Shown: positions 1 to 64,000 of the stretch, piece by piece
How the letters are laid out: the number at the start of each line of letters is the position of its first letter
Position numbering within the stretch: the first letter of the stretch is position 1
Source: Pseudorhodobacter aquimaris
GTDB lineage: Bacteria > Pseudomonadota > Alphaproteobacteria > Rhodobacterales > Rhodobacteraceae
Assembly (NCBI RefSeq): GCF_001202025.1
Contig: NZ_LGHS01000066.1
Coordinates: 124,001 to 188,000 of the forward strand
Reading direction: 5' to 3'
DNA length: 64,000 nt
Notes under the pieces: generated by a model
Databases searched by the model: none
Told to the model about the DNA's origin: nothing
Seen by the model: the letters and a program-made list of their open reading frames with translations, nothing else
Translations under genes and position numbers: made by a program

Positions 1-501
1 GCCTTGGCCGGCGAGGCTGCGCGCTATGCCTCGGGGCGGGCGGTTATCCCGCGGGCGCAATCGGCTGTGACACGAGCCTATGCGCGGTTCTGGCAGACCT
101 TGCCTTTTGCGCAGAGTGACGCGCCGGGATACGGGCTGTTTGCGGTCAATGCGGCGGGGCGTGCGCGTTGGGGTTCCTTCCCCGATCTGATTTCCGATGA
201 CACCTTTGTGCGCCTGCAATTCGGCCCGGATGAGCGCGTAAGCTGTGCGGCGACCTATCACTGGCCGATGATCGAAGGGTTCGGGTCCTTGGTGCGTGTG
301 CGGCGGCGGCAGGATCAAGGTGTGGCGCAAATTGCAACGCTTCACCCCGAGATCCTGGAACGGGAGGCAAAGCCGAAGATGGGCCTGCGCGATGTTTTGC
401 AACGCGCAGGGGCCGATCCGCTGGGTTTTGCCGTCTATGCAACTGTGTCCTTGGCCGTGAGGCTGCGGCGGGGCGGCGGCGAATGGGCGCGCGGGCGCTA
501 G
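1..501 (+). CDS. Glycosyltransferase family 2, C-terminal part (cut by window edge)
   Basis: The frame is open from base 1, so the real start lies outside the window. What remains is about 166 residues. A GYGLFAVNAAGRARWGSFPD stretch is followed by ISDDTFVRLQF, which resembles the part of family 2 glycosyltransferases that follows the donor-binding domain. An FAVYATVSLAVRLRR segment near the end suggests a membrane-associated C-terminus. It overlaps the stop of the opposing family 4 glycosyltransferase by 4 bases. Its neighbours are exopolysaccharide genes, so a role in building the sugar repeat unit is inferred. The acceptor and donor cannot be told from this fragment. Confidence 0.7.
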   Translation, partial: ALAGEAARYASGRAVIPRAQSAVTRAYARFWQTLPFAQSDAPGYGLFAVNAAGRARWGSFPDLISDDTFVRLQFGPDERVSCAATYHWPMIEGFGSLVRVRRRQDQGVAQIATLHPEILEREAKPKMGLRDVLQRAGADPLGFAVYATVSLAVRLRRGGGEWARGR

Positions 502-1715
502 GCCTTACCGATTAGCGCGGCCAGTTTGGCGGCCTCTGTGTCGATATCATGACGTTCCAACACCCGCGCCCGTGCGGCGGTGCCCATGGCGACCAGATCG
601 GCGTGGGGGGTCCGGGCCAGTGTCGTCATTGCTTCGGCAAGATATTGCGCATCGCCCGCCGGAATGAGCCAGCCGGTTTCGCCGCTGACAACCAGTTCCG
701 GCACGCCGGCGATTGCAGTGGCGATCACAGGGCGACCGGCGGCCATCGCCTCCATCACGACCATCGGCAGACCTTCGGCAAAGGAGGGCAGGATCAGGGC
801 CGTCGCATCGGCCAGGGCCTGAAGCACGCCTGCTTCATCTTGCCAGCCGGCCAGTGTGACGCGGGCCTCAAGGTGGTTGGCGGCGATCATGGCCTCGATC
901 TCGGGGCGCAGGGGGCCGTCACCAACCAAGGTCAGATGCAGGTCGGGATTGGTAGGGGCGGCCAATGCCATCGCCTCAATCAAGAGCGAAAAGCCTTTTT
1001 GTTCGGCCAGCCGCCCGATCGCGACCAGACGCGGCCCACCTGTGGGCGGCGCCGAGGGCTCGGGGAATTTGTCCGGTTCAATCCCGCAATGGACGACATG
1101 CAGCTTGCCCCAATCGGCCAGCGCCGCCCGACGGTAAAGCTGGCTGCGGCCAAAGCTGCTGATCGCCACGGTAAACGCCGCGTGCTGCATTTTCTCAGCC
1201 AGACACAGCCCGAGCGGGGCGTCGAACTCTTCGGGGCCATGAACGGTAAAGCTGTAGGTCGGCCCGTCCATAAGGCGCGCCAGCATTGCCACAGTGGCAG
1301 AGTTGGTGCCGAAATGCGCATGCATATGTGTGATGCCCAGATCGGCGCAGCGACGCGCGACATAGGCGGCCTCTATCAAATAAATGATGTGCCGCAAACG
1401 ACCGCCCGTGCCCGGCGTGCCGCCTGCACCAGCCGCCCCGCAGCGCATCGCGGCCACTAGGGCTTGTGCGCTTTGACGGGGCCGTTGCAACATCCAGCAC
1501 AGGGCAGTGCCAGCTAGCCCGGCAATGCCGACCTTCAAGACATGTTCTGTCCGGTCATCCTCGGCCAGATCGGCAGGGTCCAGAAGGCTGTCGCGCTCGG
1601 ACCGCATTGCGAAACGGTGGATTTCGAAACCGCGCCGCTCCAGCGCCTGAAGCTCTCGGCGGATAAAGGTGTGGGACGCGCGGGGATAGGTATTCACAAT
1701 ATAAGCGATTTTCAT
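498..1715 (-). CDS. Glycosyltransferase family 4 (exopolysaccharide)
   Basis: A 405-residue GT-B enzyme of the GT4 family that would transfer a sugar from a nucleotide donor to a lipid-linked oligosaccharide on the cytoplasmic side. The N-terminus reads MKIAYIVNTYPRASHTFIRRE, typical of WcaL/AmsK-like exopolysaccharide enzymes. The C-terminal Rossmann domain has GRLAEQKGFSLLIEA and the E-x7-E donor motif in EGLPMVVMEAMAAGRPVIA. The ATG at 1715 is preferred over the longer frame to 1778 because the family N-terminus begins there and AGAAGG precedes it at good spacing. It converges on the truncated glycosyltransferase at the left edge. Donor sugar unknown. Confidence 0.88.
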   Translation of the reverse strand: MKIAYIVNTYPRASHTFIRRELQALERRGFEIHRFAMRSERDSLLDPADLAEDDRTEHVLKVGIAGLAGTALCWMLQRPRQSAQALVAAMRCGAAGAGGTPGTGGRLRHIIYLIEAAYVARRCADLGITHMHAHFGTNSATVAMLARLMDGPTYSFTVHGPEEFDAPLGLCLAEKMQHAAFTVAISSFGRSQLYRRAALADWGKLHVVHCGIEPDKFPEPSAPPTGGPRLVAIGRLAEQKGFSLLIEAMALAAPTNPDLHLTLVGDGPLRPEIEAMIAANHLEARVTLAGWQDEAGVLQALADATALILPSFAEGLPMVVMEAMAAGRPVIATAIAGVPELVVSGETGWLIPAGDAQYLAEAMTTLARTPHADLVAMGTAARARVLERHDIDTEAAKLAALIGKA

Positions 1716-1975
1716 TTCGGCGCCTTCTGAATTGGGAGGGCTAAGGTCTAGGCGTGGAATTGGGCAATGCCTGTCCAAATCATTTGTGGCTTTTGATTTA
1801 GGGCGCGCGCGGGGGCGGCGAAACCCCTAAAAAGCCTAGGCTTCGCTATATATATGCCCGACTGTTGCCGCAATCCTTGGCCAAATTGCATCAACGCCGA
1901 AGCACAATATTGAGTGTGGGCGAATTGTCTGGTCCGAATTGGGCCAAACGGTGAACTGCAGCAAAGGAAGAAGAT

Positions 1976-2185
1976 ATGGTCATCGGCATCTTGTTTTCAG
2001 GCGTTCTCTTGGCTTTTGGCGGAATGGCTGGCGCGTTGTTTGCAGGTTTCCCGATCTGGTTGGCCTTACTGATGTACCCGCTTGCCGGGACCTTGGGGGC
2101 GATGGGTTTTATGGCATTGGCGCTGTTGTGCAAGAAAGGCGATGACGCCGATGATATGACCGCCCTGGCTGTTGTTGCGCGATAA
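1976..2185 (+). CDS. Small two-helix membrane protein, unknown function
   Basis: A 69-residue protein with a strong ribosome site (AAGGAAGA) just before its ATG. Two hydrophobic helices are visible, roughly residues 3-24 and 26-52, separated by a short Phe-Pro turn. A charged tail (CKKGDDADDM) follows. It has no motif I recognise. It stands alone between exopolysaccharide genes, with the divergent GT4 gene upstream and the sugar transferase 640 bases downstream. It could be an accessory membrane peptide of the polysaccharide machinery, but nothing in the sequence proves that. Confidence 0.6.
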   Translation: MVIGILFSGVLLAFGGMAGALFAGFPIWLALLMYPLAGTLGAMGFMALALLCKKGDDADDMTALAVVAR

Positions 2186-2825
2186 AGCGTCTGGCCGATC
2201 GGCCGTGGATTCAGGGGGGACGTGCGCTCCGGTGCCCCCGACCGTGAACATCCCGCACCCGGGCTGGCAAGGCCCGTTACACCTGTTGATCCCTTCGCTG
2301 GCCTTTGAAGTGCACTGCCCTGCTGGGCAACGGATGCAATGCCCAAAACTGTAGGATCAGCGCCTTATGGTTTGAGGCCTAGACCTTCAAATGGCGGATT
2401 TTTAGGTTTGCCCCACTGTTCTGAACGGCGACACGGCGCCTGACACCCCCTTGATTAACCTATTTGGGCAACAGAGTTGGCCCAAGTTTGCATTGTGCGA
2501 CTCACTTTATTAATTTGGTTAATTTCACGGACTTCAACAATCACAGCTTGTGTTATCAAAATTCTTCTTTGAATTTGGGCGGATATTGGCAAAATATCGT
2601 GGTAAATTTGACTTAAATGCGTCCGGATCATGACATTGCTCTCGCCAAACCCCATCATTTTGAGTAAAAATGTAACTGGGGGCGTAACTGCCGGGTATGC
2701 GTAATGATTTGTTTATATCGTTCTGTCAGTGCTGCGATTGCACAATGTGGTGAGGCTGCGTGTAGCGTAATGGCAAGGGATGTTGCTTTTGCCAATTTTG
2801 CCAAATTGAATCCGGGATCATAACT
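2186..2825. other. 640-base non-coding stretch upstream of the sugar transferase gene
   Basis: No convincing gene on either strand; the short open frames here lack ribosome sites and family resemblance. From about 2450 to 2825 the base composition turns AT-rich, unlike the flanking genes, with several TTAATTTGGTTAAT-like runs. A perfect 6+6 inverted repeat lies at 2793-2808. This is probably the promoter and leader region of the exoY-like gene. Confidence 0.5.
2793..2808. promoter_or_regulatory. Inverted repeat CAATTT-N4-AAATTG upstream of sugar transferase
   Basis: Perfect 6-base arms separated by 4 bases, ending 17 bases before the start codon at 2826. The position fits an operator or a short mRNA hairpin over the leader. 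No regulator can be named. Similar CCAAATTG words occur near 1880, upstream of the small membrane protein gene. Confidence 0.3.
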
Positions 2826-3536
2826 ATGAAAATGACTTCTTCTGATATGATTGCCGCAGAAGCCGCTGCGGTTAAGTATCCCGCACGCGCCGTCGGTTCG
2901 ACAGTGACCCAGAAAAGAACCTCGCGGCGTGGCGTTTATCGCGCTGTGTTCAAACGGGTTTTTGATACTGCCGCTGTTGTTGTGGCTGCCCCGATTATAT
3001 TGCCGTTGATTGCCGGGTTGGCCCTGGCTGTTCGGCGCGATGGTGGCCAAGCGTTTTATACCCAGCAACGTGTTGGGTTGGATGGGCGGCATTTTCGGCT
3101 GTGGAAGCTGCGCAGCATGGTTAGCGATGCAGATGAACGGATGGCCGATTATCTTGCCGCAAATCCGCAGGCCCGTGTCGAATGGGAAAGCACACAGAAA
3201 CTGAAACAAGATCCGCGGGTTACACCCTTTGGTCGGTTCTTGCGCAGGTCATCGTTGGATGAGCTGCCACAGCTTTGGAACGTTGTGCGCGGCGAGATGA
3301 GCCTTGTTGGCCCGCGCCCGATGATGCTTAATCAACAAGCGCTTTATCCCGGCAATGCTTATTATCGTCTGCGTCCCGGCATCACTGGATATTGGCAAAC
3401 GCGTGGCCGTAATGACACAACCTTTGAGGCGCGGGTTGGGTATGATGAGGCCTATGATGCCGAATTATCCCTTGCGACCGATCTAAAGGTTTTGACGGAA
3501 ACGATTGGCGTTGTTGCAAAAGGCACCGGCTGCTGA
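2826..3536 (+). CDS. ExoY-type undecaprenyl-phosphate sugar-1-phosphate transferase
   Basis: A 236-residue initiating enzyme that would transfer a hexose-1-phosphate from a UDP-sugar to undecaprenyl phosphate at the inner membrane, starting repeat-unit synthesis. After a basic N-terminus comes one hydrophobic segment (about residues 48-66, FDTAAVVVAAPIILPLIAGL). The bacterial sugar transferase domain follows, with WKLRSMVSDAD, RRSSLDELPQLWNV, GEMSLVGPRP and RPGITGYWQTRGRN. It is the short, single-helix ExoY form and lacks the multi-helix N-terminal half of WbaP-like enzymes. A terminator follows directly. The sugar specificity (Gal, Glc or another) is not readable. Confidence 0.9.
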   Translation: MKMTSSDMIAAEAAAVKYPARAVGSTVTQKRTSRRGVYRAVFKRVFDTAAVVVAAPIILPLIAGLALAVRRDGGQAFYTQQRVGLDGRHFRLWKLRSMVSDADERMADYLAANPQARVEWESTQKLKQDPRVTPFGRFLRRSSLDELPQLWNVVRGEMSLVGPRPMMLNQQALYPGNAYYRLRPGITGYWQTRGRNDTTFEARVGYDEAYDAELSLATDLKVLTETIGVVAKGTGC

Positions 3537-3563
3537 GGTTCCCCGCAATTTGATTTACAACAG

Positions 3564-3597
3564 CCCCGCCCCGATAGTCCCGGTGCGGGGTGTTTTT
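3564..3597 (+). terminator. Rho-independent terminator after the exoY-like gene
   Basis: A 10-bp stem with one mismatch (arms 3564-3573 and 3581-3590), a 7-base loop, then TGTTTTT. It lies 28 bases past the stop codon, between this gene and the convergent wzz-like gene. Confidence 0.7.
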
Positions 3598-3639
3598 ATG
3601 CTGCATGTGGTGCGAACGGCCTGAAGGAGGCCCGGCGAC

Positions 3640-4884
3640 CTATGTGCCCCGTTGTGTCGGTGTCAGATCGGATTTGCGCAGTTCTGGAAGGGCGACGATC
3701 GGGCGTAGATCCAGCTCTCGTTCCAATTGGCGCTGGGTGCGCAAGACGGGCCGTAGATGTTCCAGAACGAAGGCCGCTATCATGCCGATGATCAGGCTTG
3801 CGAATGCCCCCACCAGCACCAGTTTCCGTTTGCCACCGCTGATCGGGTAATCGGGTTCGACAGCGGCTTCCAATAGGGTAAAAGTCTCTCCCTGCGCGCT
3901 GTCTTGCAGTTTTGCGGCAGTTTCAGCATCGGCGCTGCGGCGGGTGGCCACCTCATATTGGGCTTGAAGTTGATCCAGATCGCGGTCGAATTCTGCCAAG
4001 GTCCGATCGACCTCTTGGGCCTTTGACAGAATGCCGACGATTTCTGCCCGCCGTGTCTGAAGGGCGTTGCTTTGTGCCGAAAGGGTCTCGATTTGCGCGT
4101 TAAGCGTGGCGATCCGGCGTTCATCTGTCGCGCGCGGGTTTGTTTTGCGCGCTGTGGCGTCGCGTTCATTGCGTTGGCCAACCAACGTCTGATTGAGAGA
4201 GCGCAACTCTGTCTCTAGGCCCGTAAGCTCAATCTGCAAAATATCCCGCTGTGTGGGTAAAGCATCGAGGTTTTGGGATTGAAACTGGGCAATCTCGGCC
4301 TCTTTTGCCACGATCTGTTCTTTCAGGTTGCGCTGTTCTTCTTGGAAAAAAGTCTGCGCTTCGATGGTGCGGGCTCTTTGGCTGTCTGCACCGGCCTTCA
4401 GAACGCCCTGCGCAAAATCATTCGCGACATTGGTCGCCTCCGTGCGGGTATTGGCCTGCGCGCTGATCAACAAAGCAGAAACTTCTGCCGGCTGGCCGAA
4501 AGAGGCTGCGGCCGCACTTGCCACCGTTTGAAACCGCAGCGACTGCCGCAGGATATGCACCTTTTGATCGCTGGTCAGCGCAAGATCGGCATAAAGATTA
4601 TGCCGCGCAATCACCGCCAGCATATTCTCGCGGGTGGTCAGCTGTTGCTGGATTGCTTGCAGACGTTGCGCGGAATTTTCATGGGGCGCGGCCGTACCGG
4701 ATGCGGTGGGGGCGGTGATGGTTGGCACCTGCACCTGAATGACGGCGGTGCTTTCGAAAAGGGGTTCCTTGGTGCTCAGCTGCAACACTGTTGCGGTTAT
4801 GCCCAGCAATGCGATCAGCGCAATCATCAAACGGCGGCGGATCAGCATGCCGAAAAACTCGTCAAAGCTCTGAATTTTTCCCAT
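3640..4884 (-). CDS. Wzz/GumC-like polysaccharide chain-length determinant
   Basis: A 414-residue inner-membrane protein with a helix near each end (about residues 18-36 and 345-365) and a long periplasmic coiled-coil between them, the Wzz topology. It would control chain length and couple polymerisation to export. The C-terminal helix follows SGGKRKLVLVG, close to the conserved Pro-rich segment of the family. The start at 4884 (MGKIQSFDEFF) is chosen because it puts the first helix at the usual distance. The longer frame to 4965 would run into the ATPase gene upstream. The two genes are 5 bases apart, so they are co-transcribed. It carries no kinase domain; the ATPase is separate. Confidence 0.88.
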   Translation of the reverse strand: MGKIQSFDEFFGMLIRRRLMIALIALLGITATVLQLSTKEPLFESTAVIQVQVPTITAPTASGTAAPHENSAQRLQAIQQQLTTRENMLAVIARHNLYADLALTSDQKVHILRQSLRFQTVASAAAASFGQPAEVSALLISAQANTRTEATNVANDFAQGVLKAGADSQRARTIEAQTFFQEEQRNLKEQIVAKEAEIAQFQSQNLDALPTQRDILQIELTGLETELRSLNQTLVGQRNERDATARKTNPRATDERRIATLNAQIETLSAQSNALQTRRAEIVGILSKAQEVDRTLAEFDRDLDQLQAQYEVATRRSADAETAAKLQDSAQGETFTLLEAAVEPDYPISGGKRKLVLVGAFASLIIGMIAAFVLEHLRPVLRTQRQLERELDLRPIVALPELRKSDLTPTQRGT

Positions 4885-4889
4885 TTTCG

Positions 4890-5828
4890 TTACCTGCGTC
4901 CAAATCGAGGGCGGCGCAGGCCAAGGTCTTGCGCGCGATTCATCATCACACCGATCAAGGGGCACTGCCCCTCTAGCAGCCGTTCACAGCTGCGGACCTC
5001 TGCCGCGGTGGTTTTGGTGCCGTCGATGATCAGCAAAGCGGCATCGACATGTGGCAAAAGCGCAAGAAAGTCATCTGATCCAAGAACGGGCGGGGCGTCG
5101 ATAACGACCAGATCCGGGTCAAGCAGGCGCACCAGGGCATATAAGACCGCGGCGGTTGCCGGTTCATGCAGCACCTCGGCGGCGTCTTGCATTGCGGCGC
5201 CGTTCAGGCCAAGCGCCAGGGTTCGACCATAGCGGTGAAAGTGGCTTTCAAGCGGCTGCTCGCCATTTAAATAGCTGCGGATCGCAGCGACGTCGGGCAG
5301 GCCCAACAAGGAGGCCAGTCCCGGCTGGCGCAACGCCAGATCCAGCAAAGCGGTCCGGCTGGAAGGGCAGCGTGCAAGGCTCAGGGCAAGGTTGGCCGCG
5401 ACAAAGCTTTTGCCGCATTCACCGGTCGGGGAGGTGATGGCCAGTCGACGCCAGTTGTTCTCTTGCATCGCGTGCAAAACACGTGTGCGCAGAATGTCGA
5501 ACGAGGCCGCAATCCTGGATTGTTGCGAGTGTAAAAACAGACCCTTTCCAAGCAGCTTTTCCGCATCCAAAGGGGTCGGGCTAAGTGATTCCCAAACCCG
5601 GTCAGGCGTAGGGTCGGGATGCAGGAATTTGCCCCATTCCCCGCTATTGGAAACGGTGCTTTCGGGCGTTGCAAATTGTGGTGGGGCGTGGCGAAAAACC
5701 GAAACTCCGGCACTGCGGGGCCGTTTTATTTCTTTGGCTAGCTTACGGAAACTTTCGTCATCATGTGACGATGTCCCCAGATCTGTCGGGCGCAAGGATG
5801 ATGACAACACTATATTGCGGTCGGTCAT
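4890..5828 (-). CDS. CpsD/CapB-like polysaccharide co-polymerase ATPase
   Basis: A 312-residue soluble P-loop protein paired with the Wzz-like protein, as in bacterial tyrosine kinase systems. The Walker A loop reads SPTGECGKSF (Lys about 140) and Walker B reads LVVIDAPPVLGSDD. The Walker A' region reads LLDLALRQPG, with Ala where family members usually have the second Asp of D-x-D-x-R. The C-terminus (RAQDLGLRRPRFGRR) has no tyrosine cluster, so classic autophosphorylation there is impossible. It starts with ATG at 5828, about 290 bases from the divergent glycosyltransferase start. The first 90 residues are low in recognisable motifs. A kinase-dead regulatory ATPase is the best reading. Confidence 0.8.
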   Translation of the reverse strand: MTDRNIVLSSSLRPTDLGTSSHDDESFRKLAKEIKRPRSAGVSVFRHAPPQFATPESTVSNSGEWGKFLHPDPTPDRVWESLSPTPLDAEKLLGKGLFLHSQQSRIAASFDILRTRVLHAMQENNWRRLAITSPTGECGKSFVAANLALSLARCPSSRTALLDLALRQPGLASLLGLPDVAAIRSYLNGEQPLESHFHRYGRTLALGLNGAAMQDAAEVLHEPATAAVLYALVRLLDPDLVVIDAPPVLGSDDFLALLPHVDAALLIIDGTKTTAAEVRSCERLLEGQCPLIGVMMNRAQDLGLRRPRFGRR

Positions 5829-6116
5829 ATAAAGTCAGGCTCCTGCTGCCCGATGTATCGGCTGCTCGACACGGGCGGTTATAAAATGGGCCCCCCGCAA
5901 AGCAGTAGGCAAGCTTCCGGTTTTCGCTGCTGTTTTATGCCGTTATCGGCACGTTCTGGCAGCATTTTCCGAGCCCCCGCCCAGCCATTTCTACCTATCA
6001 GACAATTATTAAAAATGAAAGTGTATCAGCATGGCTTGATCGGTGCGCGAAGCCGTGGTCAAGGCCGGTTTCAGGGTTTATGATTGCGCCGTAGTCTGTA
6101 CGAAGGAATATTCCTG

Positions 6117-7085
6117 GTGGTAATAGTAGATCCGAGTTTTGCGGCCCAGCCTTGTGTTGATGCCGTTGTAATTGGGCGCAATGAGGGCGAACGTCTTCGG
6201 GCTTGTATTGCATCGCTGTTGCCGCAAGTCGGGCGGGTGATCTATGTCGACTCCGGCTCGGTCGATGACAGTGCCGCGATGGCCGAGGGGATGGGCGCGA
6301 CCGTGGTCCAGCTGGAGATGGGCTTGCCCTTTACCGCTGCACGGGCGCGCAATGCCGGGCTTGCGCTTGTGGCTGGCGATTATGTGCAATTTGTTGATGG
6401 CGACTGTGTGGTGCAGCCGGATTGGGTCGCCACAGCATTGGCGTTTATGGAGGCCAATCCGCAGGTGGCAGTGGCTTGCGGGCGCAGGCGTGAGCGCTTT
6501 CCCGACGCCTCTGTTTACAACGGACTGTGCGATACGGAATGGGACACACCGATCGGTCAGGCCCTGGCATGTGGAGGCGATGCCTTGATGCGGGTGGCGG
6601 ATTTGCGGGCTGTTGGCGGCTACCGCGACACCCTGATCGCAGGAGAGGAGCCGGAACTGTGCCTGCGCCTTGGCCGGACCGGGGTGCAGATCTGGCGGAT
6701 AGATGCAGAGATGACATTGCATGATGCGGCGATGACGCGATTGGGGCAGTGGTGGCAGCGGAGCCGCCGTGCGGGCCATGCCTTTGCCGAGGGTGCAGCA
6801 CTTCATGGTGCAGGTTCCGAACGCCATTGGGTGCTGGAAACCCGCCGCGCATTGTTTTGGGGGTTGGCTGTGCCTGTCTTGGCGATTGTCGTCGGGGCGG
6901 TGCATCCCTTGGGTTTTGCGGTGTTGCTGCTCTGGCCGCTCCAGATGTTGCGCCTGACGCGGCATATGGGGGTCGTGCCTGCGTTCTTTTCGGTGCTTGG
7001 CAAGCTGCCAGAGGCGCAGGGGGTTTTGGGCTATTGGTGGGGCCGTTTGCGGCAAAAGCGTGCGCGGCTGATCGAGTACAAGTAG
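6117..7085 (+). CDS. Glycosyltransferase family 2 with C-terminal membrane helices
   Basis: A 322-residue GT-A enzyme. The nucleotide-binding start (DAVVIGRNEGERL), VDSGSVDDSA, the DxD-like QFVDGDCVV and a later ALMRVADLRAVGGY with GEEPELCLRL are all present. A hydrophobic pair of helices near residues 250-285 suggests membrane attachment. The frame is open to a TTG at 6084, but the GTG at 6117 sits about 9 bases after GAAGGA and begins just ahead of the domain, so I prefer it. It ends base-to-base with the convergent WecG-like gene. Likely adds one sugar of the repeat unit. Confidence 0.85.
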   Translation: MVIVDPSFAAQPCVDAVVIGRNEGERLRACIASLLPQVGRVIYVDSGSVDDSAAMAEGMGATVVQLEMGLPFTAARARNAGLALVAGDYVQFVDGDCVVQPDWVATALAFMEANPQVAVACGRRRERFPDASVYNGLCDTEWDTPIGQALACGGDALMRVADLRAVGGYRDTLIAGEEPELCLRLGRTGVQIWRIDAEMTLHDAAMTRLGQWWQRSRRAGHAFAEGAALHGAGSERHWVLETRRALFWGLAVPVLAIVVGAVHPLGFAVLLLWPLQMLRLTRHMGVVPAFFSVLGKLPEAQGVLGYWWGRLRQKRARLIEYK

Positions 7086-7832
7086 CTAGCGCTGCTTTAT
7101 CGCCTGAATGAATTGGCCCGGCAAAATCGCTGCGCAAGCGGCATAGCGCGGCACCAGACGTTTGGGGTTTTGCATCATCCGCCACGCCCATTCCAACGCC
7201 ATCTTGCGCACCCATTTTGGTGCGCGGATCTGATCACCGGCCAGAAAATCCACGCCTGCCCCGATGCAGGCAAAGCCGGCCTGCGGGGCCAGATCACGCC
7301 CCAAAGCCGACAGGATTTCCTGTTTGGGCGCGCCAAGGGCCACAAGACACAGGCAGGGGCCAACCTGACGGACCTCTTCAAGAATAGCGCGGGCCGAATC
7401 ACCCGTCGGGTCAAAGCCGTGGACCGGAGCGATGCTGCGCGCAAATTTTACGTTCGGGACAAGTTTGGTCAAATGGCGTGCGGCACCTGCGAGGGCGGCA
7501 TCGGTGCTCCCTAACAAAACCACGGGCTTGTTCGTGCGGGCCGCCGTTTCCACCAAGGGGATCACAAGATCTGCCCCCGGCACCAGTGACACCGGCTTGT
7601 GCGCCAGATGGGACAGCCAGACAAGCGGGTTTCCATCAGTGACGACAATATCCTGTTTGGCATAGGCCTTTAGAAATTCGGGGTTGCTGCGCAGTTTTGT
7701 CAGATGATCAAGATTGATCGTCGCAAGGGCAAATCCGCGCCCGTCAATTAACCGTGATTCCACCTCTTCTATTGTGGTTGCCGCATTTTTATGCGTAACC
7801 ACAATATTTGTTGTGTCGAAAGAAAACTGCAT
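7086..7832 (-). CDS. WecG/TagA/CpsF family glycosyltransferase
   Basis: A 248-residue GT26 enzyme, related to GumM, WecG and TagA, which add ManNAc, ManNAcA or glucuronic acid to lipid-linked intermediates. Recognisable parts are ATINLDHLTKL, the catalytic-region VTDGNPLVWLSH, GADLVIPLVE, VVLLGSTDAAL, ALGAPKQEIL, GAGVDFLAGDQIRAPKW and the C-terminal EWAWRMMQNPKRLVPRY. The ATG at 7832 is chosen because GGGGA precedes it. An upstream ATG at 7850 has no such site. Convergent with the family 2 glycosyltransferase. Confidence 0.88.
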   Translation of the reverse strand: MQFSFDTTNIVVTHKNAATTIEEVESRLIDGRGFALATINLDHLTKLRSNPEFLKAYAKQDIVVTDGNPLVWLSHLAHKPVSLVPGADLVIPLVETAARTNKPVVLLGSTDAALAGAARHLTKLVPNVKFARSIAPVHGFDPTGDSARAILEEVRQVGPCLCLVALGAPKQEILSALGRDLAPQAGFACIGAGVDFLAGDQIRAPKWVRKMALEWAWRMMQNPKRLVPRYAACAAILPGQFIQAIKQR

Positions 7833-8133
7833 TCTATCCCCGAAGACCATTTTAAGCGGCGCACAGTAAATGCAATTAGCGCCGTTATATCTGTTTACGC
7901 AACACTTTGTTTCTTTTATGGCATAAATTAGTTCGCTGCGCTCATGAAAGCTCTAAACCTCTACTTTTCAACGGGTTTTAGAAGAAGATTTCGCCTATTG
8001 CTGTCGATAAATGAAATGAGATACCACATAATAGGATGCAGGCCCCGCAGTTGGATATTTCAGGCTATCTATTTGTGTTAATGGGATTTGCCAATGCATT
8101 TGCACAAGATCAACAAGGAAATTTAATTAGACG

Positions 8134-9546
8134 ATGCCCAACGGTCTTGCTTATTTAATGCTGATGCTTTGGCCGGTTCTTGCAACTGTCCTGTTTTTGC
8201 ATTTGCCGCGTGAAAAGGCGCTGATATGGTCCATTCTGGCCGCCTATATGCTGTTGCCGCCACTGGCGAATTTCAATTTACCGGCGGTGCCGGATATGGA
8301 CAAATTTACCATCTCCAATCTATGTGCACTGGGATTAACCATTTGGGTGCTGCGTGAAAAGGTCGATTTTTTGCCGCCCAGCCTGATTGGACGGTTACTG
8401 ATCATCTTCTATATCGTCAGCCCTATTGCGACCTCGCTTACAAACCCTGACCCGATCCCGATCAAGGCGGGCGATGTGCCGGCGTTGCGGCTTTATGACT
8501 CGGCCTCTACGATCAGTTACCAGTTCATTGCACTGATCCCGTTTTTTCTGGCCCGCACCTTGTTGCGCCGACCTGAGGCGATGCGGATAATGGTTCTTGC
8601 GCTGGTGTCTGCCGGGCTGATCTATTCGGTGCCAATGCTGATAGAGGCGCGCCTGTCGCCGCAGATCAACGTTTGGGTTTACGGGTTTTTCCAGCATGAT
8701 TTTTCGCAAAGCATGCGCGGCGGTGGTTTTCGCCCGATGGTGTTTATGCCACACGGTCTGTGGGTGGCGTTTTTCGCGCTTATGGCGGCGATTTCTGCCT
8801 TGCTTGTCCTGCGCACGGGCACGGCCGAGGATCGCCCCAAACAGTTGATGGTATTCCTTTATCTGTTCTTTGTGCTAGTGATGTGCCGCAGCGCGGGTCC
8901 GCTGGTCTTTGCGCTCGGGCTTATTCCGGTGATCTTGGTCGTGGGGCGTCGGTGGCAGGTTATGTTGGCCGGTGTTCTTGGGATGATCGTTATCACCTAT
9001 CCGCTGTTGCGCGGCGCACAGTTGATACCGCTGGATGCGATTCTGGACTATGCCTATTCGATCAGCCCCGACCGTCACCAATCCCTGAATTTCCGTGTGG
9101 TGAATGAAGAACGGCTTTTGGCGCGCGCGATGGAGAAGCCCATTTTTGGCTGGGGGGGCTATGGTCGCAACCTGATCCTCGACCCTATTACCGGGCTAAT
9201 CCAGACAATCCCGGACGGCCAATGGATCATCGTGCTGGGCACCTATGGCTGGCTTGGCTATATCGCTGAGTTCGGTTTGCTGGTCATGCCGCTAGTCTTT
9301 TTGGCGCGAGAGGGGCTTTTGCAACGCTCTGCTGCGTTTTCACCCTTTGCCTGTGGAATCGCGCTTATCTATGCGGCGAATTTGGTGGATTTGCTGCCCA
9401 ATGCCACGCTTATTCCCTTTACCTGGCTGATGGCCGGGGCGCTGCTGGGCTACGCCGAGGATCTGGCAATCAAACGCCGTATCGACACGCGCGCGCGCTG
9501 GTTGGCAAGGCTGGCCAATGCCGCAGGCCCGCGTACGGTGATTTGA
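8134..9546 (+). CDS. Wzy/O-antigen-ligase-like polysaccharide polymerase
   Basis: A 470-residue integral membrane protein with about 10-12 hydrophobic helices and a larger loop near residues 320-370 containing RVVNEERLLARAMEKPIFGW and GGYGRN. That pattern is typical of Wzy polymerases and WaaL-type ligases. It would join repeat units in the periplasm. The start at 8134 follows AAGGAAA. It stands 283 bases after the divergent WecG-like gene and 280 bases before the PKS start. I see no flippase (Wzx) or outer-membrane exporter (Wza) in this window. Polymerase and ligase cannot be separated by sequence alone. Confidence 0.75.
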   Translation: MPNGLAYLMLMLWPVLATVLFLHLPREKALIWSILAAYMLLPPLANFNLPAVPDMDKFTISNLCALGLTIWVLREKVDFLPPSLIGRLLIIFYIVSPIATSLTNPDPIPIKAGDVPALRLYDSASTISYQFIALIPFFLARTLLRRPEAMRIMVLALVSAGLIYSVPMLIEARLSPQINVWVYGFFQHDFSQSMRGGGFRPMVFMPHGLWVAFFALMAAISALLVLRTGTAEDRPKQLMVFLYLFFVLVMCRSAGPLVFALGLIPVILVVGRRWQVMLAGVLGMIVITYPLLRGAQLIPLDAILDYAYSISPDRHQSLNFRVVNEERLLARAMEKPIFGWGGYGRNLILDPITGLIQTIPDGQWIIVLGTYGWLGYIAEFGLLVMPLVFLAREGLLQRSAAFSPFACGIALIYAANLVDLLPNATLIPFTWLMAGALLGYAEDLAIKRRIDTRARWLARLANAAGPRTVI

Positions 9547-9826
9547 TTGCCAAGGTCTCAGATTTGTTGATTCGCTTTGAAAAACAACCACTACGGGCAT
9601 TTACTTTGCGCGTATTCCCAATCACGGGAAAGCGGTCTGGAAAATTATCTTTGATCCGCCCGCATCGAGGGCTTGGGGCTTGTAAAGAGGTAAGAAGCCG
9701 GTATTCCTGCAGCATTTAACGCATGTTTCTTTGCGATATTTTAACGCGCTGGATCGATTGATGTTCAGGGTGCCACATGTAGTGACGCCGTAATGAGTGA
9801 CGCTTGAAAGGGCCTGGAAACTTAGC

Positions 9827-12800
9827 ATGGCGATGGCAGTAAAGAATGTAGAGCTTGGTGAAAATGATATTGCGATTATCGGAATGGCTGCACATTTTCC
9901 AGGGGCCGGGTCAGTTGCGCAATATTGGTCCAATCTTGCGGCGGGCGTCGAAAGTGTTCGTCATCTGACGCAAGAGGAATTGCTTGCCGCGGGCGAAAGT
10001 CCTGCCCGTATGCGCCACCGCAACTATGTTCCCGCCGCCGCGCCGCTCGAAGGTTTCGACCACTTCGACGCAGAGTTTTTCGGCTTTTCTCCGAAAGAGG
10101 CCGCCATACTTGACCCCCAGCATCGTCAGTTTCTGGAGGTCGCCTGGGAGGCGCTTGAACACGCAGGCCATCCCCCCGAAAACTTTCCGGGCAACATCGG
10201 CGTCTATGGCGGCTGCGGCATGGGCAGCTATTTTTACTTCAACCTGTGCAGCAACCCGGGTCTGGTGGAAGATACGGGCATGTTCCTGTTGCGGCACACA
10301 GGCAATGACAAGGATTTCCTGACCACCCGTGTCAGCCATATTTTTGATCTCAAAGGCCCGAGCATCAACATCCAGACCGCATGTTCCACATCGCTTGTGG
10401 CGGTGCATTATGCGATTGAATCCCTGTTGATCGGCGAATGCGATATGGCGCTGGCGGGGGGCGTGACCATCGTGCTGCCGCAGGGCCAAGGCTACGTCTT
10501 TAATGACGGTGAGATCCTGTCTCCCGATGGGCATTGCCATGCGTTTGATGCCGCGGCACAGGGGACGGTGTTCGGTTCCGGTGCGGGTGTGGTTGTGCTG
10601 CGCCGTGCGGTGGATGCGGTGCGTGACGGCGATCATATCTGGGCCATTATCAAGGGGTCCGCCGTCAATAACGACGGGTCTGCAAAGGCCGGATATCTGG
10701 CCCCTTCGGTTGACGGGCAGGCGCGGGTGATCGCGGATGCCCAAGCCGTTGCGGGTGTGACGGCCGATACCATCGACTATGTCGAATGCCACGGCACCGG
10801 CACCTTCCTTGGCGACCCGATCGAGGTTGCCGCCCTGACCGAGGCTTTTGGTCGAACCACGGCAGAGACCGGATTTTGCCGCATCGGCTCGGTGAAAACC
10901 AATATCGGCCATCTGGATACGGCGGCGGGCGTGGCAAGTCTGATCAAGACCGGCCTCGCGCTGCATCACGGTCAAATCCCGCCCAGCCTGAACTTTACCG
11001 CACCGAATCCGTCGATTGATTTTGATGCCTCGCCCTTCCGCGTCAACGATAGGCTGACCGATTGGGCCCGCCGCAAAGGGCCGCGCCGTGCGGGCGTCAA
11101 TGCCTTGGGCGTCGGCGGCACCAATGCGCATGTGATCTTGCAAGAGGCCCCGGACCGCGCCCCGTCAGGGGCCAGTGACTGGCCGTTCCAGCTGCTCGCG
11201 ATCTCCGCCAAGTCCAAAGCCGCGCTGGACGGGCAGGCCAAGGCTCTTGCCGCCCATTTGCGCGCACATCCTGAACAACCGCTCGCCGATGTGGCATGGA
11301 CCCTTAAACAGGGCCGCCGCGCGTTTGAGCATCGCCGTGTGATCGTCGCTGAAACCCATGACGCCGCCGCCGACCTGCTGGAAAACGCTGATCCCCGCCG
11401 GATCTGGAGCCATGCCGCGCTGGATGCGCCGGAGGTGGTCTTTATGTTCCCCGGAGGCGGTGCGCAATTTGCGGGCATGGCGCGCGATCTTTATCAGACA
11501 GAGCCTGAATTTGCCGATTGGATGGACCGCGGGCTTTCGGTTTTGCCGCCGGAACTGGATCATTTTATCCGCTCTCTCTGGCTTGCAGAGCCGGAGGATG
11601 AAGTGGCCGCGAATGAGGCGCTAAAGCGGCCATCGGTCCAGTTGCCTCTGATTATGATCACCGAATACGCTTTGGCAAAGCTCTATCAGTCCTGGGGAGT
11701 GGAGCCGACGGCCCTGGTCGGTCATTCAATGGGCGAAAACACTGCGGCCTGTCTTGCGGGTGTTCTGAGCTTTGAAGATTGCATCGGCTTGGTGCATCTG
11801 CGTGGCACCCTGTTTGATACCATCCCCAAAGGTGGTATGCTTTCCATTCCGCTGGATGAGGCAGAGATCCGGCCTATGCTGACGGCCGGGCTGGATATGG
11901 CGAGTGTGAACGCGCCGGGGCTTTGCGTTGTGTCCGGGCCTGATGCGGCCCTTGATGCGCTTGCGGCAACCCTTGCCGCGCAAGAGGTGGAGTGTCAGCG
12001 GATCGCCATTGATATCGCCGCCCATTCGCGCATGCTGGAACCGATTCTGGCGCGGTTTGGCGATTATCTGCGGTCGATACCGCTCCATGCGCCACAGATG
12101 CCGATTATCTCCAATACGACCGGGCAGGCATTGACGGCTGCACAAGCCACAAGCCCAGACTATTGGGTGGCCCATCTGCGCAATACGGTGAACTTTGCCG
12201 CCTGTATGGAAACGCTCAAAGCCCCTGACCGTGTCTTTATGGAGATGGGGCCAGGGCGCGCGATGTCGTCTTTGGCGCAAGCGAATGGGGTGTCTGCCGC
12301 GCAGGTTGTCCCTGCATTGCGCCACCCCGAACAAGTCATGCCGGATGATCAATGGCATCTCGCCACGATCGGGCGGCTTTGGGCCTGTGGGGTGAATGTC
12401 GATTGGTCGCAGATATGGGGGGATGCGGCGCGTCACCGTGTCCCTCTGCCGACCTACGCCTTTCAACGCAATCGGTATTTTATCGAACCGGGCAAAGAGG
12501 TCGCCGCCGCCCCGGATCTGCCGATGCGCCTTGAGGATATGGCTGATTGGGGCTGGCAACCCTATTGGCGTCCGCGGGCCGTTGATACCGAGTTTGACGT
12601 CGAGGCCGGGTTTGAGGGCCAGCCGCCCCAAACCTGGCTGGTGTTCATGGATGGGGACGGCTTGGCCGAAGCGGCTTTTGCCCCGCTGATCGCTGCTGGG
12701 CATAGGGTCATTCCGGTTCGTACGGGGGATGCTTTTGGCCCGGATGGCAAGGGGGGGTACCGTCTTGCGCCGGAACAGGGGGGCGAAGGCTATGCGGCAA

Positions 12801-15800
12801 TGCTGCGGGATCTGATCTCGCAGGGGCGGGTGCCAACCCGTATCGCGCATTTCTGGCTGGTCACGGCGCAAGAGGCCTTCCGTCCCGGTTCCAGCTTTTT
12901 CCACCGCAATCTGGAACAGGGGTTTTATGCACTGATGTTTCTGGGGCAGGCGCTGGCCGAGGAAAACCTTGCCGTCCCGCCACATATTACGGTCTTTACC
13001 AATGGCGCCGCGCAGGTGCGTACAGAAGGGCTTGCCTATCCTGAAAAGGCGATGATAGCCGGGCCGGTGATGGTTATTCCGCGTGAGGTGCCGGGTGTAA
13101 CCTGCTCTACCTGTGATCTGGTGTTGCCGGAAGTTCCGCGTCGGGGCAAAGCGGATTTCGCGACCCTCTTGCCCTTGGTGCAAGAGGAGCTTTTTGCCGC
13201 GCCAGCCAATACGGTTGCCGCGCTTCGCGGGGTGAAACGGTTGGAAAAATCGATCAAACCTGCGGTTTTGCCGGATGCAGGTTTGGATATGCCCTTGGGT
13301 GCGGCTGTCCTGTTTACGGGCGGCTTGGGCGGTATCAGCCTGACCTTGGCGGAAAAGCTGATCACGGATCACGGGGCCAAGATTGCCCTGATTTCCCGCC
13401 ATGCCTTGCCGGATGTTGACCAATGGCCGGTCTATCTGGCGAAACTTGGCCCGAATGACCCCACGGCTCAGCGTATTATGGCGATGCAGCGGCTTCAGGC
13501 GCTGGGCGATGTTGCGGTGTTTGCGGCGGATGTGACCAATACGCAGGAAATGCAGGCGGCGGTGGCGCGGGCGACAGAACGCTTTGGCCCCATCCATACG
13601 GTCATCCATGCGGCGGGCGTGATTGACGATGGCCCGCTTCTGGACAAATCACCTGCACGGGTTGAGGGGGTGTTTGCGCCAAAACTGCATGGTACCAAAG
13701 TGTTGGAGGATATCTTTCCCGACGGTTCCATTGCGCGGCTGGTGCTGTTTTCCTCGACCTCTACCGTCACCGGATCTTTGGGGCAGGTGGATTATGTGGC
13801 GGCCAATGAATATCTCAACGCCTATGCGCAGGCGCGCAAGGGCGGCAGGACCCAAGTGACCGCACTGAATTGGGGGATATGGGCAGATGTCGGCATGGCG
13901 GCCAAGGCGCTTGCCGGTCCGGCCCCGGCACCACAAGAGCCGATAGAGGCGCAAATGCTGGATGCGGCGGGCTTTGACGCGGCAGGCCATCGTCAGTTTA
14001 CCGCCCATCTGGGGCTTGATCGCTGGATTCTGGATGGCCACCGGACCAAGGACGGTCATGCGCTGGTCCCCGGCACCGGCTATCTGGAAATGGCGGCCGA
14101 GGCGATGGCCCATCAGGGCCAGCCAAGGTTTGAGGTGCGCGATCTTTATTTCTTCCGCCCGCTCGATGTGCCTGATATTCGCGCTACATTGGCACAAACC
14201 GATGAAGGCTATGAGTTTGAGCTGCGCTCTGCCGTGGATACCGACGGGCGCAGGGGCTGGCAGTTGAACGCGCAGGCACGGCTGTTGCCAATGGCGCAAA
14301 CCGCCGGTGTCATTGACCCCGCCGCCATTGTGGAACGCTGTGGAGATTTGCAAACCGGCCCTCTACGCTCACCACAAGAGGCGCATCTGGACTTTGGCGC
14401 ACGCTGGCAGGTGCTGGATGCGCAGGTCTACGGACGTGGTGAGGGTCTCGCATATCTCAGCCTGCCGCCCGAATATGCGGCAGAGGCAGGGCCGTGGCAT
14501 CTGCATCCGGCACTGATGGATCTGGCGACCGGCTGGGCGATGGGTCTGATTGGTGGCTACAGACCGGATAGCCTTTGGGTGCCGGTGTCTTACCGTCGGG
14601 TCAGGGTCTATGATCGCCTGCCTGCACAGATCGTGTCCTGGGTGCGTGCCGCTGCGGCAAATCACGCCGGTGATCAGACCGCGGTCTTCGATGTCACATT
14701 GGCGGACCTGTCGGGCAGGGTGATTGTAGAGGTTGAGGGCTTTACCATCCGCCGCATGGATCGGGGGCTATCCTTTACCGCGCCCGATCCACGCGACCTG
14801 ACCTTTGAGGATTCGCCCAAACGGCAACGCTCTGCGGCCGAGGAACGCTTTGCGCATAACCTGTCGCAGGGTATTCCGTCGCATTTGGGGGCCGAGGCGT
14901 TCGGGCGTGCCCTGTCTTTGCATGCCCCGCAGGTTATCGTTTCATCAATGGAACTGCCCATACTGATCGAGCAGGCCCAGCGGGTGGAGCCGAGTGTTCC
15001 CAAGGGTCAAAGTTTTGCGCGCCCTGATCTCAACAGTGACTATGTGGCCCCTCGAACCGATGTGGAACGTACCCTGACCGGCTTTTGGCAGGACCTGCTT
15101 GGCGTGGCGCAGGTCGGGGTGGAGGATGACTTTTTCGCCCTTGGGGGCCATTCGCTGATTGCGGTGCGCCTTTTTGCAATGGTGCGCAAAGCCTTCCATG
15201 TGGATTTTCCGATTTCGGTCTTGTTCGAGGCTCCGACGATTGCCGCCTGTGCCGCCATGATCGAGGAACACATCGGCCCGCAAGATAGCCCCGAACAGGT
15301 AGAGGAACCCAAGCGCCGTTTTACCCATGTGGTTGCGATGCATGAAGGGAATGGCGGGCCAAAGACGCCGTTATTCCTTGTGGCGGGGATGTTTGGCAAT
15401 GTGTTGAACCTGCGCCATCTCGCGCAGTTGATCGGTAAGGACCGTCCGTTCTATGGCCTTCAGGCGCGGGGTCTTTATGGTGATGAGCCGCCCCACAGCA
15501 CGATCCAGGAGGCGGCGGCGGATTACATCGCCGAGCTGCGTCAGGTTCAGCCGCATGGGCCGTATTTTCTGGGCGGGTTCTCGGGCGGTGGCTTGACCGC
15601 TTGGGATATGGCGCGCCAGCTTGAAGAGCAGGGGGAAAAGGTTGCGCTGCTGGTCTTGCTTGACACGCCCTTGCCGATGCGCCCCGGCCTGTCCAGCATC
15701 GACAAGGCCTATATCAAACTGGCGGAGCTGCGCAAACATGGCCCTGATTATGTGATTGATTGGGCGCGCTCGCGTTGGGAGTGGGAACGAAGCAAGAATA

Positions 15801-16153
15801 GCGCGGCCGAGACCGATGCCGAAGGAGCATTCCATAATGCCGCGATAGAGGCCGCATTCCGTGCCGCCTTGCCGCAATTTCCTTTGCTTTTGCGCAAGGG
15901 GCGTACTGTGCTGTTCCGCCCGCCGCTTGACCGGCATTGGGCGGTTAGCAACGGCCAGTGGGTCAGCCGTGCCAAAGAATATGTTTATCCCGATAACGAC
16001 CTTGCCCGCTTTGCGCCCGCGCTTGAGGTCATAGAGGTGCCCGGCGACCATGACAGCATGGTCTTGGAGCCGAACGTCCGTGTGCTGGCAAGCGCCCTGC
16101 GCAAGGTGATTGCAAATTCAGAGATGGCAGATAAATCTGCGTCGGAGCAATGA
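9827..16153 (+). CDS. One-module type I polyketide synthase KS-AT-KR-DH-ACP-TE
   Basis: A 2108-residue megasynthase. Ketosynthase: Cys186 in TACSTSL, His322 in CHGTGTFLGDP and His362 in NIGHLDTAAG. Acyltransferase: Ser634 in GHSMGE, later AAHSRMLEPIL; its extender specificity is unclear. Ketoreductase: structural half about residues 880-1150, TGGLGGI near 1164, VIDDGPLL (B-type-like) and Tyr1323 in VDYVAANEY. Dehydratase: His1405 in GHRTKDGHALVPGTGYLEM, with one residue more than the usual spacing to Gly, and HPALMDLA downstream. ACP: Ser1776 in GGHSL. Thioesterase: Ser1919 in GGFSGGG. The dehydratase follows the ketoreductase, the reverse of the common order. ATG 9827 is preferred over GTG 9797 because it starts nearer the KS. 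The next gene begins right after its stop. Expected product: a short hydroxy- or enoyl chain released by TE. Confidence 0.93.
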   Translation: MAMAVKNVELGENDIAIIGMAAHFPGAGSVAQYWSNLAAGVESVRHLTQEELLAAGESPARMRHRNYVPAAAPLEGFDHFDAEFFGFSPKEAAILDPQHRQFLEVAWEALEHAGHPPENFPGNIGVYGGCGMGSYFYFNLCSNPGLVEDTGMFLLRHTGNDKDFLTTRVSHIFDLKGPSINIQTACSTSLVAVHYAIESLLIGECDMALAGGVTIVLPQGQGYVFNDGEILSPDGHCHAFDAAAQGTVFGSGAGVVVLRRAVDAVRDGDHIWAIIKGSAVNNDGSAKAGYLAPSVDGQARVIADAQAVAGVTADTIDYVECHGTGTFLGDPIEVAALTEAFGRTTAETGFCRIGSVKTNIGHLDTAAGVASLIKTGLALHHGQIPPSLNFTAPNPSIDFDASPFRVNDRLTDWARRKGPRRAGVNALGVGGTNAHVILQEAPDRAPSGASDWPFQLLAISAKSKAALDGQAKALAAHLRAHPEQPLADVAWTLKQGRRAFEHRRVIVAETHDAAADLLENADPRRIWSHAALDAPEVVFMFPGGGAQFAGMARDLYQTEPEFADWMDRGLSVLPPELDHFIRSLWLAEPEDEVAANEALKRPSVQLPLIMITEYALAKLYQSWGVEPTALVGHSMGENTAACLAGVLSFEDCIGLVHLRGTLFDTIPKGGMLSIPLDEAEIRPMLTAGLDMASVNAPGLCVVSGPDAALDALAATLAAQEVECQRIAIDIAAHSRMLEPILARFGDYLRSIPLHAPQMPIISNTTGQALTAAQATSPDYWVAHLRNTVNFAACMETLKAPDRVFMEMGPGRAMSSLAQANGVSAAQVVPALRHPEQVMPDDQWHLATIGRLWACGVNVDWSQIWGDAARHRVPLPTYAFQRNRYFIEPGKEVAAAPDLPMRLEDMADWGWQPYWRPRAVDTEFDVEAGFEGQPPQTWLVFMDGDGLAEAAFAPLIAAGHRVIPVRTGDAFGPDGKGGYRLAPEQGGEGYAAMLRDLISQGRVPTRIAHFWLVTAQEAFRPGSSFFHRNLEQGFYALMFLGQALAEENLAVPPHITVFTNGAAQVRTEGLAYPEKAMIAGPVMVIPREVPGVTCSTCDLVLPEVPRRGKADFATLLPLVQEELFAAPANTVAALRGVKRLEKSIKPAVLPDAGLDMPLGAAVLFTGGLGGISLTLAEKLITDHGAKIALISRHALPDVDQWPVYLAKLGPNDPTAQRIMAMQRLQALGDVAVFAADVTNTQEMQAAVARATERFGPIHTVIHAAGVIDDGPLLDKSPARVEGVFAPKLHGTKVLEDIFPDGSIARLVLFSSTSTVTGSLGQVDYVAANEYLNAYAQARKGGRTQVTALNWGIWADVGMAAKALAGPAPAPQEPIEAQMLDAAGFDAAGHRQFTAHLGLDRWILDGHRTKDGHALVPGTGYLEMAAEAMAHQGQPRFEVRDLYFFRPLDVPDIRATLAQTDEGYEFELRSAVDTDGRRGWQLNAQARLLPMAQTAGVIDPAAIVERCGDLQTGPLRSPQEAHLDFGARWQVLDAQVYGRGEGLAYLSLPPEYAAEAGPWHLHPALMDLATGWAMGLIGGYRPDSLWVPVSYRRVRVYDRLPAQIVSWVRAAAANHAGDQTAVFDVTLADLSGRVIVEVEGFTIRRMDRGLSFTAPDPRDLTFEDSPKRQRSAAEERFAHNLSQGIPSHLGAEAFGRALSLHAPQVIVSSMELPILIEQAQRVEPSVPKGQSFARPDLNSDYVAPRTDVERTLTGFWQDLLGVAQVGVEDDFFALGGHSLIAVRLFAMVRKAFHVDFPISVLFEAPTIAACAAMIEEHIGPQDSPEQVEEPKRRFTHVVAMHEGNGGPKTPLFLVAGMFGNVLNLRHLAQLIGKDRPFYGLQARGLYGDEPPHSTIQEAAADYIAELRQVQPHGPYFLGGFSGGGLTAWDMARQLEEQGEKVALLVLLDTPLPMRPGLSSIDKAYIKLAELRKHGPDYVIDWARSRWEWERSKNSAAETDAEGAFHNAAIEAAFRAALPQFPLLLRKGRTVLFRPPLDRHWAVSNGQWVSRAKEYVYPDNDLARFAPALEVIEVPGDHDSMVLEPNVRVLASALRKVIANSEMADKSASEQ

Positions 16154-17116
16154 ATGAAAACTCTTTTAACGGTCATCCTGAATTGGCGCACTGCCGATAT
16201 GACACTTCGCGCGGCCGAAGTCGCCCTGCGCGAAATGAAGGGCATCCCCGGTGCCTTGACCATCGTGGATAACGACAGTGGTGACGGCTCTTACGAGAAA
16301 CTGTCTGCGGCTGTGGCCGAGCGTGGTTGGGACAGGAACGAGATTCCTGTGCGGGTGATCCAGTCAGGTCATAACGGCGGCTTCGGCGCGGGGAATAATG
16401 TGGGCATCCGTGCGGGCCTGCCCGATGGTGGCCGTCCCGATTATGTCTATATCCTCAACTCTGATGCCTTTCCGACGGAGGGGGCGATCCGGGCGCTTTA
16501 CAATCATTTGAACGAGAATCCGCAGACGGGTTTTACGGGCAGCTATGTCCATGGCGAAGATGGCACCCCCCATCGCGCGGCCTTTCGCTTTCCCTCGATC
16601 GCGGGGGAGTTTGAAGGTTCTGTCCGCTTTGGTCCGGTGTCCCGTCTTTTGCACCGCTATATCGTGGCGCAACCGATTCCCGAGAAAACAACGCGCGTCG
16701 ATTGGCTTGTCGGCGCCAGCTTGATGATGCGCCAGTCGGTGCTGGATGAGATTGGCCTGTTTGACAAAACCTTCTTCCTTTATTTCGAGGAAACGGAGCT
16801 TTGCCACCGTGCCGCCGTCGCCGGATATTCTTCTGATTTCGTACGCACAAGCACGGTCATGCATATCGGGTCGGTATCGACCGGCATGAAAACCTGGGCA
16901 CGGATTCCGCAGTACTGGCTCGACAGCCGGTTTTATTATTTTACCAAAGTACATGGGCGCGGTTATGCCGCTCTTGCCACATTATCGCTCATTTCTGGGT
17001 CTATCTTATGGCGGTTGCGGCTGTTGTTTCAGCGCAAAGAGAGGGCAGATCCACCCCATTTTCTTCGGGATCTGATAGCCCATTCGGCGCGGTCCTTCTT
17101 TGGGCGTTGCGCTTAA
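16154..17116 (+). CDS. Glycosyltransferase family 2, rhamnosyltransferase-like
   Basis: A 320-residue GT-A enzyme whose ATG directly follows the PKS stop codon, so the two are translationally coupled. Motifs: VILNWRTADMTLRA, IVDNDSGDGSYEKL, HNGGFGAGNNVGI, the DxD-like LNSDAFP, DWLVGASLMMRQSVLDEIG and YFEETELCHRAAVAGY. These are typical of dTDP-rhamnosyl transferases, though the sugar is not proven. A hydrophobic stretch near residues 275-290 may bind the membrane. Its place between the PKS and NRPS genes suggests that the acyl or aminoacyl product is glycosylated or ends up on a sugar of the neighbouring polysaccharide. Confidence 0.88.
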   Translation: MKTLLTVILNWRTADMTLRAAEVALREMKGIPGALTIVDNDSGDGSYEKLSAAVAERGWDRNEIPVRVIQSGHNGGFGAGNNVGIRAGLPDGGRPDYVYILNSDAFPTEGAIRALYNHLNENPQTGFTGSYVHGEDGTPHRAAFRFPSIAGEFEGSVRFGPVSRLLHRYIVAQPIPEKTTRVDWLVGASLMMRQSVLDEIGLFDKTFFLYFEETELCHRAAVAGYSSDFVRTSTVMHIGSVSTGMKTWARIPQYWLDSRFYYFTKVHGRGYAALATLSLISGSILWRLRLLFQRKERADPPHFLRDLIAHSARSFFGRCA

Positions 17117-17153
17117 TTATGTGTGCCCCGCATGTTGCGGGAAGGAGTTAACG

Positions 17154-20100
17154 ATGTCGGACGCCCTGATTTTTGGCAACCAATCCCTTACCATTCAATG
17201 CGCAGAAAGTGTTATTTATCAAGGTCATAGATTGGTTGCGGTGATCACGGAAAGCCCGGATGTGCGCGCTTGGGCGCAGGCGAACGGTATTCGTGTTGAG
17301 TTGCCAGAGGACGCGGATTCCCTCGATATCCATGTCGATTGGCTGCTTTCGATCGCTTATCTTCATGTAATTCCCGAATCGGTTCTGGCATTGGCGGATC
17401 AGGCGGTGAACTTTCACGACGGCCCCTTGCCGCGTTATGCAGGGCTCAACGCGCCGGTCTGGGCCATTCTGAATGGCGAGACGCAGCATGGCATCACATG
17501 GCACCGCATGGTTGCCGGTGTGGATAAGGGCGCTATTTTGGAACAGCGCCTGTTTGATATCGCCCCCGATGATACGGCGCTGACGCTGAACTCTAAATGT
17601 TTCGAGGCGGCGATTGAGAGCTTTCCTGCCGTTCTGGCCGCCCTGGCATCCAAGGCGCCGGGCACCGCCCAAGACCTGACGGCCCGCACCGAATACCGCC
17701 GCGCGGATCGCCCCGAAGCGGCTGCACGGCTGGACTTCAGCCAAACCGCCGAGCAGGTCTGTGCTTTGGTGCGCGGATTGGATCATGGTATCTATGCCAA
17801 CCCTGTGGCGCTGCCCAAGCTGGAGGTGGATGACCGGATATTGCTGGTGACAGCGGCTGAGATTATTCGGGGACAGGGCGTGCCGGGGACGGTGCTTGTC
17901 GCAGCACCCGACGGGCTTTTTGTTGCCTGTGGGCAGGGCGCAATACGGCTTATGGGGTTGATGGACCTTGCCGGATATGCGGTTTGTCCGACCTCGCTGA
18001 ATGCGACCAGCCTTGCCAGCCCCGGCGATGCGGCATCCGAAATTACCGAGGCCGTTGCCGCCGCCGCCCCGACCGAAGGGGTCATGCGCCGCGCTTTGGC
18101 TGCTATGACGGCGTTGGAGATGCCGCAGATCAAGGCCCCGACCACGGCAGATTGGCAAAGCCTGCCCTATGACGCCCCCTTATTTGCAACCGCGATCGGT
18201 GTGGCGCGCGCCTTGGGGCAGGATACGGTTGATCTTGCCGTCAAAAGCCCCAATCAGTCGCTGTATGTTTCCGGCTGGTCGCCGTTGCATGTCGATGCTA
18301 GCGGAACAATCGCACAGGCAGAGGCGGATTTGCCCCTGACCGCTGCTTTGCAGGCCCCCGGTTTCGCCGTTGACCTGCCGCGTCGTGATCCGGCGCTTGT
18401 CGCGCTACAAACGCCTTTGGTTGCGCTGTCGCTGGATGGTCCGCTGGCGGGTTCGGCGGTTACGGTTACGCCGGATGCGTTCCATTTTGACGCGGCCCGT
18501 ATCAGTGCCGAAGATGCCGCCGCACTTGCTGCGCGCTTGACCGTTCTGGCAAAGGGACTTGCCGATGCGGACCCTGTTACGCCATGTGCCGCCTTGCCGA
18601 TCATGCCCGAGGCAGAGCGTGATCTGATCCTAAACCGCTGGAATGATACGGCGGTGGATTATGACCGCAGCCTGACCATTCATCAGGCGTTTGAGGTGCA
18701 GGCCGCCAAAACGCCGGATGCGGTCGCTGTGGTGTTCGAATCCCAAAGCCTGACCTATGCAGAGCTGAATGCGCAGGCCAACCGTGCCGCGCATGTCTTG
18801 ATGGAGATGGGCGTCGGGCCGGGGGTGTTGACCGGGCTTTATATCAACCGTTCGCTTCATATGCTGGTCGGCGCGCTGGCGATCTTGAAGGCGGGCGGGG
18901 CCTATGTTCCGATGGACCCTGCCTATCCGGCGGACCGGATTGCGCTTTTCATTGAGGATAGTGCGGCACCGGTGATCGTTACCCAGACGGCATTGACGGG
19001 TGGTTTGCCGGTGGGGCCGCAGGCCCTGTGCATTGATACGGACCCGCGCATTGCCGTGGCGCCTGAAACCAATCCTGACAGCGGCGTTACCAGTGCCGAT
19101 CTGGCCTATATGATCTATACTTCCGGCTCTACCGGCAGGCCGAAGGGCGTGATGGTGGAACATGGCAATGTCGTGAACTTCTTTGTCGGGATGGACCAAC
19201 GGATCGATCACGCCGAGGGGTCCGTCTTCTTGGGGATCACATCGCTCTCTTTTGACATTTCGGTATTGGAGCTGTTCTGGACGATCGCGCGCGGCTTCAA
19301 ACTGGTGCTGACCTCGGATGAGAACCGGGCGCTTGTGTCGGCTGGGCCGGTTACGGGTGGCAAGGGGATGGATTTTTCCCTGTATTACTGGGGCAATGAC
19401 GATGGTGCAGGCCCCAAGAAATACGAGATGTTGCTGGATGGCGCGAAATTTGCCGATGCAAACGGGTTTTGCGCGGTCTGGACGCCAGAGCGGCATTTCC
19501 ACGCCTTTGGTGGCCCCTATCCTAACCCTTCAGTGACGGGGGCGGCCGTTGCGGCGGTCACCAAGAATATTGCCGTGCGTGCTGGCTCTTGCGTGGCGCC
19601 CTTGCACCATCCGGCGCGGATCGCCGAAGAATGGGGCGTTATTGACAATTTGACCAATGGGCGGGCGGGGCTTGCCTTTGCCTCGGGCTGGCACCCTGAC
19701 GATTTCGTGCTGCGCCCTGAAAATATGCCGCCCAATAACCGTGATGCGATGTTTGCCGCGATTGATCAGGTGCGGCGGTTGTGGCGCGGGGATGTGGTGG
19801 ATTTTCCGACGGCAGGGGGTTATTTTGGCGTGACGACGCAGCCGCGCCCGGTCTCCAAAGAGCTGCCCGTCTGGGTCACCACCGCCGGCAATCCCGCCAC
19901 ATGGCGAGAGGCGGGGGAAATCGGTGCCAATATCCTGACCCACCTGTTGGGCCAGACGATCGAAGAGGTCGGCGAAAAGATCAAGATCTATCACGCCGCC
20001 CTGCGCAAGGCCGGTCATAACCCCGATGACTTTAGCGTTTCACTGATGTTGCATACCTATGTTGCCGGTGACCGCGAAACGGCGCGGGATGGCGCGCGGG

Positions 20101-21668
20101 GCCCGATGAAGGATTATCTGAGCTCTGCCGCCGGTTTGATCAAGCAATACGCATGGGCCTTTCCGGCCTTCAAGAAGCCTGCGGGCATTGAAAAACCCAC
20201 GGATATCGACCTGCAATCCCTTTCGGAAGAGGAAAACGAGGCCATCCTCGATTTCGCCTTCAACCGCTATTTTGAGGATGCAGGCCTGTTCGGCACGGTT
20301 GAGGATTGCCTCGCAAGGGTTACGCGCCTCAAACAGATCGGCGTGACCGAGGTGGCCTGTCTTATCGACTACGGGATTGCGACAGAACAGGTGATGGAGG
20401 GGCTGCAACCGCTGGCCGAGGTATTGCGTCGCTCAAATGTTTCGGGGCCTGCCGTGGATGACTTTTCGATCGCGGCACAGCTTGTCCGCCATAGGGTCAC
20501 GCATTTGCAATGCACCCCGTCCATGGCGCGGATGATCGCGATGAATGAAGATAGCCGTGCGGCATTGGCGGGTGTCAAAACCCTTTTGCTCGGCGGCGAG
20601 GCGCTGTCGGTGGCCTTGGTGGCGGATCTGGGCGAGGCAACGGATGCGCGCATCGAAAACATGTATGGCCCGACAGAAACGACCATCTGGTCCACCACGG
20701 CCACGGCAGGGCAGGGTCCGGTCAACATCGGCACACCCATTGCCAACACGCAGGCCTATGTGCTGGATGACGATCTGAACCCTATTTCCGCAGGCGTGGC
20801 GGGCGAACTTTGGATCGGTGGCGAAGGGGTCACGCGCGGCTATTGGCAGCGCGACGATCAAACAGCCAGCCGTTTCCTGCCCAACCCGTTTCATGCGGGG
20901 CGTATGTACCGCACCGGCGACCTTGCGTGTTGGAATGGAAATGGCACGCTTGTTTTTCTGGGTCGTACCGATCATCAGGTCAAGTTGCGCGGCCACCGGA
21001 TTGAGCTGGGTGAGGTCGAGGCCGTGCTGGAGGCACATCCTCAGGTGTTGCAGGCCGTCGTCATGGCGCGCGAAGATACGGCCGGAGATTTGCGTCTTGT
21101 GGCCTATCTGCGCGGCACCGCACCCGAGGCAGAGTTGCGCGATGTCATCGGGCAGTCGTTGCCCGCGTATATGGTCCCGCAGCATTTCGTGACGCTGGAC
21201 AGTTTCCCGCTGACACCCAACCGCAAGGTCGACCGCAAGGCACTGCCCGCCCCGCTCAGTGCGGCACCAAAGGTCGCGGCCTATGTTGCGCCCTTAGGCG
21301 TGGCGGAGGCGCTGGCGGCCGTATGGTCGAATGTATTGGGTGTCTCGAAAGTCGGGGCCAAGGATAACTTTTTCGCTTTGGGTGGCCATTCGCTTTTGGC
21401 CGTGCAGGCCCACCGAGAGATTAGGGCCAGCTTAGGTTTGGACAAGCTATCGATTACCGATATTTTCCGCTTTCCGGTGTTGGAGAAACTGGCCGCCCAT
21501 ATTGAATCCACGATGGAGGCTTCCGTTGGCGCGACACCGGCCCCCGCGCAGGCCGTCATGCCGCCGCAGGTTCAACCTTCGGTTCACGCCGCCCCGCCCG
21601 CAGGTCCAAAGCGGACCGATGCAATGGCGCGGCGGCGTGCGATGCGATCTGCACGGCTAGGTGATTGA
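17154..21668 (+). CDS. NRPS: formyltransferase - adenylation with inserted luciferase-like monooxygenase - PCP
   Basis: A 1504-residue synthetase. Residues 1-about 290 are a formyltransferase fold with the catalytic trio Asn86 and His88 (NFHDGPLPRYAG) and Asp124 (GVDKGAIL). A linker like the tail of condensation domains follows. The adenylation domain runs from about 485, with A3 YTSGSTGRPKGV near 655 and A4 FDISVLELFW at 700. It is interrupted at about 736-1095 by an FMN-dependent luciferase-like monooxygenase of the MupA/Atu3671 type (WTPERHFHAFGG, FASGWHPDDFVL). It resumes at about 1104 with A5 MYGPTETTIW near 1171. The ten specificity positions read D-I-L-Q-L-G-M-I-W-K, one change from the known glycine code. 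PCP Ser1413 is in GGHSLL. There is no condensation domain (no HHxxxDG) and no TE. The start at 17154 follows GAAGGAG. Confidence 0.93.
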   Translation: MSDALIFGNQSLTIQCAESVIYQGHRLVAVITESPDVRAWAQANGIRVELPEDADSLDIHVDWLLSIAYLHVIPESVLALADQAVNFHDGPLPRYAGLNAPVWAILNGETQHGITWHRMVAGVDKGAILEQRLFDIAPDDTALTLNSKCFEAAIESFPAVLAALASKAPGTAQDLTARTEYRRADRPEAAARLDFSQTAEQVCALVRGLDHGIYANPVALPKLEVDDRILLVTAAEIIRGQGVPGTVLVAAPDGLFVACGQGAIRLMGLMDLAGYAVCPTSLNATSLASPGDAASEITEAVAAAAPTEGVMRRALAAMTALEMPQIKAPTTADWQSLPYDAPLFATAIGVARALGQDTVDLAVKSPNQSLYVSGWSPLHVDASGTIAQAEADLPLTAALQAPGFAVDLPRRDPALVALQTPLVALSLDGPLAGSAVTVTPDAFHFDAARISAEDAAALAARLTVLAKGLADADPVTPCAALPIMPEAERDLILNRWNDTAVDYDRSLTIHQAFEVQAAKTPDAVAVVFESQSLTYAELNAQANRAAHVLMEMGVGPGVLTGLYINRSLHMLVGALAILKAGGAYVPMDPAYPADRIALFIEDSAAPVIVTQTALTGGLPVGPQALCIDTDPRIAVAPETNPDSGVTSADLAYMIYTSGSTGRPKGVMVEHGNVVNFFVGMDQRIDHAEGSVFLGITSLSFDISVLELFWTIARGFKLVLTSDENRALVSAGPVTGGKGMDFSLYYWGNDDGAGPKKYEMLLDGAKFADANGFCAVWTPERHFHAFGGPYPNPSVTGAAVAAVTKNIAVRAGSCVAPLHHPARIAEEWGVIDNLTNGRAGLAFASGWHPDDFVLRPENMPPNNRDAMFAAIDQVRRLWRGDVVDFPTAGGYFGVTTQPRPVSKELPVWVTTAGNPATWREAGEIGANILTHLLGQTIEEVGEKIKIYHAALRKAGHNPDDFSVSLMLHTYVAGDRETARDGARGPMKDYLSSAAGLIKQYAWAFPAFKKPAGIEKPTDIDLQSLSEEENEAILDFAFNRYFEDAGLFGTVEDCLARVTRLKQIGVTEVACLIDYGIATEQVMEGLQPLAEVLRRSNVSGPAVDDFSIAAQLVRHRVTHLQCTPSMARMIAMNEDSRAALAGVKTLLLGGEALSVALVADLGEATDARIENMYGPTETTIWSTTATAGQGPVNIGTPIANTQAYVLDDDLNPISAGVAGELWIGGEGVTRGYWQRDDQTASRFLPNPFHAGRMYRTGDLACWNGNGTLVFLGRTDHQVKLRGHRIELGEVEAVLEAHPQVLQAVVMAREDTAGDLRLVAYLRGTAPEAELRDVIGQSLPAYMVPQHFVTLDSFPLTPNRKVDRKALPAPLSAAPKVAAYVAPLGVAEALAAVWSNVLGVSKVGAKDNFFALGGHSLLAVQAHREIRASLGLDKLSITDIFRFPVLEKLAAHIESTMEASVGATPAPAQAVMPPQVQPSVHAAPPAGPKRTDAMARRRAMRSARLGD

Positions 21669-22280
21669 CCTTAGAAAACTTTTATCTGCGGCGCGCGCGA
21701 TTGCGCCGCAGGGGATCGCCATCGCGGCAAACGATCCAACCGCCCCCGCCCCTGCGCTGTGGCCGGGTGAGGTTTTAACGCGTGCGGCCCCCGCACGGGC
21801 GATGGAATTCGCGGCGGGGCGTGCCGCTGCGCGTGTGGCAATGGCGGGATTTGGCCTTGCCAGTGCCATTCCAATGGGGGTCGCCCGTGCGCCGGTTTGG
21901 CCCAAGGGCGTCAGCGGCTCTATCTCCCACAGCACGATCCTGATTGGTATCGATCTGGAAGAGGCGACCCCATTGGAATACGACCTGTGGGATCTTGTTT
22001 TAACATCGTCAGAACGCGCGGAGTTAGGTGGCGGGCTGGACGCCAAACTGGTATTTCCGCCAAAGAGGCCGCCTATAAGGCGCAATACGCAAGATCCGGA
22101 ACCCTGTTGGGCTTTGACGCGCTGTTGCAGCGATGGTTTTGTCAAAGCAAGGGCCATTTTCTGACCCTCGTCACGGGGTCATCCGGCATTGGGTCAGGCC
22201 CAGACAACATCGCCCAAAAAGATATAGCCCGCGCCATAGATTGTCTTGATCAACAACGGGTTCTTAGGATCTTCGCCTAG
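21661..22280 (+). pseudogene. 4'-phosphopantetheinyl transferase, broken by a one-base frameshift
   Basis: The enzyme would attach phosphopantetheine to the ACP and PCP of the two synthases upstream. The first frame (GTG 21661, overlapping the NRPS stop) carries VSGSISHS and IGIDLEEATPLEYDLWDLVLTSSE, then drifts into nonsense after DAKLVF. The neighbouring frame continues the family with SAKEAAYKAQYARSGTLLGF and GHFLTLVT up to a stop at 22280. The shift falls at the T-run 22054-22056, where one extra T would restore VFSAKEAAYK. The restored protein would have about 206 residues, and its tail would overlap the opposing response regulator gene by 87 bases. Either a true mutation or a homopolymer sequencing error. 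Confidence 0.85.
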
Positions 22281-22904
22281 TTTGGTGCGCAGCCGTGAAA
22301 TCCGCACATCCATCGCACGGTCAAAGCTGTCACCTGCCGCGCCGCCAAGGCTTTCTTGCATTTGTGCGCGGGAAATCAAACGTTTGGGGGACTCTAGAAA
22401 CAGGCGCAACACCTCACCCTCGGCATGGGAAAAGGCAACTTCGGTTCCGTCCTTGTTGACCAGAAGATAGCGGTCGAACAGGGCGGTCCACCCCTCAAAG
22501 CGCGCCTCTTGGGCAACACGTTCAGTATTGCTGCGGCCTTTGCGCAAATGGGCGCGCACGCGGGCGACCACCTCGGCGGGATCAAAGGGTTTGATGATGT
22601 AATCATCGGCCCCAAGTTCCAACCCTGTCACGCGATCCTGCACCTGTGCGCGCCCTGAAATGATGATGATAACCGCCCCCGACTCCAGCGCCAGACGGTG
22701 GACAAGCGCCAGCCCGTCACGGTCGGGCAGCCCCAGATCGACCAGGCATACATCCGGGGTCACGCGGTTCAGCGCGGCTTCGAATTCGGTTGCACGGGCA
22801 TAGGCGAGGGTGCGTAGGCCGGCCTCTTCCAGCGCGTCCTGCAGCATGCGGCGAATTTCGGGTTCATCATCCAGAATGGCGACAAGGGGGGCTGTTGCGG
22901 TCAT
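22194..22904 (-). CDS. OmpR-family response regulator
   Basis: A 236-residue two-domain regulator. The receiver has the acidic pair in AILDDEPEIRR, the phosphoacceptor Asp56 in LVDLGLPD and Lys in YIIKPFDP. A winged-helix DNA-binding domain follows (SRAQMQESLGG, MDVRISRLRTKLGEDP, IKTIYGAGYIF). The start at 22904 overlaps the kinase stop (ATGA), which rules out the longer frame to 23030. Paired with the hybrid kinase upstream, it probably controls the divergent acyl-CoA ligase/ABC importer operon or itself. Confidence 0.92.
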   Translation of the reverse strand: MTATAPLVAILDDEPEIRRMLQDALEEAGLRTLAYARATEFEAALNRVTPDVCLVDLGLPDRDGLALVHRLALESGAVIIIISGRAQVQDRVTGLELGADDYIIKPFDPAEVVARVRAHLRKGRSNTERVAQEARFEGWTALFDRYLLVNKDGTEVAFSHAEGEVLRLFLESPKRLISRAQMQESLGGAAGDSFDRAMDVRISRLRTKLGEDPKNPLLIKTIYGAGYIFLGDVVWA

Positions 22905-24826
22905 GGTGCCTCGGGGATCAAAAGGGCGGCAAGTTGGGCCGCGTCGAAAGGTTTGGACAGCACAGGAAACTGTGCAGCGGCGCGGGCACGAAGCGGGTTT
23001 GGGGGCGGCAGAGAGGTCATCAAAAAGCATCGCCCCTTCATGCCGTTCTGCGCAAGGGTTTCCACAAGATCCACCCCTGTCAGCTTACCGGGAAGGGAAA
23101 TATCGCTTAGCACCATGGTCAGGCCCGGCAGGCTGGCAAGGGCAAGCCCCTCATCGGCGGTGCTTGCCTCAATCACGGAATGGCCCATGGCGCGCAGCAT
23201 CTCTCGCACGTCTTCGCGGATTTCGATCCGGTCTTCGACCAGCAGCACCATTCCGGGTTCGATGGCCTTGTGAACGGGGCGCAATGGCAGGCGCAGTGTG
23301 ACTATACCGCCGCCTGTGGGGCGGTTGCGCAGCCGCACGGTGCCGCCCGCCAAGGTGATCTGATCATAGATCATCGCCAATCCAAGGCCGGACCCTTCGC
23401 CGCCTTTGGTGGTGAAAAACGGGTCCAGCCCACGTTCCAGCGCGATATCGGAAAATCCGGGGCCGTCATCCTCAACCACCAGTTCCAGCCAGGTTTCGCG
23501 CAGCGCGCGGGCGGTCAGGGTGATCTTGCCCGCCTTGCTGCCCATCGCATCGCGGGCATTGAGCACCAGATTTACCAGCGCATCCTGCAACATGCCCGCA
23601 TCCAGCAGCAAGGGGGCCTCCAGCCCTTCGCGGGCCATCCAAAGGGTGATCTGTTCGGGCAGGATCGGATCCGCAAGGACTGACAGATCGGTCAGAAACT
23701 GGCGCATATCGGTGACAACGGGCCGCAGCTCCCGCTTGCCGGAAATCCCCGCGATCCTGTCCAGCAAAGTGCCCCCGCGGCGGGCGGCGGCGATGGTGGC
23801 TGCCACAATCTCGGCGGCATTGCCCGGCAATGAAACCCGTTCCAGACGTCCTTGCAGCCCCAGAATGATGGTCAGCAGATTGGCGAAGTCATGGGCAAGG
23901 CCGCTGGTCAGCTGTGCGGCCAGTTCGCGTTTGCGGGTCTGCATCAGGGCAGAGCGTGCCTGCACCTCTTCGGTCACGTTCATCGCCAGAATATAGACGC
24001 CGTTTATCGGGCCGCCATTGGTTTGATCAGGGGTAAAGGCCGCGCGGATACGCCGCCCGTTCGCATCATCGGCAAATTCGAAAACCGAAGCTTCGCCATT
24101 CAACGCGCGCAACAGATAGGGCTCAATCTTGTCAAAGGTGGTGTCGCCCAAGGCCTCGCGGCCCGTCAGGCCCATAATGCTTTGCGGGCGTCCGACACCG
24201 GGCATGACGGACGACAGGCGCCGGTTGGTATAGGTATAGCGCAATTCGCGATCGACATGGGCGATATGGGCGGGCATCATCTCGGTGGTCAGGCGGGTGC
24301 GGGCCTCCATTTCCATCAGCTGGCGTTTGGTTTCCTCTAGCGCGATATTGGCCGAGGCAAGCTGCCGGTTGGCTTGCGACAGACGCTCGGCGTTGGCCAG
24401 AACCTGCCCGGATAATTCCTCCGATCTTGCGCGCAGCAAGCCTTCCTGGACCTTGATCTCGGTGATGTCGGTATAGACCGTGATCCAGCCGCCTGTGGTC
24501 AAAGGTGCGCCCTCGACCGAAACCCAGCGGCCATTGGGGCGCATCCGTTCCAGATAGTGCGGCTCAAAGGCGCGGGCGGCCTCGACCCTTGCTGCAATAG
24601 CCTCTTCGACGTCTTCGACTTCGCCGTATTCACCGCGCCCGACCAGAAAGCGGATCGTATCCTCAAACAGCGCACCCCGGGTGGACAGGGAATCCGGCAG
24701 GTTGAACATCTCGCAAAAGCGACGGTTGCAGACCGCAAGCCGCAAGTCGCTGTCATAGATCGAAAGCGCCTGCTGGATCAGATTCAATCCGGCGGCAGTC
24801 ATTGCGGTGGTGATATCCTGTCCCAT
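22901..24826 (-). CDS. Hybrid sensor histidine kinase with PAS domains and receiver
   Basis: A 641-residue kinase without clear membrane helices, so probably cytoplasmic. The order is PAS (from about residue 10), PAS (about 180-290, after a coiled-coil of ANIALEETKRQLMEMEA type), phosphoacceptor His312 in SGLAHDFANLLT, and an ATPase domain with NLVLNARDAM, VEDDGPGF and GEGSGLGLAMI. A C-terminal receiver follows (VLLVEDRIEIREDV, Asp575 in LSDISLPG, Lys in VLSKPFD). The start at 24826 has AGGAGG at ideal spacing. It is divergent from the CoA ligase at 25003, 176 bases away, and overlaps the response regulator. The ligand is unknown; a metabolite linked to the divergent transporter is an inference. 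Confidence 0.92.
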   Translation of the reverse strand: MGQDITTAMTAAGLNLIQQALSIYDSDLRLAVCNRRFCEMFNLPDSLSTRGALFEDTIRFLVGRGEYGEVEDVEEAIAARVEAARAFEPHYLERMRPNGRWVSVEGAPLTTGGWITVYTDITEIKVQEGLLRARSEELSGQVLANAERLSQANRQLASANIALEETKRQLMEMEARTRLTTEMMPAHIAHVDRELRYTYTNRRLSSVMPGVGRPQSIMGLTGREALGDTTFDKIEPYLLRALNGEASVFEFADDANGRRIRAAFTPDQTNGGPINGVYILAMNVTEEVQARSALMQTRKRELAAQLTSGLAHDFANLLTIILGLQGRLERVSLPGNAAEIVAATIAAARRGGTLLDRIAGISGKRELRPVVTDMRQFLTDLSVLADPILPEQITLWMAREGLEAPLLLDAGMLQDALVNLVLNARDAMGSKAGKITLTARALRETWLELVVEDDGPGFSDIALERGLDPFFTTKGGEGSGLGLAMIYDQITLAGGTVRLRNRPTGGGIVTLRLPLRPVHKAIEPGMVLLVEDRIEIREDVREMLRAMGHSVIEASTADEGLALASLPGLTMVLSDISLPGKLTGVDLVETLAQNGMKGRCFLMTSLPPPNPLRARAAAQFPVLSKPFDAAQLAALLIPEAP

Positions 24827-25002
24827 TGCGCAGATCCTCCTTTCACTGGTTAGCACCGCAGGTCGGTTCCGCGAAAGCGCAAATCACGTCTGTAACAATT
24901 CGCAAGGTTTGCGAAAAAGTCACGCAAGTATTGCAGGCGACCTATAGGATTAACAAGCGAGGGATGGTGAACGAATCATTTCTGCACCAAGGGGGGACTT
25001 GA

Positions 25003-26985
25003 ATGAAAGCGACACAGGCACAGGCTGGTCTTGCCTCTATCCCTGCGCTTCTTGCGCGCAACGTGGCACAGCATGGCAGTAAGCCTGCGTACCGCGAAAA
25101 GGAATTCGGGATCTGGCAAAGCTGGACATGGGCGCAGGCCGATGCCGAAATTCGTGCGATGGCGATGGGGTTTATGGCACTCGGCCTTAATCGGGGGGAT
25201 TATGTCGCTGTTATTGGCCGTAACCGCCCCCAGCTTTATTGGGCGATGGTTGCGGCACAGATGTGCGGGGCCATTCCGGTGCCGCTATACCAGGATGCCG
25301 TGGCGCAAGAGATGGCCTTTGTGCTGGACCATTGCGGCGCGCGTTTCGTTGTGTGCGGCGATCAGGAACAGGTCGACAAGATCCTTGAAGTGGAAAGCGA
25401 ATGGCTGACCGAGGATCAAAAACCGAGCGTTGAGCAGATCGTCTATGTCGATAAGCGCGGGATGCGGAAATACGATCATTCGCGGATGAATGCGATGGCC
25501 GATGTGATCGCCGAAGGGCAGGCCGCACATCACCGCTTTGAGGCAGAGCTGACCGCACGCACCGCCGAGCTTGATTATAATTCCACCTGCGTGATGCTTT
25601 ATACATCCGGCACCACCGGCAAGCCCAAGGGCGTGGTGCTGTCCAATCGCAATATTATCGAGACATCCAAAAACACTGCCGATTTTGACCATCTTCGGGC
25701 GGGGGATGAGGTGCTTGCCTATCTGCCAATGGCATGGGTCGGCGATTTCATCTTCTCGATGGGTCAGGCGATGTGGACCGGTTTCTGTGTGAACTGCCCG
25801 GAATCGGCGGCCACCATGATGACCGACCTGCGCGAGATCGGTCCGACCTACTACTTTGCCCCGCCGCGCGTTTTTGAGGGCCAGCTGACCAATGTGATGA
25901 TCCGAATGGAGGATTCGGGCCGTTTCAAGAAATGGCTCTTCGATAAATATATGGCTGTGGCGCGCCGTGTTGGTCCCGATATTCTGGACGGAAAGCCGGT
26001 ATCGGCAGCGGATAAATTCGCCTATTGGCTTGGGGATATTCTGGTCTACGGGCCGTTGAAAAACACGCTGGGGTTTTCGCGCGTGCGCGTGGGCTACACG
26101 GCAGGTGAGGCGATCGGCCCCGAGATTTTCAGCTTTTACCGCTCGCTCGGGATCAACCTCAAACAGCTTTACGGCCAGACAGAGGCTTCGGTGTTCATCA
26201 CCCAGCAGCCTGACGGTCAGGTGCGCGCAGATACAGTTGGCGTGCCTTCGCCGGGGGTTGAGGTGAAAATCGCCGATAATGGCGAGGTATTTTACCGCAG
26301 CCCCGGCACGTTTGAGAGTTACTATAAAAACCCCGAAAGCACCGCCTCGACCAAAGATCCCGAGGGTTGGGTTGCCACCGGCGACGCGGGCTTTTTCGAG
26401 GAAGACACCGGCCATCTGCGCATTATCGACCGTGCCAAGGATGTGGGCAAAATGGCCGATGGCAGCCTGTTCGCGCCGAAATACGTTGAAAACAAGCTGA
26501 AATTCTATCCTTCGATCCTGGAGGCCGTGGTTTTCGGCGCGTCCCGCGATTTCTGCACCGCCTTTATCAACATTGACCTTAATGCTGTTGGTAACTGGGC
26601 AGAGCGTAACAACATCGCCTATTCCAGCTATCAAGAGTTATCGCAGCATCCGCGCGTGTTGGAAATGATCACGGGCCATGTGTCGGAGGTGAACGAATCC
26701 GTGGCCGCCGATCCGATGTTGTCGGGCTGTCAGGTGCACCGCTTCCTTATCCTGCATAAGGAGTTGGATGCCGATGACGGCGAGATGACCCGCACACGTA
26801 AAGTGCGCCGCAAAGTGGTGGAGGATAAGTTCTCCGACCTCGTGGGCGCGCTTTATGGCGGGAAATCCGAAATCTATACCGAGACCGAAGTCACCTATGA
26901 GGACGGTCGCAAGGGCGCCATCAAAGCCACGCTGACGCTGGCTGATGCCGCCGTGGCCCCCGCACAAAAGGTTGCCGCAGAATGA
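25003..26985 (+). CDS. Long-chain-type acyl-CoA ligase (AMP-forming)
   Basis: A 660-residue adenylate-forming enzyme that would activate a carboxylic acid with ATP and CoA. The P-loop reads YTSGTTGKPKGVVLS, followed by YLPMAWVGD, the A5 region LYGQTEASVF, TGDAGFFEEDTGHLRIIDR and the C-terminal catalytic-lysine region TRTRKVRRK. The length and the insert before A5 match FadD15-like long-chain ligases. The start follows AAGGGGGG. Its stop overlaps the ABC ATPase start (ATGA), so it is the first gene of the importer operon. The transporter's substrate is therefore probably a carboxylic acid or is converted to one. The exact substrate is unknown. Confidence 0.9.
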   Translation: MKATQAQAGLASIPALLARNVAQHGSKPAYREKEFGIWQSWTWAQADAEIRAMAMGFMALGLNRGDYVAVIGRNRPQLYWAMVAAQMCGAIPVPLYQDAVAQEMAFVLDHCGARFVVCGDQEQVDKILEVESEWLTEDQKPSVEQIVYVDKRGMRKYDHSRMNAMADVIAEGQAAHHRFEAELTARTAELDYNSTCVMLYTSGTTGKPKGVVLSNRNIIETSKNTADFDHLRAGDEVLAYLPMAWVGDFIFSMGQAMWTGFCVNCPESAATMMTDLREIGPTYYFAPPRVFEGQLTNVMIRMEDSGRFKKWLFDKYMAVARRVGPDILDGKPVSAADKFAYWLGDILVYGPLKNTLGFSRVRVGYTAGEAIGPEIFSFYRSLGINLKQLYGQTEASVFITQQPDGQVRADTVGVPSPGVEVKIADNGEVFYRSPGTFESYYKNPESTASTKDPEGWVATGDAGFFEEDTGHLRIIDRAKDVGKMADGSLFAPKYVENKLKFYPSILEAVVFGASRDFCTAFINIDLNAVGNWAERNNIAYSSYQELSQHPRVLEMITGHVSEVNESVAADPMLSGCQVHRFLILHKELDADDGEMTRTRKVRRKVVEDKFSDLVGALYGGKSEIYTETEVTYEDGRKGAIKATLTLADAAVAPAQKVAAE

Positions 26986-27803
26986 ATATCCAGAACCCAG
27001 ACGGCTATACCACCGCAGACGGTCGCGAAATCGGCGGCGTGATGATGGAAATGAAGAATATCACCCTGCGCTTTGGTGGCGTGGCGGCGATTACCGATAT
27101 TTCCTTTGACATCCGCCAAGGCGAGATCCGCGCAATCATTGGCCCCAATGGTGCCGGTAAATCCTCTATGCTCAACGTCATCTCGGGGTTTTATGTCCCG
27201 CAAGAGGGCGAAGTGTGGTTCCACGGATCGCGCCGCCCGGCGATGAAGCCCTATCAGGTTGCCGCCCAAGGCATCGCCCGCACCTTTCAGAATATCGCCT
27301 TGTTCGAGGGGATGACGGTGCTGGACAATATCATGACTGGCCGTCTGACGCAGATGAAGTCGGGGATGCTTGCCCAAGCCCTTTGGTGGGGCAAGGCGCA
27401 GGCCGAGGAAACCGCGCACCGCGAAAAGGTCGAAAAGGTTATCGACTTTCTGGAAATCCAGCATATCCGCAAAACCCCTGTGGGCCGTTTGCCTTACGGG
27501 TTGAAAAAGCGGGTGGAACTGGCGCGCGCCTTGGCCGCCGAGCCGAAGCTTTTGCTGTTGGATGAGCCGATGGCAGGGATGAACGTCGAGGAAAAAGAGG
27601 ACATGTCCCGCTTTATTCTGGATGTGAATGATGAATTCGGCACCACAATTGCCCTTATCGAACATGATATGGGCGTGGTGATGGATCTGTCCGACCGTGT
27701 GGTCGTGATGGATTACGGCAAGAAGATCGGCGATGGCACCCCGGATGAGGTGCGCAATAACCAAGCCGTGATTGATGCATATCTGGGGGTGTCACATGAC
27801 TAA
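26982..27803 (+). CDS. Branched-chain amino acid-type ABC transporter ATP-binding protein (LivG)
   Basis: A 273-residue ATPase. The Walker A is GPNGAGKSSM, the Q-loop region lies in ARTFQNIALFEGM, and the signature region is degenerate (VGRLPYGLKKRVELARAL in place of LSGGQ). Walker B is LLLLDEPMAGM and the switch His is in IALIEHDMGVVMDLSD. The ending (GTPDEVRNNQAVIDAYLG) is typical of LivG. It overlaps the ligase stop by 4 bases and is followed 24 bases later by the permease gene. It pairs with the LivF-like ATPase further down. Confidence 0.93.
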   Translation: MNIQNPDGYTTADGREIGGVMMEMKNITLRFGGVAAITDISFDIRQGEIRAIIGPNGAGKSSMLNVISGFYVPQEGEVWFHGSRRPAMKPYQVAAQGIARTFQNIALFEGMTVLDNIMTGRLTQMKSGMLAQALWWGKAQAEETAHREKVEKVIDFLEIQHIRKTPVGRLPYGLKKRVELARALAAEPKLLLLDEPMAGMNVEEKEDMSRFILDVNDEFGTTIALIEHDMGVVMDLSDRVVVMDYGKKIGDGTPDEVRNNQAVIDAYLGVSHD

Positions 27804-27827
27804 CCACCAAAATCTGGGGGATTTCTG

Positions 27828-28814
27828 ATGCCCGATACCTTCTTTTTCGCAGCCGAGGTGATGATCAACGGCCTGATGGCGGGGATTATGTACAGCCTCG
27901 TCGCCTTGGGCTTTGTGCTGATCTTCAAGGCCTCTGGTATCTTTAACTATGCCCAAGGTGTGCTGGCGCTGTTCGCGGCGCTGACGCTGGTGGGCTTGCA
28001 AGACGGGCAAATCCCGTTCTCCCATGTGATCAATGCTATTTTCGGCACAGAGTTGCATCACTTTGGCTGGACTTTGCCGGCGATCGTTGCCATCGCGCTG
28101 ACGGCGCTGGTCATGGTCGGCATGGCGATTGTGATCGAGCGTTATATCCTCAAGCATCTGGTCAACCAGGAACCAATTATCCTGTTCATGGCGACCATTG
28201 GCCTTGCCTATTTCCTTGAAGGTCTGGGCGATGTGCTTTGGGGTTCCGACATCAAGAAAATGGATGTGGGCCTGCCGCAGGGTATCTCGGAAACCATTGA
28301 GACCGTTACCTATAACTGGTTCGGCTATGGCTTCTTTATCGACAAGCTTGATATCGTTGCGGCGCTGGTTGCCGCGGCCCTGGTGATCGCACTGACCCTG
28401 TTTTCGCAATACACCAAATACGGCCGTGCGTTGCGGGCTGTGGCCGATGACCACCAAGCAGCCCTTTCGGTGGGCATCAGCCTGCGGTTCATTTGGGTGC
28501 TGGTCTGGTCGATTGCGGGCTTTGTGGCGCTGGTTGCGGGCATCATGTGGGGGTCAAAATCCGGTGTGCAGTTCTCGCTGTCGCTGATCGCGCTTAAGGC
28601 ACTTCCGGTGCTGATGCTGGGGGGGTTCACCTCTATTCCTGGTGCGATTGTTGGCGGGTTGATCATCGGCATGGGCGAGAAACTTTTTGAATTCGCCATC
28701 GGCCCGATGATCGGCGGGGCGACTGAAAACTGGTTTGCCTATGTGCTGGCGCTCTTGTTCCTCGTGTTCCGGCCCCAGGGCCTGTTCGGCGAAAAAATCA
28801 TCGAGAGGGTGTGA
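27828..28814 (+). CDS. Branched-chain amino acid-type ABC permease (LivH)
   Basis: A 328-residue permease with about eight hydrophobic helices. Family marks are the GIMYSLVALGFVLIFKASG start, FNYAQG, IERYILKHL, the cytoplasmic loop GRALRAVADDHQAALSVGI contacting the ATPase, and a GGFTSIPGAIVGGLIIG stretch near the end. It is about 35 residues longer than E. coli LivH, with an extended loop between helices 2 and 3. It lies 24 bases after livG and 2 bases before the small membrane protein. Confidence 0.92.
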   Translation: MPDTFFFAAEVMINGLMAGIMYSLVALGFVLIFKASGIFNYAQGVLALFAALTLVGLQDGQIPFSHVINAIFGTELHHFGWTLPAIVAIALTALVMVGMAIVIERYILKHLVNQEPIILFMATIGLAYFLEGLGDVLWGSDIKKMDVGLPQGISETIETVTYNWFGYGFFIDKLDIVAALVAAALVIALTLFSQYTKYGRALRAVADDHQAALSVGISLRFIWVLVWSIAGFVALVAGIMWGSKSGVQFSLSLIALKALPVLMLGGFTSIPGAIVGGLIIGMGEKLFEFAIGPMIGGATENWFAYVLALLFLVFRPQGLFGEKIIERV

Positions 28815-28816
28815 CG

Positions 28817-29095
28817 ATGAAAACCACCCCTTTCAAGAAGTTTATCGCGATATTGAATGTTATTGCATGGGCGGGGTTCTGGGCCTTTGGCTATCTTGCC
28901 CTGACGGCTGAGACCCAGAACATTGACCAGATCACCACAGCCTTTGTCCTTGCGGCTCTGGGTGGGATGATCGGCATCTGGGCCTATCTGCAACTGGTTC
29001 GCTATGCGGAGGCGAGCGGTTATGCCCAGCCCCCCCAAACCGCCGATAGATCGCATCTTGAGGCCGAATTTCTAGCGTCGGAAGGGAATAACTGA
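28817..29095 (+). CDS. Small two-helix membrane protein between the Liv permeases
   Basis: A 92-residue protein with hydrophobic helices at about residues 8-30 and 40-62, joined by a short polar loop (TAETQNIDQ). A hydrophilic tail of about 30 residues (ending FLASEGNN) follows. I do not recognise the family. The start at ATG 28817 is preferred to GTG 28811, which would overlap the livH stop. Its own stop shares one base with the livM start, so it is tightly coupled to both permeases. It may be an accessory subunit or assembly factor of this importer; classic Liv operons lack it. Confidence 0.75.
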   Translation: MKTTPFKKFIAILNVIAWAGFWAFGYLALTAETQNIDQITTAFVLAALGGMIGIWAYLQLVRYAEASGYAQPPQTADRSHLEAEFLASEGNN

Positions 29096-30171
29096 TGTTT
29101 TACCGTGAGGCAGGTGATTTCAAGACCACCTACAGTGAGGACAGCCAAACCTTCCCGATCAAATTTGACCGCATCCGCTATTATGCGGTGCTGGCCGTGG
29201 CCTTTGGTATTATCCCGTTCTTTATCAATGATTATTGGGCCAACGCGGTGTTTGTGCCCTTCCTGATCTATGCGATTGCCGCCATCGGGTTGAATATTCT
29301 TGTCGGCTATTGCGGACAGCTTTCGCTTGGGACGGGCGGCTTTATGGCCGTGGGCGCCTATGCGGTTTACAAGCTGATGACCGCCTTCCCCGAAGTGTCG
29401 ATTTTTATCCACGTCATTCTGGCGGGCGGGATCACGGCCGGTGTGGGTGTGCTTTTCGGTCTGCCAAGCTTGCGGATCAAGGGGTTCTACCTTGCGGTGG
29501 CCACTTTGGCGGCGCAGTTCTTCCTTGTCTGGCTGTTCAACAAGGTGCCGTGGTTTTACAACTATTCCGCCTCGGGTCAGATTTCCGCGCCAGAGCGTGA
29601 TATCCTTGGCATTGTCATCACCGGGCCGGACACTACTGCGGCGGCGAAATACCTGTTCTGTGCTGTGATGTTGCTTTTGGTGGCATGGCTGGCCCGCAAC
29701 CTGACGCGTGGTACGATCGGGCGCAAATGGATGGCGATCCGCGACATGGATATCGCGGCCGAGATCATCGGCGTGAACCCGCTGCGCGCCAAGCTGTCTG
29801 CCTTTGCCGTGTCCAGCTTTTTCATCGGCATCGCGGGCGCTTTGTTCTTTGCGGTCTATCTGGGGGCTGCCGAGGTTGGTGAAAGCTTTGGCATTCAGAA
29901 GTCCTTTTTGATCTTGTTCATGATCATCATTGGCGGACTCGGCTCTGTCTTTGGCAGTTTGGCAGGGGCGGCGTTTTTGGTGCTGTTGCCGGTGTTCTTG
30001 AAGAACGTGCTGGTTGGCGGCTTTGGCTGGCCCACGGACCTTGCCGCGCATATCGAGTTGATCATCATCGGTGCTCTTATCATCATATTCCTGATTGCCG
30101 AACCGCATGGCATTGCCCAGCTTTGGCGCTTGGCAAAAGAGAAATTACGGCTTTGGCCTTTCCCGCACTAG
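29095..30171 (+). CDS. Branched-chain amino acid-type ABC permease (LivM)
   Basis: A 358-residue permease, the partner of the LivH-like protein, with about nine helices. Conserved pieces are YAIAAIGLNILVGYCGQLSL, GTGGFMAVGAYA, the RIKGFYLAVATLAAQF run, the ATPase-contact loop GRKWMAIRDMDIAAEIIGVN and IIIGGLGSVFGSLAGAAFL. The N-terminal 35 residues (VKTTYS-like, polar) are longer than in E. coli. The ATG overlaps the previous stop by one base. 44 bases separate it from the binding protein gene. Confidence 0.92.
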   Translation: MFYREAGDFKTTYSEDSQTFPIKFDRIRYYAVLAVAFGIIPFFINDYWANAVFVPFLIYAIAAIGLNILVGYCGQLSLGTGGFMAVGAYAVYKLMTAFPEVSIFIHVILAGGITAGVGVLFGLPSLRIKGFYLAVATLAAQFFLVWLFNKVPWFYNYSASGQISAPERDILGIVITGPDTTAAAKYLFCAVMLLLVAWLARNLTRGTIGRKWMAIRDMDIAAEIIGVNPLRAKLSAFAVSSFFIGIAGALFFAVYLGAAEVGESFGIQKSFLILFMIIIGGLGSVFGSLAGAAFLVLLPVFLKNVLVGGFGWPTDLAAHIELIIIGALIIIFLIAEPHGIAQLWRLAKEKLRLWPFPH

Positions 30172-30215
30172 GGGCAGTCCGCATTACAAAAACCAACTCT
30201 GGGAGGAGACTTGAG

Positions 30216-31499
30216 ATGAAAATGAATTTTGCTGCCCTGACTGCTGCCGCCATGATGGCCGCGGCCCCCGCGATGGCCGATCTGGTCGTGCCGAACCTGT
30301 CCTATCGCACCGGGCCTTATGCGCCGGGCGGTGTGCCCTATGCGGATGGTTTTCAGGATTATTTCACCTTGCTGAACGAACGCGATGGCGGCATCGGCGG
30401 TGAGATTGTGCAAGTGCCGGAATGCGAAACCGCCTATAATACCGAAAAAGGCGTGGAATGTTATGAGGCGACAAAAGGCAACAACGCGCTTGCCTTCAAC
30501 CCGCTTTCGACCGGCATCACCTATCAGTTGATCCCAAAGGTCACCTCGGATGGCAGCACGCTTTATACACCTGGTTATGGCCGTACTTCGGCGTCCAACG
30601 GCAAGGTATTTTCTAACGTTTTCAACTATCCGGCAAACTACTGGACTGCGGCAAGCGTTGCGATCAATTACCTGCTGGCGGAAAACGGGGGCGACCTGAA
30701 GGGCAAGAAGATTGCGCTGGTCTATCACAACTCGTCTTATGGCAAAGAGCCGATCCGCACATTGGAAGAGCTTTCGAAAAAGCACGGGTTTGAGTTGATC
30801 CAGTTGCCGGTTGAGCATCCGGGCCAAGAGCAAAAGTCGCAATGGCTGCAAATCCGCCGCGAAAAGCCCGATAACGTCATCATGTATGGCTGGGGCGTGA
30901 TGAACGCGGTGGCCATTCAAGAGGCTGCGAACATCCGCTATCCGATGGATCAGTTTATCGGCATCTGGTGGTCGGGCGCTGACCATGACGTCTTGCCTGC
31001 GGGCGATGGCGCGAACGGCTATAAGTCGCTGGCGATGCATGGCACGGGGATGGATTATCCGGTCTATGCCGACCTCAAGAAGTATGTCGCCGATGCGGGC
31101 AAAGGTGCTGGCGCGGGCGATCAGGTTGGTGGCGTGCTTTATTCGCGCGGCATGTATGCGGCAATGATCATCGCCGAGGCTTTGCGCACAGCACAGGAAA
31201 TGGCGGGCACATCGCAGGTGACGCCTGCACAGGTGCGCGACGGGTTTGAGAACCTTGAGATCACCGAAGAGCGCATGGAAGAGCTGGGCCTGCCAGACTT
31301 TGGCCAGGCCTTCAAAGCGACATGTGAAGATCACGGTGGCCCCGGCAAGGCGCGCATCCAGCAATGGGATGCAACCGCCAAAACCTGGACCCTGATTTCT
31401 GATTGGATTGAACCGGACATGGATGTGATCCAGCCGCTGATCCTTGAGGATTCCGAGGCCTATGCCGCGGAAAACAACATCGAGCAGCGCTGCAACTAA
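30216..31499 (+). CDS. ABC transporter periplasmic substrate-binding protein (LivK-like)
   Basis: A 427-residue type I periplasmic binding protein with a Sec signal peptide (MKMNFAALTAAAMMAAAPAMA, cleavage after AMA). The mature part starts DLVVPNLSYRTGPYAPGG and has the two-lobed fold with KKIALVYHNSSYGKEPIRTL in the second lobe. A Cys in QVPECETAYN and another in GVECYEA could form a disulfide. The start at 30216 has GGGAGGAG. The family includes binding proteins for aromatic, short-chain and amide substrates, so leucine should not be assumed. A strong hairpin follows the stop. Confidence 0.9.
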   Translation: MKMNFAALTAAAMMAAAPAMADLVVPNLSYRTGPYAPGGVPYADGFQDYFTLLNERDGGIGGEIVQVPECETAYNTEKGVECYEATKGNNALAFNPLSTGITYQLIPKVTSDGSTLYTPGYGRTSASNGKVFSNVFNYPANYWTAASVAINYLLAENGGDLKGKKIALVYHNSSYGKEPIRTLEELSKKHGFELIQLPVEHPGQEQKSQWLQIRREKPDNVIMYGWGVMNAVAIQEAANIRYPMDQFIGIWWSGADHDVLPAGDGANGYKSLAMHGTGMDYPVYADLKKYVADAGKGAGAGDQVGGVLYSRGMYAAMIIAEALRTAQEMAGTSQVTPAQVRDGFENLEITEERMEELGLPDFGQAFKATCEDHGGPGKARIQQWDATAKTWTLISDWIEPDMDVIQPLILEDSEAYAAENNIEQRCN

Positions 31500-31507
31500 T
31501 CAAGAAA

Positions 31508-31553
31508 CCCCGGCCGGTGCTTATGGCGTCGGCCGGGGATCACGCCCCTTTTT
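31508..31553 (+). terminator. GC-rich hairpin and T-run after the binding-protein gene
   Basis: Perfect 9-bp stem (31508-31516 with 31530-31538), 13-base loop, then ATCACGCCCCTTTTT. It lies between the binding protein and the second ATPase gene, so it probably acts as a partial terminator or 3' stabiliser that keeps binding-protein mRNA in excess over the downstream genes. Confidence 0.65.
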
Positions 31554-31559
31554 GCAAAG

Positions 31560-32393
31560 ATGAAGCCCATGCTGGACGCACCCCAAACCTCGGATACGTT
31601 GCTGGACGTCAACAATATCGAGGTGATCTACAATCACGTCATCCTCGTGTTGAAGGGCGTCAGCCTGACGGTGCCCAAAGGCCGGATTACCGCGCTTTTG
31701 GGTGGTAACGGGGCTGGAAAAACCACGACACTCAAGGCCATTTCCAACCTGCTTCATTCCGAACGCGGAGAGGTCACCAAGGGCAGTATTTCCCTTAAGG
31801 GCAAGAATATCGCCAACCGCGATCCGGCAGAAATGGTGCGCAATGGCGTCATTCAGGTGATGGAGGGCCGCCATTGTTTTGAGCATCTGACGGTTGAGGA
31901 AAACCTGCTGACCGGCGCCTATACGCGCACGGACGGGGCAGGGGCCGTCGCCGCCGATCTTGAGATGGTCTATAATTATTTCCCCCGTTTGCGCGAGCGC
32001 CGTAAATCCCAAGCGGGCTATACCTCGGGGGGGGAACAGCAGATGTGCGCCATGGGCCGCGCCTTGATGAGCCGCCCCGAGATGATCTTGCTGGATGAGC
32101 CATCGATGGGCCTTGCCCCGCAGTTGGTGGAACAGATTTTTGAGATCGTGAAAGCGGTGAACGCGAATGAAGGTGTGACCTTCCTTTTGGCGGAACAGAA
32201 CACCAACGTCGCCCTGCGCTATGCCCATACCGGATATATTCTGGAATCCGGTCGTGTGGTGATGGAAGGCACGGCACAGGAACTGCGCGAAAACCCGGAC
32301 GTAAAGGAATTCTACCTCGGCATGTCCGACAAGGGTCGCCGCTCATTCCGTGATGTCCGCAGCTACCGCCGCCGCAAGCGGTGGCTGGCATGA
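31560..32393 (+). CDS. Branched-chain amino acid-type ABC transporter ATP-binding protein (LivF)
   Basis: A 277-residue ATPase: Walker A GGNGAGKTTTLK, Q-loop region VIQVMEGRHCFEHLTVEENL, signature YTSGGEQQMCAMGRAL, Walker B MILLDEPSMGLAP and the switch region FLLAEQNTNVALRYAH (Gln where LivG has His, normal for LivF). A basic extension (RSFRDVRSYRRRKRWLA) follows the usual LivF end. ATG 31560 or 31569 could start it; neither has a strong ribosome site, consistent with lower expression after the hairpin. The next gene follows 11 bases later. Confidence 0.92.
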   Translation: MKPMLDAPQTSDTLLDVNNIEVIYNHVILVLKGVSLTVPKGRITALLGGNGAGKTTTLKAISNLLHSERGEVTKGSISLKGKNIANRDPAEMVRNGVIQVMEGRHCFEHLTVEENLLTGAYTRTDGAGAVAADLEMVYNYFPRLRERRKSQAGYTSGGEQQMCAMGRALMSRPEMILLDEPSMGLAPQLVEQIFEIVKAVNANEGVTFLLAEQNTNVALRYAHTGYILESGRVVMEGTAQELRENPDVKEFYLGMSDKGRRSFRDVRSYRRRKRWLA

Positions 32394-32404
32394 AGGATCA
32401 AACC

Positions 32405-33574
32405 ATGACCCATTTCGATGCGCTGGAGACCCGCAGTCAGGACGCCCGTGAGGCCGATCAACTGGCGCAATTGCGTGCCCAGCTTGCCCGTGTCGGCCAG
32501 CCAGAGGTCAACAGCCTGTCCGATCTGGTCAAGCTGCCGGTTCTGCGCAAGGCGGATCTTTCGGCGCGGCAAAAGGCGAACCCGCCGCTGGGGGGTATCC
32601 CGACCCAGAATATCACCCATATCTTTCAATCCCCCGGCCCGATCTATGAGCCTTGCGGTAAAAGCCATGACTGGTGGCGGATGGGCCGGTTCTTGCATGC
32701 ATGCGGGATTGGTGCGGATGATATCGTGCAAAACTGTTTTGGCTATCATCTGACCCCTGCGGGTATGATTTTTGACTCCGGTATTCTGGCGGTTGGCGCG
32801 CGTGTGATCCCCGCAGGCATCGGCCAGACCGAGCTACAGGTCCGTGCTGCCGTCGATATCGGGGCCACTGCCTATGCCGGTACGCCCGATTTCCTGAAGA
32901 TTATCCTGGATAGGGCTGATGCCATGGGGGAGGTGCTGAAAATCACCCGTGCCGCCGTGGGGGGCGGGGCGTTGTTCCCATCGCTACGTCAGGAATATGC
33001 GGATCGCGGCATCCAGACCCTGCAATGCTATGCGACGGCTGATCTTGGCAATATCGCCTACGAATCCGCCGCGATGGAAGGGATGATACTGGATGAGGGC
33101 GTAGTCGTTGAAATCGTGCGCCCCGGTACCGGCGATCCGGTCGCCGTGGGTGAGGTTGGGGAGGTCGTGGTGACCACCCTCAACCCCGATTACCCGTTGA
33201 TCCGTTTTGCCACCGGCGATCTCTCCGCACTGTTGGAGGGTACAAGCCCTTGTGGTCGCACCAATGCCCGCATCAAGGGCTGGATGGGGCGCGCCGATCA
33301 GACCGCCAAGATCAAGGGTATGTTCGTGCGCCCCGAACAGGTCGCAGCCTTTGTCGCGGCCCATGATGAGGTGGTGCGCGCGCGCGTGATCGCCACCCGC
33401 AAAGGGGAAATGGACGAGATGACCGTTAAGGTGGAAACCCGCGCCTCTAACCCCGCCCTCTATGAAGGCAGCGTTATGGAAACCCTCAAGCTGCGTGGCA
33501 AGGTGGAGCTGGTCCCCCCGGGGACCTTGCCCAATGATGGTTTGGTGATCGAAGACCTGCGCAAATACGATTGA
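32405..33574 (+). CDS. PaaK-like phenylacetate-CoA-ligase-family protein with altered P-loop
   Basis: A 389-residue member of the phenylacetate-CoA ligase family. The N-terminal SLSDLVKLPVLRKADL, YHLTPAGMIFDSG, IPAGIGQTELQV, YAGTPDFLKIIL, VGGGALFPSLRQEY, TLQCYATADLGNIAYE, TGDLSALLEG and GRADQTAKIKGMFVRPEQVA all fit. The Ser/Thr/Gly-rich ATP loop (SSGTTG in relatives) is replaced by FQSPGPIYEP, which may change or abolish adenylation. The start at 32405 has AAGGA. The frame to 32381 would overlap livF. As the last gene of the importer operon it probably acts on the imported substrate. Confidence 0.82.
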   Translation: MTHFDALETRSQDAREADQLAQLRAQLARVGQPEVNSLSDLVKLPVLRKADLSARQKANPPLGGIPTQNITHIFQSPGPIYEPCGKSHDWWRMGRFLHACGIGADDIVQNCFGYHLTPAGMIFDSGILAVGARVIPAGIGQTELQVRAAVDIGATAYAGTPDFLKIILDRADAMGEVLKITRAAVGGGALFPSLRQEYADRGIQTLQCYATADLGNIAYESAAMEGMILDEGVVVEIVRPGTGDPVAVGEVGEVVVTTLNPDYPLIRFATGDLSALLEGTSPCGRTNARIKGWMGRADQTAKIKGMFVRPEQVAAFVAAHDEVVRARVIATRKGEMDEMTVKVETRASNPALYEGSVMETLKLRGKVELVPPGTLPNDGLVIEDLRKYD

Positions 33575-33581
33575 TCCTTGT

Positions 33582-33604
33582 GCGCGGGGGCTTGCTCCCC
33601 GCGC
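33582..33604 (+). terminator. Hairpin after the PaaK-like gene, end of the importer operon
   Basis: An 8-bp perfect GC stem (33582-33589 with 33597-33604) and a 7-base loop, 8 bases beyond the stop. The T content after it is weak (CCGAGGTTT), so termination may be partial. It closes the 25.0-33.6 kb operon. Confidence 0.5.
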
Positions 33605-33701
33605 CCGAGGTTTAGGCAGAAAACGCCACGGACAAAAGAAATCTGCATCGCGGTGCGCTCTGCTTCTTGTCCCTCTGGCCCATGCCGCCTACATCTCATC
33701 C

Positions 33702-34520
33702 ATGCGCAAATATATCCCCTTCCTTGAAAAGCCGCCCTTCGTTCCCGTAATCCGCCTGTCAGGCAGCATTGGCGGGGGCAGCCGCTTTTCGCCCGCGTTA
33801 AGCGATGCTGGATTGGCCACGCAGATTGACCGTGCCTTTTCGCGCGGCAAGCCCGCAGCGGTGGCATTGGTGGTCAATTCCCCCGGTGGGTCGGCGGTGC
33901 AATCAAGCCTGATCGCGGCCCGCATCCGGCGGCTGGCCGATGCGAAAAACATCCCCGTTCATGCTTTTGTCGAGGATGTCGCGGCCTCGGGCGGCTATTG
34001 GCTGGCCTGTGCGGCAGATGATATCTGGGTGGATAACAGCTCTATTGTCGGTTCCATCGGGGTGATTTTTGCCAGCTTCGGCTTTCCGCAACTGATGGAG
34101 AAATACGGGGTAGAGCGTCGGGTGCATACCGCTGGCACCTCCAAATCGCTTGCCGATCCCTTTTTGCCCGAAAAGCCCGAGGATGTCGCCCGCCTCAAGG
34201 CCCTGCAAGAGCCGATCCACCAAGCCTTCATCGCCCATGTCAAGGCGCGGCGCGGTGCGCGGCTTGTACAGGATATCGATCTTTTCAACGCGGATATCTG
34301 GGTCGGGCGGGGTGCGGTTGATGTTGGGCTGGTGGACGGGGTGGCCCATCTGGTGCCCAAGATGAAAGCGCTTTACGGCGATAAGGTTGTCCTGCGCCAG
34401 ATGGTCCAGCGCAAACCCTTTTTGCAACGGTTCGGCATTGGGGCGGCTGGTGCGCAAATTGCCGCCGGTGCCTTGGCAGAGGTCGAGGACCGTGCGCTCT
34501 GGCAGCGATACGGGCTGTAA
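33702..34520 (+). CDS. S49-family (SppA/SohB-like) peptidase
   Basis: A 272-residue serine protease of the ClpP-like fold. Conserved segments are PVIRLSGSIGGG, VALVVNSPGGSAVQS, the nucleophile Ser in DVAASGGYWLACAADD, SIVGSIGVIF and the general-base Lys in GTSKSLADPFLPE. It has no N-terminal membrane helix, so it is the short soluble type rather than full SppA. Relatives degrade signal peptides or short peptides. The next small gene starts 2 bases after its stop, so the two are coupled. Confidence 0.88.
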   Translation: MRKYIPFLEKPPFVPVIRLSGSIGGGSRFSPALSDAGLATQIDRAFSRGKPAAVALVVNSPGGSAVQSSLIAARIRRLADAKNIPVHAFVEDVAASGGYWLACAADDIWVDNSSIVGSIGVIFASFGFPQLMEKYGVERRVHTAGTSKSLADPFLPEKPEDVARLKALQEPIHQAFIAHVKARRGARLVQDIDLFNADIWVGRGAVDVGLVDGVAHLVPKMKALYGDKVVLRQMVQRKPFLQRFGIGAAGAQIAAGALAEVEDRALWQRYGL

Positions 34521-34522
34521 TT

Positions 34523-34720
34523 GTGATAAAACTTGTCTCGCTTTTTCTGGTGGTGATCGTAGCCTTGGCTGTCTTTGGCAAGCTCGGCTGGCTTGGCTCG
34601 ATCGCGCCGGGGCCGTTGCGTAAATCAGGGCGCAAGCCCGTGCAGTGCCATCGTTGCGGCCGTCATGTGATCGGCTCCAGCGGTTGTGATTGCGGTGTGA
34701 AACCCAAAAACAAAGGATAA
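34523..34720 (+). CDS. Small membrane-anchored putative zinc-ribbon protein
   Basis: A 65-residue protein starting with GTG. It has one N-terminal hydrophobic helix (about residues 3-20), then a basic linker and a C-terminal CHRC...CDC cluster (Cys at about 42, 45, 55 and 57) that could bind one zinc. The basic tail reads GVKPKNKG. It is coupled to the peptidase gene before it and lies 9 bases from the antiporter start. No function is known to me; a tiny membrane-tethered adaptor for the peptidase is a guess. Confidence 0.65.
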   Translation: MIKLVSLFLVVIVALAVFGKLGWLGSIAPGPLRKSGRKPVQCHRCGRHVIGSSGCDCGVKPKNKG

Positions 34721-34729
34721 ATCCCGCCG

Positions 34730-35674
34730 ATGCTGATGGATATTTTGTATGTGGCAATCGGCCTTGTGCTTTTGGTCTTGGCGGGGGATGCGCTTGTGCG
34801 CGGCTCGGTGAACCTAAGCTTGCGGCTTGGGATTCCGCCTTTGATCGTGGGGCTGACGGTGGTGGCCTTTGGCACCTCTGCGCCTGAACTTCTGGTCTCG
34901 GTCAGTGCGATTTTGGACGGTGCGCCGGGGATTGCCTTGGGCAATGTTGTCGGCTCCAATATCGCGAATATCTTGCTTGTCTTGGGTATTCCGGCGATCA
35001 TCTCAACGATCCATTCCAGTAAACTGGGCGTCTCACGCGGGTTCATAACCATGCTTGCGGCGACGGCGTTGTTCATTGGGCTGTGTTTTCTTGGCCCGAT
35101 CACGTGGTGGCATGCGGCCGTGCTTTTGGTCGGGCTTGGGCTGATGTTGACGGATAACTTTTATGCCGCCCGCAGCCATCGCCACGCCACCAGAGAGGAA
35201 GACCTTGAGGGCGCTGACCCATCAGCCCGTTGGTGGAAGATCATTGCCTTTCTGGCGGCGGGGCTGATCGGCCTGCCCATCGGCGCAGAGCTGTTGGTGA
35301 ATGGTGCCACAGAAATGGCGCGGGTGTTCGGCATTTCGGAAACTGTTATCGGTTTGACACTGGTCGCGGTCGGGACGTCTTTGCCTGAACTGGCGACCTC
35401 AGTCATGGCAGCGTTAAAGAAGCAGCCTGATGTGGCGGTGGGGAATGTCATCGGTTCCAACGTCTTTAACCTTTTGGGCATCATTGGTGTGGCAGGCTTT
35501 GTCGGGCCAATTCCGGTGCCACAATCCATGCTGGCATCCGATCTTTGGGTCATGGCGGCGGCATCCTTGCTGTTGATCCCGTTCATTTTGATGCGGTTCA
35601 ATATCACGCGGTGGGTGGGGATTGTGTTTGTCGCGATCTATGCTGGCTATACGTTTTCGTTGGTGGCGCTATGA
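34730..35674 (+). CDS. Calcium/sodium antiporter, YrbG family (CaCA)
   Basis: A 314-residue exchanger with ten hydrophobic helices in two inverted halves. Both alpha-repeats are present: GLTVVAFGTSAPELLVS in the first half and GLTLVAVGTSLPELATS in the second. Each is followed by GNVVGSNIANILL or GNVIGSNVFNLLG. It exchanges Ca2+ (or K+) for Na+ across the inner membrane. An acidic/basic loop (HATREEDLEGADPSAR) joins the halves. Its stop overlaps the following SDR start (ATGA). Confidence 0.93.
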   Translation: MLMDILYVAIGLVLLVLAGDALVRGSVNLSLRLGIPPLIVGLTVVAFGTSAPELLVSVSAILDGAPGIALGNVVGSNIANILLVLGIPAIISTIHSSKLGVSRGFITMLAATALFIGLCFLGPITWWHAAVLLVGLGLMLTDNFYAARSHRHATREEDLEGADPSARWWKIIAFLAAGLIGLPIGAELLVNGATEMARVFGISETVIGLTLVAVGTSLPELATSVMAALKKQPDVAVGNVIGSNVFNLLGIIGVAGFVGPIPVPQSMLASDLWVMAAASLLLIPFILMRFNITRWVGIVFVAIYAGYTFSLVAL

Positions 35675-36450
35675 CCCGCGCGCTGGTCACAGGTGCCGGA
35701 CGTAGATTAGGCCGGGCGATGGCGCTGTATCTGGCGTCGCGCGGCCATGACGTTGCTGTGCATTATTCCACCTCGCAAGAGGAGGCGGAGGCGGTGGTTG
35801 CTGAGATTACCGCCATGGGTCGTTGTGCCGTTGCCTTGCAAGCAGATCTGCTGAGTGAGGATGAGGCTGAAACCTTGATTGCGCGTGCCGCCGAAGGGCT
35901 GGGGGGCGCGCTGACCGTTTTGGTCAATAACGCCTCTATTTTCGACTATGACACGATCCAAAGTGCCACACGGCAAAGCTGGGACCGGCATATCGGTTCC
36001 AACCTGCGGGCACCTTTCATCTTGACCCAAGGATTTGCGGCGCAGGCCCTTCCCGCCATTTCCGACGCCAATGAGGAACGTCTGGGACAATCGCTGATCG
36101 TCAATATGGTTGACCAGCGTGTGCGCAAGCTGACGCCGGAATTCATGACTTATACATTGGCCAAGATGGGCCTGTGGGCCTTGACCCAAACCACCGCTCA
36201 GGCTTTGGCACCTATGGTGCGTGTCAATGCAATCGGCCCCGGCCCTACGATGATCGGGGCGCGGCAGTCAGAGGCGCATTTTACCCGTCAGCGCGAAAAT
36301 ACAGTTCTTGGCCGTGGGGCGAATCCGTCTGATGTGACGGCCGCCCTTGGGTATTTTCTGGATGCGCCGGCTGTTACGGGGCAGCTTTTATGCGTTGACG
36401 GCGGGCAGCATCTCGGCTGGAAAACGCCGGATATCCTGGGCGTTGAATGA
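35671..36450 (+). CDS. Short-chain dehydrogenase, pteridine-reductase (FolM)-like
   Basis: A 259-residue NAD(P)-dependent reductase. The cofactor loop is TGAGRRLGRA, where Arg-Arg marks the NADPH-using pteridine reductase/FolM branch. LVNNASIFDYDTI, the active-site region YTLAKMGLWALT (Tyr-x3-Lys) and VNAIGPGPTM follow. The usual catalytic Ser region reads NMVDQRVRKLTP, as in pteridine reductases, where Asp-Gln is seen. It likely reduces dihydropterins for tetrahydrofolate or tetrahydromonapterin supply. The start at 35671 overlaps the antiporter stop. Confidence 0.85.
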   Translation: MTRALVTGAGRRLGRAMALYLASRGHDVAVHYSTSQEEAEAVVAEITAMGRCAVALQADLLSEDEAETLIARAAEGLGGALTVLVNNASIFDYDTIQSATRQSWDRHIGSNLRAPFILTQGFAAQALPAISDANEERLGQSLIVNMVDQRVRKLTPEFMTYTLAKMGLWALTQTTAQALAPMVRVNAIGPGPTMIGARQSEAHFTRQRENTVLGRGANPSDVTAALGYFLDAPAVTGQLLCVDGGQHLGWKTPDILGVE

Positions 36451-36754
36451 GTTTTAGCGCCGATCCTGCGACAAGTTGTACACCGCCGCCACATTTATTA
36501 CCGATTTGTTACGTTTTCCTTATACATATCAACTCCTTACCGCATGTTCAAAAAAGTTTTCCATAATAACAGCAGCTTACACATCTGCCACTTTTTTGTG
36601 CAGATCAATGAAAGGGCAGGAATACAAGGATAATTCTGGGATGGCAGATTGTTTCCAACAGAGTTATCCACAGAAAGCGGGGATAGGTTGCCCCTTGCCA
36701 CCGCTGCCTCGGCATTGCAGCGCAGGCGGGAATCATAGGTTAAGAAAAGGTTAA
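36451..36754. other. AT-rich intergenic region with a consensus DnaA box
   Basis: No gene is supported; a 92-codon open frame here lacks any family or ribosome site. Positions 36480-36650 are clearly richer in A and T than the flanks. TTATCCACA, the DnaA consensus, lies at 36664-36672. I see no second full box, so an origin is unlikely. It probably holds the uvrC promoter. Confidence 0.45.
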
Positions 36755-38629
36755 TTGAATGTGAGGCAGGACGGGCCGGAGATAGAGACGGGACATGGCG
36801 TTATTCAGGCCTATCTGAAAACGCTGGACGGGTCGCCGGGGGTGTATCGGATGCTGAACGCGGCATCCGAGGTGCTTTATATTGGCAAGGCGCGCAGCCT
36901 TCGCAACAGGGTGTCGAACTATGCACGCCCCTCGGGCCATTCGGGCCGGATCGCGCGGATGATCTCGGAAACCGCCTCGATGATGTTTCTGACCACGCGG
37001 ACCGAAACCGAGGCGCTGTTGCTGGAGCAGAACCTCATCAAGCAACTCAAGCCGCGCTATAATGTGCTGTTGCGGGATGACAAGTCCTTTCCCAATATCC
37101 TGATCCCGACCGAACACCCTTTTCCGATGATCAAGAAACATCGCGGCAAGCGGTCCGAAAAAGGCCATTACTTTGGTCCCTTTGCCAGTGCAGGCGCGGT
37201 GAACCGCACGCTGAACCAGTTGCAGCGTGTGTTCTTGCTGCGCAACTGTTCGGATGCGATGTTTGCGGGGCGTACGCGGCCTTGTCTTCAATACCAGATC
37301 AAGCGTTGTGCCGGTCCCTGTGTCGGCAAGATCAGCGAGGCGGATTACGCCCGTCTGGTCGCGGATTCCAAACGGTTTCTAGAGGGCAAATCGACGGATG
37401 TGCAGGCCAACCTAGCGATCGAAATGGCCAAGGCCAGCGAAGAGATGGAGTTTGAGCGCGCGGCCGCCCTGCGTGACCGCATCAAGGCGCTGACCCAAGT
37501 GCAATCCGCCCAAGCCATCAACCCGCGCGGCGTGACCGAGGCGGATATCGTGGCGCTTCATTTTGAGGGGGGGCAGGCCTGTGTGCAGGTCTTCTTTATC
37601 CGTGCCAACCAGTCATGGGGCAACCGTGATTTTTATCCCCGCACCCCCGCTGGCGCTGAGGAGCCGGAGATCATGGAGGCCTTCCTGACCCAGTTCTATG
37701 ACGACAAAGAGCCGCCACGGCTGTTGCTACTCTCGCATGGGTTGGAGGATGAAAACCTTGTTGCCGAGGCGCTGACAGAGCGGGCTGGCCGCAAGGTGAC
37801 GATCAGCGTCCCGCAACGTGGCGAAAAAGCAGAGCTGGTGGAAAACGCCGCCCGCAACGCCCGTGAAAGCCTTGCGCGCAAAATGTCGGAAAGCGCCACG
37901 CAGAACAAACTTTTGCTTGGTCTGGCCGAGGCCTTTGATCTGGACGCCCCGCCCAAACGGATCGAGGTTTACGATAACTCGCATATTCAGGGGACCAATG
38001 CCGTGGGTGGGATGATCGTTGCGGGGGCGGACGGGTTTTTGAAATCGCAGTATCGCAAGTTCAACATCAAATCCGATGCCGGTGCCAATTCGGATGATTT
38101 CGGCATGATGAAAGAGGTGCTGACCCGCCGGTTTGAGCGTCTGTTGAAAGAGGACCCTGAGCGGAATTCAGAGGCCTGGCCCGATCTGTTGCTGATTGAC
38201 GGCGGGGCGGGACAGGTCTCTGCGGTGGCAGGGATCATGCGCGATTTGGGTGTGGATGATATTGCCATGGTCGGCGTTGCCAAAGGCGTGGACCGCGATC
38301 ACGGCAAAGAGGAATTCCACCGCGTTGGCAAGCGTCCCTTTGCGCTGCGGATGAATGATCCGGTGCTTTATTTTGTGCAGCGTCTGCGGGATGAGGCCCA
38401 CCGTTGGGCCATCGGCGCGCATCGTGCCAAGCGCGCCAAGGCCGTCAGCGCCACCCCGCTGGATGATATTCCCGGTGTCGGGGCTGCGCGCAAACGCGCG
38501 CTTTTGGCGCATTTCGGCTCTGCCAAGGCGGTGTCTCGTGCTGCGATTCCCGATTTGATGGCGGTTGATGGCATCTCGGAGTCGCTGGCGCGTAAGATCA
38601 GCGATTTTTTCAACGCAAAACCTGATTGA
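36755..38629 (+). CDS. uvrC: UvrABC excinuclease subunit C
   Basis: A 624-residue nucleotide-excision-repair nuclease that makes both incisions beside DNA lesions bound by UvrB. The GIY-YIG domain is at the N-terminus ([54 protein letters not shown]). [16 protein letters not shown] cluster and the UvrB-binding UVR motif (about residues 205-240) follow. The RNase H-like domain is present ([28 protein letters not shown]), and the C-terminal helix-hairpin-helix is [18 protein letters not shown]. The start is TTG 36755 or GTG 36761; AGAAAAGG precedes both. Confidence 0.97.
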
Positions 38630-38719
38630 GCCTTCCGGGTGTCAATATGACGCATATCATTTCTGGAATATGTTTGCCACTTTACACCATATTCTGAAAT
38701 TTGAAAAAGTGAGCGCCAG

Positions 38720-39178
38720 ATGCACAAGCTGATCCTAACCGCCCTGACCCTTAGCCTTGCTGCCCCTGTGGTACATGCAAATCCTGCAGAAACCGTGGCG
38801 CAGGCGCGGATCGGCTATTACCGGCTTGTCGGTTTGGAAATGGAGACCCTTGCCGCGATGGCCAAGGGCGAGATCCCCTATGACGCCGAGGTTGCCAAGC
38901 AGCGTGCAGAAAACCTTGCGGCGCTGCGCAGTTATAATGCCAAGGGTTTGTATGCAGAGGGCACGTCGAATGTGGATTTGCCGGGCAAGACCCGCGCCAA
39001 GCCGGAAATCTGGCAAGATTTGGCAGGTTTGCAAGCTAAAGGGGCGGCGTTCGGAGAGGCGATTGACGGGCTTTTGGTCGTGGCAGATCAGGGCGAGGCC
39101 GCCTTTAAACCGGCGTTTGGCAAGTTGGGCGGCACCTGCAAGGCGTGCCACGACGATTTCCGCGCGACCGATTATTAA
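38720..39178 (+). CDS. Cytochrome c' (class II c-type cytochrome)
   Basis: A 152-residue periplasmic protein with a signal peptide (MHKLILTALTLSLAAPVVHA, cleavage after HA). The mature part is a predicted four-helix bundle whose single haem site CKACHDDF is near the C-terminus, as in cytochromes c' and c-556. AETVAQARIGYYRLVGLEME at the start of the mature chain fits helix A. Members bind NO or shuttle electrons. A cytochrome b561 gene follows 16 bases later and may be its redox partner. Confidence 0.92.
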   Translation: MHKLILTALTLSLAAPVVHANPAETVAQARIGYYRLVGLEMETLAAMAKGEIPYDAEVAKQRAENLAALRSYNAKGLYAEGTSNVDLPGKTRAKPEIWQDLAGLQAKGAAFGEAIDGLLVVADQGEAAFKPAFGKLGGTCKACHDDFRATDY

Positions 39179-39194
39179 TGCGGCAGTTATAAGA

Positions 39195-39788
39195 ATGTCC
39201 AAGCTGCCCACACCCCAGCCAAGCGATGCCTCGACGATAGTCATCTGGGATCCGTTTATCCGGTTTTTTCATTGGTCTCTTGTTGCGTCATTTGCTGTAT
39301 CCTTCGGGCTTGGCAAATTCGGACCAGATGACATGTCTGCGCATTTTATTGCGGGCTATGTGATGGCAGCGCTTCTTGGAGCACGTCTGGTCTGGGGGCT
39401 GATCGGCCCCCAGACTGCGCGTTTCACCAGCTTTATCTATGGGCCGACCGCGATTCTGGCCTATGCGCGGCAGTTGGCGGTTCGTCAGCCCTCGAACCGC
39501 CGCGGGCATAATCCCCTTGGTGGGGTATTTGTGGTCGCGATGCTTGTAACGTTGTCCTTGCAGGTGATCACCGGCCTGTTTGCGGACCCCGAGGATTATT
39601 TCAACACTGGCCCACTCGCGGGATACATCTCGATTGAGATGTCACGCAAGGCGCTGACGCTACATCATACGCTTATGCCGGTCTTGATCGGCCTCGTTGT
39701 TATTCATCTGGCCGCGATTGCCTTCTACCGGATATGGAAGCGCGAAAACCTTATCCGCCCGATGATTACCGGGCGCAGACAGGGTTGA
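39195..39788 (+). CDS. Cytochrome b561-family membrane protein
   Basis: A 197-residue di-haem membrane cytochrome. The start IVIWDPFIRFFHWSL carries the first haem-ligand His, followed by AHFIAGYVMAALLGARLVWG with another and two more His in the last helices (LTLHHTLMPVLIGLVVIHLAA). Four membrane helices are seen. The ATG at 39195 is chosen because the family N-terminus begins there. No strong ribosome site precedes it, so coupling to the cytochrome c' gene is likely. It would pass electrons between quinol and the periplasmic cytochrome. Confidence 0.9.
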   Translation: MSKLPTPQPSDASTIVIWDPFIRFFHWSLVASFAVSFGLGKFGPDDMSAHFIAGYVMAALLGARLVWGLIGPQTARFTSFIYGPTAILAYARQLAVRQPSNRRGHNPLGGVFVVAMLVTLSLQVITGLFADPEDYFNTGPLAGYISIEMSRKALTLHHTLMPVLIGLVVIHLAAIAFYRIWKRENLIRPMITGRRQG

Positions 39789-39834
39789 CCGGAGTCGCGT
39801 CAGAAACGCCGCGCCTAATGCCCTGAATGCGGGG

Positions 39835-40412
39835 TCACCACACATCGCCCGCGACATAAAACAAGCGTCTTGTTGCCGGATCAACGACCATTAAGCCCGA
39901 GCTGTGCATGTCATAGACGAGTGTCGCCCCCGGTGTGTGAAGCGCTTCGAACAAAAGAGTGCCAATCTGGGCCCCTTTGAAACAGGATGCCGCCAGCGCC
40001 CCCGCCGCCAGCGCCTGTTTGCCAAAGTCTCCGTTTCCGCGCATCAACATCGCATCTGTTAGCTCGGTTGGCGTCATGTCGGCCTTGCGGATGGCGGCCA
40101 CACCGTTGGCGCGAAGGTTTCAATAGCGCGATCATAATTGGTTTGAACCGCAATGCTGGGGCGCAGGTGGTCGGATTCCAACCGGATCATGGCACCTGTG
40201 CAGCGTGATTTCGATTGAAAATAGACGGTTTCCCCCAGATAAAACCAGTGGTCGAGCTTGGTGCGCAGGGTTGCCTCGGCGTCCCGTTCACAGGCAGCCA
40301 GCGTCAAGAGCGCAATAAAGGCCAAAACGGCCTGCACCCAGCGGCGCCCGCCTTTCATAAAGTCAAAGAGTACGGGATTTTGCCCTATAGGGTGTAAGGA
40401 TGGTATAGTCAT
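39835..40412 (-). pseudogene. Lipoprotein-like gene split by a frameshift
   Basis: Two overlapping frames make one protein. The first (from ATG 40412, or ATG 40358) has a hydrophobic segment and lipobox (VLAFIALLTLAACERD), then DHWFYLGETVYFQSKSRCTG and SIAVQTNYDRAIET. The second frame continues LRANGVAAIRKADMTPTEL and ends VDPATRRLFYVAGDVW at 39835. The switch lies at about 40114-40121 and needs a one-base change. I do not recognise the family. Two frames joining in a protein-like way argue for one gene; whether the shift is natural or a sequencing error is open. Confidence 0.6.
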
Positions 40413-40507
40413 GAATCGCTCCGCGCAAAACATTCCAAGAGAATGCCGTTAGACCCCTTCCGGCTAAAGACCGGGTTAAGATGGGCATAAGCGGAAGCGA
40501 TCTTTTG

Positions 40508-41437
40508 TCAGTATGGCCATTCGCCGCGTGACAAATCCGATATAGCGTTGATTATGCGGGTAAAGCTGGCTTTGGCACGGTCAACGCTGTGGCGTGCGCG
40601 CAAATAGCCATGGACCAGACCCGCCTCTTGGATATGCCGGGCGCGGCCACCGGCGGCGGTAATCGCATCACAGTAAACTGCGGCATCATCGGCCAATGGG
40701 TCACATTCGGCGCTGATCGCCACCGTCGGCGGCAGCCCGGCAAAAGAGGCCGCCTGCAAAGGTGAAAATCGCGGGTCCTCAACCGTCTGCGCGATACGGG
40801 CAGAGCGGAGGGCGGCATAATAGGCGCAATCTGCCGCAGAAAGCATGGGCGCATTGGCATGGGCAGACATGCTGTTTGTGACCCCTGCCGCTCCCAGTTG
40901 GGGATAGATCAGCACCTGCCCGACGGGCGCATCCGCAGCCCCGACCAAGGCCGCCGAAACCGCAGCACAAAGGTTGGCCCCCGCGCTGTCACCAACCAGA
41001 ACCAAGGGCTTGCCCGTCTGTGCCTTGGCGGCATGCAGCGCATCATCAAAATCTTGGGGAAAGGGATGTTCGGGCGACAAGCGGTAGTCGACAGCGGTGA
41101 CGTCAAGCCCGGTACGCGCGGAAATCTCGGCGCAGACACTGTCGTGGCTTTCCAAGCCGCCGACGACGAAACCGCCGCCATGTATATAAAGCACTTGTGC
41201 GGGTGCATGTTTTGCGGCGCGGTAGTGGCGCAGGGGGATATGGTCCAAGGTGGTATCATGCACCGCCAGCCCCGCGGGGTGGGGGGCGTGAAAGGCGCAG
41301 CACATCTCGTCGTAAACCCTGCGCTGCTCGGTCACCGTCAGCCCCACCGCATCCGGCGGATAGAAGCTTTCGGTTTTGCGGATGAATTCCCATGTCTGGG
41401 CGTTAAGCAAGGCATCGTATTTTGCATCATAGTTCAT
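40508..41437 (-). CDS. Alpha/beta hydrolase, HSL-type esterase
   Basis: A 309-residue esterase/lipase of the hormone-sensitive-lipase (family IV) type. The oxyanion loop is [11 protein letters not shown], the nucleophile Ser is in [10 protein letters not shown], the acid is in [11 protein letters not shown], and the His is in [10 protein letters not shown]. It cleaves small carboxyl esters; the substrate is unknown. No signal peptide, so cytoplasmic. Its ATG overlaps the stop of the upstream adenine deaminase gene by 4 bases, so they form a two-gene operon. Confidence 0.92.
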
Positions 41438-43134
41438 GGCATTACCTCAAATTTATCAACATCCACCATACCGTGATCGGTGATCTTCAGATGGGGGATG
41501 ACCGGCAGGCACAGGAAGGCAAGCTGCAAGAACGGCTCTTCCAGCGTGACACCAAGGCTGCGGGCGGCGGCGCGCAGGTGTTCGAGCGCGAGGCGGACAG
41601 TTTCAAACGGTTCAAGGCTCATCAACCCTGCAACCGGCAGTGCAAGTTCGGCCAGCACACGGCCACCTTCAACCACGACAAAGCCGCCCTCAATCTGGCC
41701 CAGGCGCGTCACGGCAAGTGCCATATCCCCGTAATCCGCACCGACCACCGCGATATTGTGATGGTCATGACACACGGTAGAGGCAATCGCCCCCAGTTTC
41801 AGCCCAAACCCCTGCACAAAGCCGGTCGCGCGATTGCCGTTTTTACCGTGACGTTCGATCACGGCGATTTTCACCAGGTCGCGTGTGATATCAGGTGCTT
41901 TGTCACCGTCACGCGGGGGGATATCAAAGGTCAGATGCTCGGTGATGATCTTGCCGGGAATGATCCCGATCACCGGGGTCTCGGCGCGGTTGCCACCGGT
42001 GCGAAAATCCGTCGCTTTGATTTTTGGTGCTTTGACAGAATGGCGGGCCACGGGTTCAATCGCCTCACGCGCTGCGAAATTGGCGTCATTGGCCAATACC
42101 CCGCCCGCAAAAACCATGCTGGCACGACAGCCTTCGAGGCTGTCGATCACCACAATATCCGCGCGTTTCCCCGGAGCGATCAAGCCGCGATCCTTCAACC
42201 CGAAGGCTTCGGCGGCAGAAAGGCTGGCGGCGCGGTAGGCGGCCAGTGGCGGTGCGCCCAGTGCAATCGCCGTGCGGATCATGTAATCCAGATGGCCTTG
42301 TTCCCCGATATCCAGCGGGTTCCGGTCATCGGTGCAAAAGGCGATATAGGGCGAATGACGTTCCGTAATCAAAGGCGCCAGCGCATGTAGATCCTTGGAA
42401 ACCGACCCCTCACGGATCAGCACCCGCATACCTTTGCGCAGCTTCTCCAGCGCCTCCTCGGCGGTGGTTGCCTCATGTTCCGTGCGGATGCCTGCCGCGA
42501 TATATCCGTTCAACCCCTTACCGCGCAGCAAGGGGCAATGCCCGTCGATATGGCGGCCCGAAAACCCCTCCAATTTTGCCATGGCTCCGGGATCCTGCAT
42601 CAAAACACCGGGAAAGTTCATGAATTCCGCAAGGCCCAGACTGCGCGGATGATCCTTGAGCGGCAAAAGATCCGCCGCCTCCAACACCGCGCCCGCCGTT
42701 TCCATATGGGTTGAGGGCACACAAGACGAAAGCTGTACGCGGATATCCATCAACGTCAGGGCTGAGGCCTCAAGAAAATACTGAATGCCCGTCAGGCCGC
42801 AGACATTCGCAATCTCATGCGGATCACAGATCGCGGTGGTCACGCCCAAAGGGGTGACAAGACGGTCGAACTCGAACGGGGTGACAAGGCTGCTTTCGAT
42901 ATGCAGATGGGTGTCGATAAACCCCGGCACAAGGATTTTTCCCGACACATCAATGACCTGCGCCCCGTCATACGTGTCAAAAACACCCACGATGGTATCG
43001 CCGCAAATTGCCACGTCGGTTTCAACCAGATCGCCGGTGATCAGGTCAAACACCCGCCCGCCGCGTAAAACCACATCTGCGGCGGCCTGTCCCTGACCTT
43101 GGGCGATGCGGGCGGAAAGGGGGGCGGCGGGCAT
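41434..43134 (-). CDS. ade: Adenine deaminase
   Basis: A 566-residue amidohydrolase converting adenine to hypoxanthine and ammonia in purine salvage. The metal-site motifs are [27 protein letters not shown] and [16 protein letters not shown]. Further marks are [12 protein letters not shown] and the C-terminal [14 protein letters not shown]. The start at 43134 is chosen because AAAGGA stands at ideal spacing. A frame to 43209 lacks such a site. It is co-transcribed with the esterase that follows. Divergent from the DMT transporter. Confidence 0.95.
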
Positions 43135-43260
43135 ATCTGATATCCTTTGCTTTTGCATAGAAAACCCTATGGCGGCGGCAACGTCCAGCCCCGGCTGGGC
43201 TTGTATCACCTTGCAAAAGATGGTCCACCTTGCACATCCAAGGAAAAAAAGGCTTCCGCC

Positions 43261-44181
43261 ATGCGCCCGATGCTCGGCATTTTTTACAAACTATGCTCGG
43301 TCGTGAACTTTATCCTCATGGCGTCCGTGATCAAAGCCACCGCTGCCCATGTCCCCCCCGGTGAGGCTGTTTTCTTTCGCTCTTTCTTTGCGATGCCGGT
43401 CATCGTCGTCTGGCTGATAATGCGCAGAGAGCTGCGGACCGGCCTGAAGGCCAGCGCGCCAATCGGGCATGTCTGGCGCGGGGTGGTGGGGACCATGGCG
43501 ATGGGGCTTGGCTTTGCGGGGCTTGGCTATCTGCCTTTGCCCGAGGTGACGGCGATCGGCTATGCCGCACCCCTGCTGACCGTCATTTTCGCCGCGATGT
43601 TTCTGGGCGAGGATGTGCGCCTGTTCCGGATTTCTGCCGTTGTTCTGGGGTTGATCGGCGTGTTGATCGTTCTGAGCCCGCGTTTGACGGTGGCGCCGGG
43701 GGCAGGTGATGATCTGGCCGCATTCGGCGCAATGCTGGTGCTGGGCGGGGCGGTCTTTGCCGCATTGGCACAGGTCTTTGTGCGCAAGCTGGTGTTGCAG
43801 GAAACCACCGCGGCGATTGTGTTTTATTTCTCGTTGACGGCAACGCTGTTGTCGTTTGCTACATTACCGTTTGGCTGGGTCGTCCCATCACCCAAAGAGG
43901 CAGGGCTGTTGATCCTGGCGGGGCTCTTGGGCGGTGTCGGTCAGATTTTGCTAACGTCCAGCTACCGCGAGGCGGATGCATCTGTTGTCGCACCTTTTGA
44001 CTATGCCTCTATGCTGTTTGCATTGGCGATTGGCTATTGGGTGTTTGACGAGGTGCCCACCCTGACCATGCTCACGGGGGCGGCCATAGTCGTGACCGCA
44101 GGCGTGCTGATCATCTGGCGAGAGCGCAGGTTGGGGCTGGAGCGCGCCAAGCAACGCCGCGCGATGACGCCGCAAGGCTGA
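43261..44181 (+). CDS. DMT-superfamily (EamA) transporter
   Basis: A 306-residue transporter with ten hydrophobic helices in two EamA halves ([20 protein letters not shown] in the first, [20 protein letters not shown] in the second). Members export amino acids, purines or related metabolites; the substrate is not readable. ATG 43261 follows AAAAAAGG; the open frame to 43147 reads into the promoter of the divergent adenine deaminase gene. Converges on rlmN with a 25-base gap. Confidence 0.9.
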
Positions 44182-44206
44182 CCCCTATCGCAACGCCCTG
44201 TTCAGG

Positions 44207-45388
44207 TCACAGGCCCGCGTCGCTTGCAATCTGGGCGCGGGATTTGCGCGCGCGCTCGGTCGCGGATTTCAACTGACCGCAGGCGGCCATGATATCCTCC
44301 CCCCGCGGTTTACGGATCGGTGAGGCATAGCCCGCCTCATGGATGATATCGGCAAAGGCATGGATACGGTTGCCCGAGGACCGCTTGTAGGGCGCGCCGG
44401 GCCATTCGTTGAAGGGGATCAGGTTCACCTTGGCCGGAATACCGCGCAGCAGCTCAACCAAACGGTGGGCGTCTTCCTTGCTGTCGTTCACCCCGTCAAG
44501 CATCACATATTCAAAGGTGATCCGCTCGGAATTGGTCAGGCCGGGATAGGCACGCAGAGCCTCCAGCAAGGTCGCGATGTTCCATTTCTTGTTGATCGGC
44601 ACCAATTGGTCACGCACCTCATCGGTGGTGGCATGAAAGCTGACGGCCAGAAGACAGCCGATTTCCTCGGCGGTGCGGGCGATTTCGGGCACAACGCCGC
44701 TGGTCGAAAGGGTTATGCGGCGGCGGCCAAGGGCAATGCCTTCGCCGTCCATCACGATATTCATCGCATCGCGGACGTTCTCAAAATTATAGAGCGGCTC
44801 ACCCATGCCCATCAGCACGACGTTGGACACAAGCCGCGCGGCAGGATCGGCGTTTGACGCGCCCTTGACCGGCCATTCATCCAGATCGTCGCGCGCCAGC
44901 ATGATCTGGCCCACGATTTCACCGGCGGTTAGGTTGCGCACCAGTTTTTGCGTGCCGGTATGACAGAACGAACAGGTCAACGTACACCCGACCTGAGACG
45001 AAATGCACAGCGTTCCACGGTCGGTTTCGGGAATATAGACCACCTCTACCTCATGGCCGCCCTGAATGCGCACCAGATATTTGCGGGTGCCATCCTCGGA
45101 GATTTGCCGCGTCACAACCTCGGGCAGGGCCAGTTCGAACTTCTCGGCCAAAAGCGCACGGAAATCTTTGGACAGGTTGGTCATTTCCGCAAAGTCGCGC
45201 AGGCCGAAAAAGTAAACCCATTGCCAGATTTGCCCGACCCGCATCTTGGCCTGCTTTTCGGGGCAACCGGCAGCGATCAGGGCGGCGCGCAGCTGGTCGC
45301 GCGTCAGGCCGATGATATTTGTCTTGCCGCCCTCGGGCAGCTTGCGCGGGATGGTGTGGACATCTTGGGTGATCGGGGCGGTGGTCAT
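44207..45388 (-). CDS. rlmN: Dual-specificity rRNA/tRNA adenine-C2 methyltransferase RlmN
   Basis: A 393-residue radical SAM enzyme that methylates A2503 of 23S rRNA (and A37 of some tRNAs). The cluster-binding CX3CX2C is in [52 protein letters not shown] and the thioether-forming Cys in [10 protein letters not shown] are present. The N-terminal accessory domain has [18 protein letters not shown]. The start at 45388 follows AGGATC. A terminator for the upstream gene lies between it and the IalB gene. Confidence 0.96.
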
Positions 45389-45441
45389 ATCTGTGATCCT
45401 AGAGGGCAAGCCCTGCCTTATACAGGATGTGCGGGCAAAAG

Positions 45442-45475
45442 AAAACGCCCCCGCGCGGGCTGCACAAGGGCGTTT
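45442..45475 (-). terminator. Terminator hairpin after the IalB-family gene
   Basis: Arms AAACGCCC (minus strand, from about 45475) and GGGCGTTTT (to 45442) with a GC-rich loop that can fold further (CCGCGCGGG), then CTTTTG. It ends the IalB transcript and separates it from rlmN. Confidence 0.65.
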
Positions 45476-45493
45476 GAAATCTGTGTCAGCGGT

Positions 45494-46018
45494 TTATTTG
45501 CAGCGCTGCTCTGCCTCTTTCATCGCGGCGGTAAACCCTTGCAACGAGAATGTATCCTGCGTTTGCGTGCCACGGCTGGAACGGGCGGTCACAACCGCCG
45601 AGGCCCCTGCCTTCATCGCGGCCAAAAGCCCTGCATCATCCGAGGTGCTTGCGGGCCATGCCCATTCACCATCGGTAAACAGCTCATAAGATTTGTCACC
45701 GATTTTCACATTAACGGTAGAGCCGTTGGCAAAAGGATAGCCGCCGGTAAAGGAGACCTCACCCTTGGCACCTGCGCCGGGACGGAAAGTGACGAACATC
45801 AAGATATCGCCGCGCCGCGCCGAGACAACCTGCCCGTTACGGGTGTTCACGGTTTCCTTTGGCTTGGAGACCCCCCAGCATTCTTTGGGTTCGTTCCAGA
45901 CACAAACGCTCCAATCCGTTTGCGCGGATACACATTCGGTTTCGGATTGTGCGAAGGCGGCGGAGGCCCCCATCCCAAGCATAAGGCCTGCAATTGCCCC
46001 GATGATGCGTGAATTCAT
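45494..46018 (-). CDS. Invasion-associated locus B (IalB) family periplasmic protein
   Basis: A 174-residue secreted protein with a signal peptide (MNSRIIGAIAGLMLGMGASAAFA, then QSETECVSAQ). The mature part has the family's DWSVCVWNEPKECWGVS start with paired cysteines, GDILMFVTFRPGAGAKGEVSF, KIGDKSYELFTDGEWAWP and AGASAVVTARSSRGTQTQDTF, ending FTAAMKEAEQRCK. IalB was named in Bartonella, but relatives occur widely in free-living alphaproteobacteria, so no pathogenicity is implied. Role unclear. Divergent from the asparaginase gene. Confidence 0.9.
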   Translation of the reverse strand: MNSRIIGAIAGLMLGMGASAAFAQSETECVSAQTDWSVCVWNEPKECWGVSKPKETVNTRNGQVVSARRGDILMFVTFRPGAGAKGEVSFTGGYPFANGSTVNVKIGDKSYELFTDGEWAWPASTSDDAGLLAAMKAGASAVVTARSSRGTQTQDTFSLQGFTAAMKEAEQRCK

Positions 46019-46207
46019 GTCGTTCACAGCCTCCAGCTGTTTAATGCCTCTTTAACCGGCCACATAACCCTTGGTTCAAGCTTTTGCTGTGGCACGGGTC
46101 GTTTCAACTCGATATTTCATGCATAACGCAAAAAGGGCAGGTCATAAAAGCCCCATGCGCAGAAAATCGCGCATGTTTGATCACAATCCACGAAAGGAAC
46201 GGGGAAA

Positions 46208-47206
46208 ATGGCAGATTCGGCAGCGATCGCAGAATTGTGGCGGGGCGGGCAACTGGAAAGCACGCATTTTGGCCATGCGGTGATTTGCGGCGCGGATGGT
46301 TCGGTCGAGGCGGCCTGGGGCGATCCGGAGGCGGTGATCTTTCCGCGATCCAGCTGCAAGATGGTGCAGGCCCTGCCTTTGATGGAAAGCGGGGCAGGGC
46401 GCGATCTGACGCCGCGGCAGTTGGGGCTTGTTTGTGCCAGTCACAATGGCGCGGCCTTGCACACCGAGGCGGTTGCGGCATGGTTGAAGGATATGGGGCT
46501 GGGTGAAAGTGATTTGCGCTGTGGCAACCAGACCCCGCAGGACAAGGCAGAGCGTGAACGTCTGATCAAGACAGACAGCAGCCCGTGCCAGTTGCACAAC
46601 AATTGTTCGGGCAAACACGCGGGGTTCTTGATGCTGAACAAACATCTTGGCGGTCATGCGGATTATGTAGAGGCCGACCACCCCGTACAAATGGCAATCA
46701 AGGCGGCCCATGAGGAGCTGACCGGCGAGCAAAGCGCAGGCTATGGGATTGATGGTTGCTCTGCCCCGAATTATTCGACCAGTGTGGCAGGGCTTGCGCG
46801 GGCGATGGCCTATTTTGCAACCGCACGCGAGGATGGGGATGCGCGCCAGAACGCGGCCTACCGGCTGTCGCGGGGGATGATGGCGCATCCCGAAATGGTG
46901 GCCGGTGAGGGTCGTGCCTGCACCGAGCTGATGCGCGCCATGGGGGGCAAGGTTGCGATCAAGACGGGGGCGGAGGCGGTCTTTGTCGGGATCATTCCCG
47001 AACTGCAAAAAGGTATTGCGCTGAAGGTTATGGACGGCGGCACCCGTGGGGCCGAGCTGGCGATCACGGCGCTTTTGGTCAAGCTGGGCGTGTTGGACGC
47101 CGATCACCCCGCCGCCCGCAAACGCCTGAATACAATAGAACGGAACTGGCGCGGGTTTGAAACCGGCAGCCTGCGTCTTGCCCCGGGTTTCGGTGAAGGT
47201 GCATGA
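46208..47206 (+). CDS. Asparaginase, Rhizobium etli type II-like
   Basis: A 332-residue enzyme of the ReAII family (serine-hydrolase-like, unrelated to E. coli AnsA/AnsB) that would hydrolyse asparagine to aspartate and ammonia. Key parts are the active-site IFPRSSCKMVQALP (Ser-x2-Lys), CASHNGAALHT, the NNCSGKHAGFL Cys, and GYGIDGCSAPNY, whose Cys with the former forms the metal site. TGAEAVFVGIIPEL follows. No signal peptide. The start at 46208 follows GAACGGGGAAA. A strong terminator follows. Confidence 0.92.
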   Translation: MADSAAIAELWRGGQLESTHFGHAVICGADGSVEAAWGDPEAVIFPRSSCKMVQALPLMESGAGRDLTPRQLGLVCASHNGAALHTEAVAAWLKDMGLGESDLRCGNQTPQDKAERERLIKTDSSPCQLHNNCSGKHAGFLMLNKHLGGHADYVEADHPVQMAIKAAHEELTGEQSAGYGIDGCSAPNYSTSVAGLARAMAYFATAREDGDARQNAAYRLSRGMMAHPEMVAGEGRACTELMRAMGGKVAIKTGAEAVFVGIIPELQKGIALKVMDGGTRGAELAITALLVKLGVLDADHPAARKRLNTIERNWRGFETGSLRLAPGFGEGA

Positions 47207-47209
47207 GGA

Positions 47210-47248
47210 AACGCCGCCAGCCCTTTATGGCGCTGGCGGCGTTCTTTT
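47210..47248 (+). terminator. Rho-independent terminator after the asparaginase gene
   Basis: Perfect 12-bp stem AACGCCGCCAGC/GCTGGCGGCGTT (47210-47221 with 47232-47243), 10-base loop, then CTTTT. It ends the plus-strand transcript before the convergent ugp operon. Confidence 0.85.
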
Positions 47249-47444
47249 GGTCGTAGCGAACGACCCGGTGATCCGGTCTGGGTGGGGGCTTGAAGGCCGG
47301 ACCACCGTGCCGTTATCTTTCGCTACTGAGATATGTTTGACCTATGTTCGTGGCAAGATCAGGGCGGCTATGGGGCGTTGTTGGGGTGCCGCGTTTCTTT
47401 CGCCAAGCGACTATCGCGTGCATCCCTGCCTGTGTGCGCTGCGC

Positions 47445-48497
47445 CTAAGGCCCAAGCCGTTCGCCGCTGGCAGGGTCAAAGAAATGTAGGTTCGCTGGAT
47501 CAACGCCAAATTTGATGATCTGTCCCGCTGACGTGTGATGGACGCCGGGCAGGCTGATGGTAAAGGCATCATCACGACCCGTCATGCGCCCGTGCAGCAG
47601 CGTGTTCGCGCCCAAGGGTTCGCCCATCTGAACGCGCATCGACAACGGCCCCTCGGGGTTTGCAATAACATGTTCGGGGCGAATGCCGACGGTTACCTTG
47701 CCGGTTCGCTTGATCTGCGCAGGCAGGGACATGTCCCCAACCGTCACGCCATTGCCGGTCAATTCGCCGTCAAGCACGTTCATTGACGGGCTGCCGATGA
47801 ACTGTGCCGCGAACAGGGTTTGCGGGCGTTCATAGACCTCAAGCGGGGTGCCGATCTGTTCGGCGCGACCTGCATTCATGACGATCATCCTATCGGCCAT
47901 TGTCATGGCCTCAACCTGATCGTGGGTCACATAGAGCGCGGTAATCCCGAGGCGGCTTTGCAGATCACGGATTTCCAGCCGCATCTGCACCCGCAGTTTT
48001 GCATCGAGGTTGGACAGCGGTTCGTCGAACAGGAACACCGCGGGTTCCCGCACAATCGCGCGCCCCATTGCTACGCGCTGGCGCTGGCCACCCGACAGAT
48101 CGCGGGGGCGGCGATCAAGATAGTCTTCAAGCTGCAAAAGCTTGGCTGCCGCTTCGACTTTGGCGTCGATATCGGCCTTGCGCAGTTTTGCGATTTTCAA
48201 CCCGTAGCCCATGTTCTGGCGCACCGACATATGCGGGTAAAGCGCGTAGTTCTGAAACACCATGGCGATGTCGCGGTCCATCGGCTCAAGTTCGTTGACA
48301 CGTTTGCCACCGATCCTGATTTCGCCCTCGGATACGCTTTCCAGGCCCGCCACCATGCGCAGCAATGTCGATTTACCGCAGCCGGACGGGCCGACGATAA
48401 CGATAAACTCGCCGTCCTCGATCGCCGTGCTGACGCCGTGAATGACTTCGGTTGTGCCAAAGCGCTTTTTAATCTGGTGAAGTTCTACAGTTGCCAT
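47445..48497 (-). CDS. ugpC: sn-glycerol-3-phosphate ABC transporter ATP-binding protein
   Basis: A 350-residue ATPase of the UgpC/MalK type. Walker A is GPSGCGKSTLLRM, signature RDLSGGQRQRVAMGRA, Walker B VFLFDEPLSNLDAKL, switch His YVTHDQVEAMTMAD. The C-terminal OB-fold regulatory domain (VGIRPEHV, GANTLLHG) is present. Last gene of the ugpBAEC operon, 6 bases after ugpE. MalK-type ATPases look alike, so the assignment relies on the operon. Confidence 0.92.
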   Translation of the reverse strand: MATVELHQIKKRFGTTEVIHGVSTAIEDGEFIVIVGPSGCGKSTLLRMVAGLESVSEGEIRIGGKRVNELEPMDRDIAMVFQNYALYPHMSVRQNMGYGLKIAKLRKADIDAKVEAAAKLLQLEDYLDRRPRDLSGGQRQRVAMGRAIVREPAVFLFDEPLSNLDAKLRVQMRLEIRDLQSRLGITALYVTHDQVEAMTMADRMIVMNAGRAEQIGTPLEVYERPQTLFAAQFIGSPSMNVLDGELTGNGVTVGDMSLPAQIKRTGKVTVGIRPEHVIANPEGPLSMRVQMGEPLGANTLLHGRMTGRDDAFTISLPGVHHTSAGQIIKFGVDPANLHFFDPASGERLGP

Positions 48498-48503
48498 AGG
48501 TGC

Positions 48504-49370
48504 CTACTTTTCACTGTCCACAAGCCCGCGGATAAACAGCTTTTGCATTGAGATGACGACAATGATCGGCGGGATCATGGCCAGAATAGAGGTGGCCAGA
48601 ATGACCGGCCAGTTTGCCCAGTCATCGCCCGACGGAAACATCTGCTTGATGCCCATCACGATGGTGTTCATTTTGGGGTCTGTCGTAATCAAAAGCGGCC
48701 AAAGGTACTGATTCCAGCCGTAGATAAACAAGATCACGAACAGTGCCGCGATGTTGGTGCGGCTCATCGGGAACAGTATGTCCCAAAAAAACCGCATCGG
48801 CGATGCGCCGTCAACGCGCGCGGCCTCGGCCAATTCATCCGGGACGGTCATGTAAAACTGGCGGAACAGAAAGGTCGCCGTGGCCGATGCGATCAAAGGC
48901 AGTATCAACCCGCCATAGCTGTTCAGCATCCCGAACCCCGCAATAACCTCGTAGGTCGGGACGATCCGTACCTCGACGGGCAGCATCAGGGTCAGGAAGA
49001 TCAGCCAGAAAAAGATCATCTTGCCGGGGAATCTGAAATAGACGATGGCAAAGGCCGACAAGAGCGAGATGATGATTTTGCCGACTGCAATCCCGATCGC
49101 CATGATCAGCGAATTAAGCAGCATCGTCGCCACAGGGACGTTCACACCCGACAGCAATGCTTCGCGGTAGTTGTTGTAAAACTGGTCGCCCGGCCAAAGC
49201 GGCATCGGCGGGCTGACAATATCAGCCTGTGTGACGGTAGAGGCGACAAAGGCCAGCCAGATCGGAAAAAACACGATCAGAACGCCAAGGATCATGATGA
49301 TATGGCTGACCCATAGGCCAAGACCGCGCCTTTCCACCATTCCGGGCGGGGGATCATTTGGGTGGGTCAA
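48504..49370 (-). CDS. ugpE: sn-glycerol-3-phosphate ABC transporter permease UgpE
   Basis: A 288-residue permease with six hydrophobic helices and the EAA loop ([20 protein letters not shown]) that docks on UgpC. The long periplasmic loop after helix 1 and [19 protein letters not shown] fit UgpE. Its ATG overlaps the ugpA stop (ATGA). Confidence 0.92.
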
Positions 49371-50248
49371 TAGTGCACCCTCCGCTCGATGAACTTGAAC
49401 TGAAAGATCGTGAGCGCCCCCACCACAACCAGCAAGATCACCGACTGCGCGGCCGATGACCCAAGGTCCTGCCCCACAAAACCATCCGAGAACACCTTGT
49501 ATACAAGGATCGTTGTGGATTGTTGTGGGCCCCCACTGGTGATCGTGTGAATGACACCGAAGGTTTCAAAAAAGGCGTAAACGATGTTCACAACCAGCAA
49601 AAAGAACGTCGTGGGCGACAAAAGGGGCAAAACGATTGTCCAGAACCGCTTCCAAAAGCGCGCGCCATCTATCGCCGCAGCCTCGATCACGGATTTTGGA
49701 ATCGCCTGAAGTGCGGCAAAAAAGAACAGGAAGTTGTAACTGATGCGCCCCCACGCCGAGGCGACGACGACCAGACCCATGGCCTCACTGCCGTTCAGGA
49801 CGTGGTTCCAGTCATAGCCCAATTGCCCAAGATACCAGGAAACGACGCCAACGCGGGTGTTGAACATAAACAGCCACAAAACGCCGGCAATGGCGGGTGC
49901 GACCGCATAGGGCCAGATCAGCATTGTGCGATAAACACCCGCCCCCTTGATCAAACGATCCGCGACCACCGCCAAAAACAAGGCAGGAACCATGGAACAC
50001 AATGTCACCAGCAACGAAAATACCGCCGTCGTCAGGAACGAGGTGCGGTAATACGGGTCGGATAACAGATACTCAAAATTGCCCAGGCCGACATATTGCA
50101 TCGACAGTCCGAATGGATCGGGAATGAACAAGGATTGCCAGATGGCCTGCCCTGCCGGATAAAAGAAGAAGATCGCCGAAACGAGGACTTGCGGTGCAAT
50201 CAGGCACAGCGGCAACAGCCAGCCCTTGAACGTAACCCGTTTTTCCAT
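49367..50248 (-). CDS. ugpA: sn-glycerol-3-phosphate ABC transporter permease UgpA
   Basis: A 293-residue permease with six helices. Family marks are [33 protein letters not shown], the EAA-type loop [19 protein letters not shown] and [20 protein letters not shown]. It forms the membrane channel with UgpE, overlapping its start by 4 bases. A GC hairpin lies between this gene and ugpB. Confidence 0.93.
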
Positions 50249-50269
50249 GTGAATAGCCCCTCAAGAGTA

Positions 50270-50295
50270 GTGGGCGGCCAATCCGGGCCGCCCAC
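50270..50295 (-). terminator. GC hairpin between ugpB and ugpA
   Basis: Perfect 10-bp stem GTGGGCGGCC/GGCCGCCCAC with a 6-base loop, not followed by a T-run in the direction of transcription. More likely an attenuating or mRNA-protecting hairpin that raises binding-protein levels than a full terminator. Confidence 0.55.
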
Positions 50296-50308
50296 ATCTC
50301 GATCGTAC

Positions 50309-51619
50309 TTAGTTTGCAGCCTCAAAACGGCGCAACAGCTGATCGCCGCGCTTTACGGCACTGTCCAAGGCGGTTTGTGCGTCTTTGTCGCCGGCCCAAA
50401 CGGCCTCCAGCTCTTCATCAATGATCCCGCGGATTTGATCGAAGGACCCAAGGCGCAGGCCTTTGGAATTGGCGGTCGGTTCATTTCTGGTCATCTGGAG
50501 GACGGCCACTTCTGTGCCGAGGTTTTCATCATAGAACCCGGCTGCGCGCGTGGCATCCGCTGCGGCACTGGTGATCGGCAAGTAGCCGGTGTCCTGATGC
50601 CATTGCGCCTGTACGTCGGACGACGACAGATAGGACAGGAATTGCCCGGCCCCTTTGTATTCCGCGTCTTCATGGCCTTCCATCACCCATAGGGACGCAC
50701 CGCCAATGATGGTGTTTTGGGGTGCATTGCCTACGCCTTCCCAATAGGGAAGCGGGCGCACATCAAAATCAAAACCGGCCTCGGCCTTGATCCCCGCATA
50801 GCCCGCAGAGCTTTCGGTAAAGAGCGCACATTCCCCCGCGCGAAAGTTTGCCCCGCCCTCATTGCGCCGTCCCGCATAGAAGAATTTCCCGTCTCGCGCC
50901 CATTCGCCCATGGCCGAAATATGCGCGACCTGTTCAGGACCATTAAAGGCGAGCTCGGTGTTGAGGCCGCCAAATCCATTGTCTTGTGTGGCGAACGGCA
51001 CGTCGTGATAGGCCGAGAAGTTTTCGAGGTGAATCCAGCTTTGCCAAGCCGTTGTAAGCGGGCACTCACTGCCGCCATCGCGCAATTGCGTCAGAACCTC
51101 ACCGACGTTTTGCCAGGTCGACAGATCGGTGTCGGGGTCCACACCAGCAGCTTTGAACGCGTCGCGGTTCACCCACAGAACGGGCGTGGATGCGTTGAAT
51201 GGCAGCGACAGCATTTCGCCGTCAGTGCTGGTGTAATAGCCCTTGACGGCACCGATGTAGGCGTCCGGGTCAAACTCGGCCCCCGAGGTTTCCATAACCT
51301 TGGTGACAGAGCGCACCGCGCCCGCAGCTGACATCATCGTGGCCGTGCCGACCTCAAACACCATCAGGATATGCGGCTGTTCCCCGGCGCGGAATGCTGC
51401 AATTCCGGCGTTCAGGGTTTCGGAATAGTTGCCCTTATGGGTTGCGACAACCTTGAACTCATCCTGGCTTGCGTTGAAATCTTCAACCTGTGCCGCAACC
51501 AGTTCACCAAGCCGCCCTGTGAAGGCGTGCCAGAATTGAATTTCGGTTTCTGCGTAGGCCGCAAATGGAGACAGCGCCGTTGATCCGGCGATCAATGCGC
51601 CGACTGTGAATTTTTTCAT
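50309..51619 (-). CDS. ugpB: sn-glycerol-3-phosphate periplasmic binding protein
   Basis: A 436-residue binding protein with a signal peptide (MKKFTVGALIAGSTALSPFAAYA). The mature chain begins ETEIQFWHAFTGRLGE and continues THKGNYSETLNAGIAAFRAG, VFEVGTATMMSAAGAV, LPFNASTPVLWVNRDAF, CPLTTAWQSWIHLENFSAYH and GGASLWVMEGH, all characteristic of UgpB. The ribosome site CTGGGAGG precedes its ATG. First gene of the ugp operon; no clear Pho box could be identified upstream by eye. Confidence 0.94.
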   Translation of the reverse strand: MKKFTVGALIAGSTALSPFAAYAETEIQFWHAFTGRLGELVAAQVEDFNASQDEFKVVATHKGNYSETLNAGIAAFRAGEQPHILMVFEVGTATMMSAAGAVRSVTKVMETSGAEFDPDAYIGAVKGYYTSTDGEMLSLPFNASTPVLWVNRDAFKAAGVDPDTDLSTWQNVGEVLTQLRDGGSECPLTTAWQSWIHLENFSAYHDVPFATQDNGFGGLNTELAFNGPEQVAHISAMGEWARDGKFFYAGRRNEGGANFRAGECALFTESSAGYAGIKAEAGFDFDVRPLPYWEGVGNAPQNTIIGGASLWVMEGHEDAEYKGAGQFLSYLSSSDVQAQWHQDTGYLPITSAAADATRAAGFYDENLGTEVAVLQMTRNEPTANSKGLRLGSFDQIRGIIDEELEAVWAGDKDAQTALDSAVKRGDQLLRRFEAAN

Positions 51620-51777
51620 GTAGTCCTCCCAGTGTTTTGCGTGGGCCCATTCGCAAGCCCGATTTCGGGTAGATTATCGGAGTGATCGCATAAAGCAAGA
51701 CCACGGGTGGGATTGCGTCAGCGCACCCAAAGCGCCTGAAGTCGAAAAGAGTTTTGTGTAAGTTGCGACGACCGCCG

Positions 51778-52536
51778 TCAGCCACAAAGCAGCAGCCGGG
51801 TTGCCCAGCGGGACAATGCCTCAACCGCCAGCCAAAGGCATAGCGAAAGAAATGCGAGCACAAGAAGTGCTGCAAACATCAGTGCGGTCTGACCCCGTCC
51901 GTTCGACATCAGCATCAGATGGCCTAAGCCCTGGGATGAGCCGACCCACTCACCGATCAAAACGGCCAAAGGTCCGTAAACGACCGCCAGCCGTAGCCCG
52001 GATAAAAGGCCCGGCACCGCATGGGGAAGGCGCAAGAACAGCAGTTCACGACACGGATTGCCGCCTGACAGCTGCGACAGATCGACAAGCCCCGCTGGCA
52101 GTGCCACCAGCCGGTCAAACAGCGCAGAGGTGATCGGGAAATAGGTGACAAGGGCGATTGTCACGATCTTGGATGGCATGCCATAGCCTAGCCAAAGCGT
52201 AATAACGGGGGCGAGTGCAAAGACAGGCACCGCTTGGGCGATCACCAACATCGGGCGCAACAGCCACCGTGCGCGCGGTGACAGGGCCAGCATCAGCGCG
52301 GTTTCGATGCCGAGAATGATGCCCGCCAGCAACCCCAAGCCCAGATTGCCCGCCGACCAAAGGGCATTTTGCCACAAAAGCCCTGCGTTATCCCACAGCG
52401 ATTGCGCCACCAGTATCGGGCCGGGCAGTATGTATTGCGGAATGCCGCTCAGGGTGACAGTGGCCTGCCAGCCAGCAATCGGCACCAGCAGCACAACAAG
52501 GCCGCGCAACAAGGTATGAAAAAGGTTTTGCATCAT
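51778..52536 (-). CDS. thiX: Thiamin-precursor ABC transporter permease (ThiX)
   Basis: A 252-residue permease with about six helices and a docking loop LVDLSQLSGGNPCRELLFLR. LPGPILVAQSLWDN at the N-terminus and FALAPVITLWLGYGMPSKI in the middle are typical of the taurine/ThiX family. It overlaps the thiZ stop. With ThiY and ThiZ it would import hydroxymethylpyrimidine-type precursors (formylaminopyrimidine). Last gene of the riboswitch-controlled operon. Confidence 0.85.
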   Translation of the reverse strand: MMQNLFHTLLRGLVVLLVPIAGWQATVTLSGIPQYILPGPILVAQSLWDNAGLLWQNALWSAGNLGLGLLAGIILGIETALMLALSPRARWLLRPMLVIAQAVPVFALAPVITLWLGYGMPSKIVTIALVTYFPITSALFDRLVALPAGLVDLSQLSGGNPCRELLFLRLPHAVPGLLSGLRLAVVYGPLAVLIGEWVGSSQGLGHLMLMSNGRGQTALMFAALLVLAFLSLCLWLAVEALSRWATRLLLCG

Positions 52537-53270
52537 GCGGCACCCGTTTCGGAAATCAGGCGCAGGCGTTGGAACAGGGCGGCTTGTGATGACAGGGTGC
52601 TGACGGCCTCAGGCGGGCGTGGTGGTCGTGCAGCGGGAAGCGGGCAGGGCAAAATCCCTGCGCGGGTGGCAATCCAGGCGACATCCGCCAGACGGATTGC
52701 TTCTGCGGGATCATGTGTGATCAAAACCACGGTGCGCCCGGCAAGAAGCCGGGCCGCTAAATCCTGTGTGGCGACACGTGTCATCACATCCAGCGCCGAG
52801 AACGGCTCATCCAGCAAGACGATGGTGCGATCCTCATAGAGCAGGCGTGCAAGCGCCACGCGCTGGCGTTGCCCGGCGGACATTTGTGCAGGCTTGCGAC
52901 GCTCAAATCCGGCAAGGCCGACATCCGACAACAGCGCCGCAGCATGATCGGGTTGCAAGAGGTCCCCCCGCAGCCGCGCAGATATCATGATGTTGTCCAG
53001 CGCATCCGCCCATGGCAGCAGCTGGTCATCCTGCGCCATCATGGCGACGCGCGGACCGATTGGTGCGCCATCACTTGCCGCAATCTGGCCGTCCAGCAGG
53101 GCCGCAGAAGGCAACCCCGCAATCAACCGGAACAGCGATGTCTTGCCAACACCCGAAGCGCCCAGCAAGGCGCTCCAGCCTCCGGCGGCGAATGTGATCG
53201 CAAACCTGTCGATCAGCAGGCTTTGCGCCCTATGCAACGCCCCTTCGATATGGATGGCAGGGGCGGTCAT
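52533..53270 (-). CDS. thiZ: Thiamin-precursor ABC transporter ATP-binding protein (ThiZ)
   Basis: A 245-residue ATPase. Walker A GASGVGKTSLFRL, Q-loop region AMMAQDDQLLPWAD, signature AQMSAGQRQRVALARLL (AQMSAGQ for the usual LSGGQ), Walker B TIVLLDEPFSALD and switch His VLITHDPAEAIRLA. It overlaps tenA upstream and thiX downstream by 4 bases each. Substrate assignment rests on the operon and riboswitch. Confidence 0.87.
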   Translation of the reverse strand: MTAPAIHIEGALHRAQSLLIDRFAITFAAGGWSALLGASGVGKTSLFRLIAGLPSAALLDGQIAASDGAPIGPRVAMMAQDDQLLPWADALDNIMISARLRGDLLQPDHAAALLSDVGLAGFERRKPAQMSAGQRQRVALARLLYEDRTIVLLDEPFSALDVMTRVATQDLAARLLAGRTVVLITHDPAEAIRLADVAWIATRAGILPCPLPAARPPRPPEAVSTLSSQAALFQRLRLISETGAA

Positions 53271-53941
53271 GGGCTTTGCGCCATGTTCCAGAACCCGATT
53301 TCAAGCTGAGTGGCCGCAGTAAACCGTGATTGCAAGGTTTTGGCGCGTGGCAATTCGTGCCAATCCGGCCCCAGTCGCCGCAACAGCGCATCATCCAATA
53401 CCGTACCGACATTTTTGCAAAGCGCCTGAAATTCAGCGCCTGCGTAGGTATCGCACCAATCAGCATAAGGGCCGGTATTGCCCGCCAGCCGAAGGCCGAT
53501 CTCGCCGTATCCCAATACGCAAGGTGCCAGAGCGGCCAAAAGGTCCAGCAGGTCGCCAGAATACCCTGCCTCAAGCACATAGCGGGTGTAGGCCAGATTT
53601 CCAGGCGCCTCTGCCGTGGCCTCAAGGGCTGTGCGGTCGATGCCATATGCGGCACAGGTCTTTACATGCAGGGGCATCTCTATATGCACCAAGGCATGCA
53701 CTGTCGCGCTGGCGGCGGCCATTTCGTCCAGCGTCTCCGCCTTGGCCGCAGCCAGTGCCCATGCGCGGGCGAAATGGATCAGGAAAACATAGTCCTGGCG
53801 CAGATAATGCAAATAGCTTTCTTGCGGCAGGGATCCGTCGCGCAACCCTTCGACAAAGGCATGCTGCGTATAGTTGTCCCAACTGGCACCCGCACCTGCG
53901 CGCCAAAGGGCAAAGGCATGGCCATAGTTCGGCGCGCTCAT
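53267..53941 (-). CDS. tenA: TenA-family aminopyrimidine aminohydrolase (thiaminase II)
   Basis: A 224-residue helical enzyme. Motifs are AWDNYTQHAFVEGLRDG-like (reads ASWDNYTQHAFVEGL), YLRQDYVFLIHFARA, the catalytic Cys in LAPCVLGYGEIGLRL and YAGAEFQALCKNVG. It releases HMP from thiamin breakdown products such as aminomethyl- or formylamino-pyrimidine. Together with ThiXYZ it forms the pyrimidine salvage branch. Coupled to thiY and thiZ by 4-base overlaps. Confidence 0.92.
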   Translation of the reverse strand: MSAPNYGHAFALWRAGAGASWDNYTQHAFVEGLRDGSLPQESYLHYLRQDYVFLIHFARAWALAAAKAETLDEMAAASATVHALVHIEMPLHVKTCAAYGIDRTALEATAEAPGNLAYTRYVLEAGYSGDLLDLLAALAPCVLGYGEIGLRLAGNTGPYADWCDTYAGAEFQALCKNVGTVLDDALLRRLGPDWHELPRAKTLQSRFTAATQLEIGFWNMAQSP

Positions 53942-54885
53942 GGTGTCGCCTCGGCGGTGACATCCATCACCAGATCGGCGGCCGGGATGGCACTGTCTAC
54001 GGCCCCTTGTGCAACTAAAAATGCCTCAAAACGGGCATAGCGACCCTGGTCAACCGCCGCCGGACGGCTGGCAAAGCGCGGCCAGGTATCGGCCCATGCA
54101 CGGGTGTTGAGTTCGGTCCGCAACTCTGCACTTGTCGCGAAAAAAGTCTCGGCCGTGGCGTGTGGATCATTCAGGATGTCGGCCGCGGCGCGCTCGGTCG
54201 CGTGCAAGAAGCGCGCGATCTTGTCACGGTCCAGTCCGTGTGCAGCGGCAACATAAATCAGCTCGTCATAGACCGGCACACCCTCCGCTTCGGGATAGAA
54301 ACAGCGCCCCGAAATTCCCTCTATATCCATTTGGTTCAACTCAAAGTTCCGGAACGCACCGATAACACCATCGACCTGTCCAGACATCAGCGCAGGTGAG
54401 ATTGACCAGCCGATATTGATTTGTTCCACGTCTTGTACCGCGACGCCGCTATGGGTCAGCATTGCATTGAGCAACATTTCCTGAACCCCCGCCACGGCAA
54501 AGCCAATCTTGCCGCCGACCAGATCATCCATGGATTGCACAGGCCCATCGGTCCGCACCACAAGACAGGTCAGCGGGGTTTCAATCAACGTCCCGACGCG
54601 CACCAGATCCAGCCCCTCCCGGCGGTTCAGGTGCAGTTCCGGCTGATAGCTGACCGCCAGATCGACACGTCCCGCAGCAACCATCCGCGGCGGATCATTT
54701 GGGTCGGCAGGGGTGACGAGTTCGACTTCAAGCCCCGCTTCTTTGAAATATCCCAATTCCTGCGCCAGTATGATCGGCCCGTGATCGGGATTGATGAACC
54801 AGTCCAGCATGACCGTCATACGGTCTTGGGCGATTGCAGGTGTTGCGAAAAGGGCAAGGACGAGGGGGGCGATGAAATTCTTCAC
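53938..54885 (-). CDS. thiY: Thiamin-precursor periplasmic binding protein (ThiY)
   Basis: A 315-residue NMT1/THI5-like protein with a signal peptide (starting GTG: KNFIAPLVLALFATPAIAQ). The mature chain reads DRMTVMLDWFINPDHGPI, the family hallmark, then LAVSYQPELHLNRREG, GGKIGFAVAGVQEMLLN and INIGWSISPALMSGQVDGVI. Bacillus ThiY binds formylaminopyrimidine. The GTG at 54885 has GGAG at good spacing, and the open frame beyond it runs antisense to nothing but the thiF tail, so the longer start is rejected. Confidence 0.88.
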   Translation of the reverse strand: MKNFIAPLVLALFATPAIAQDRMTVMLDWFINPDHGPIILAQELGYFKEAGLEVELVTPADPNDPPRMVAAGRVDLAVSYQPELHLNRREGLDLVRVGTLIETPLTCLVVRTDGPVQSMDDLVGGKIGFAVAGVQEMLLNAMLTHSGVAVQDVEQINIGWSISPALMSGQVDGVIGAFRNFELNQMDIEGISGRCFYPEAEGVPVYDELIYVAAAHGLDRDKIARFLHATERAAADILNDPHATAETFFATSAELRTELNTRAWADTWPRFASRPAAVDQGRYARFEAFLVAQGAVDSAIPAADLVMDVTAEATP

Positions 54886-54910
54886 GAGCAGCTCCGTTTT
54901 GGTGTTCGGG

Positions 54911-55873
54911 TTAAAGATCTGGCAGGGCGAGCAGGGCGACCGGCCCCGCCCAGCGGTTTCGGAGGGCCGTGCAGGCATGATGCGCCCGCAGGCCGGTGCG
55001 GCAGGCCAGCACAATGCGTGTTGCGGCGGGCGGCAGGGGATATTTAGTCAAGTCGTCAGGCGACAGATGCAAGGCCCCGCTGCGAAACGGGAACGGCACT
55101 TCTGTTCGCAGATCGATCACCAGATCATCCGGCGTGATCTGGCTGTTGGCAATGAAGGGCGCGGGGCTGTCCGGTTCCGTGGCTCCATCGAAGCGAAACC
55201 CCGACATACGCCACTGTGCCGCGTTCAATGTCATCATCTGACCCAAAGGCGAGGGCGCCAGATCAAGCAAAACCGCCAATGCCATTTGTGCCTGCATGGT
55301 CCCGATCATTGCCACCACCGGCCCCAACACACCTGCGGTTGCACAGGTCGCGGCCCTGCGTGGCAGATCAGGAAACACCGCACGCAGCGACGGGGCCGTG
55401 GCGCAAAAGCCGCCCAGATACCCGCTCATCCCCAAAGCCGAGGCCGAGATCAGCGGCTTGCGGGCAACAAGCGCCGTGTCGGACAAGGTCAAGCTGGCCG
55501 CGAAGCTATCGGCACAATCAAGAACCACATCGGCCGCCGCTATAAGGTCGGGCGCATTCGCAGGCGTCAGCCAGTCAACCAGCGGGCGCAGGGTGACATC
55601 GGGGTTCAGGGCGGCCAAGCTGGCGGCGGCGGCCTTAACCTTGGGTTGGCCGATATCCTGCATCCGGTAAAGTGGCTGGCGGTGCAGGTTGCTCTCATCC
55701 ACAGTATCACCGTCGATCAGCGTGATCTTGCCCACACCCGCCCCAACAAGATATTGCAGCACAGGGACGCCAAGCGCCCCTGCGCCGACGACCAAAACAT
55801 GTGCGTCGCGCAAACGTGTCTGCCCCGCGGCGCCCACTTGGGGCAGGGCGATCTGGCGCGCATAGCGGTTCAT
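54911..55873 (-). CDS. thiF: ThiF adenylyltransferase with C-terminal rhodanese domain
   Basis: A 320-residue fusion. Residues 1-about 230 are a ThiF/MoeB E1-like domain ([28 protein letters not shown], the ATP-site ITLIDGDTVDESNLHRQPL, DCADSFAASL, ATCATAGVLGP). The last about 75 residues are a rhodanese domain with the catalytic loop ACRTGLRA. It would adenylate the ThiS C-terminus and, through the rhodanese Cys, help load sulfur. The zinc-binding Cys pairs of E. coli ThiF are not evident. Start 55873 follows GAAGGTGA and overlaps the thiE stop. Confidence 0.9.
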   Translation of the reverse strand: MNRYARQIALPQVGAAGQTRLRDAHVLVVGAGALGVPVLQYLVGAGVGKITLIDGDTVDESNLHRQPLYRMQDIGQPKVKAAAASLAALNPDVTLRPLVDWLTPANAPDLIAAADVVLDCADSFAASLTLSDTALVARKPLISASALGMSGYLGGFCATAPSLRAVFPDLPRRAATCATAGVLGPVVAMIGTMQAQMALAVLLDLAPSPLGQMMTLNAAQWRMSGFRFDGATEPDSPAPFIANSQITPDDLVIDLRTEVPFPFRSGALHLSPDDLTKYPLPPAATRIVLACRTGLRAHHACTALRNRWAGPVALLALPDL

Positions 55874-56472
55874 GTCGTCACCTTCAGCCACTGGCGCATG
55901 CGCGCGTCGGGGTCAGGGTTCAGCGTGATATCGGTCACTGCGGCCACTGTGTCGGCCCCGGCGGCAAAGGCCCCGGGCGCACGTTCGACCGACATGCCCC
56001 CGATGGCACACAAGGGGATTTCTCCGATCAGCGCCTTCCATTCCGTCAAACGGTCAAGGCCCTGCTCAGCCCATTTCATCTGTTTCAGAATTGTGGGATA
56101 AACCGGCCCCAAAGCGATATAGTCAGGGGCAAGGGCCATTGCGCGGTCCAGCTCTGCGCGGTCATGGGTCGATACCCCAAGTTTAAGCCCGGCACGCCGA
56201 ATGGCGGCCAGATCGGCGGTATCCAGATCCTCTTGGCCCAGATGCAGCCATTCGGCACCCAAGTCGATTGCCAATTCCCAATGATCGTTGACGACAAGGG
56301 CCGCACCATAGCGGCGGCAATCGGCGAGTGAGGTGCCGATCTCGTGGCGCAGGTCTTGTTCGGCGTGATCCTTGATACGCAGTTGTACCAGCGCGACACC
56401 CAGGCCGACGGCCCGTGAAACCCACTGCCTGCTGTCAAAGATGGGGTAAAAACGGGGTAACATCATAGCCAT
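55870..56472 (-). CDS. thiE: Thiamin-phosphate synthase
   Basis: A 200-residue TIM-barrel enzyme joining HMP-diphosphate and thiazole phosphate. Motifs are [70 protein letters not shown] and [20 protein letters not shown]. The start overlaps the thiG stop by 10 bases. Confidence 0.94.
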
Positions 56473-57224
56473 GCCTTGCCAATCACCGGGGTTGAGGGCA
56501 CCGCCATGTCACGTTGGCCCATCGGGCCTGATACTGCGGCCAGCGCACCGGCCTGCGCGGCCAGAGCAAAGGCGCGGGCCATTTCGGCGGGGTCACCCGC
56601 CTCGGCAACCGCAGTGTTCAGCAAGATCGCATCGAACCCCAATTCCATCGCCTGTGCGGCATGGCTGGGCAGGCCAAGACCCGCATCAATCACCATGGCA
56701 ACATCGGGAAAAGCGGCCCGCAAGCTGCGCAACCCGTGAATATTGTTCAGCCCCATGCCCGACCCTATTGGCGCCCCCCATGGCATCAGTACTCGGCAGC
56801 CCGCATCAATCAGTTTTGCCGCCAGCACCTGATCTTCGGTGGTATAGGGGAATACTTTGAACCCGTCGGCACATAAGACTTCGGCCGCCTCCAGTAACCC
56901 GAAGGGATCGGGTTGCAAACTGTCCGCATGGCCGATCACCTCAAGTTTGATCCAGTCGGTCTGAAAATATTCCCGTGCCATCTGTGCCGTGGTGATCGCC
57001 TCGCGGGCGGAATGACATCCGGCGGTATTTGGCAGCAGATGAATGCCAAGGCCGCGCACAATATCCCAAAATGCCTGCCCTGCGCCGCGCTCCCGCCGCA
57101 GCGACACCGTGACGACCGATGCGCCGCTCTCCCGAAATGCCTTCTCCATCACAGCCGGAGAGGGGTAGCGTGCAGTGCCCAGCATCATGGGGGTCGCCAG
57201 CGTCACGCCATAGAAATCACGCAT
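56463..57224 (-). CDS. thiG: Thiazole synthase
   Basis: A 253-residue TIM barrel that builds the thiazole ring from deoxyxylulose-phosphate, dehydroglycine and ThiS thiocarboxylate. Seen are [20 protein letters not shown]-like start ([14 protein letters not shown]), [24 protein letters not shown], the Schiff-base Lys in [10 protein letters not shown]-type [45 protein letters not shown] and [12 protein letters not shown]. Three bases after thiS. Confidence 0.96.
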
Positions 57225-57227
57225 GGC

Positions 57228-57425
57228 TTAGCCCCCCTGCATCGCGGTCAGGACTTCTAGCCGGTCGCCGGGCGACAGCGGCGTGTCATCGCGCGCGGCT
57301 TGGGGCACAAAGCTGCCGTTCAGCGCGGTTGCCACCCGCCCCTCGGCCCAGCCCAGTTCAATCAATGCGGTGCCCAGATGGGTGGCAGTTACGTCGCGCG
57401 GCGCGCCGTTCACTTCAATTTTCAT
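57228..57425 (-). CDS. thiS: ThiS sulfur-carrier protein
   Basis: A 65-residue ubiquitin-like protein (MKIEVNGAPRDV, VATALNGSFVPQAAR, SPGDRLEVLTAMQGG) ending in the essential Gly-Gly that becomes a thiocarboxylate. It overlaps thiO upstream and is 3 bases from thiG. Confidence 0.95.
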   Translation of the reverse strand: MKIEVNGAPRDVTATHLGTALIELGWAEGRVATALNGSFVPQAARDDTPLSPGDRLEVLTAMQGG

Positions 57426-58395
57426 GGATCAGATCTCCTGTTTTTCCTGTCAAAAGACATTCTGCCGCCTGCTCGGCCAAGGTGGGGGCCATTAGAAACC
57501 CGTGCCGGAACAGCCCGTTGAGGTACAAGACACGCCCCCGACGAATAACCCGTGGGACATGATCGCAAAAAGCGGGGCGCAGATCGGCCCCCATCTCGAT
57601 GACCTCGGCCTCGGCAAAGCGCGGGTCGAGGGCATAGGCGGTGGATAACAGCTCCAGCACCGAGCGGGCGCGGATGGGGCCGCGTGACGCGGTTTCGATC
57701 TGGGTCGCGCCCAGCATGAACAGCCCGCCCTCACGGGGCACGACATAAAGCGGGTGGCGCGGATGCAGCAGGCGGATGGGCCGCGTCAGCACAATTTCAT
57801 CCGAGCGAAGCACGACCATTTCGCCGCGCACGCCGCGCAAGCCTGACAGATCGCGCTCTGCGGCCATGCCGCGACAATCGATGACCGGCCCCTCTATGTC
57901 ATCGGGAGTGACCGTCCCTGTTTCCACAAGGATGCCGGATGAGAGAAGCTTTTGCGTCAGATCGGACAAGGCCTGTCTGGGGTTCAGGTGGGCCTCTTGC
58001 GCAAAGAACAGGCCGCGGCGGTGCAGGCCGCCCAGATCCGGCTCGAGCGCGGTGATTTTCGCGCTGTCACAGCCGGTATGCCCGCAGGTGCGCGCGGCAA
58101 AGCGGTCAAGTTCGACGCCGTCACGCGAAGGCGCCAGAACCAGCGTGCCACGGCTGGTGACGCGGGTGACCTCTTGCCACAGCGCGGTTGCATTGCGTCC
58201 ATGGGTGATCACTTGGGGTTCACAAATCGCGCCTTCGCAATCGGCCGCCAGCATACCGCCCGCCCACCATGAACAGCCATGTGGGCCCGGCGTGCCTGCA
58301 CGGTCGATGATACGCGGCCGCAGCCCGCGTTTCAGGCAGGCATAAGCGGCCCAAAGACCGGCAACCCCCGCGCCTATGATCGTGACATCAGCCAT
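57415..58395 (-). CDS. thiO: Glycine oxidase (thiazole precursor supply)
   Basis: A 326-residue FAD enzyme with the dinucleotide motif TIIGAGVAGLWAAYACLKRG at the N-terminus. HGCSWWAGGMLAADCEGA and the C-terminal VIRRGRVLYLNGLFRHGFLM place it in the ThiO/glycine oxidase group. It oxidises glycine to iminoacetate for ThiG under aerobic conditions, replacing ThiH. Overlaps thiD by 8 bases and thiS by 11. Confidence 0.92.
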   Translation of the reverse strand: MADVTIIGAGVAGLWAAYACLKRGLRPRIIDRAGTPGPHGCSWWAGGMLAADCEGAICEPQVITHGRNATALWQEVTRVTSRGTLVLAPSRDGVELDRFAARTCGHTGCDSAKITALEPDLGGLHRRGLFFAQEAHLNPRQALSDLTQKLLSSGILVETGTVTPDDIEGPVIDCRGMAAERDLSGLRGVRGEMVVLRSDEIVLTRPIRLLHPRHPLYVVPREGGLFMLGATQIETASRGPIRARSVLELLSTAYALDPRFAEAEVIEMGADLRPAFCDHVPRVIRRGRVLYLNGLFRHGFLMAPTLAEQAAECLLTGKTGDLIHEN

Positions 58396-59191
58396 TGTGC
58401 CAGACCGCGTGAAAATGATGGACAGGGCCGTGACCGCTGCCGATGTTTAGCTGGTCCGCGGCGGCGATTGCGCCCTGAAGATAGCGATGGGCAGCGCGCA
58501 CAGCCTCTTGCATCGGCATGTTTCGGGCCAGCCCTGCGGCAATGGCGGCCGATAGTGTACAGCCGGTGCCGTGGGTATTGCGCGTCGGATGGCGCGGCGC
58601 GGACAGCCGTAAAACATGATGCTCGGTGACCAAAAGATCGACGCATTCCGCCCCCGCGCGATGCCCGCCCTTCATCAACACGGCACGCGGCCCCAATGCT
58701 AACAGGGCGCGGCCTTGCTCCAGCATCGCGGCCTCATCCCGTGCCTCGGCTGCGTTCAATAGCTGCGCTGCCTCTGGCAGGTTTGGCGTCACAAGGTCCG
58801 CCCGCGGCAACAGGCGGATGCGCAAGGCCGCCATCGCCTCATCCGGCAAAAGCACATCGCCTGATTTGGCGATCATCACCGGATCGAGGACGAGAGGCAC
58901 CTGACAGTCTGCCAGACCCTCAGCTACGGCTTCGATGGTTTGCGCGTCGCCCAGCATCCCGATCTTGACCGCGTTGATCGCCAGATCATCAAAGACGGCA
59001 TCAATCTGGGCGCGGACCATCGCGCGTGAGAGCGTTTCAACTGCCGTAACCGCACATGTGTTTTGCGCCGTAATCGCGGTAATGACGCTGGCACCGTAAA
59101 CGCCCAATGCGCTGAATGTTTTAAGGTCTGCCTGAATTCCCGCGCCACCGCCACTGTCGGATCCTGCAATCGTCAACGCCTGAAAAACCAT
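58388..59191 (-). CDS. thiD: Hydroxymethylpyrimidine/phosphomethylpyrimidine kinase
   Basis: A 267-residue ribokinase-fold enzyme phosphorylating HMP twice. Motifs are ALTIAGSDSGGGAGIQADLK, YGASVITAITAQNT, PVMIAKSGDVLL, VTPNLPEAAQLL, VLMKGGHRAG and THGTGCTLSAAIAAGLA. ATG 59191 is chosen because the family start begins there and GGGG stands 7 bases before. An ATG at 59203 lacks a ribosome site. First gene of the operon, 78 bases after the TPP riboswitch. Confidence 0.94.
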   Translation of the reverse strand: MVFQALTIAGSDSGGGAGIQADLKTFSALGVYGASVITAITAQNTCAVTAVETLSRAMVRAQIDAVFDDLAINAVKIGMLGDAQTIEAVAEGLADCQVPLVLDPVMIAKSGDVLLPDEAMAALRIRLLPRADLVTPNLPEAAQLLNAAEARDEAAMLEQGRALLALGPRAVLMKGGHRAGAECVDLLVTEHHVLRLSAPRHPTRNTHGTGCTLSAAIAAGLARNMPMQEAVRAAHRYLQGAIAAADQLNIGSGHGPVHHFHAVWHNG

Positions 59192-59268
59192 AGGTAGCCC
59201 CATTTAATTAAAGGGCCAAAAGCACAGGTAGACGGAGGGCATGCGGCTGCATAGCTTGCAGCTTTTCT

Positions 59269-59347
59269 CCGTTCCCTACGCCGGAATGACCCGGATCAGG
59301 TTCGATGGGTCAGCTTTCGCCTCTCAGCCATGACGGCACCCCAACGG
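59269..59347 (-). promoter_or_regulatory. TPP (THI-box) riboswitch controlling the thi operon
   Basis: On the minus strand the P1 helix is CCGTT (59347-59343) with AACGG (59273-59269). GGGTGCCG, the conserved CTGAGA (59327-59322), ACCTGATCCGGGTCAT and CCGGCGTAGGGAA follow in canonical order. The 3' strand of P1 (ACGGAG) can instead pair with CTCCGT at 59237-59232, enclosing a GCTGCA/TGCAGC hairpin, so ligand-dependent switching is visible. No T-run terminator follows. The freed GCCCTCC could mask the GGGGC ribosome site of thiD, suggesting translational control. Confidence 0.95.
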
Positions 59348-59582
59348 ATACCCAAGAGGTAGCCTTGATTTCAGGCTGTGTCAAATTGGCGGATTCAATT
59401 TCGATTTTCTGCTTCGGGATTTTTGGCCGATGCACATCACATGCGGTGGCGCGAGCATTAATTTTCCAATATTTTTCAAAAGGATATGTCGCATATCTTG
59501 TTTTTTGCGCCTCGTTCTGGTAGGGGTGGGATTCAAGGTTCAAAATGCATGACTTTATGCATCTTCAGCAAGGGAAAGCACT

Positions 59583-60902
59583 ATGGCGGACGGCAATCAA
59601 ATCACCTCGCTACGTCGCAGCGTTGTCGTAAACGAATTTACAAATTCGGTGCTGGATCCCGACCAGCCGATGCTTGGCCCGCTTGCAAATGGCGGCACGA
59701 TCATCGCCAATACCGCGCCAGGGTGCTGGGGGCCAATGATTACCCCGCGGCTGCGCGGCGGTCATGAGGTGACCCGACCTGTCCATGTTGACGGCGCCGA
59801 GCCGGGGGATGCGTTGATCGTCCATATTCGCGACATCACCGTAACATCGCTTGCGACGGCATCCGGGCATGATAACTCTCCCGAGGGCTTTTGTCTTGGT
59901 GACCCCTATGTTGCGGCGCGCTGTCCGACCTGTGATGAGGTCTGGCCCGAAACCCATATCGAAGGAATTGGTCCCAAAGCCGTTCGCTGTGACAAATGCG
60001 GCAATGCTGTCACCCCGTTTGAGATCGTGCACGGCTATACGGTTACCTTCGACCCGACCGGCGCTATTGGCCTGACCCTGCCGCAAGACGCAGCAGAAGC
60101 AATTGCCAAGGATGCTGCCAACTATGCGGCACTACCCGATAATTCGCGCCAACATTCGATCCTGACCTACGCGCCGTCAGATATGCCGGGTGTCATGGTG
60201 CGTATGCGCCCCTTTATGGGGCAGCTTGGAACCTGTCCTTCGATCGCAATGCCGGACAGTCATAACGCCGGTGATTTCGGGGCCTTTTTGGAAAACGCGC
60301 CACATGCCTATGGGCTGACGCATGACCAGATCATTGCCAATAAAACAGACGGCCACATGGATATCGATGCGGTGCGGACGGGCGCGGTTCTGGTTTGTCC
60401 GGTCAAGGTCGCTGGCGGCGGTATTTACATGGGGGACATGCACGCAAGCCAAGGAGATGGTGAAATCGCCGGTCACACCATGGATGTTGCCGGTTCCGTC
60501 ACGTTGCAGGTTTCGGTAAAGAAGGGCTGGCCGATCGATGGTCCGGTGCTGTTCCCTCTGCTTGAGGATCTGCCCCCGATGGCGCGCCCCTTTACAGCGG
60601 CAGAAACGGCCAAAGCGCAAAAGCTAGCGGAAAAATACGGTGTACAGACAATTGAGCAGACAGCTCCGATTTCTGTCATCGGGACGGCCGCTGATATGAA
60701 CGCCGCAATTGACAACGGCCTTCAAAGGGCTGCCACGTTGCTTGGAATCAGCGTGGCCGAAGTCCGGAACCGTGCGACGATCAATGGTGCAATCGAGATA
60801 GGGCGCGCGCCCGGCGTGATTCAGGTGACATTCCTGGCACCTTTGGCCAAGCTTGACGCGGTCGGCCTTGGCGATATCGCGCGTGAGCAATACGGCATTT
60901 AG
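59583..60902 (+). CDS. Acetamidase/formamidase family protein with a zinc-ribbon-like insert
   Basis: A 439-residue FmdA/AmdA amidohydrolase that would release ammonia from formamide, acetamide or related amides. Seen are GTIIANTAPGCWGPMITP, DGAEPGDALIVHIRDI, MRPFMGQLGTCPSIAMPD, TGAVLVCPVKVAGGGIYMGD, MHASQGDGEIAGHTMDV and VTLQVSVKKGWPI. A segment near residues 118-142 has CPTCDEVW...CDKCGN, two CxxC pairs that could form a zinc knuckle. The start has AAGGGAAAG. A ruined symporter gene and its small companion converge on it from the right, hinting at a former amide or urea uptake unit. Confidence 0.9.
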   Translation: MADGNQITSLRRSVVVNEFTNSVLDPDQPMLGPLANGGTIIANTAPGCWGPMITPRLRGGHEVTRPVHVDGAEPGDALIVHIRDITVTSLATASGHDNSPEGFCLGDPYVAARCPTCDEVWPETHIEGIGPKAVRCDKCGNAVTPFEIVHGYTVTFDPTGAIGLTLPQDAAEAIAKDAANYAALPDNSRQHSILTYAPSDMPGVMVRMRPFMGQLGTCPSIAMPDSHNAGDFGAFLENAPHAYGLTHDQIIANKTDGHMDIDAVRTGAVLVCPVKVAGGGIYMGDMHASQGDGEIAGHTMDVAGSVTLQVSVKKGWPIDGPVLFPLLEDLPPMARPFTAAETAKAQKLAEKYGVQTIEQTAPISVIGTAADMNAAIDNGLQRAATLLGISVAEVRNRATINGAIEIGRAPGVIQVTFLAPLAKLDAVGLGDIAREQYGI

Positions 60903-60912
60903 CCTGCCTGCT

Positions 60913-60937
60913 GTGGGGTGGCATGACGGCACCCCAC
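60913..60937 (+). terminator. Hairpin after the formamidase gene
   Basis: 8-bp stem GTGGGGTG/CACCCCAC (60913-60920 with 60930-60937), 9-base loop, 10 bases past the stop. No T-run follows, so it is only a possible terminator. Confidence 0.45.
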
Positions 60938-61065
60938 CAAGAGAACAGATAATGCCCTCGCGGCCGTTCCGCTTATGTTTAAGGGTGGCGCAAGACGCAT
61001 ATGATTGCCGGGGTCAATGGGCCATTTGTTCTTGCGAATGAACAAGGATCATATTGTTACATACA

Positions 61066-61089
61066 GCGGCGCACCCATTGGTGCGCCGC
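61066..61089 (-). terminator. Hairpin downstream of the 43-residue ORF
   Basis: Perfect 10-bp stem GCGGCGCACC/GGTGCGCCGC with a 4-base loop, 42 bases past the stop of the small minus-strand gene. Likely terminator or barrier between the convergent units; the bases that follow (TGTATGTAAC) are T-poor. Confidence 0.5.
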
Positions 61090-61130
61090 CAAATCTGCCG
61101 GGGTGATGCCCCCGCAGGCATAGGCCCGGA

Positions 61131-61262
61131 TTAAACAATGCTTTTACCTTCGATGCGTACCTGACGCCATTCCTGCCAAAAGGCGCGCAACAGGAAAAAC
61201 AGTACGTCGGCCACAATGACGGACAAAATCAGAACATAAATTGTCAAAAATATCGGAACCAT
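61131..61262 (-). CDS. 43-residue single-helix protein, probable symporter companion
   Basis: Too short for routine calling but well formed: AAGGAAAACCA before ATG 61262, one hydrophobic helix (IFLTIYVLILSVIVADVLFF, about residues 4-23) and a basic/aromatic end (RAFWQEWRQVRIEGKSIV). It overlaps the end of the ruined sodium:solute symporter frame, where such small companion subunits are often encoded. The frame is intact although its presumed partner is not. Function inferred from position only. Confidence 0.6.
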   Translation of the reverse strand: MVPIFLTIYVLILSVIVADVLFFLLRAFWQEWRQVRIEGKSIV

Positions 61263-62397
61263 TGGTTTTCCTTTCGGTATGTATCAGAAGTGACTGTGTC
61301 AAAATTGCCGGTTTTGGCGCTAATGTGGGAGAAGTCGAACCTTTCACCGTCAGCCAATGACAAAACCACGCAGACGACCATACCGGCACTGCGCCCGGCG
61401 CAGCCGAAAATCATCAGCCCGGCGATCACACCCGCACCGATGACTACAATGAAAACAGACACGAATGCGGTCGCACCTTCGAGAGGGATGCAGCCAAAGC
61501 GCACCGGAAAGAATACCGCCAGTGCCGCGAGCACTGAGATGGCCAAGGTCCGCTTAGTGACCTTGTCAATAAAAGCTGGCGATGACGGGGGAAACCAGCG
61601 CACCCCAGATTGCACCGACCAGCATCAAAAGCTCCAGAATGTTGAACTTGTTCCTGGCAAAGAATAGCGCCGCACCGATCACAAGTTGCCCTGTAGCCGA
61701 TTGATGCGGTCACAAAGGTCTGGCGGGTCATGTCTTCGCGCACGGCAAAGAAGCGCTGCACAATCGTCTGGTTGCCAACGGCATAGGCCAGCACCGCCGC
61801 GATATGACGCGCGCCCTCGTTAAAGAAATCATCGGAAAAAAAGGAGCTCTGTTACGGTGGCGTGAGGTTGACTGTCCCTGCGGCAAAGATCTAGGTCCCG
61901 CGCGCGGCAAAGAAAACGATCGGCAAGATGATAATCACGGCGCCGAACGAAAGCGGCGAGAGCATGGAGATCAACGCACCACTGGCAATAAAATTCGAGG
62001 TCAGGCTAAGCAGGCTCCCCCAGCAATTTGGACCCGGCAAGGATCAACAGACTGGAGCGCCCGTGCCGTGCGTGAAGGATTTTGGCCAATATATGCGCAT
62101 GTGGCCCAATAGAGCGGATACGATGCCCGAAAGGATAGATGAGAAGGATCATCAGCGAGCCCCAAAAACCCCATAGGTGTAGCCCGATGTCGCTGAGGCA
62201 TAAAGTGAGACGGCCGAAATCCAGGTGGCTGTCATCGAGGCCGCAGAGATGCCAAAGCCAACCGAGTTTCCCGCTGTAATATAGTTATCAGCGCTCTCGT
62301 TTTGTGCCCGATGGTGAGCGACAGAAGAAGTGTTCTTGCAAAAATAAAAGACCAGCAGCAGAAGGGTAATAGGTGCTCCGCGAGTATTCAGTTGCAC
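61244..62397 (-). pseudogene. Sodium:solute symporter (SSS family), multiply frameshifted remnant
   Basis: Pieces of one symporter are spread over all three minus frames in the right order. They are ADNYITAGNSVGFGISAASM and TATWISAVSLYASATSGYTY (to about 62160), GSLMILLIYPFGHRIRSIGP with LHARHGRSSLLILAGSKLLG (about 62155-62010), and LTSNFIASGALISMLSPLSF with VIIILPIVFFAARG then a stop (about 62005-61890). Then come VGNQTIVQRFFAVREDMTRQ (about 61785-61725) and IPLEGATAFVSVFIVVIGAG with the C-terminal tail (to 61244). At least three frame changes plus in-frame stops. Relatives carry urea, purines or similar solutes with Na+. Clearly inactive; placed beside a formamidase, it suggests loss of an amide-uptake function. 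Confidence 0.85.
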
Positions 62398-62722
62398 AAG
62401 TCCTTGCCATATTGTTGTCGCAAGCGGTCGCTGGCGCTGCCGAAAACGACAACGCTTGGGAAAACTGTCACGGACCGCGGCTTGATCGGGGTTGGCGCGC
62501 GGGACCTAAATGTCGCTCGAATGGCGGCAAGGTGCGTATGAATGCGGCCCCGATTTCTGCCCGTGCTCGATGAGATCACGGGGTTCCTAGCCTGTTCAAT
62601 TCAACGATGCAGACGCCGCTACCGACCGGTGGTAGGACAAGGGGGGCGGCCCAGACAGGGATCAGATAATTTATTAGGTTTTTCACCGCGTACATCCGTA
62701 AATATTTGATAATATTAAATGG
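62398..62722. other. Non-coding junction between symporter remnant and IS3 remnant
   Basis: About 325 bases without a supported gene. Short open frames on both strands show no family. The right part (62650-62722) is AT-rich with AATATTTGATAATATTAAAT, as often seen at insertion sites. I could not identify clear terminal inverted repeats. Confidence 0.4.
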
Positions 62723-62908
62723 TTGTCAGAAATGCTTAAGGACCTGTCGCCGCTTACCTATCGGGCTATGACCCGACGCCCCCGGTTACAGGATGCCCTG
62801 ATGTTCGGCCCGCATGAGGATGTGGAGAAGGAAAACGCGCGCCTTCGCAAAGAGAACCGGCTACTCCGCGGGGAGAGGGAAGTGGTGAAGAAGGCGACGA
62901 TCCACTGA
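62723..62908 (+). pseudogene. IS3-family OrfA remnant
   Basis: The C-terminal half is recognisable: EDVEKENARLRKENRLLRGE then REVVKKATIH and a stop. This is the leucine-zipper segment preceding the OrfA/OrfB frameshift in IS3 elements (usual ending KKATVFFA). The N-terminal helix-turn-helix is missing, so this cannot be a working OrfA. Confidence 0.75.
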
Positions 62909-62949
62909 CCGGCAGGATTATGCGAAGCATAAGCCCAAGAGGCTTCTTC

Positions 62950-63790
62950 GCAGGCCAACAGACCTGAGGTTTGCCTTCATCGACACCTGGAAGAAGATCT
63001 GGCCCATTGCGTTTCCATGCCGCGTTTTGCGGGTTACTTCCCGTGGATTTCGCACCTGAAAGATCCGCCCTATCAGCCGAAGCCAGCGAGATGACATGGT
63101 GCTGTTGGCCCATATCACAGAACAACACCGCCTTGGTCTGTAAAGCTAGGGTCGGCCTCGCATGACGGAGGAACTGCGCGATCCCGGTCTTGTTGTCGGG
63201 CACCCGTTGTCAGGCAACGGTTTGCTTGCAAACGGTAAGAGGGGCCGGTTGATGCGTGAGAACGCGATCAAGGTATTCGAGCCCGTAAACATAACGTCAC
63301 GACTGACAGCAATTACGCCTTCAATGTCGCCCCCGATTTTCTGGATCAGGACTTCTTTGCTGATGGCCCGAACCACAATGGGCCGGGGAGATTTCCTACA
63401 TCTGGACGAGCGAGGGATGGCTGTATTTGGCAGTGACCATCCACCTTTACGCCCGCCGGGTCATTGGCTGGGCGGTCAGTAACCGGATGAAGCGGGACCG
63501 GGCCATCAAGGCACTGGACATGGCAGTAGGGCTGCGAAAGCCACCCAAAGGCTGCATCCAGCATACGGATTGTGGCTCTCGATACTGTTCCGGTGACTAT
63601 CATAAACGTCTGAAGCAGCATGGCGTTCTCGTTTCGACGAGCGGCAAGGGACAGTGTTATGACAATTCCATGGTCGAGACCGTCTTCAAATCTCTGAAAG
63701 CCGGACTGATCTGGCGTTAGAAACGGGCGCCCCGCAGACAAGCAGAAGGAGCAATATTCCACTACATCAATGATGGGGTGGATGCGCCAC
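62950..63790 (+). pseudogene. IS3-family OrfB (DDE transposase) remnant
   Basis: Traces run RFAFIDTWKKIWPIAFPCRV (about 62970-63030), SQRDDMVLLAHITEQHRLGL followed by two stops, GRPRMTEELRDPGLVVG (about 63150), RGRLMRENAIKV and, in another frame, TTDSNYAFNVAPDFLDQDFF. Then comes a long intact piece (EISYIWTSEGWLYLAV to ETVFKSLKAGLIWR, stop at 63718-63720). The second catalytic Asp region (HTDCGSRYCS) and the Glu region (YDNSMVETVFKSLK) remain. The Gly-Asp of the first catalytic motif is disrupted. A 27-base-scale insertion with the palindrome GTTTGCTTGCAAAC interrupts the VGH-RRVGRL region. Confidence 0.8.
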
Positions 63791-63851
63791 CCGGCGGCAT
63801 CGCAATGTGCCAGAATGATAGCAGTTTAAACTGTCATACAAAGGAAGAGCA

Positions 63852-64000
63852 TCCATAGAGAATGTTAGCGTAGTAGGAATTGATTTAGCAAAACGGGGCT
63901 TCCAACTGCACGGAGCTTCCAACTGCACGGGGCTGCCACCGATGGTTCCGTTGTGTTCCGCAAGAAATTGTCGCGGTCTCAGCTTATTGCGTTCCTGAGT
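63852..64000 (+). pseudogene. IS110-family transposase, N-terminal part, frameshifted (cut by window edge)
   Basis: ENVSVVGIDLAKRGFQLHGA is the DEDD-type N-terminus of IS110/IS116/IS902 transposases, with the first catalytic Asp in GIDLAK. After a 17-base tandem duplication the family continues in another frame as AATDGSVVFRKKLSRSQLIA to the window end. The codon where ATG is expected, 7 bases after AAGGAAG, reads ATA (63855-63857). Both changes suggest an inactive copy unless another start or an error explains them. Confidence 0.75.
63899..63932 (+). repeat. 17-bp tandem duplication inside the IS110-type gene
   Basis: CTTCCAACTGCACGGAG (63899-63915) is repeated as CTTCCAACTGCACGGGG (63916-63932), one mismatch. 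Removing one copy restores a continuous transposase frame through HGAATDGSVV. Confidence 0.85.

Follow-up and report, generated by a model that had tools for sequence, protein, structure and literature searches.

A PKS-NRPS pair within an exopolysaccharide locus of Pseudorhodobacter aquimaris and its putative role in polymer decoration

A type I polyketide synthase (PKS) and a nonribosomal peptide synthetase (NRPS) of Pseudorhodobacter aquimaris are encoded among genes for polysaccharide assembly. That the pair belongs to the exopolysaccharide locus is well supported by the gene neighbourhoods of its relatives. Judged from their domains and motifs, the two enzymes form a small hybrid assembly line whose probable product is a C4 group derived from formylated glycine. 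We lean slightly towards the pair being an integral component of a Wzy-type exopolysaccharide pathway, in which a C4 acyl group derived from formylglycine would decorate the polymer. We know of no product, mutant or polymer structure for the locus. No prior description of it was found in the literature searched, most subscription journals lying outside that search; the available portions of PMC8383342, PMC3908369, PMC10204066, PMC4219810, PMC4849084, PMC5940937 and PMC4359443 do not describe it, and the terms searched for are absent from PMC4148975.

Gene organisation of the locus

The genes considered here lie in the window, the whole stretch of 64,000 nucleotides that was analysed, as follows.

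4..501, +, GT2-type glycosyltransferase, 3' part; the gene, of family c12, has its start outside the window, on the upstream side (family HMM matches; Pfam of one family member)
498..1778, -, GT4 glycosyltransferase (Pfam PF13692/PF00534)
2826..3536, +, ExoY-type polyprenyl-phosphate sugar transferase, the initiating enzyme (Pfam PF02397 Bac_transf, 196 bits)
3640..4965, -, Wzz chain-length determinant (Pfam PF02706)
4890..5828, -, ParA/BY-kinase type protein paired with Wzz (Pfam PF10609/CbiA)
6084..7085, +, GT2 glycosyltransferase (Pfam PF00535)
7086..7850, -, WecG/TagA/CpsF family glycosyltransferase (Pfam PF03808, 148 bits)
8134..9546, +, Wzy/O-antigen-ligase type polymerase (PF04932 below cut-off; matches in 112 of 295 family genomes)
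9827..16153, +, type I PKS, KS-AT-KR-DH-ACP-TE (Pfam/NCBIfam domains; 114-115 of 115 long relatives keep the active-site residues)
16154..17116, +, GT2 glycosyltransferase between the synthases, beginning directly after the PKS end (PF00535)
17154..21668, +, NRPS, FT-partial C-A(LLM)-T (Pfam/NCBIfam, AlphaFold and Foldseek)
21661..22280, +, Sfp-type phosphopantetheinyl transferase (PPTase), reading frame broken in the window (4PPT_N; two frames)

The preliminary description had the PKS, GT2, NRPS and PPTase genes following each other beside ExoY, Wzz and Wzy genes. Pfam and NCBIfam searches confirm this arrangement, with all four on the + strand at the positions above. By Pfam, the neighbours at 498-9546 are of the GT4, ExoY, Wzz, ParA/tyrosine-kinase, GT2, WecG and Wzy_C types, and ExoY, Wzz, kinase, WecG and Wzy genes stand beside the synthases. 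The initiating transferase, Wzz, its kinase-type partner and Wzy are all together in the locus, the Wzy_C-type match scoring 22.3 bits, under the Pfam cut-off of 31.7. A tyrosine-kinase role is suggested for the protein at 4890..5828, as it is paired with Wzz. The family model built for the Wzx flippase gave no match in the window or the 20 kb preceding it; the sole PF13440 match in the genome, from a flippase search confined to that family, is on another contig and not at the locus. Of the annotated genes adjoining the pair, none was recognised as an exporter for a free product.

The PKS starts with the ATG at 9827, in an ORF open from GTG 9797, and the NRPS with the ATG at 17154, in one open from TTG 17100; a start at TTG 17100 would make the NRPS overlap the glycosyltransferase gene. 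The PPTase starts with the GTG at 21661, overlapping the NRPS end. It had been listed as a gene of the cluster, and in the window it is not intact: its N-terminal part lies in the 21661 frame and the part with the KEA motif in another. The PPTase is in one frame over >80% of the model in 108 of the 110 regions with a PPTase match; the exceptions are the window and, with a match in one frame that covers model positions 45-223 of 226, G121. Two other PPTase/ACPS-family matches are located elsewhere in the source genome.

Domains and active sites of the two synthases

The domains, all on the + strand, were located as follows.

9863..11152, +, KS domain (Pfam coordinates)
11438..12319, +, AT domain, motifs GHSMGE and IAAHS (Pfam and residue alignment)
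13304..13888, +, KR domain (Pfam and residue alignment)
13982..14764, +, DH double hot-dog domain, two-part, after the KR (PF21089 and PF14765)
15071..15262, +, acyl carrier domain, ACP (Pfam and residue alignment)
15368..16066, +, thioesterase domain, TE (Pfam and alignment; 3' limit set by us just past the conserved His)
17154..18020, +, formyltransferase (FT) domain, ArnA/Fmt fold, N-H-D (Formyl_trans_N/C, structure comparison, alignment)
18027..18629, +, partial condensation (C) domain, about half the usual length, limits approximate (AlphaFold and Foldseek)
18690..19328, +, adenylation (A) domain, N-terminal part, up to motif a4, FDISVLEL (Pfam AMP-binding)
19374..20423, +, luciferase-like monooxygenase (LLM) inserted between a4 and a5 (TIGR04020)
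20460..21227, +, adenylation domain, C-terminal part, NMYGPTE onward (Pfam AMP-binding, AMP-binding_C)
21309..21503, +, thiolation (T) domain (Pfam PP-binding)

The sample for conservation comprised 130 long NRPSs, 125 of them distinct at 99%, and 115 long PKSs; the length filters leave out G085 and G097. The active-site residues and the glycine code are essentially invariant among these full-length copies. In the PKS, the KS, AT, KR, DH, ACP and TE residues are invariant or nearly so; H1415 and D1575 of the DH are present in all 115 sequences, and Ser, His and Asp of the TE in 114, with one gap. The motif rules applied to the KR and DH are ones we take to be valid here, and malonyl is presumably the AT substrate. 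In malonyl-type ATs a residue larger than Ser is usual at the corresponding position, according to PMC3908369.

In structure comparison the FT domain matches ArnA with Z 26.2 and Fmt with Z 25.9 (277-279 residues, 2.4-2.8 Å), and its N, H and D are each found in 129 of the 130 NRPS sequences, with one gap. The linker between the FT and A domains was barely probed in the whole 498-residue model and was folded separately. The resulting AlphaFold model (222 residues, pLDDT 93.5) matches condensation-type chains in Foldseek (TMq 0.43-0.64), and the idea of a new domain was rejected. A full condensation domain is absent, with no Condensation match in Pfam and only about 220 residues of condensation-type fold after the FT. 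The LLM (residues 759-1108) sits between FDISVLEL (D719) and NMYGPTE (M1188), which we take to represent a4 (FDxS) and a5 (NxYGPTE). It scores 474.6 bits against TIGR04020 (NCBIfam cut-off 244.45), making it by score a member of the MupA/Atu3671 family. The A-domain code reads D-I-L-Q-(L/I/V)-G-M-(I/V)-W-K, with one F at the fifth position and two gaps at K among the 130 sequences. With the code positions and their reading as glycine assumed from the published code, the A domain is glycine-specific by its code.

Association with polymer genes

The NRPS was assigned to 109 of 295 Rhodobacteraceae genomes; in this survey some relatives have in-frame stops in the match. Ruegeria conchae and Shimia abyssi, both culturable, have a full-length locus. 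A check suggested earlier was whether in other Rhodobacterales the synthases always travel with exopolysaccharide genes; in nearly all loci examined they do. Six polymer-assembly markers (Wzx, Wzy, Wzz, kinase, ExoY and WecG), whose models come from the 51 regions that also served for the count, were sought in about 40 kb around the NRPS, and at least two were found in 48 of 50 loci, all six in 20. Pfam searches on one or two members per marker family agree with the names, Wzy falling below the cut-off. Wzx is found in 37 of the 50 relatives (Pfam-checked on two members) and ExoY in 26. At least two markers likewise occur in contigs of Devosia, Rhizobium and Aureimonas and in plasmids of Shinella and Aminobacter. 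Among 68 named loci of at least 18 kb (80 matches listed), at least one marker is present in 63 and at least two in 59. Chance adjacency in a single genome was rejected on these counts. The NRPS is also present in all 97 genomes with a strong Wzy match. Within 20 kb, 30 of the 50 loci with this NRPS and 3 of 20 other NRPS loci carry at least two markers; L240, which is among those three, owes both to one fused Wzz-kinase gene. This 20-kb control is less clean than the 40-kb count.

The association spans genera, two orders and one deltaproteobacterial locus; together with the Wzy co-occurrence it strongly supports the coupling to the exopolysaccharide locus. G217 and G144 are the only marker-free loci of the 50, and the G144 pair is only 44% identical. 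As synthases and polymer genes are together in nearly all loci examined, the product group is suggested to belong to the polymer. Correlations of pairwise distances (NRPS with PKS 0.77, with glycosyltransferase and polymer genes 0.32-0.60, with PPTase 0.23) are too loose to weigh.

Few genes accompany the pair as steadily as the glycosyltransferase of the operon, present in 48 of 50 genomes and in 57 of 68 named loci. It is apart from the pair, beside WecG, in G285, G191, L173 and L211, and the Aminobacter and Shinella plasmids have none between the synthases. Since it stands apart in several loci, it looks like a polymer enzyme; the earlier argument from its position inside the synthase operon is weak, and tailoring of the synthase product was rejected as the default reading.

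Some loci depart from the common form. G085 has no monooxygenase or DH and the KR Tyr is replaced, while the FT, A, T, KS, AT, ACP and TE motifs are kept and the synthases lie beside ExoY, Wzy, Wzx and glycosyltransferase genes; the joint loss looks as if the oxidation and the reductive loop serve one product. In G097 the polymer genes persist beside synthases that have lost the KS Cys, AT Ser, FT N-F-H and T Ser, all key residues, so that this strain can dispense with the group. In L214, L216, L210 and L259 the NRPS gene is located 5' of the PKS gene on the same strand, in agreement with an NRPS that provides the starter and a TE-bearing PKS that acts last. The PKS precedes the NRPS as a rule in the window and in the Rhodobacteraceae examined, against colinearity.

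Proposed product and alternatives

In the proposed route, the T domain of the NRPS would be loaded with activated glycine, which would be N-formylated by the fused FT and hydroxylated at the glycyl alpha carbon by the inserted LLM, by analogy with MtaG/MelG. The PKS would accept the N-formyl-(hydroxy)glycyl starter, add one malonyl unit, and reduce and dehydrate it. The resulting C4 acyl group, such as 4-formamido-(4-hydroxy)crotonyl, would be passed by the TE to a repeat-unit sugar or a lipid-linked intermediate as a non-sugar decoration. The domains and their order in the NRPS, the conserved active sites and the association with polymer genes are established; in what order the steps occur, that malonyl is the extender, what exactly the oxidation yields and that the group is attached to sugar are inferred. 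A formylglycine extended by two carbons had been suggested before, which agrees with the glycine code, with a PKS of one extension module and with the conservation of the FT residues. The alpha-carbon chemistry of an oxygenase inserted in a glycine A domain goes beyond that first interpretation. For the earlier placement of the product on the polysaccharide, the coupling to the locus stands and the attachment itself would be an extrapolation from it; no dedicated acyltransferase for the transfer could be named. SGNH-like enzymes are encoded upstream at C66:120155-123683.

The usual product of a PKS-NRPS pair is a free compound. A secreted small molecule of this sort (a signal, metallophore or defence compound), its genes merely co-regulated with the matrix polymer, would be in keeping with that habit, with the G217 pair, which has no polymer markers and lies near CbtA and DUF1636 genes, and with L260, a cyanobacterial plasmid where LLM and PKS genes are near siderophore uptake genes. 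The breadth of the polymer-gene association argues against it, no transporter or receptor is found among the annotated genes beside the window's pair, and the product of a single module would be very small. We regard a free molecule, raised in the preliminary description as an alternative, as unlikely, and less likely than a link to the polymer. A siderophore of the fabrubactin or anachelin type was considered because of the LLM family name; the L260 neighbourhood agrees with it, whereas no receptor lies beside the window's pair.

The product could instead serve the polymer as primer, anchor or lipid-like acceptor and receive sugar from the operon glycosyltransferase, a role that capsule PKSs of the RkpA/WcbR type may have. 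Capsule loci with type I PKS genes are known (PMC3908369), and the constancy of the glycosyltransferase would fit. However, the module is predicted to yield a polar C4 unit rather than a lipid, ExoY offers an ordinary initiation route where present, and the glycosyltransferase can be apart from the pair; we find this role improbable. The split PPTase might also mark the locus as a relic in this strain, with the synthases left unloaded. This seems very unlikely: both synthases of the window have their full length and retain the residues that were checked, another PPTase/ACPS-family match lies near the genome's other NRPS genes on contig 52, and a sequencing error may be the source of the frame break.

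If polymer decoration is correct, the assembly line would be a dedicated polymer modifier and not the maker of a secondary metabolite. By its enzymes the pair resembles a secondary-metabolite synthase, and hunts for a free compound would then fail. PKS-NRPS chemistry would be extended to polysaccharide modification. Were the hydroxylated intermediate to collapse as in MtaG, formamide would leave and the group would end in an aldehyde conjugated to the enoyl, a ready cross-linker for a sticky matrix. A wider proposal, which we offer tentatively and hold to be possible rather than probable, is that the polysaccharide of about a third of Rhodobacteraceae genera bears a covalent hybrid group made from N-formylglycine, malonate and one oxidation, with the pair as the polymer-modifying enzyme. 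The polymer of these widespread bacteria would then carry an overlooked chemical group on which adhesion or cross-linking could depend.

Several known systems share parts of this arrangement. In the MtaG and MelG terminal modules (myxothiazol, melithiazol), as described in PMC10204066, a flavin monooxygenase that interrupts a glycine A domain between a4 and a5 hydroxylates the glycyl alpha carbon. The window NRPS has the monooxygenase at the same site; it differs in that an FT and a partial C domain stand where those modules have a full one, in having the TE on the partner PKS and in lying in a polysaccharide locus. Linear gramicidin synthetase LgrA (FT-A-T) likewise has an FT fused to an NRPS starter module and is among the sequence matches of the FT segment, where it ranks below ArnA and Fmt; in contrast to LgrA, the window A domain bears a monooxygenase and a partial C lies between FT and A. 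RkpA/WcbR, compared by description, are type I PKS genes among polysaccharide genes of alpha- and beta-proteobacteria, with no NRPS partner described in the portion of PMC3908369 available. The neighbours of the distant PKS-NRPS locus L216 resemble exosortase-A (XrtA)-associated hydrolases 1 and 2, below cut-offs, whereas no XrtA-associated gene was recognised in the window's locus. The closest solved structure to the window LLM by sequence is the PuwE monooxygenase domain (6ket); the window LLM differs in lying within a glycine A domain.

The locus in the window and its flanks

The arrangement given in the preliminary description, with PKS, GT2, NRPS and PPTase genes beside polymer genes, is confirmed in the window (genome G000, contig 66, 124001–188000). 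Coordinates below are those of the window unless a record is named.

4–9546, both strands: exopolysaccharide gene set
9827–22280, downstream of the exopolysaccharide genes: PKS, GT2, NRPS and PPTase, in that order
22194–24856, opposite strand to the PKS–PPTase run: two-component pair
beyond the two-component pair: AMP-binding enzyme and branched-chain amino acid transport genes
16155–19683 of record L257, same genome, directly upstream of the window: two SGNH-like proteins

Farther upstream of the SGNH-like pair are SDR, alanine-dehydrogenase-type and RsmB/F-type genes. The SGNH-like proteins have zero Pfam matches; G-H-S-L and D-x-x-H are conserved (c20 family alignment, 72 sequences), and one or both genes (c20/c8 relatives) are present in 36 of 50 genomes. 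They are candidate acyl esterases or transferases. The window PPTase (21661–22280) is divided between two frames, through a sequencing error or a recent break. In 108 of the 110 regions with a match, a single frame covers more than 80% of the PPTase model. Contig 52 carries a further PPTase/ACPS-family gene, in the vicinity of other NRPS genes.

Association with polymer-assembly genes

NRPSs of the window's kind occur in 109 of 295 sampled Rhodobacteraceae genomes, and in 50 of these the surrounding 40 kb was examined, taking in roughly 19 kb ahead of the NRPS and 16 kb after it. The models were derived from the same regions in which they were counted, with Pfam on representatives backing the names, and matched PKS and NRPS in 50/50 genomes, the operon glycosyltransferase (GT) in 48, Wzz in 47, kinase and WecG in 45 each, PPTase in 43, Wzx in 37, Wzy in 34 and ExoY in 26. 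The six assembly markers (Wzx, Wzy, Wzz, kinase, ExoY, WecG) are all present in 20 genomes; five are found in 9, four in 13, three in 5, two in 1 and none in 2. The synthases had been proposed to be tied to the exopolysaccharide, and the gene order in these Rhodobacteraceae genomes agrees, with at least two polymer markers in 48/50. The exceptions are G144 (44% identity) and G217, both with zero of six markers in their 40-kb regions. In G217, the PKS–NRPS pair stands without recognised polymer genes; ten ORFs scanned gave CbtA, DUF1636 and DUF4238, and seven had no Pfam match.

Among 80 named loci, 68 reach 18 kb in length; at least one marker is present in 63 of these and at least two in 59. 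Three of the five without markers (L158, L190, L210) retain sugar-transfer or sugar-nucleotide genes, and an SGNH-like gene accompanies the operon GT in L146; in L216, neither was found by the models used. The window-type Wzy was matched in 112 of 295 genomes, of which 101 have the NRPS (97/97 where the Wzy match is strong), counts that, like those for synteny, are non-independent owing to shared descent. Eight NRPS genomes, some fragmentary, lack the window-type Wzy. In a control with stretches of up to 20 kb, at least two markers were found around 3 of 20 other NRPS loci, as compared to 30/50 for this kind at 20 kb; in one of the three (L240), both markers come from a single Wzz–kinase fusion gene.

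We regard membership of the synthases in the polymer locus as well supported and the predicted product class as plausible, whereas attachment of the product to the polymer is a proposal; the preliminary interpretation is therefore supported in part. No description of the locus was found in the open-access literature searched. The GT lies between the synthases in most Rhodobacteraceae loci. In G285, G191, L173 and L211, the PKS adjoins the NRPS directly and the GT is located beside WecG instead; in Shinella and Aminobacter, the two synthase genes diverge and no GT separates them. We read the operon GT as a polymer enzyme.

L240 (812–13408) encodes a different PKS–NRPS (A domains, T, KS-AT, aminotransferase, C, then C-T-TE) adjoining the Wzz/kinase gene and a GT4 gene. 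The NRPS loci L249 and L253 have the same markers nearby; the three perhaps represent a second polymer-linked assembly line.

Domain structure and proposed chemistry

The PKS has the order KS-AT-KR-DH-ACP-TE, with the DH placed after the KR. The NRPS begins with a complete formyltransferase (FT) of the ArnA/Fmt fold (AlphaFold model of 498 residues, pLDDT 94.6; Z 26.2 with ArnA and 25.9 with Fmt over 277–279 residues). The following 222 residues, modelled alone (pLDDT 93.5), gave 44 Foldseek PDB matches at E ≤ 0.001; the chains listed are condensation-type domains or NRPS pieces containing one (TMq 0.43–0.64, rmsd 4.9–9.2). Next come an A domain, into which a MupA/Atu3671-family monooxygenase is inserted, and a T domain. 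Part of the C domain of a C-A(oxygenase)-T ancestor may have been swapped for the formyltransferase. The NRPS ends in a conserved basic tail, DAMARRRAMRA (21600–21665; consensus of 25 aligned NRPSs), which may dock onto the PKS.

Conservation was assessed in 130 NRPSs (score >1700, length ≥1350; window copy included, 125 distinct at 99%, five loci being second copies within a genome) and 115 PKSs (score >1900, length ≥1900, without deduplication), filters that exclude shortened or decayed copies such as those of G085 and G097. The N-H-D residues of the FT are each present in 129/130, with one gap. The A-domain code positions are D, I, L, Q, L/I/V (one F), G, M, I (126) or V (4), W and K (two gaps), which we take to be a glycine code. 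In the PKS, KS Cys and both His, AT Ser and Arg, KR Tyr, DH His and Asp, and ACP Ser are present in 115/115; TE Ser, Asp and His are present in 114, with one gap.

The PKS gene leads in the window, as it does in most Rhodobacteraceae loci. In L214, L216, L210 and L259 (FT part unmatched by tblastn in the last), the NRPS comes first and the PKS follows on the same strand. As the FT is on the NRPS and the TE on the PKS, NRPS then PKS would be the natural order. The window monooxygenase is inserted at the same A-domain position as in MtaG and MelG, in which, according to PMC10204066, a flavin monooxygenase sits between a4 and a5 and hydroxylates the α-carbon of a glycyl residue; cleavage of the carbinolamide then yields an amide and a glyoxyl thioester, and in solanimycin B, the hydroxyglycine is retained. 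If N-formyl-hydroxyglycine were kept and extended, a 4-formamido-4-hydroxycrotonyl group would result; loss of formamide would give a 4-oxocrotonyl group.

Natural variants and distribution

In G085, the monooxygenase is absent from the A domain and from the fetched 32 kb, the DH is absent and the KR position lacks Tyr. FT, A, T, KS, AT, ACP and TE motifs are retained, with ExoY, Wzy, Wzx and GT genes alongside. This one genome hints at oxidation and reduction being steps towards a single product. G097 (L261/L262) retains Wzx, Wzy, Wzz, kinase, WecG and GT genes; its PKS is split, and the monooxygenase has been lost together with KS Cys, AT Ser, and FT and T residues. The synthases look to be in decay. 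Their frames are mostly open despite the lost active sites, within a full polymer locus.

In a class-wide sample, the FT domain was matched at E ≤ 1e-30 in 10 of 385 genomes, five from the same family. Carriers among the best 80 of 357 confirmed matches include Cypionkella, Shimia, Sulfitobacter, Roseovarius, Paracoccus, Devosia, Aureimonas, Agrobacterium sp., Rhizobium sp., Bosea, Hyphomicrobium and Methylorubrum, and one deltaproteobacterial and one gemmatimonad MAG. Plasmid carriers are found in Ruegeria, Parasedimentitalea, Aminobacter, Shinella and Paracoccus; coverage was at least 80% in 12 of 335 matching records.
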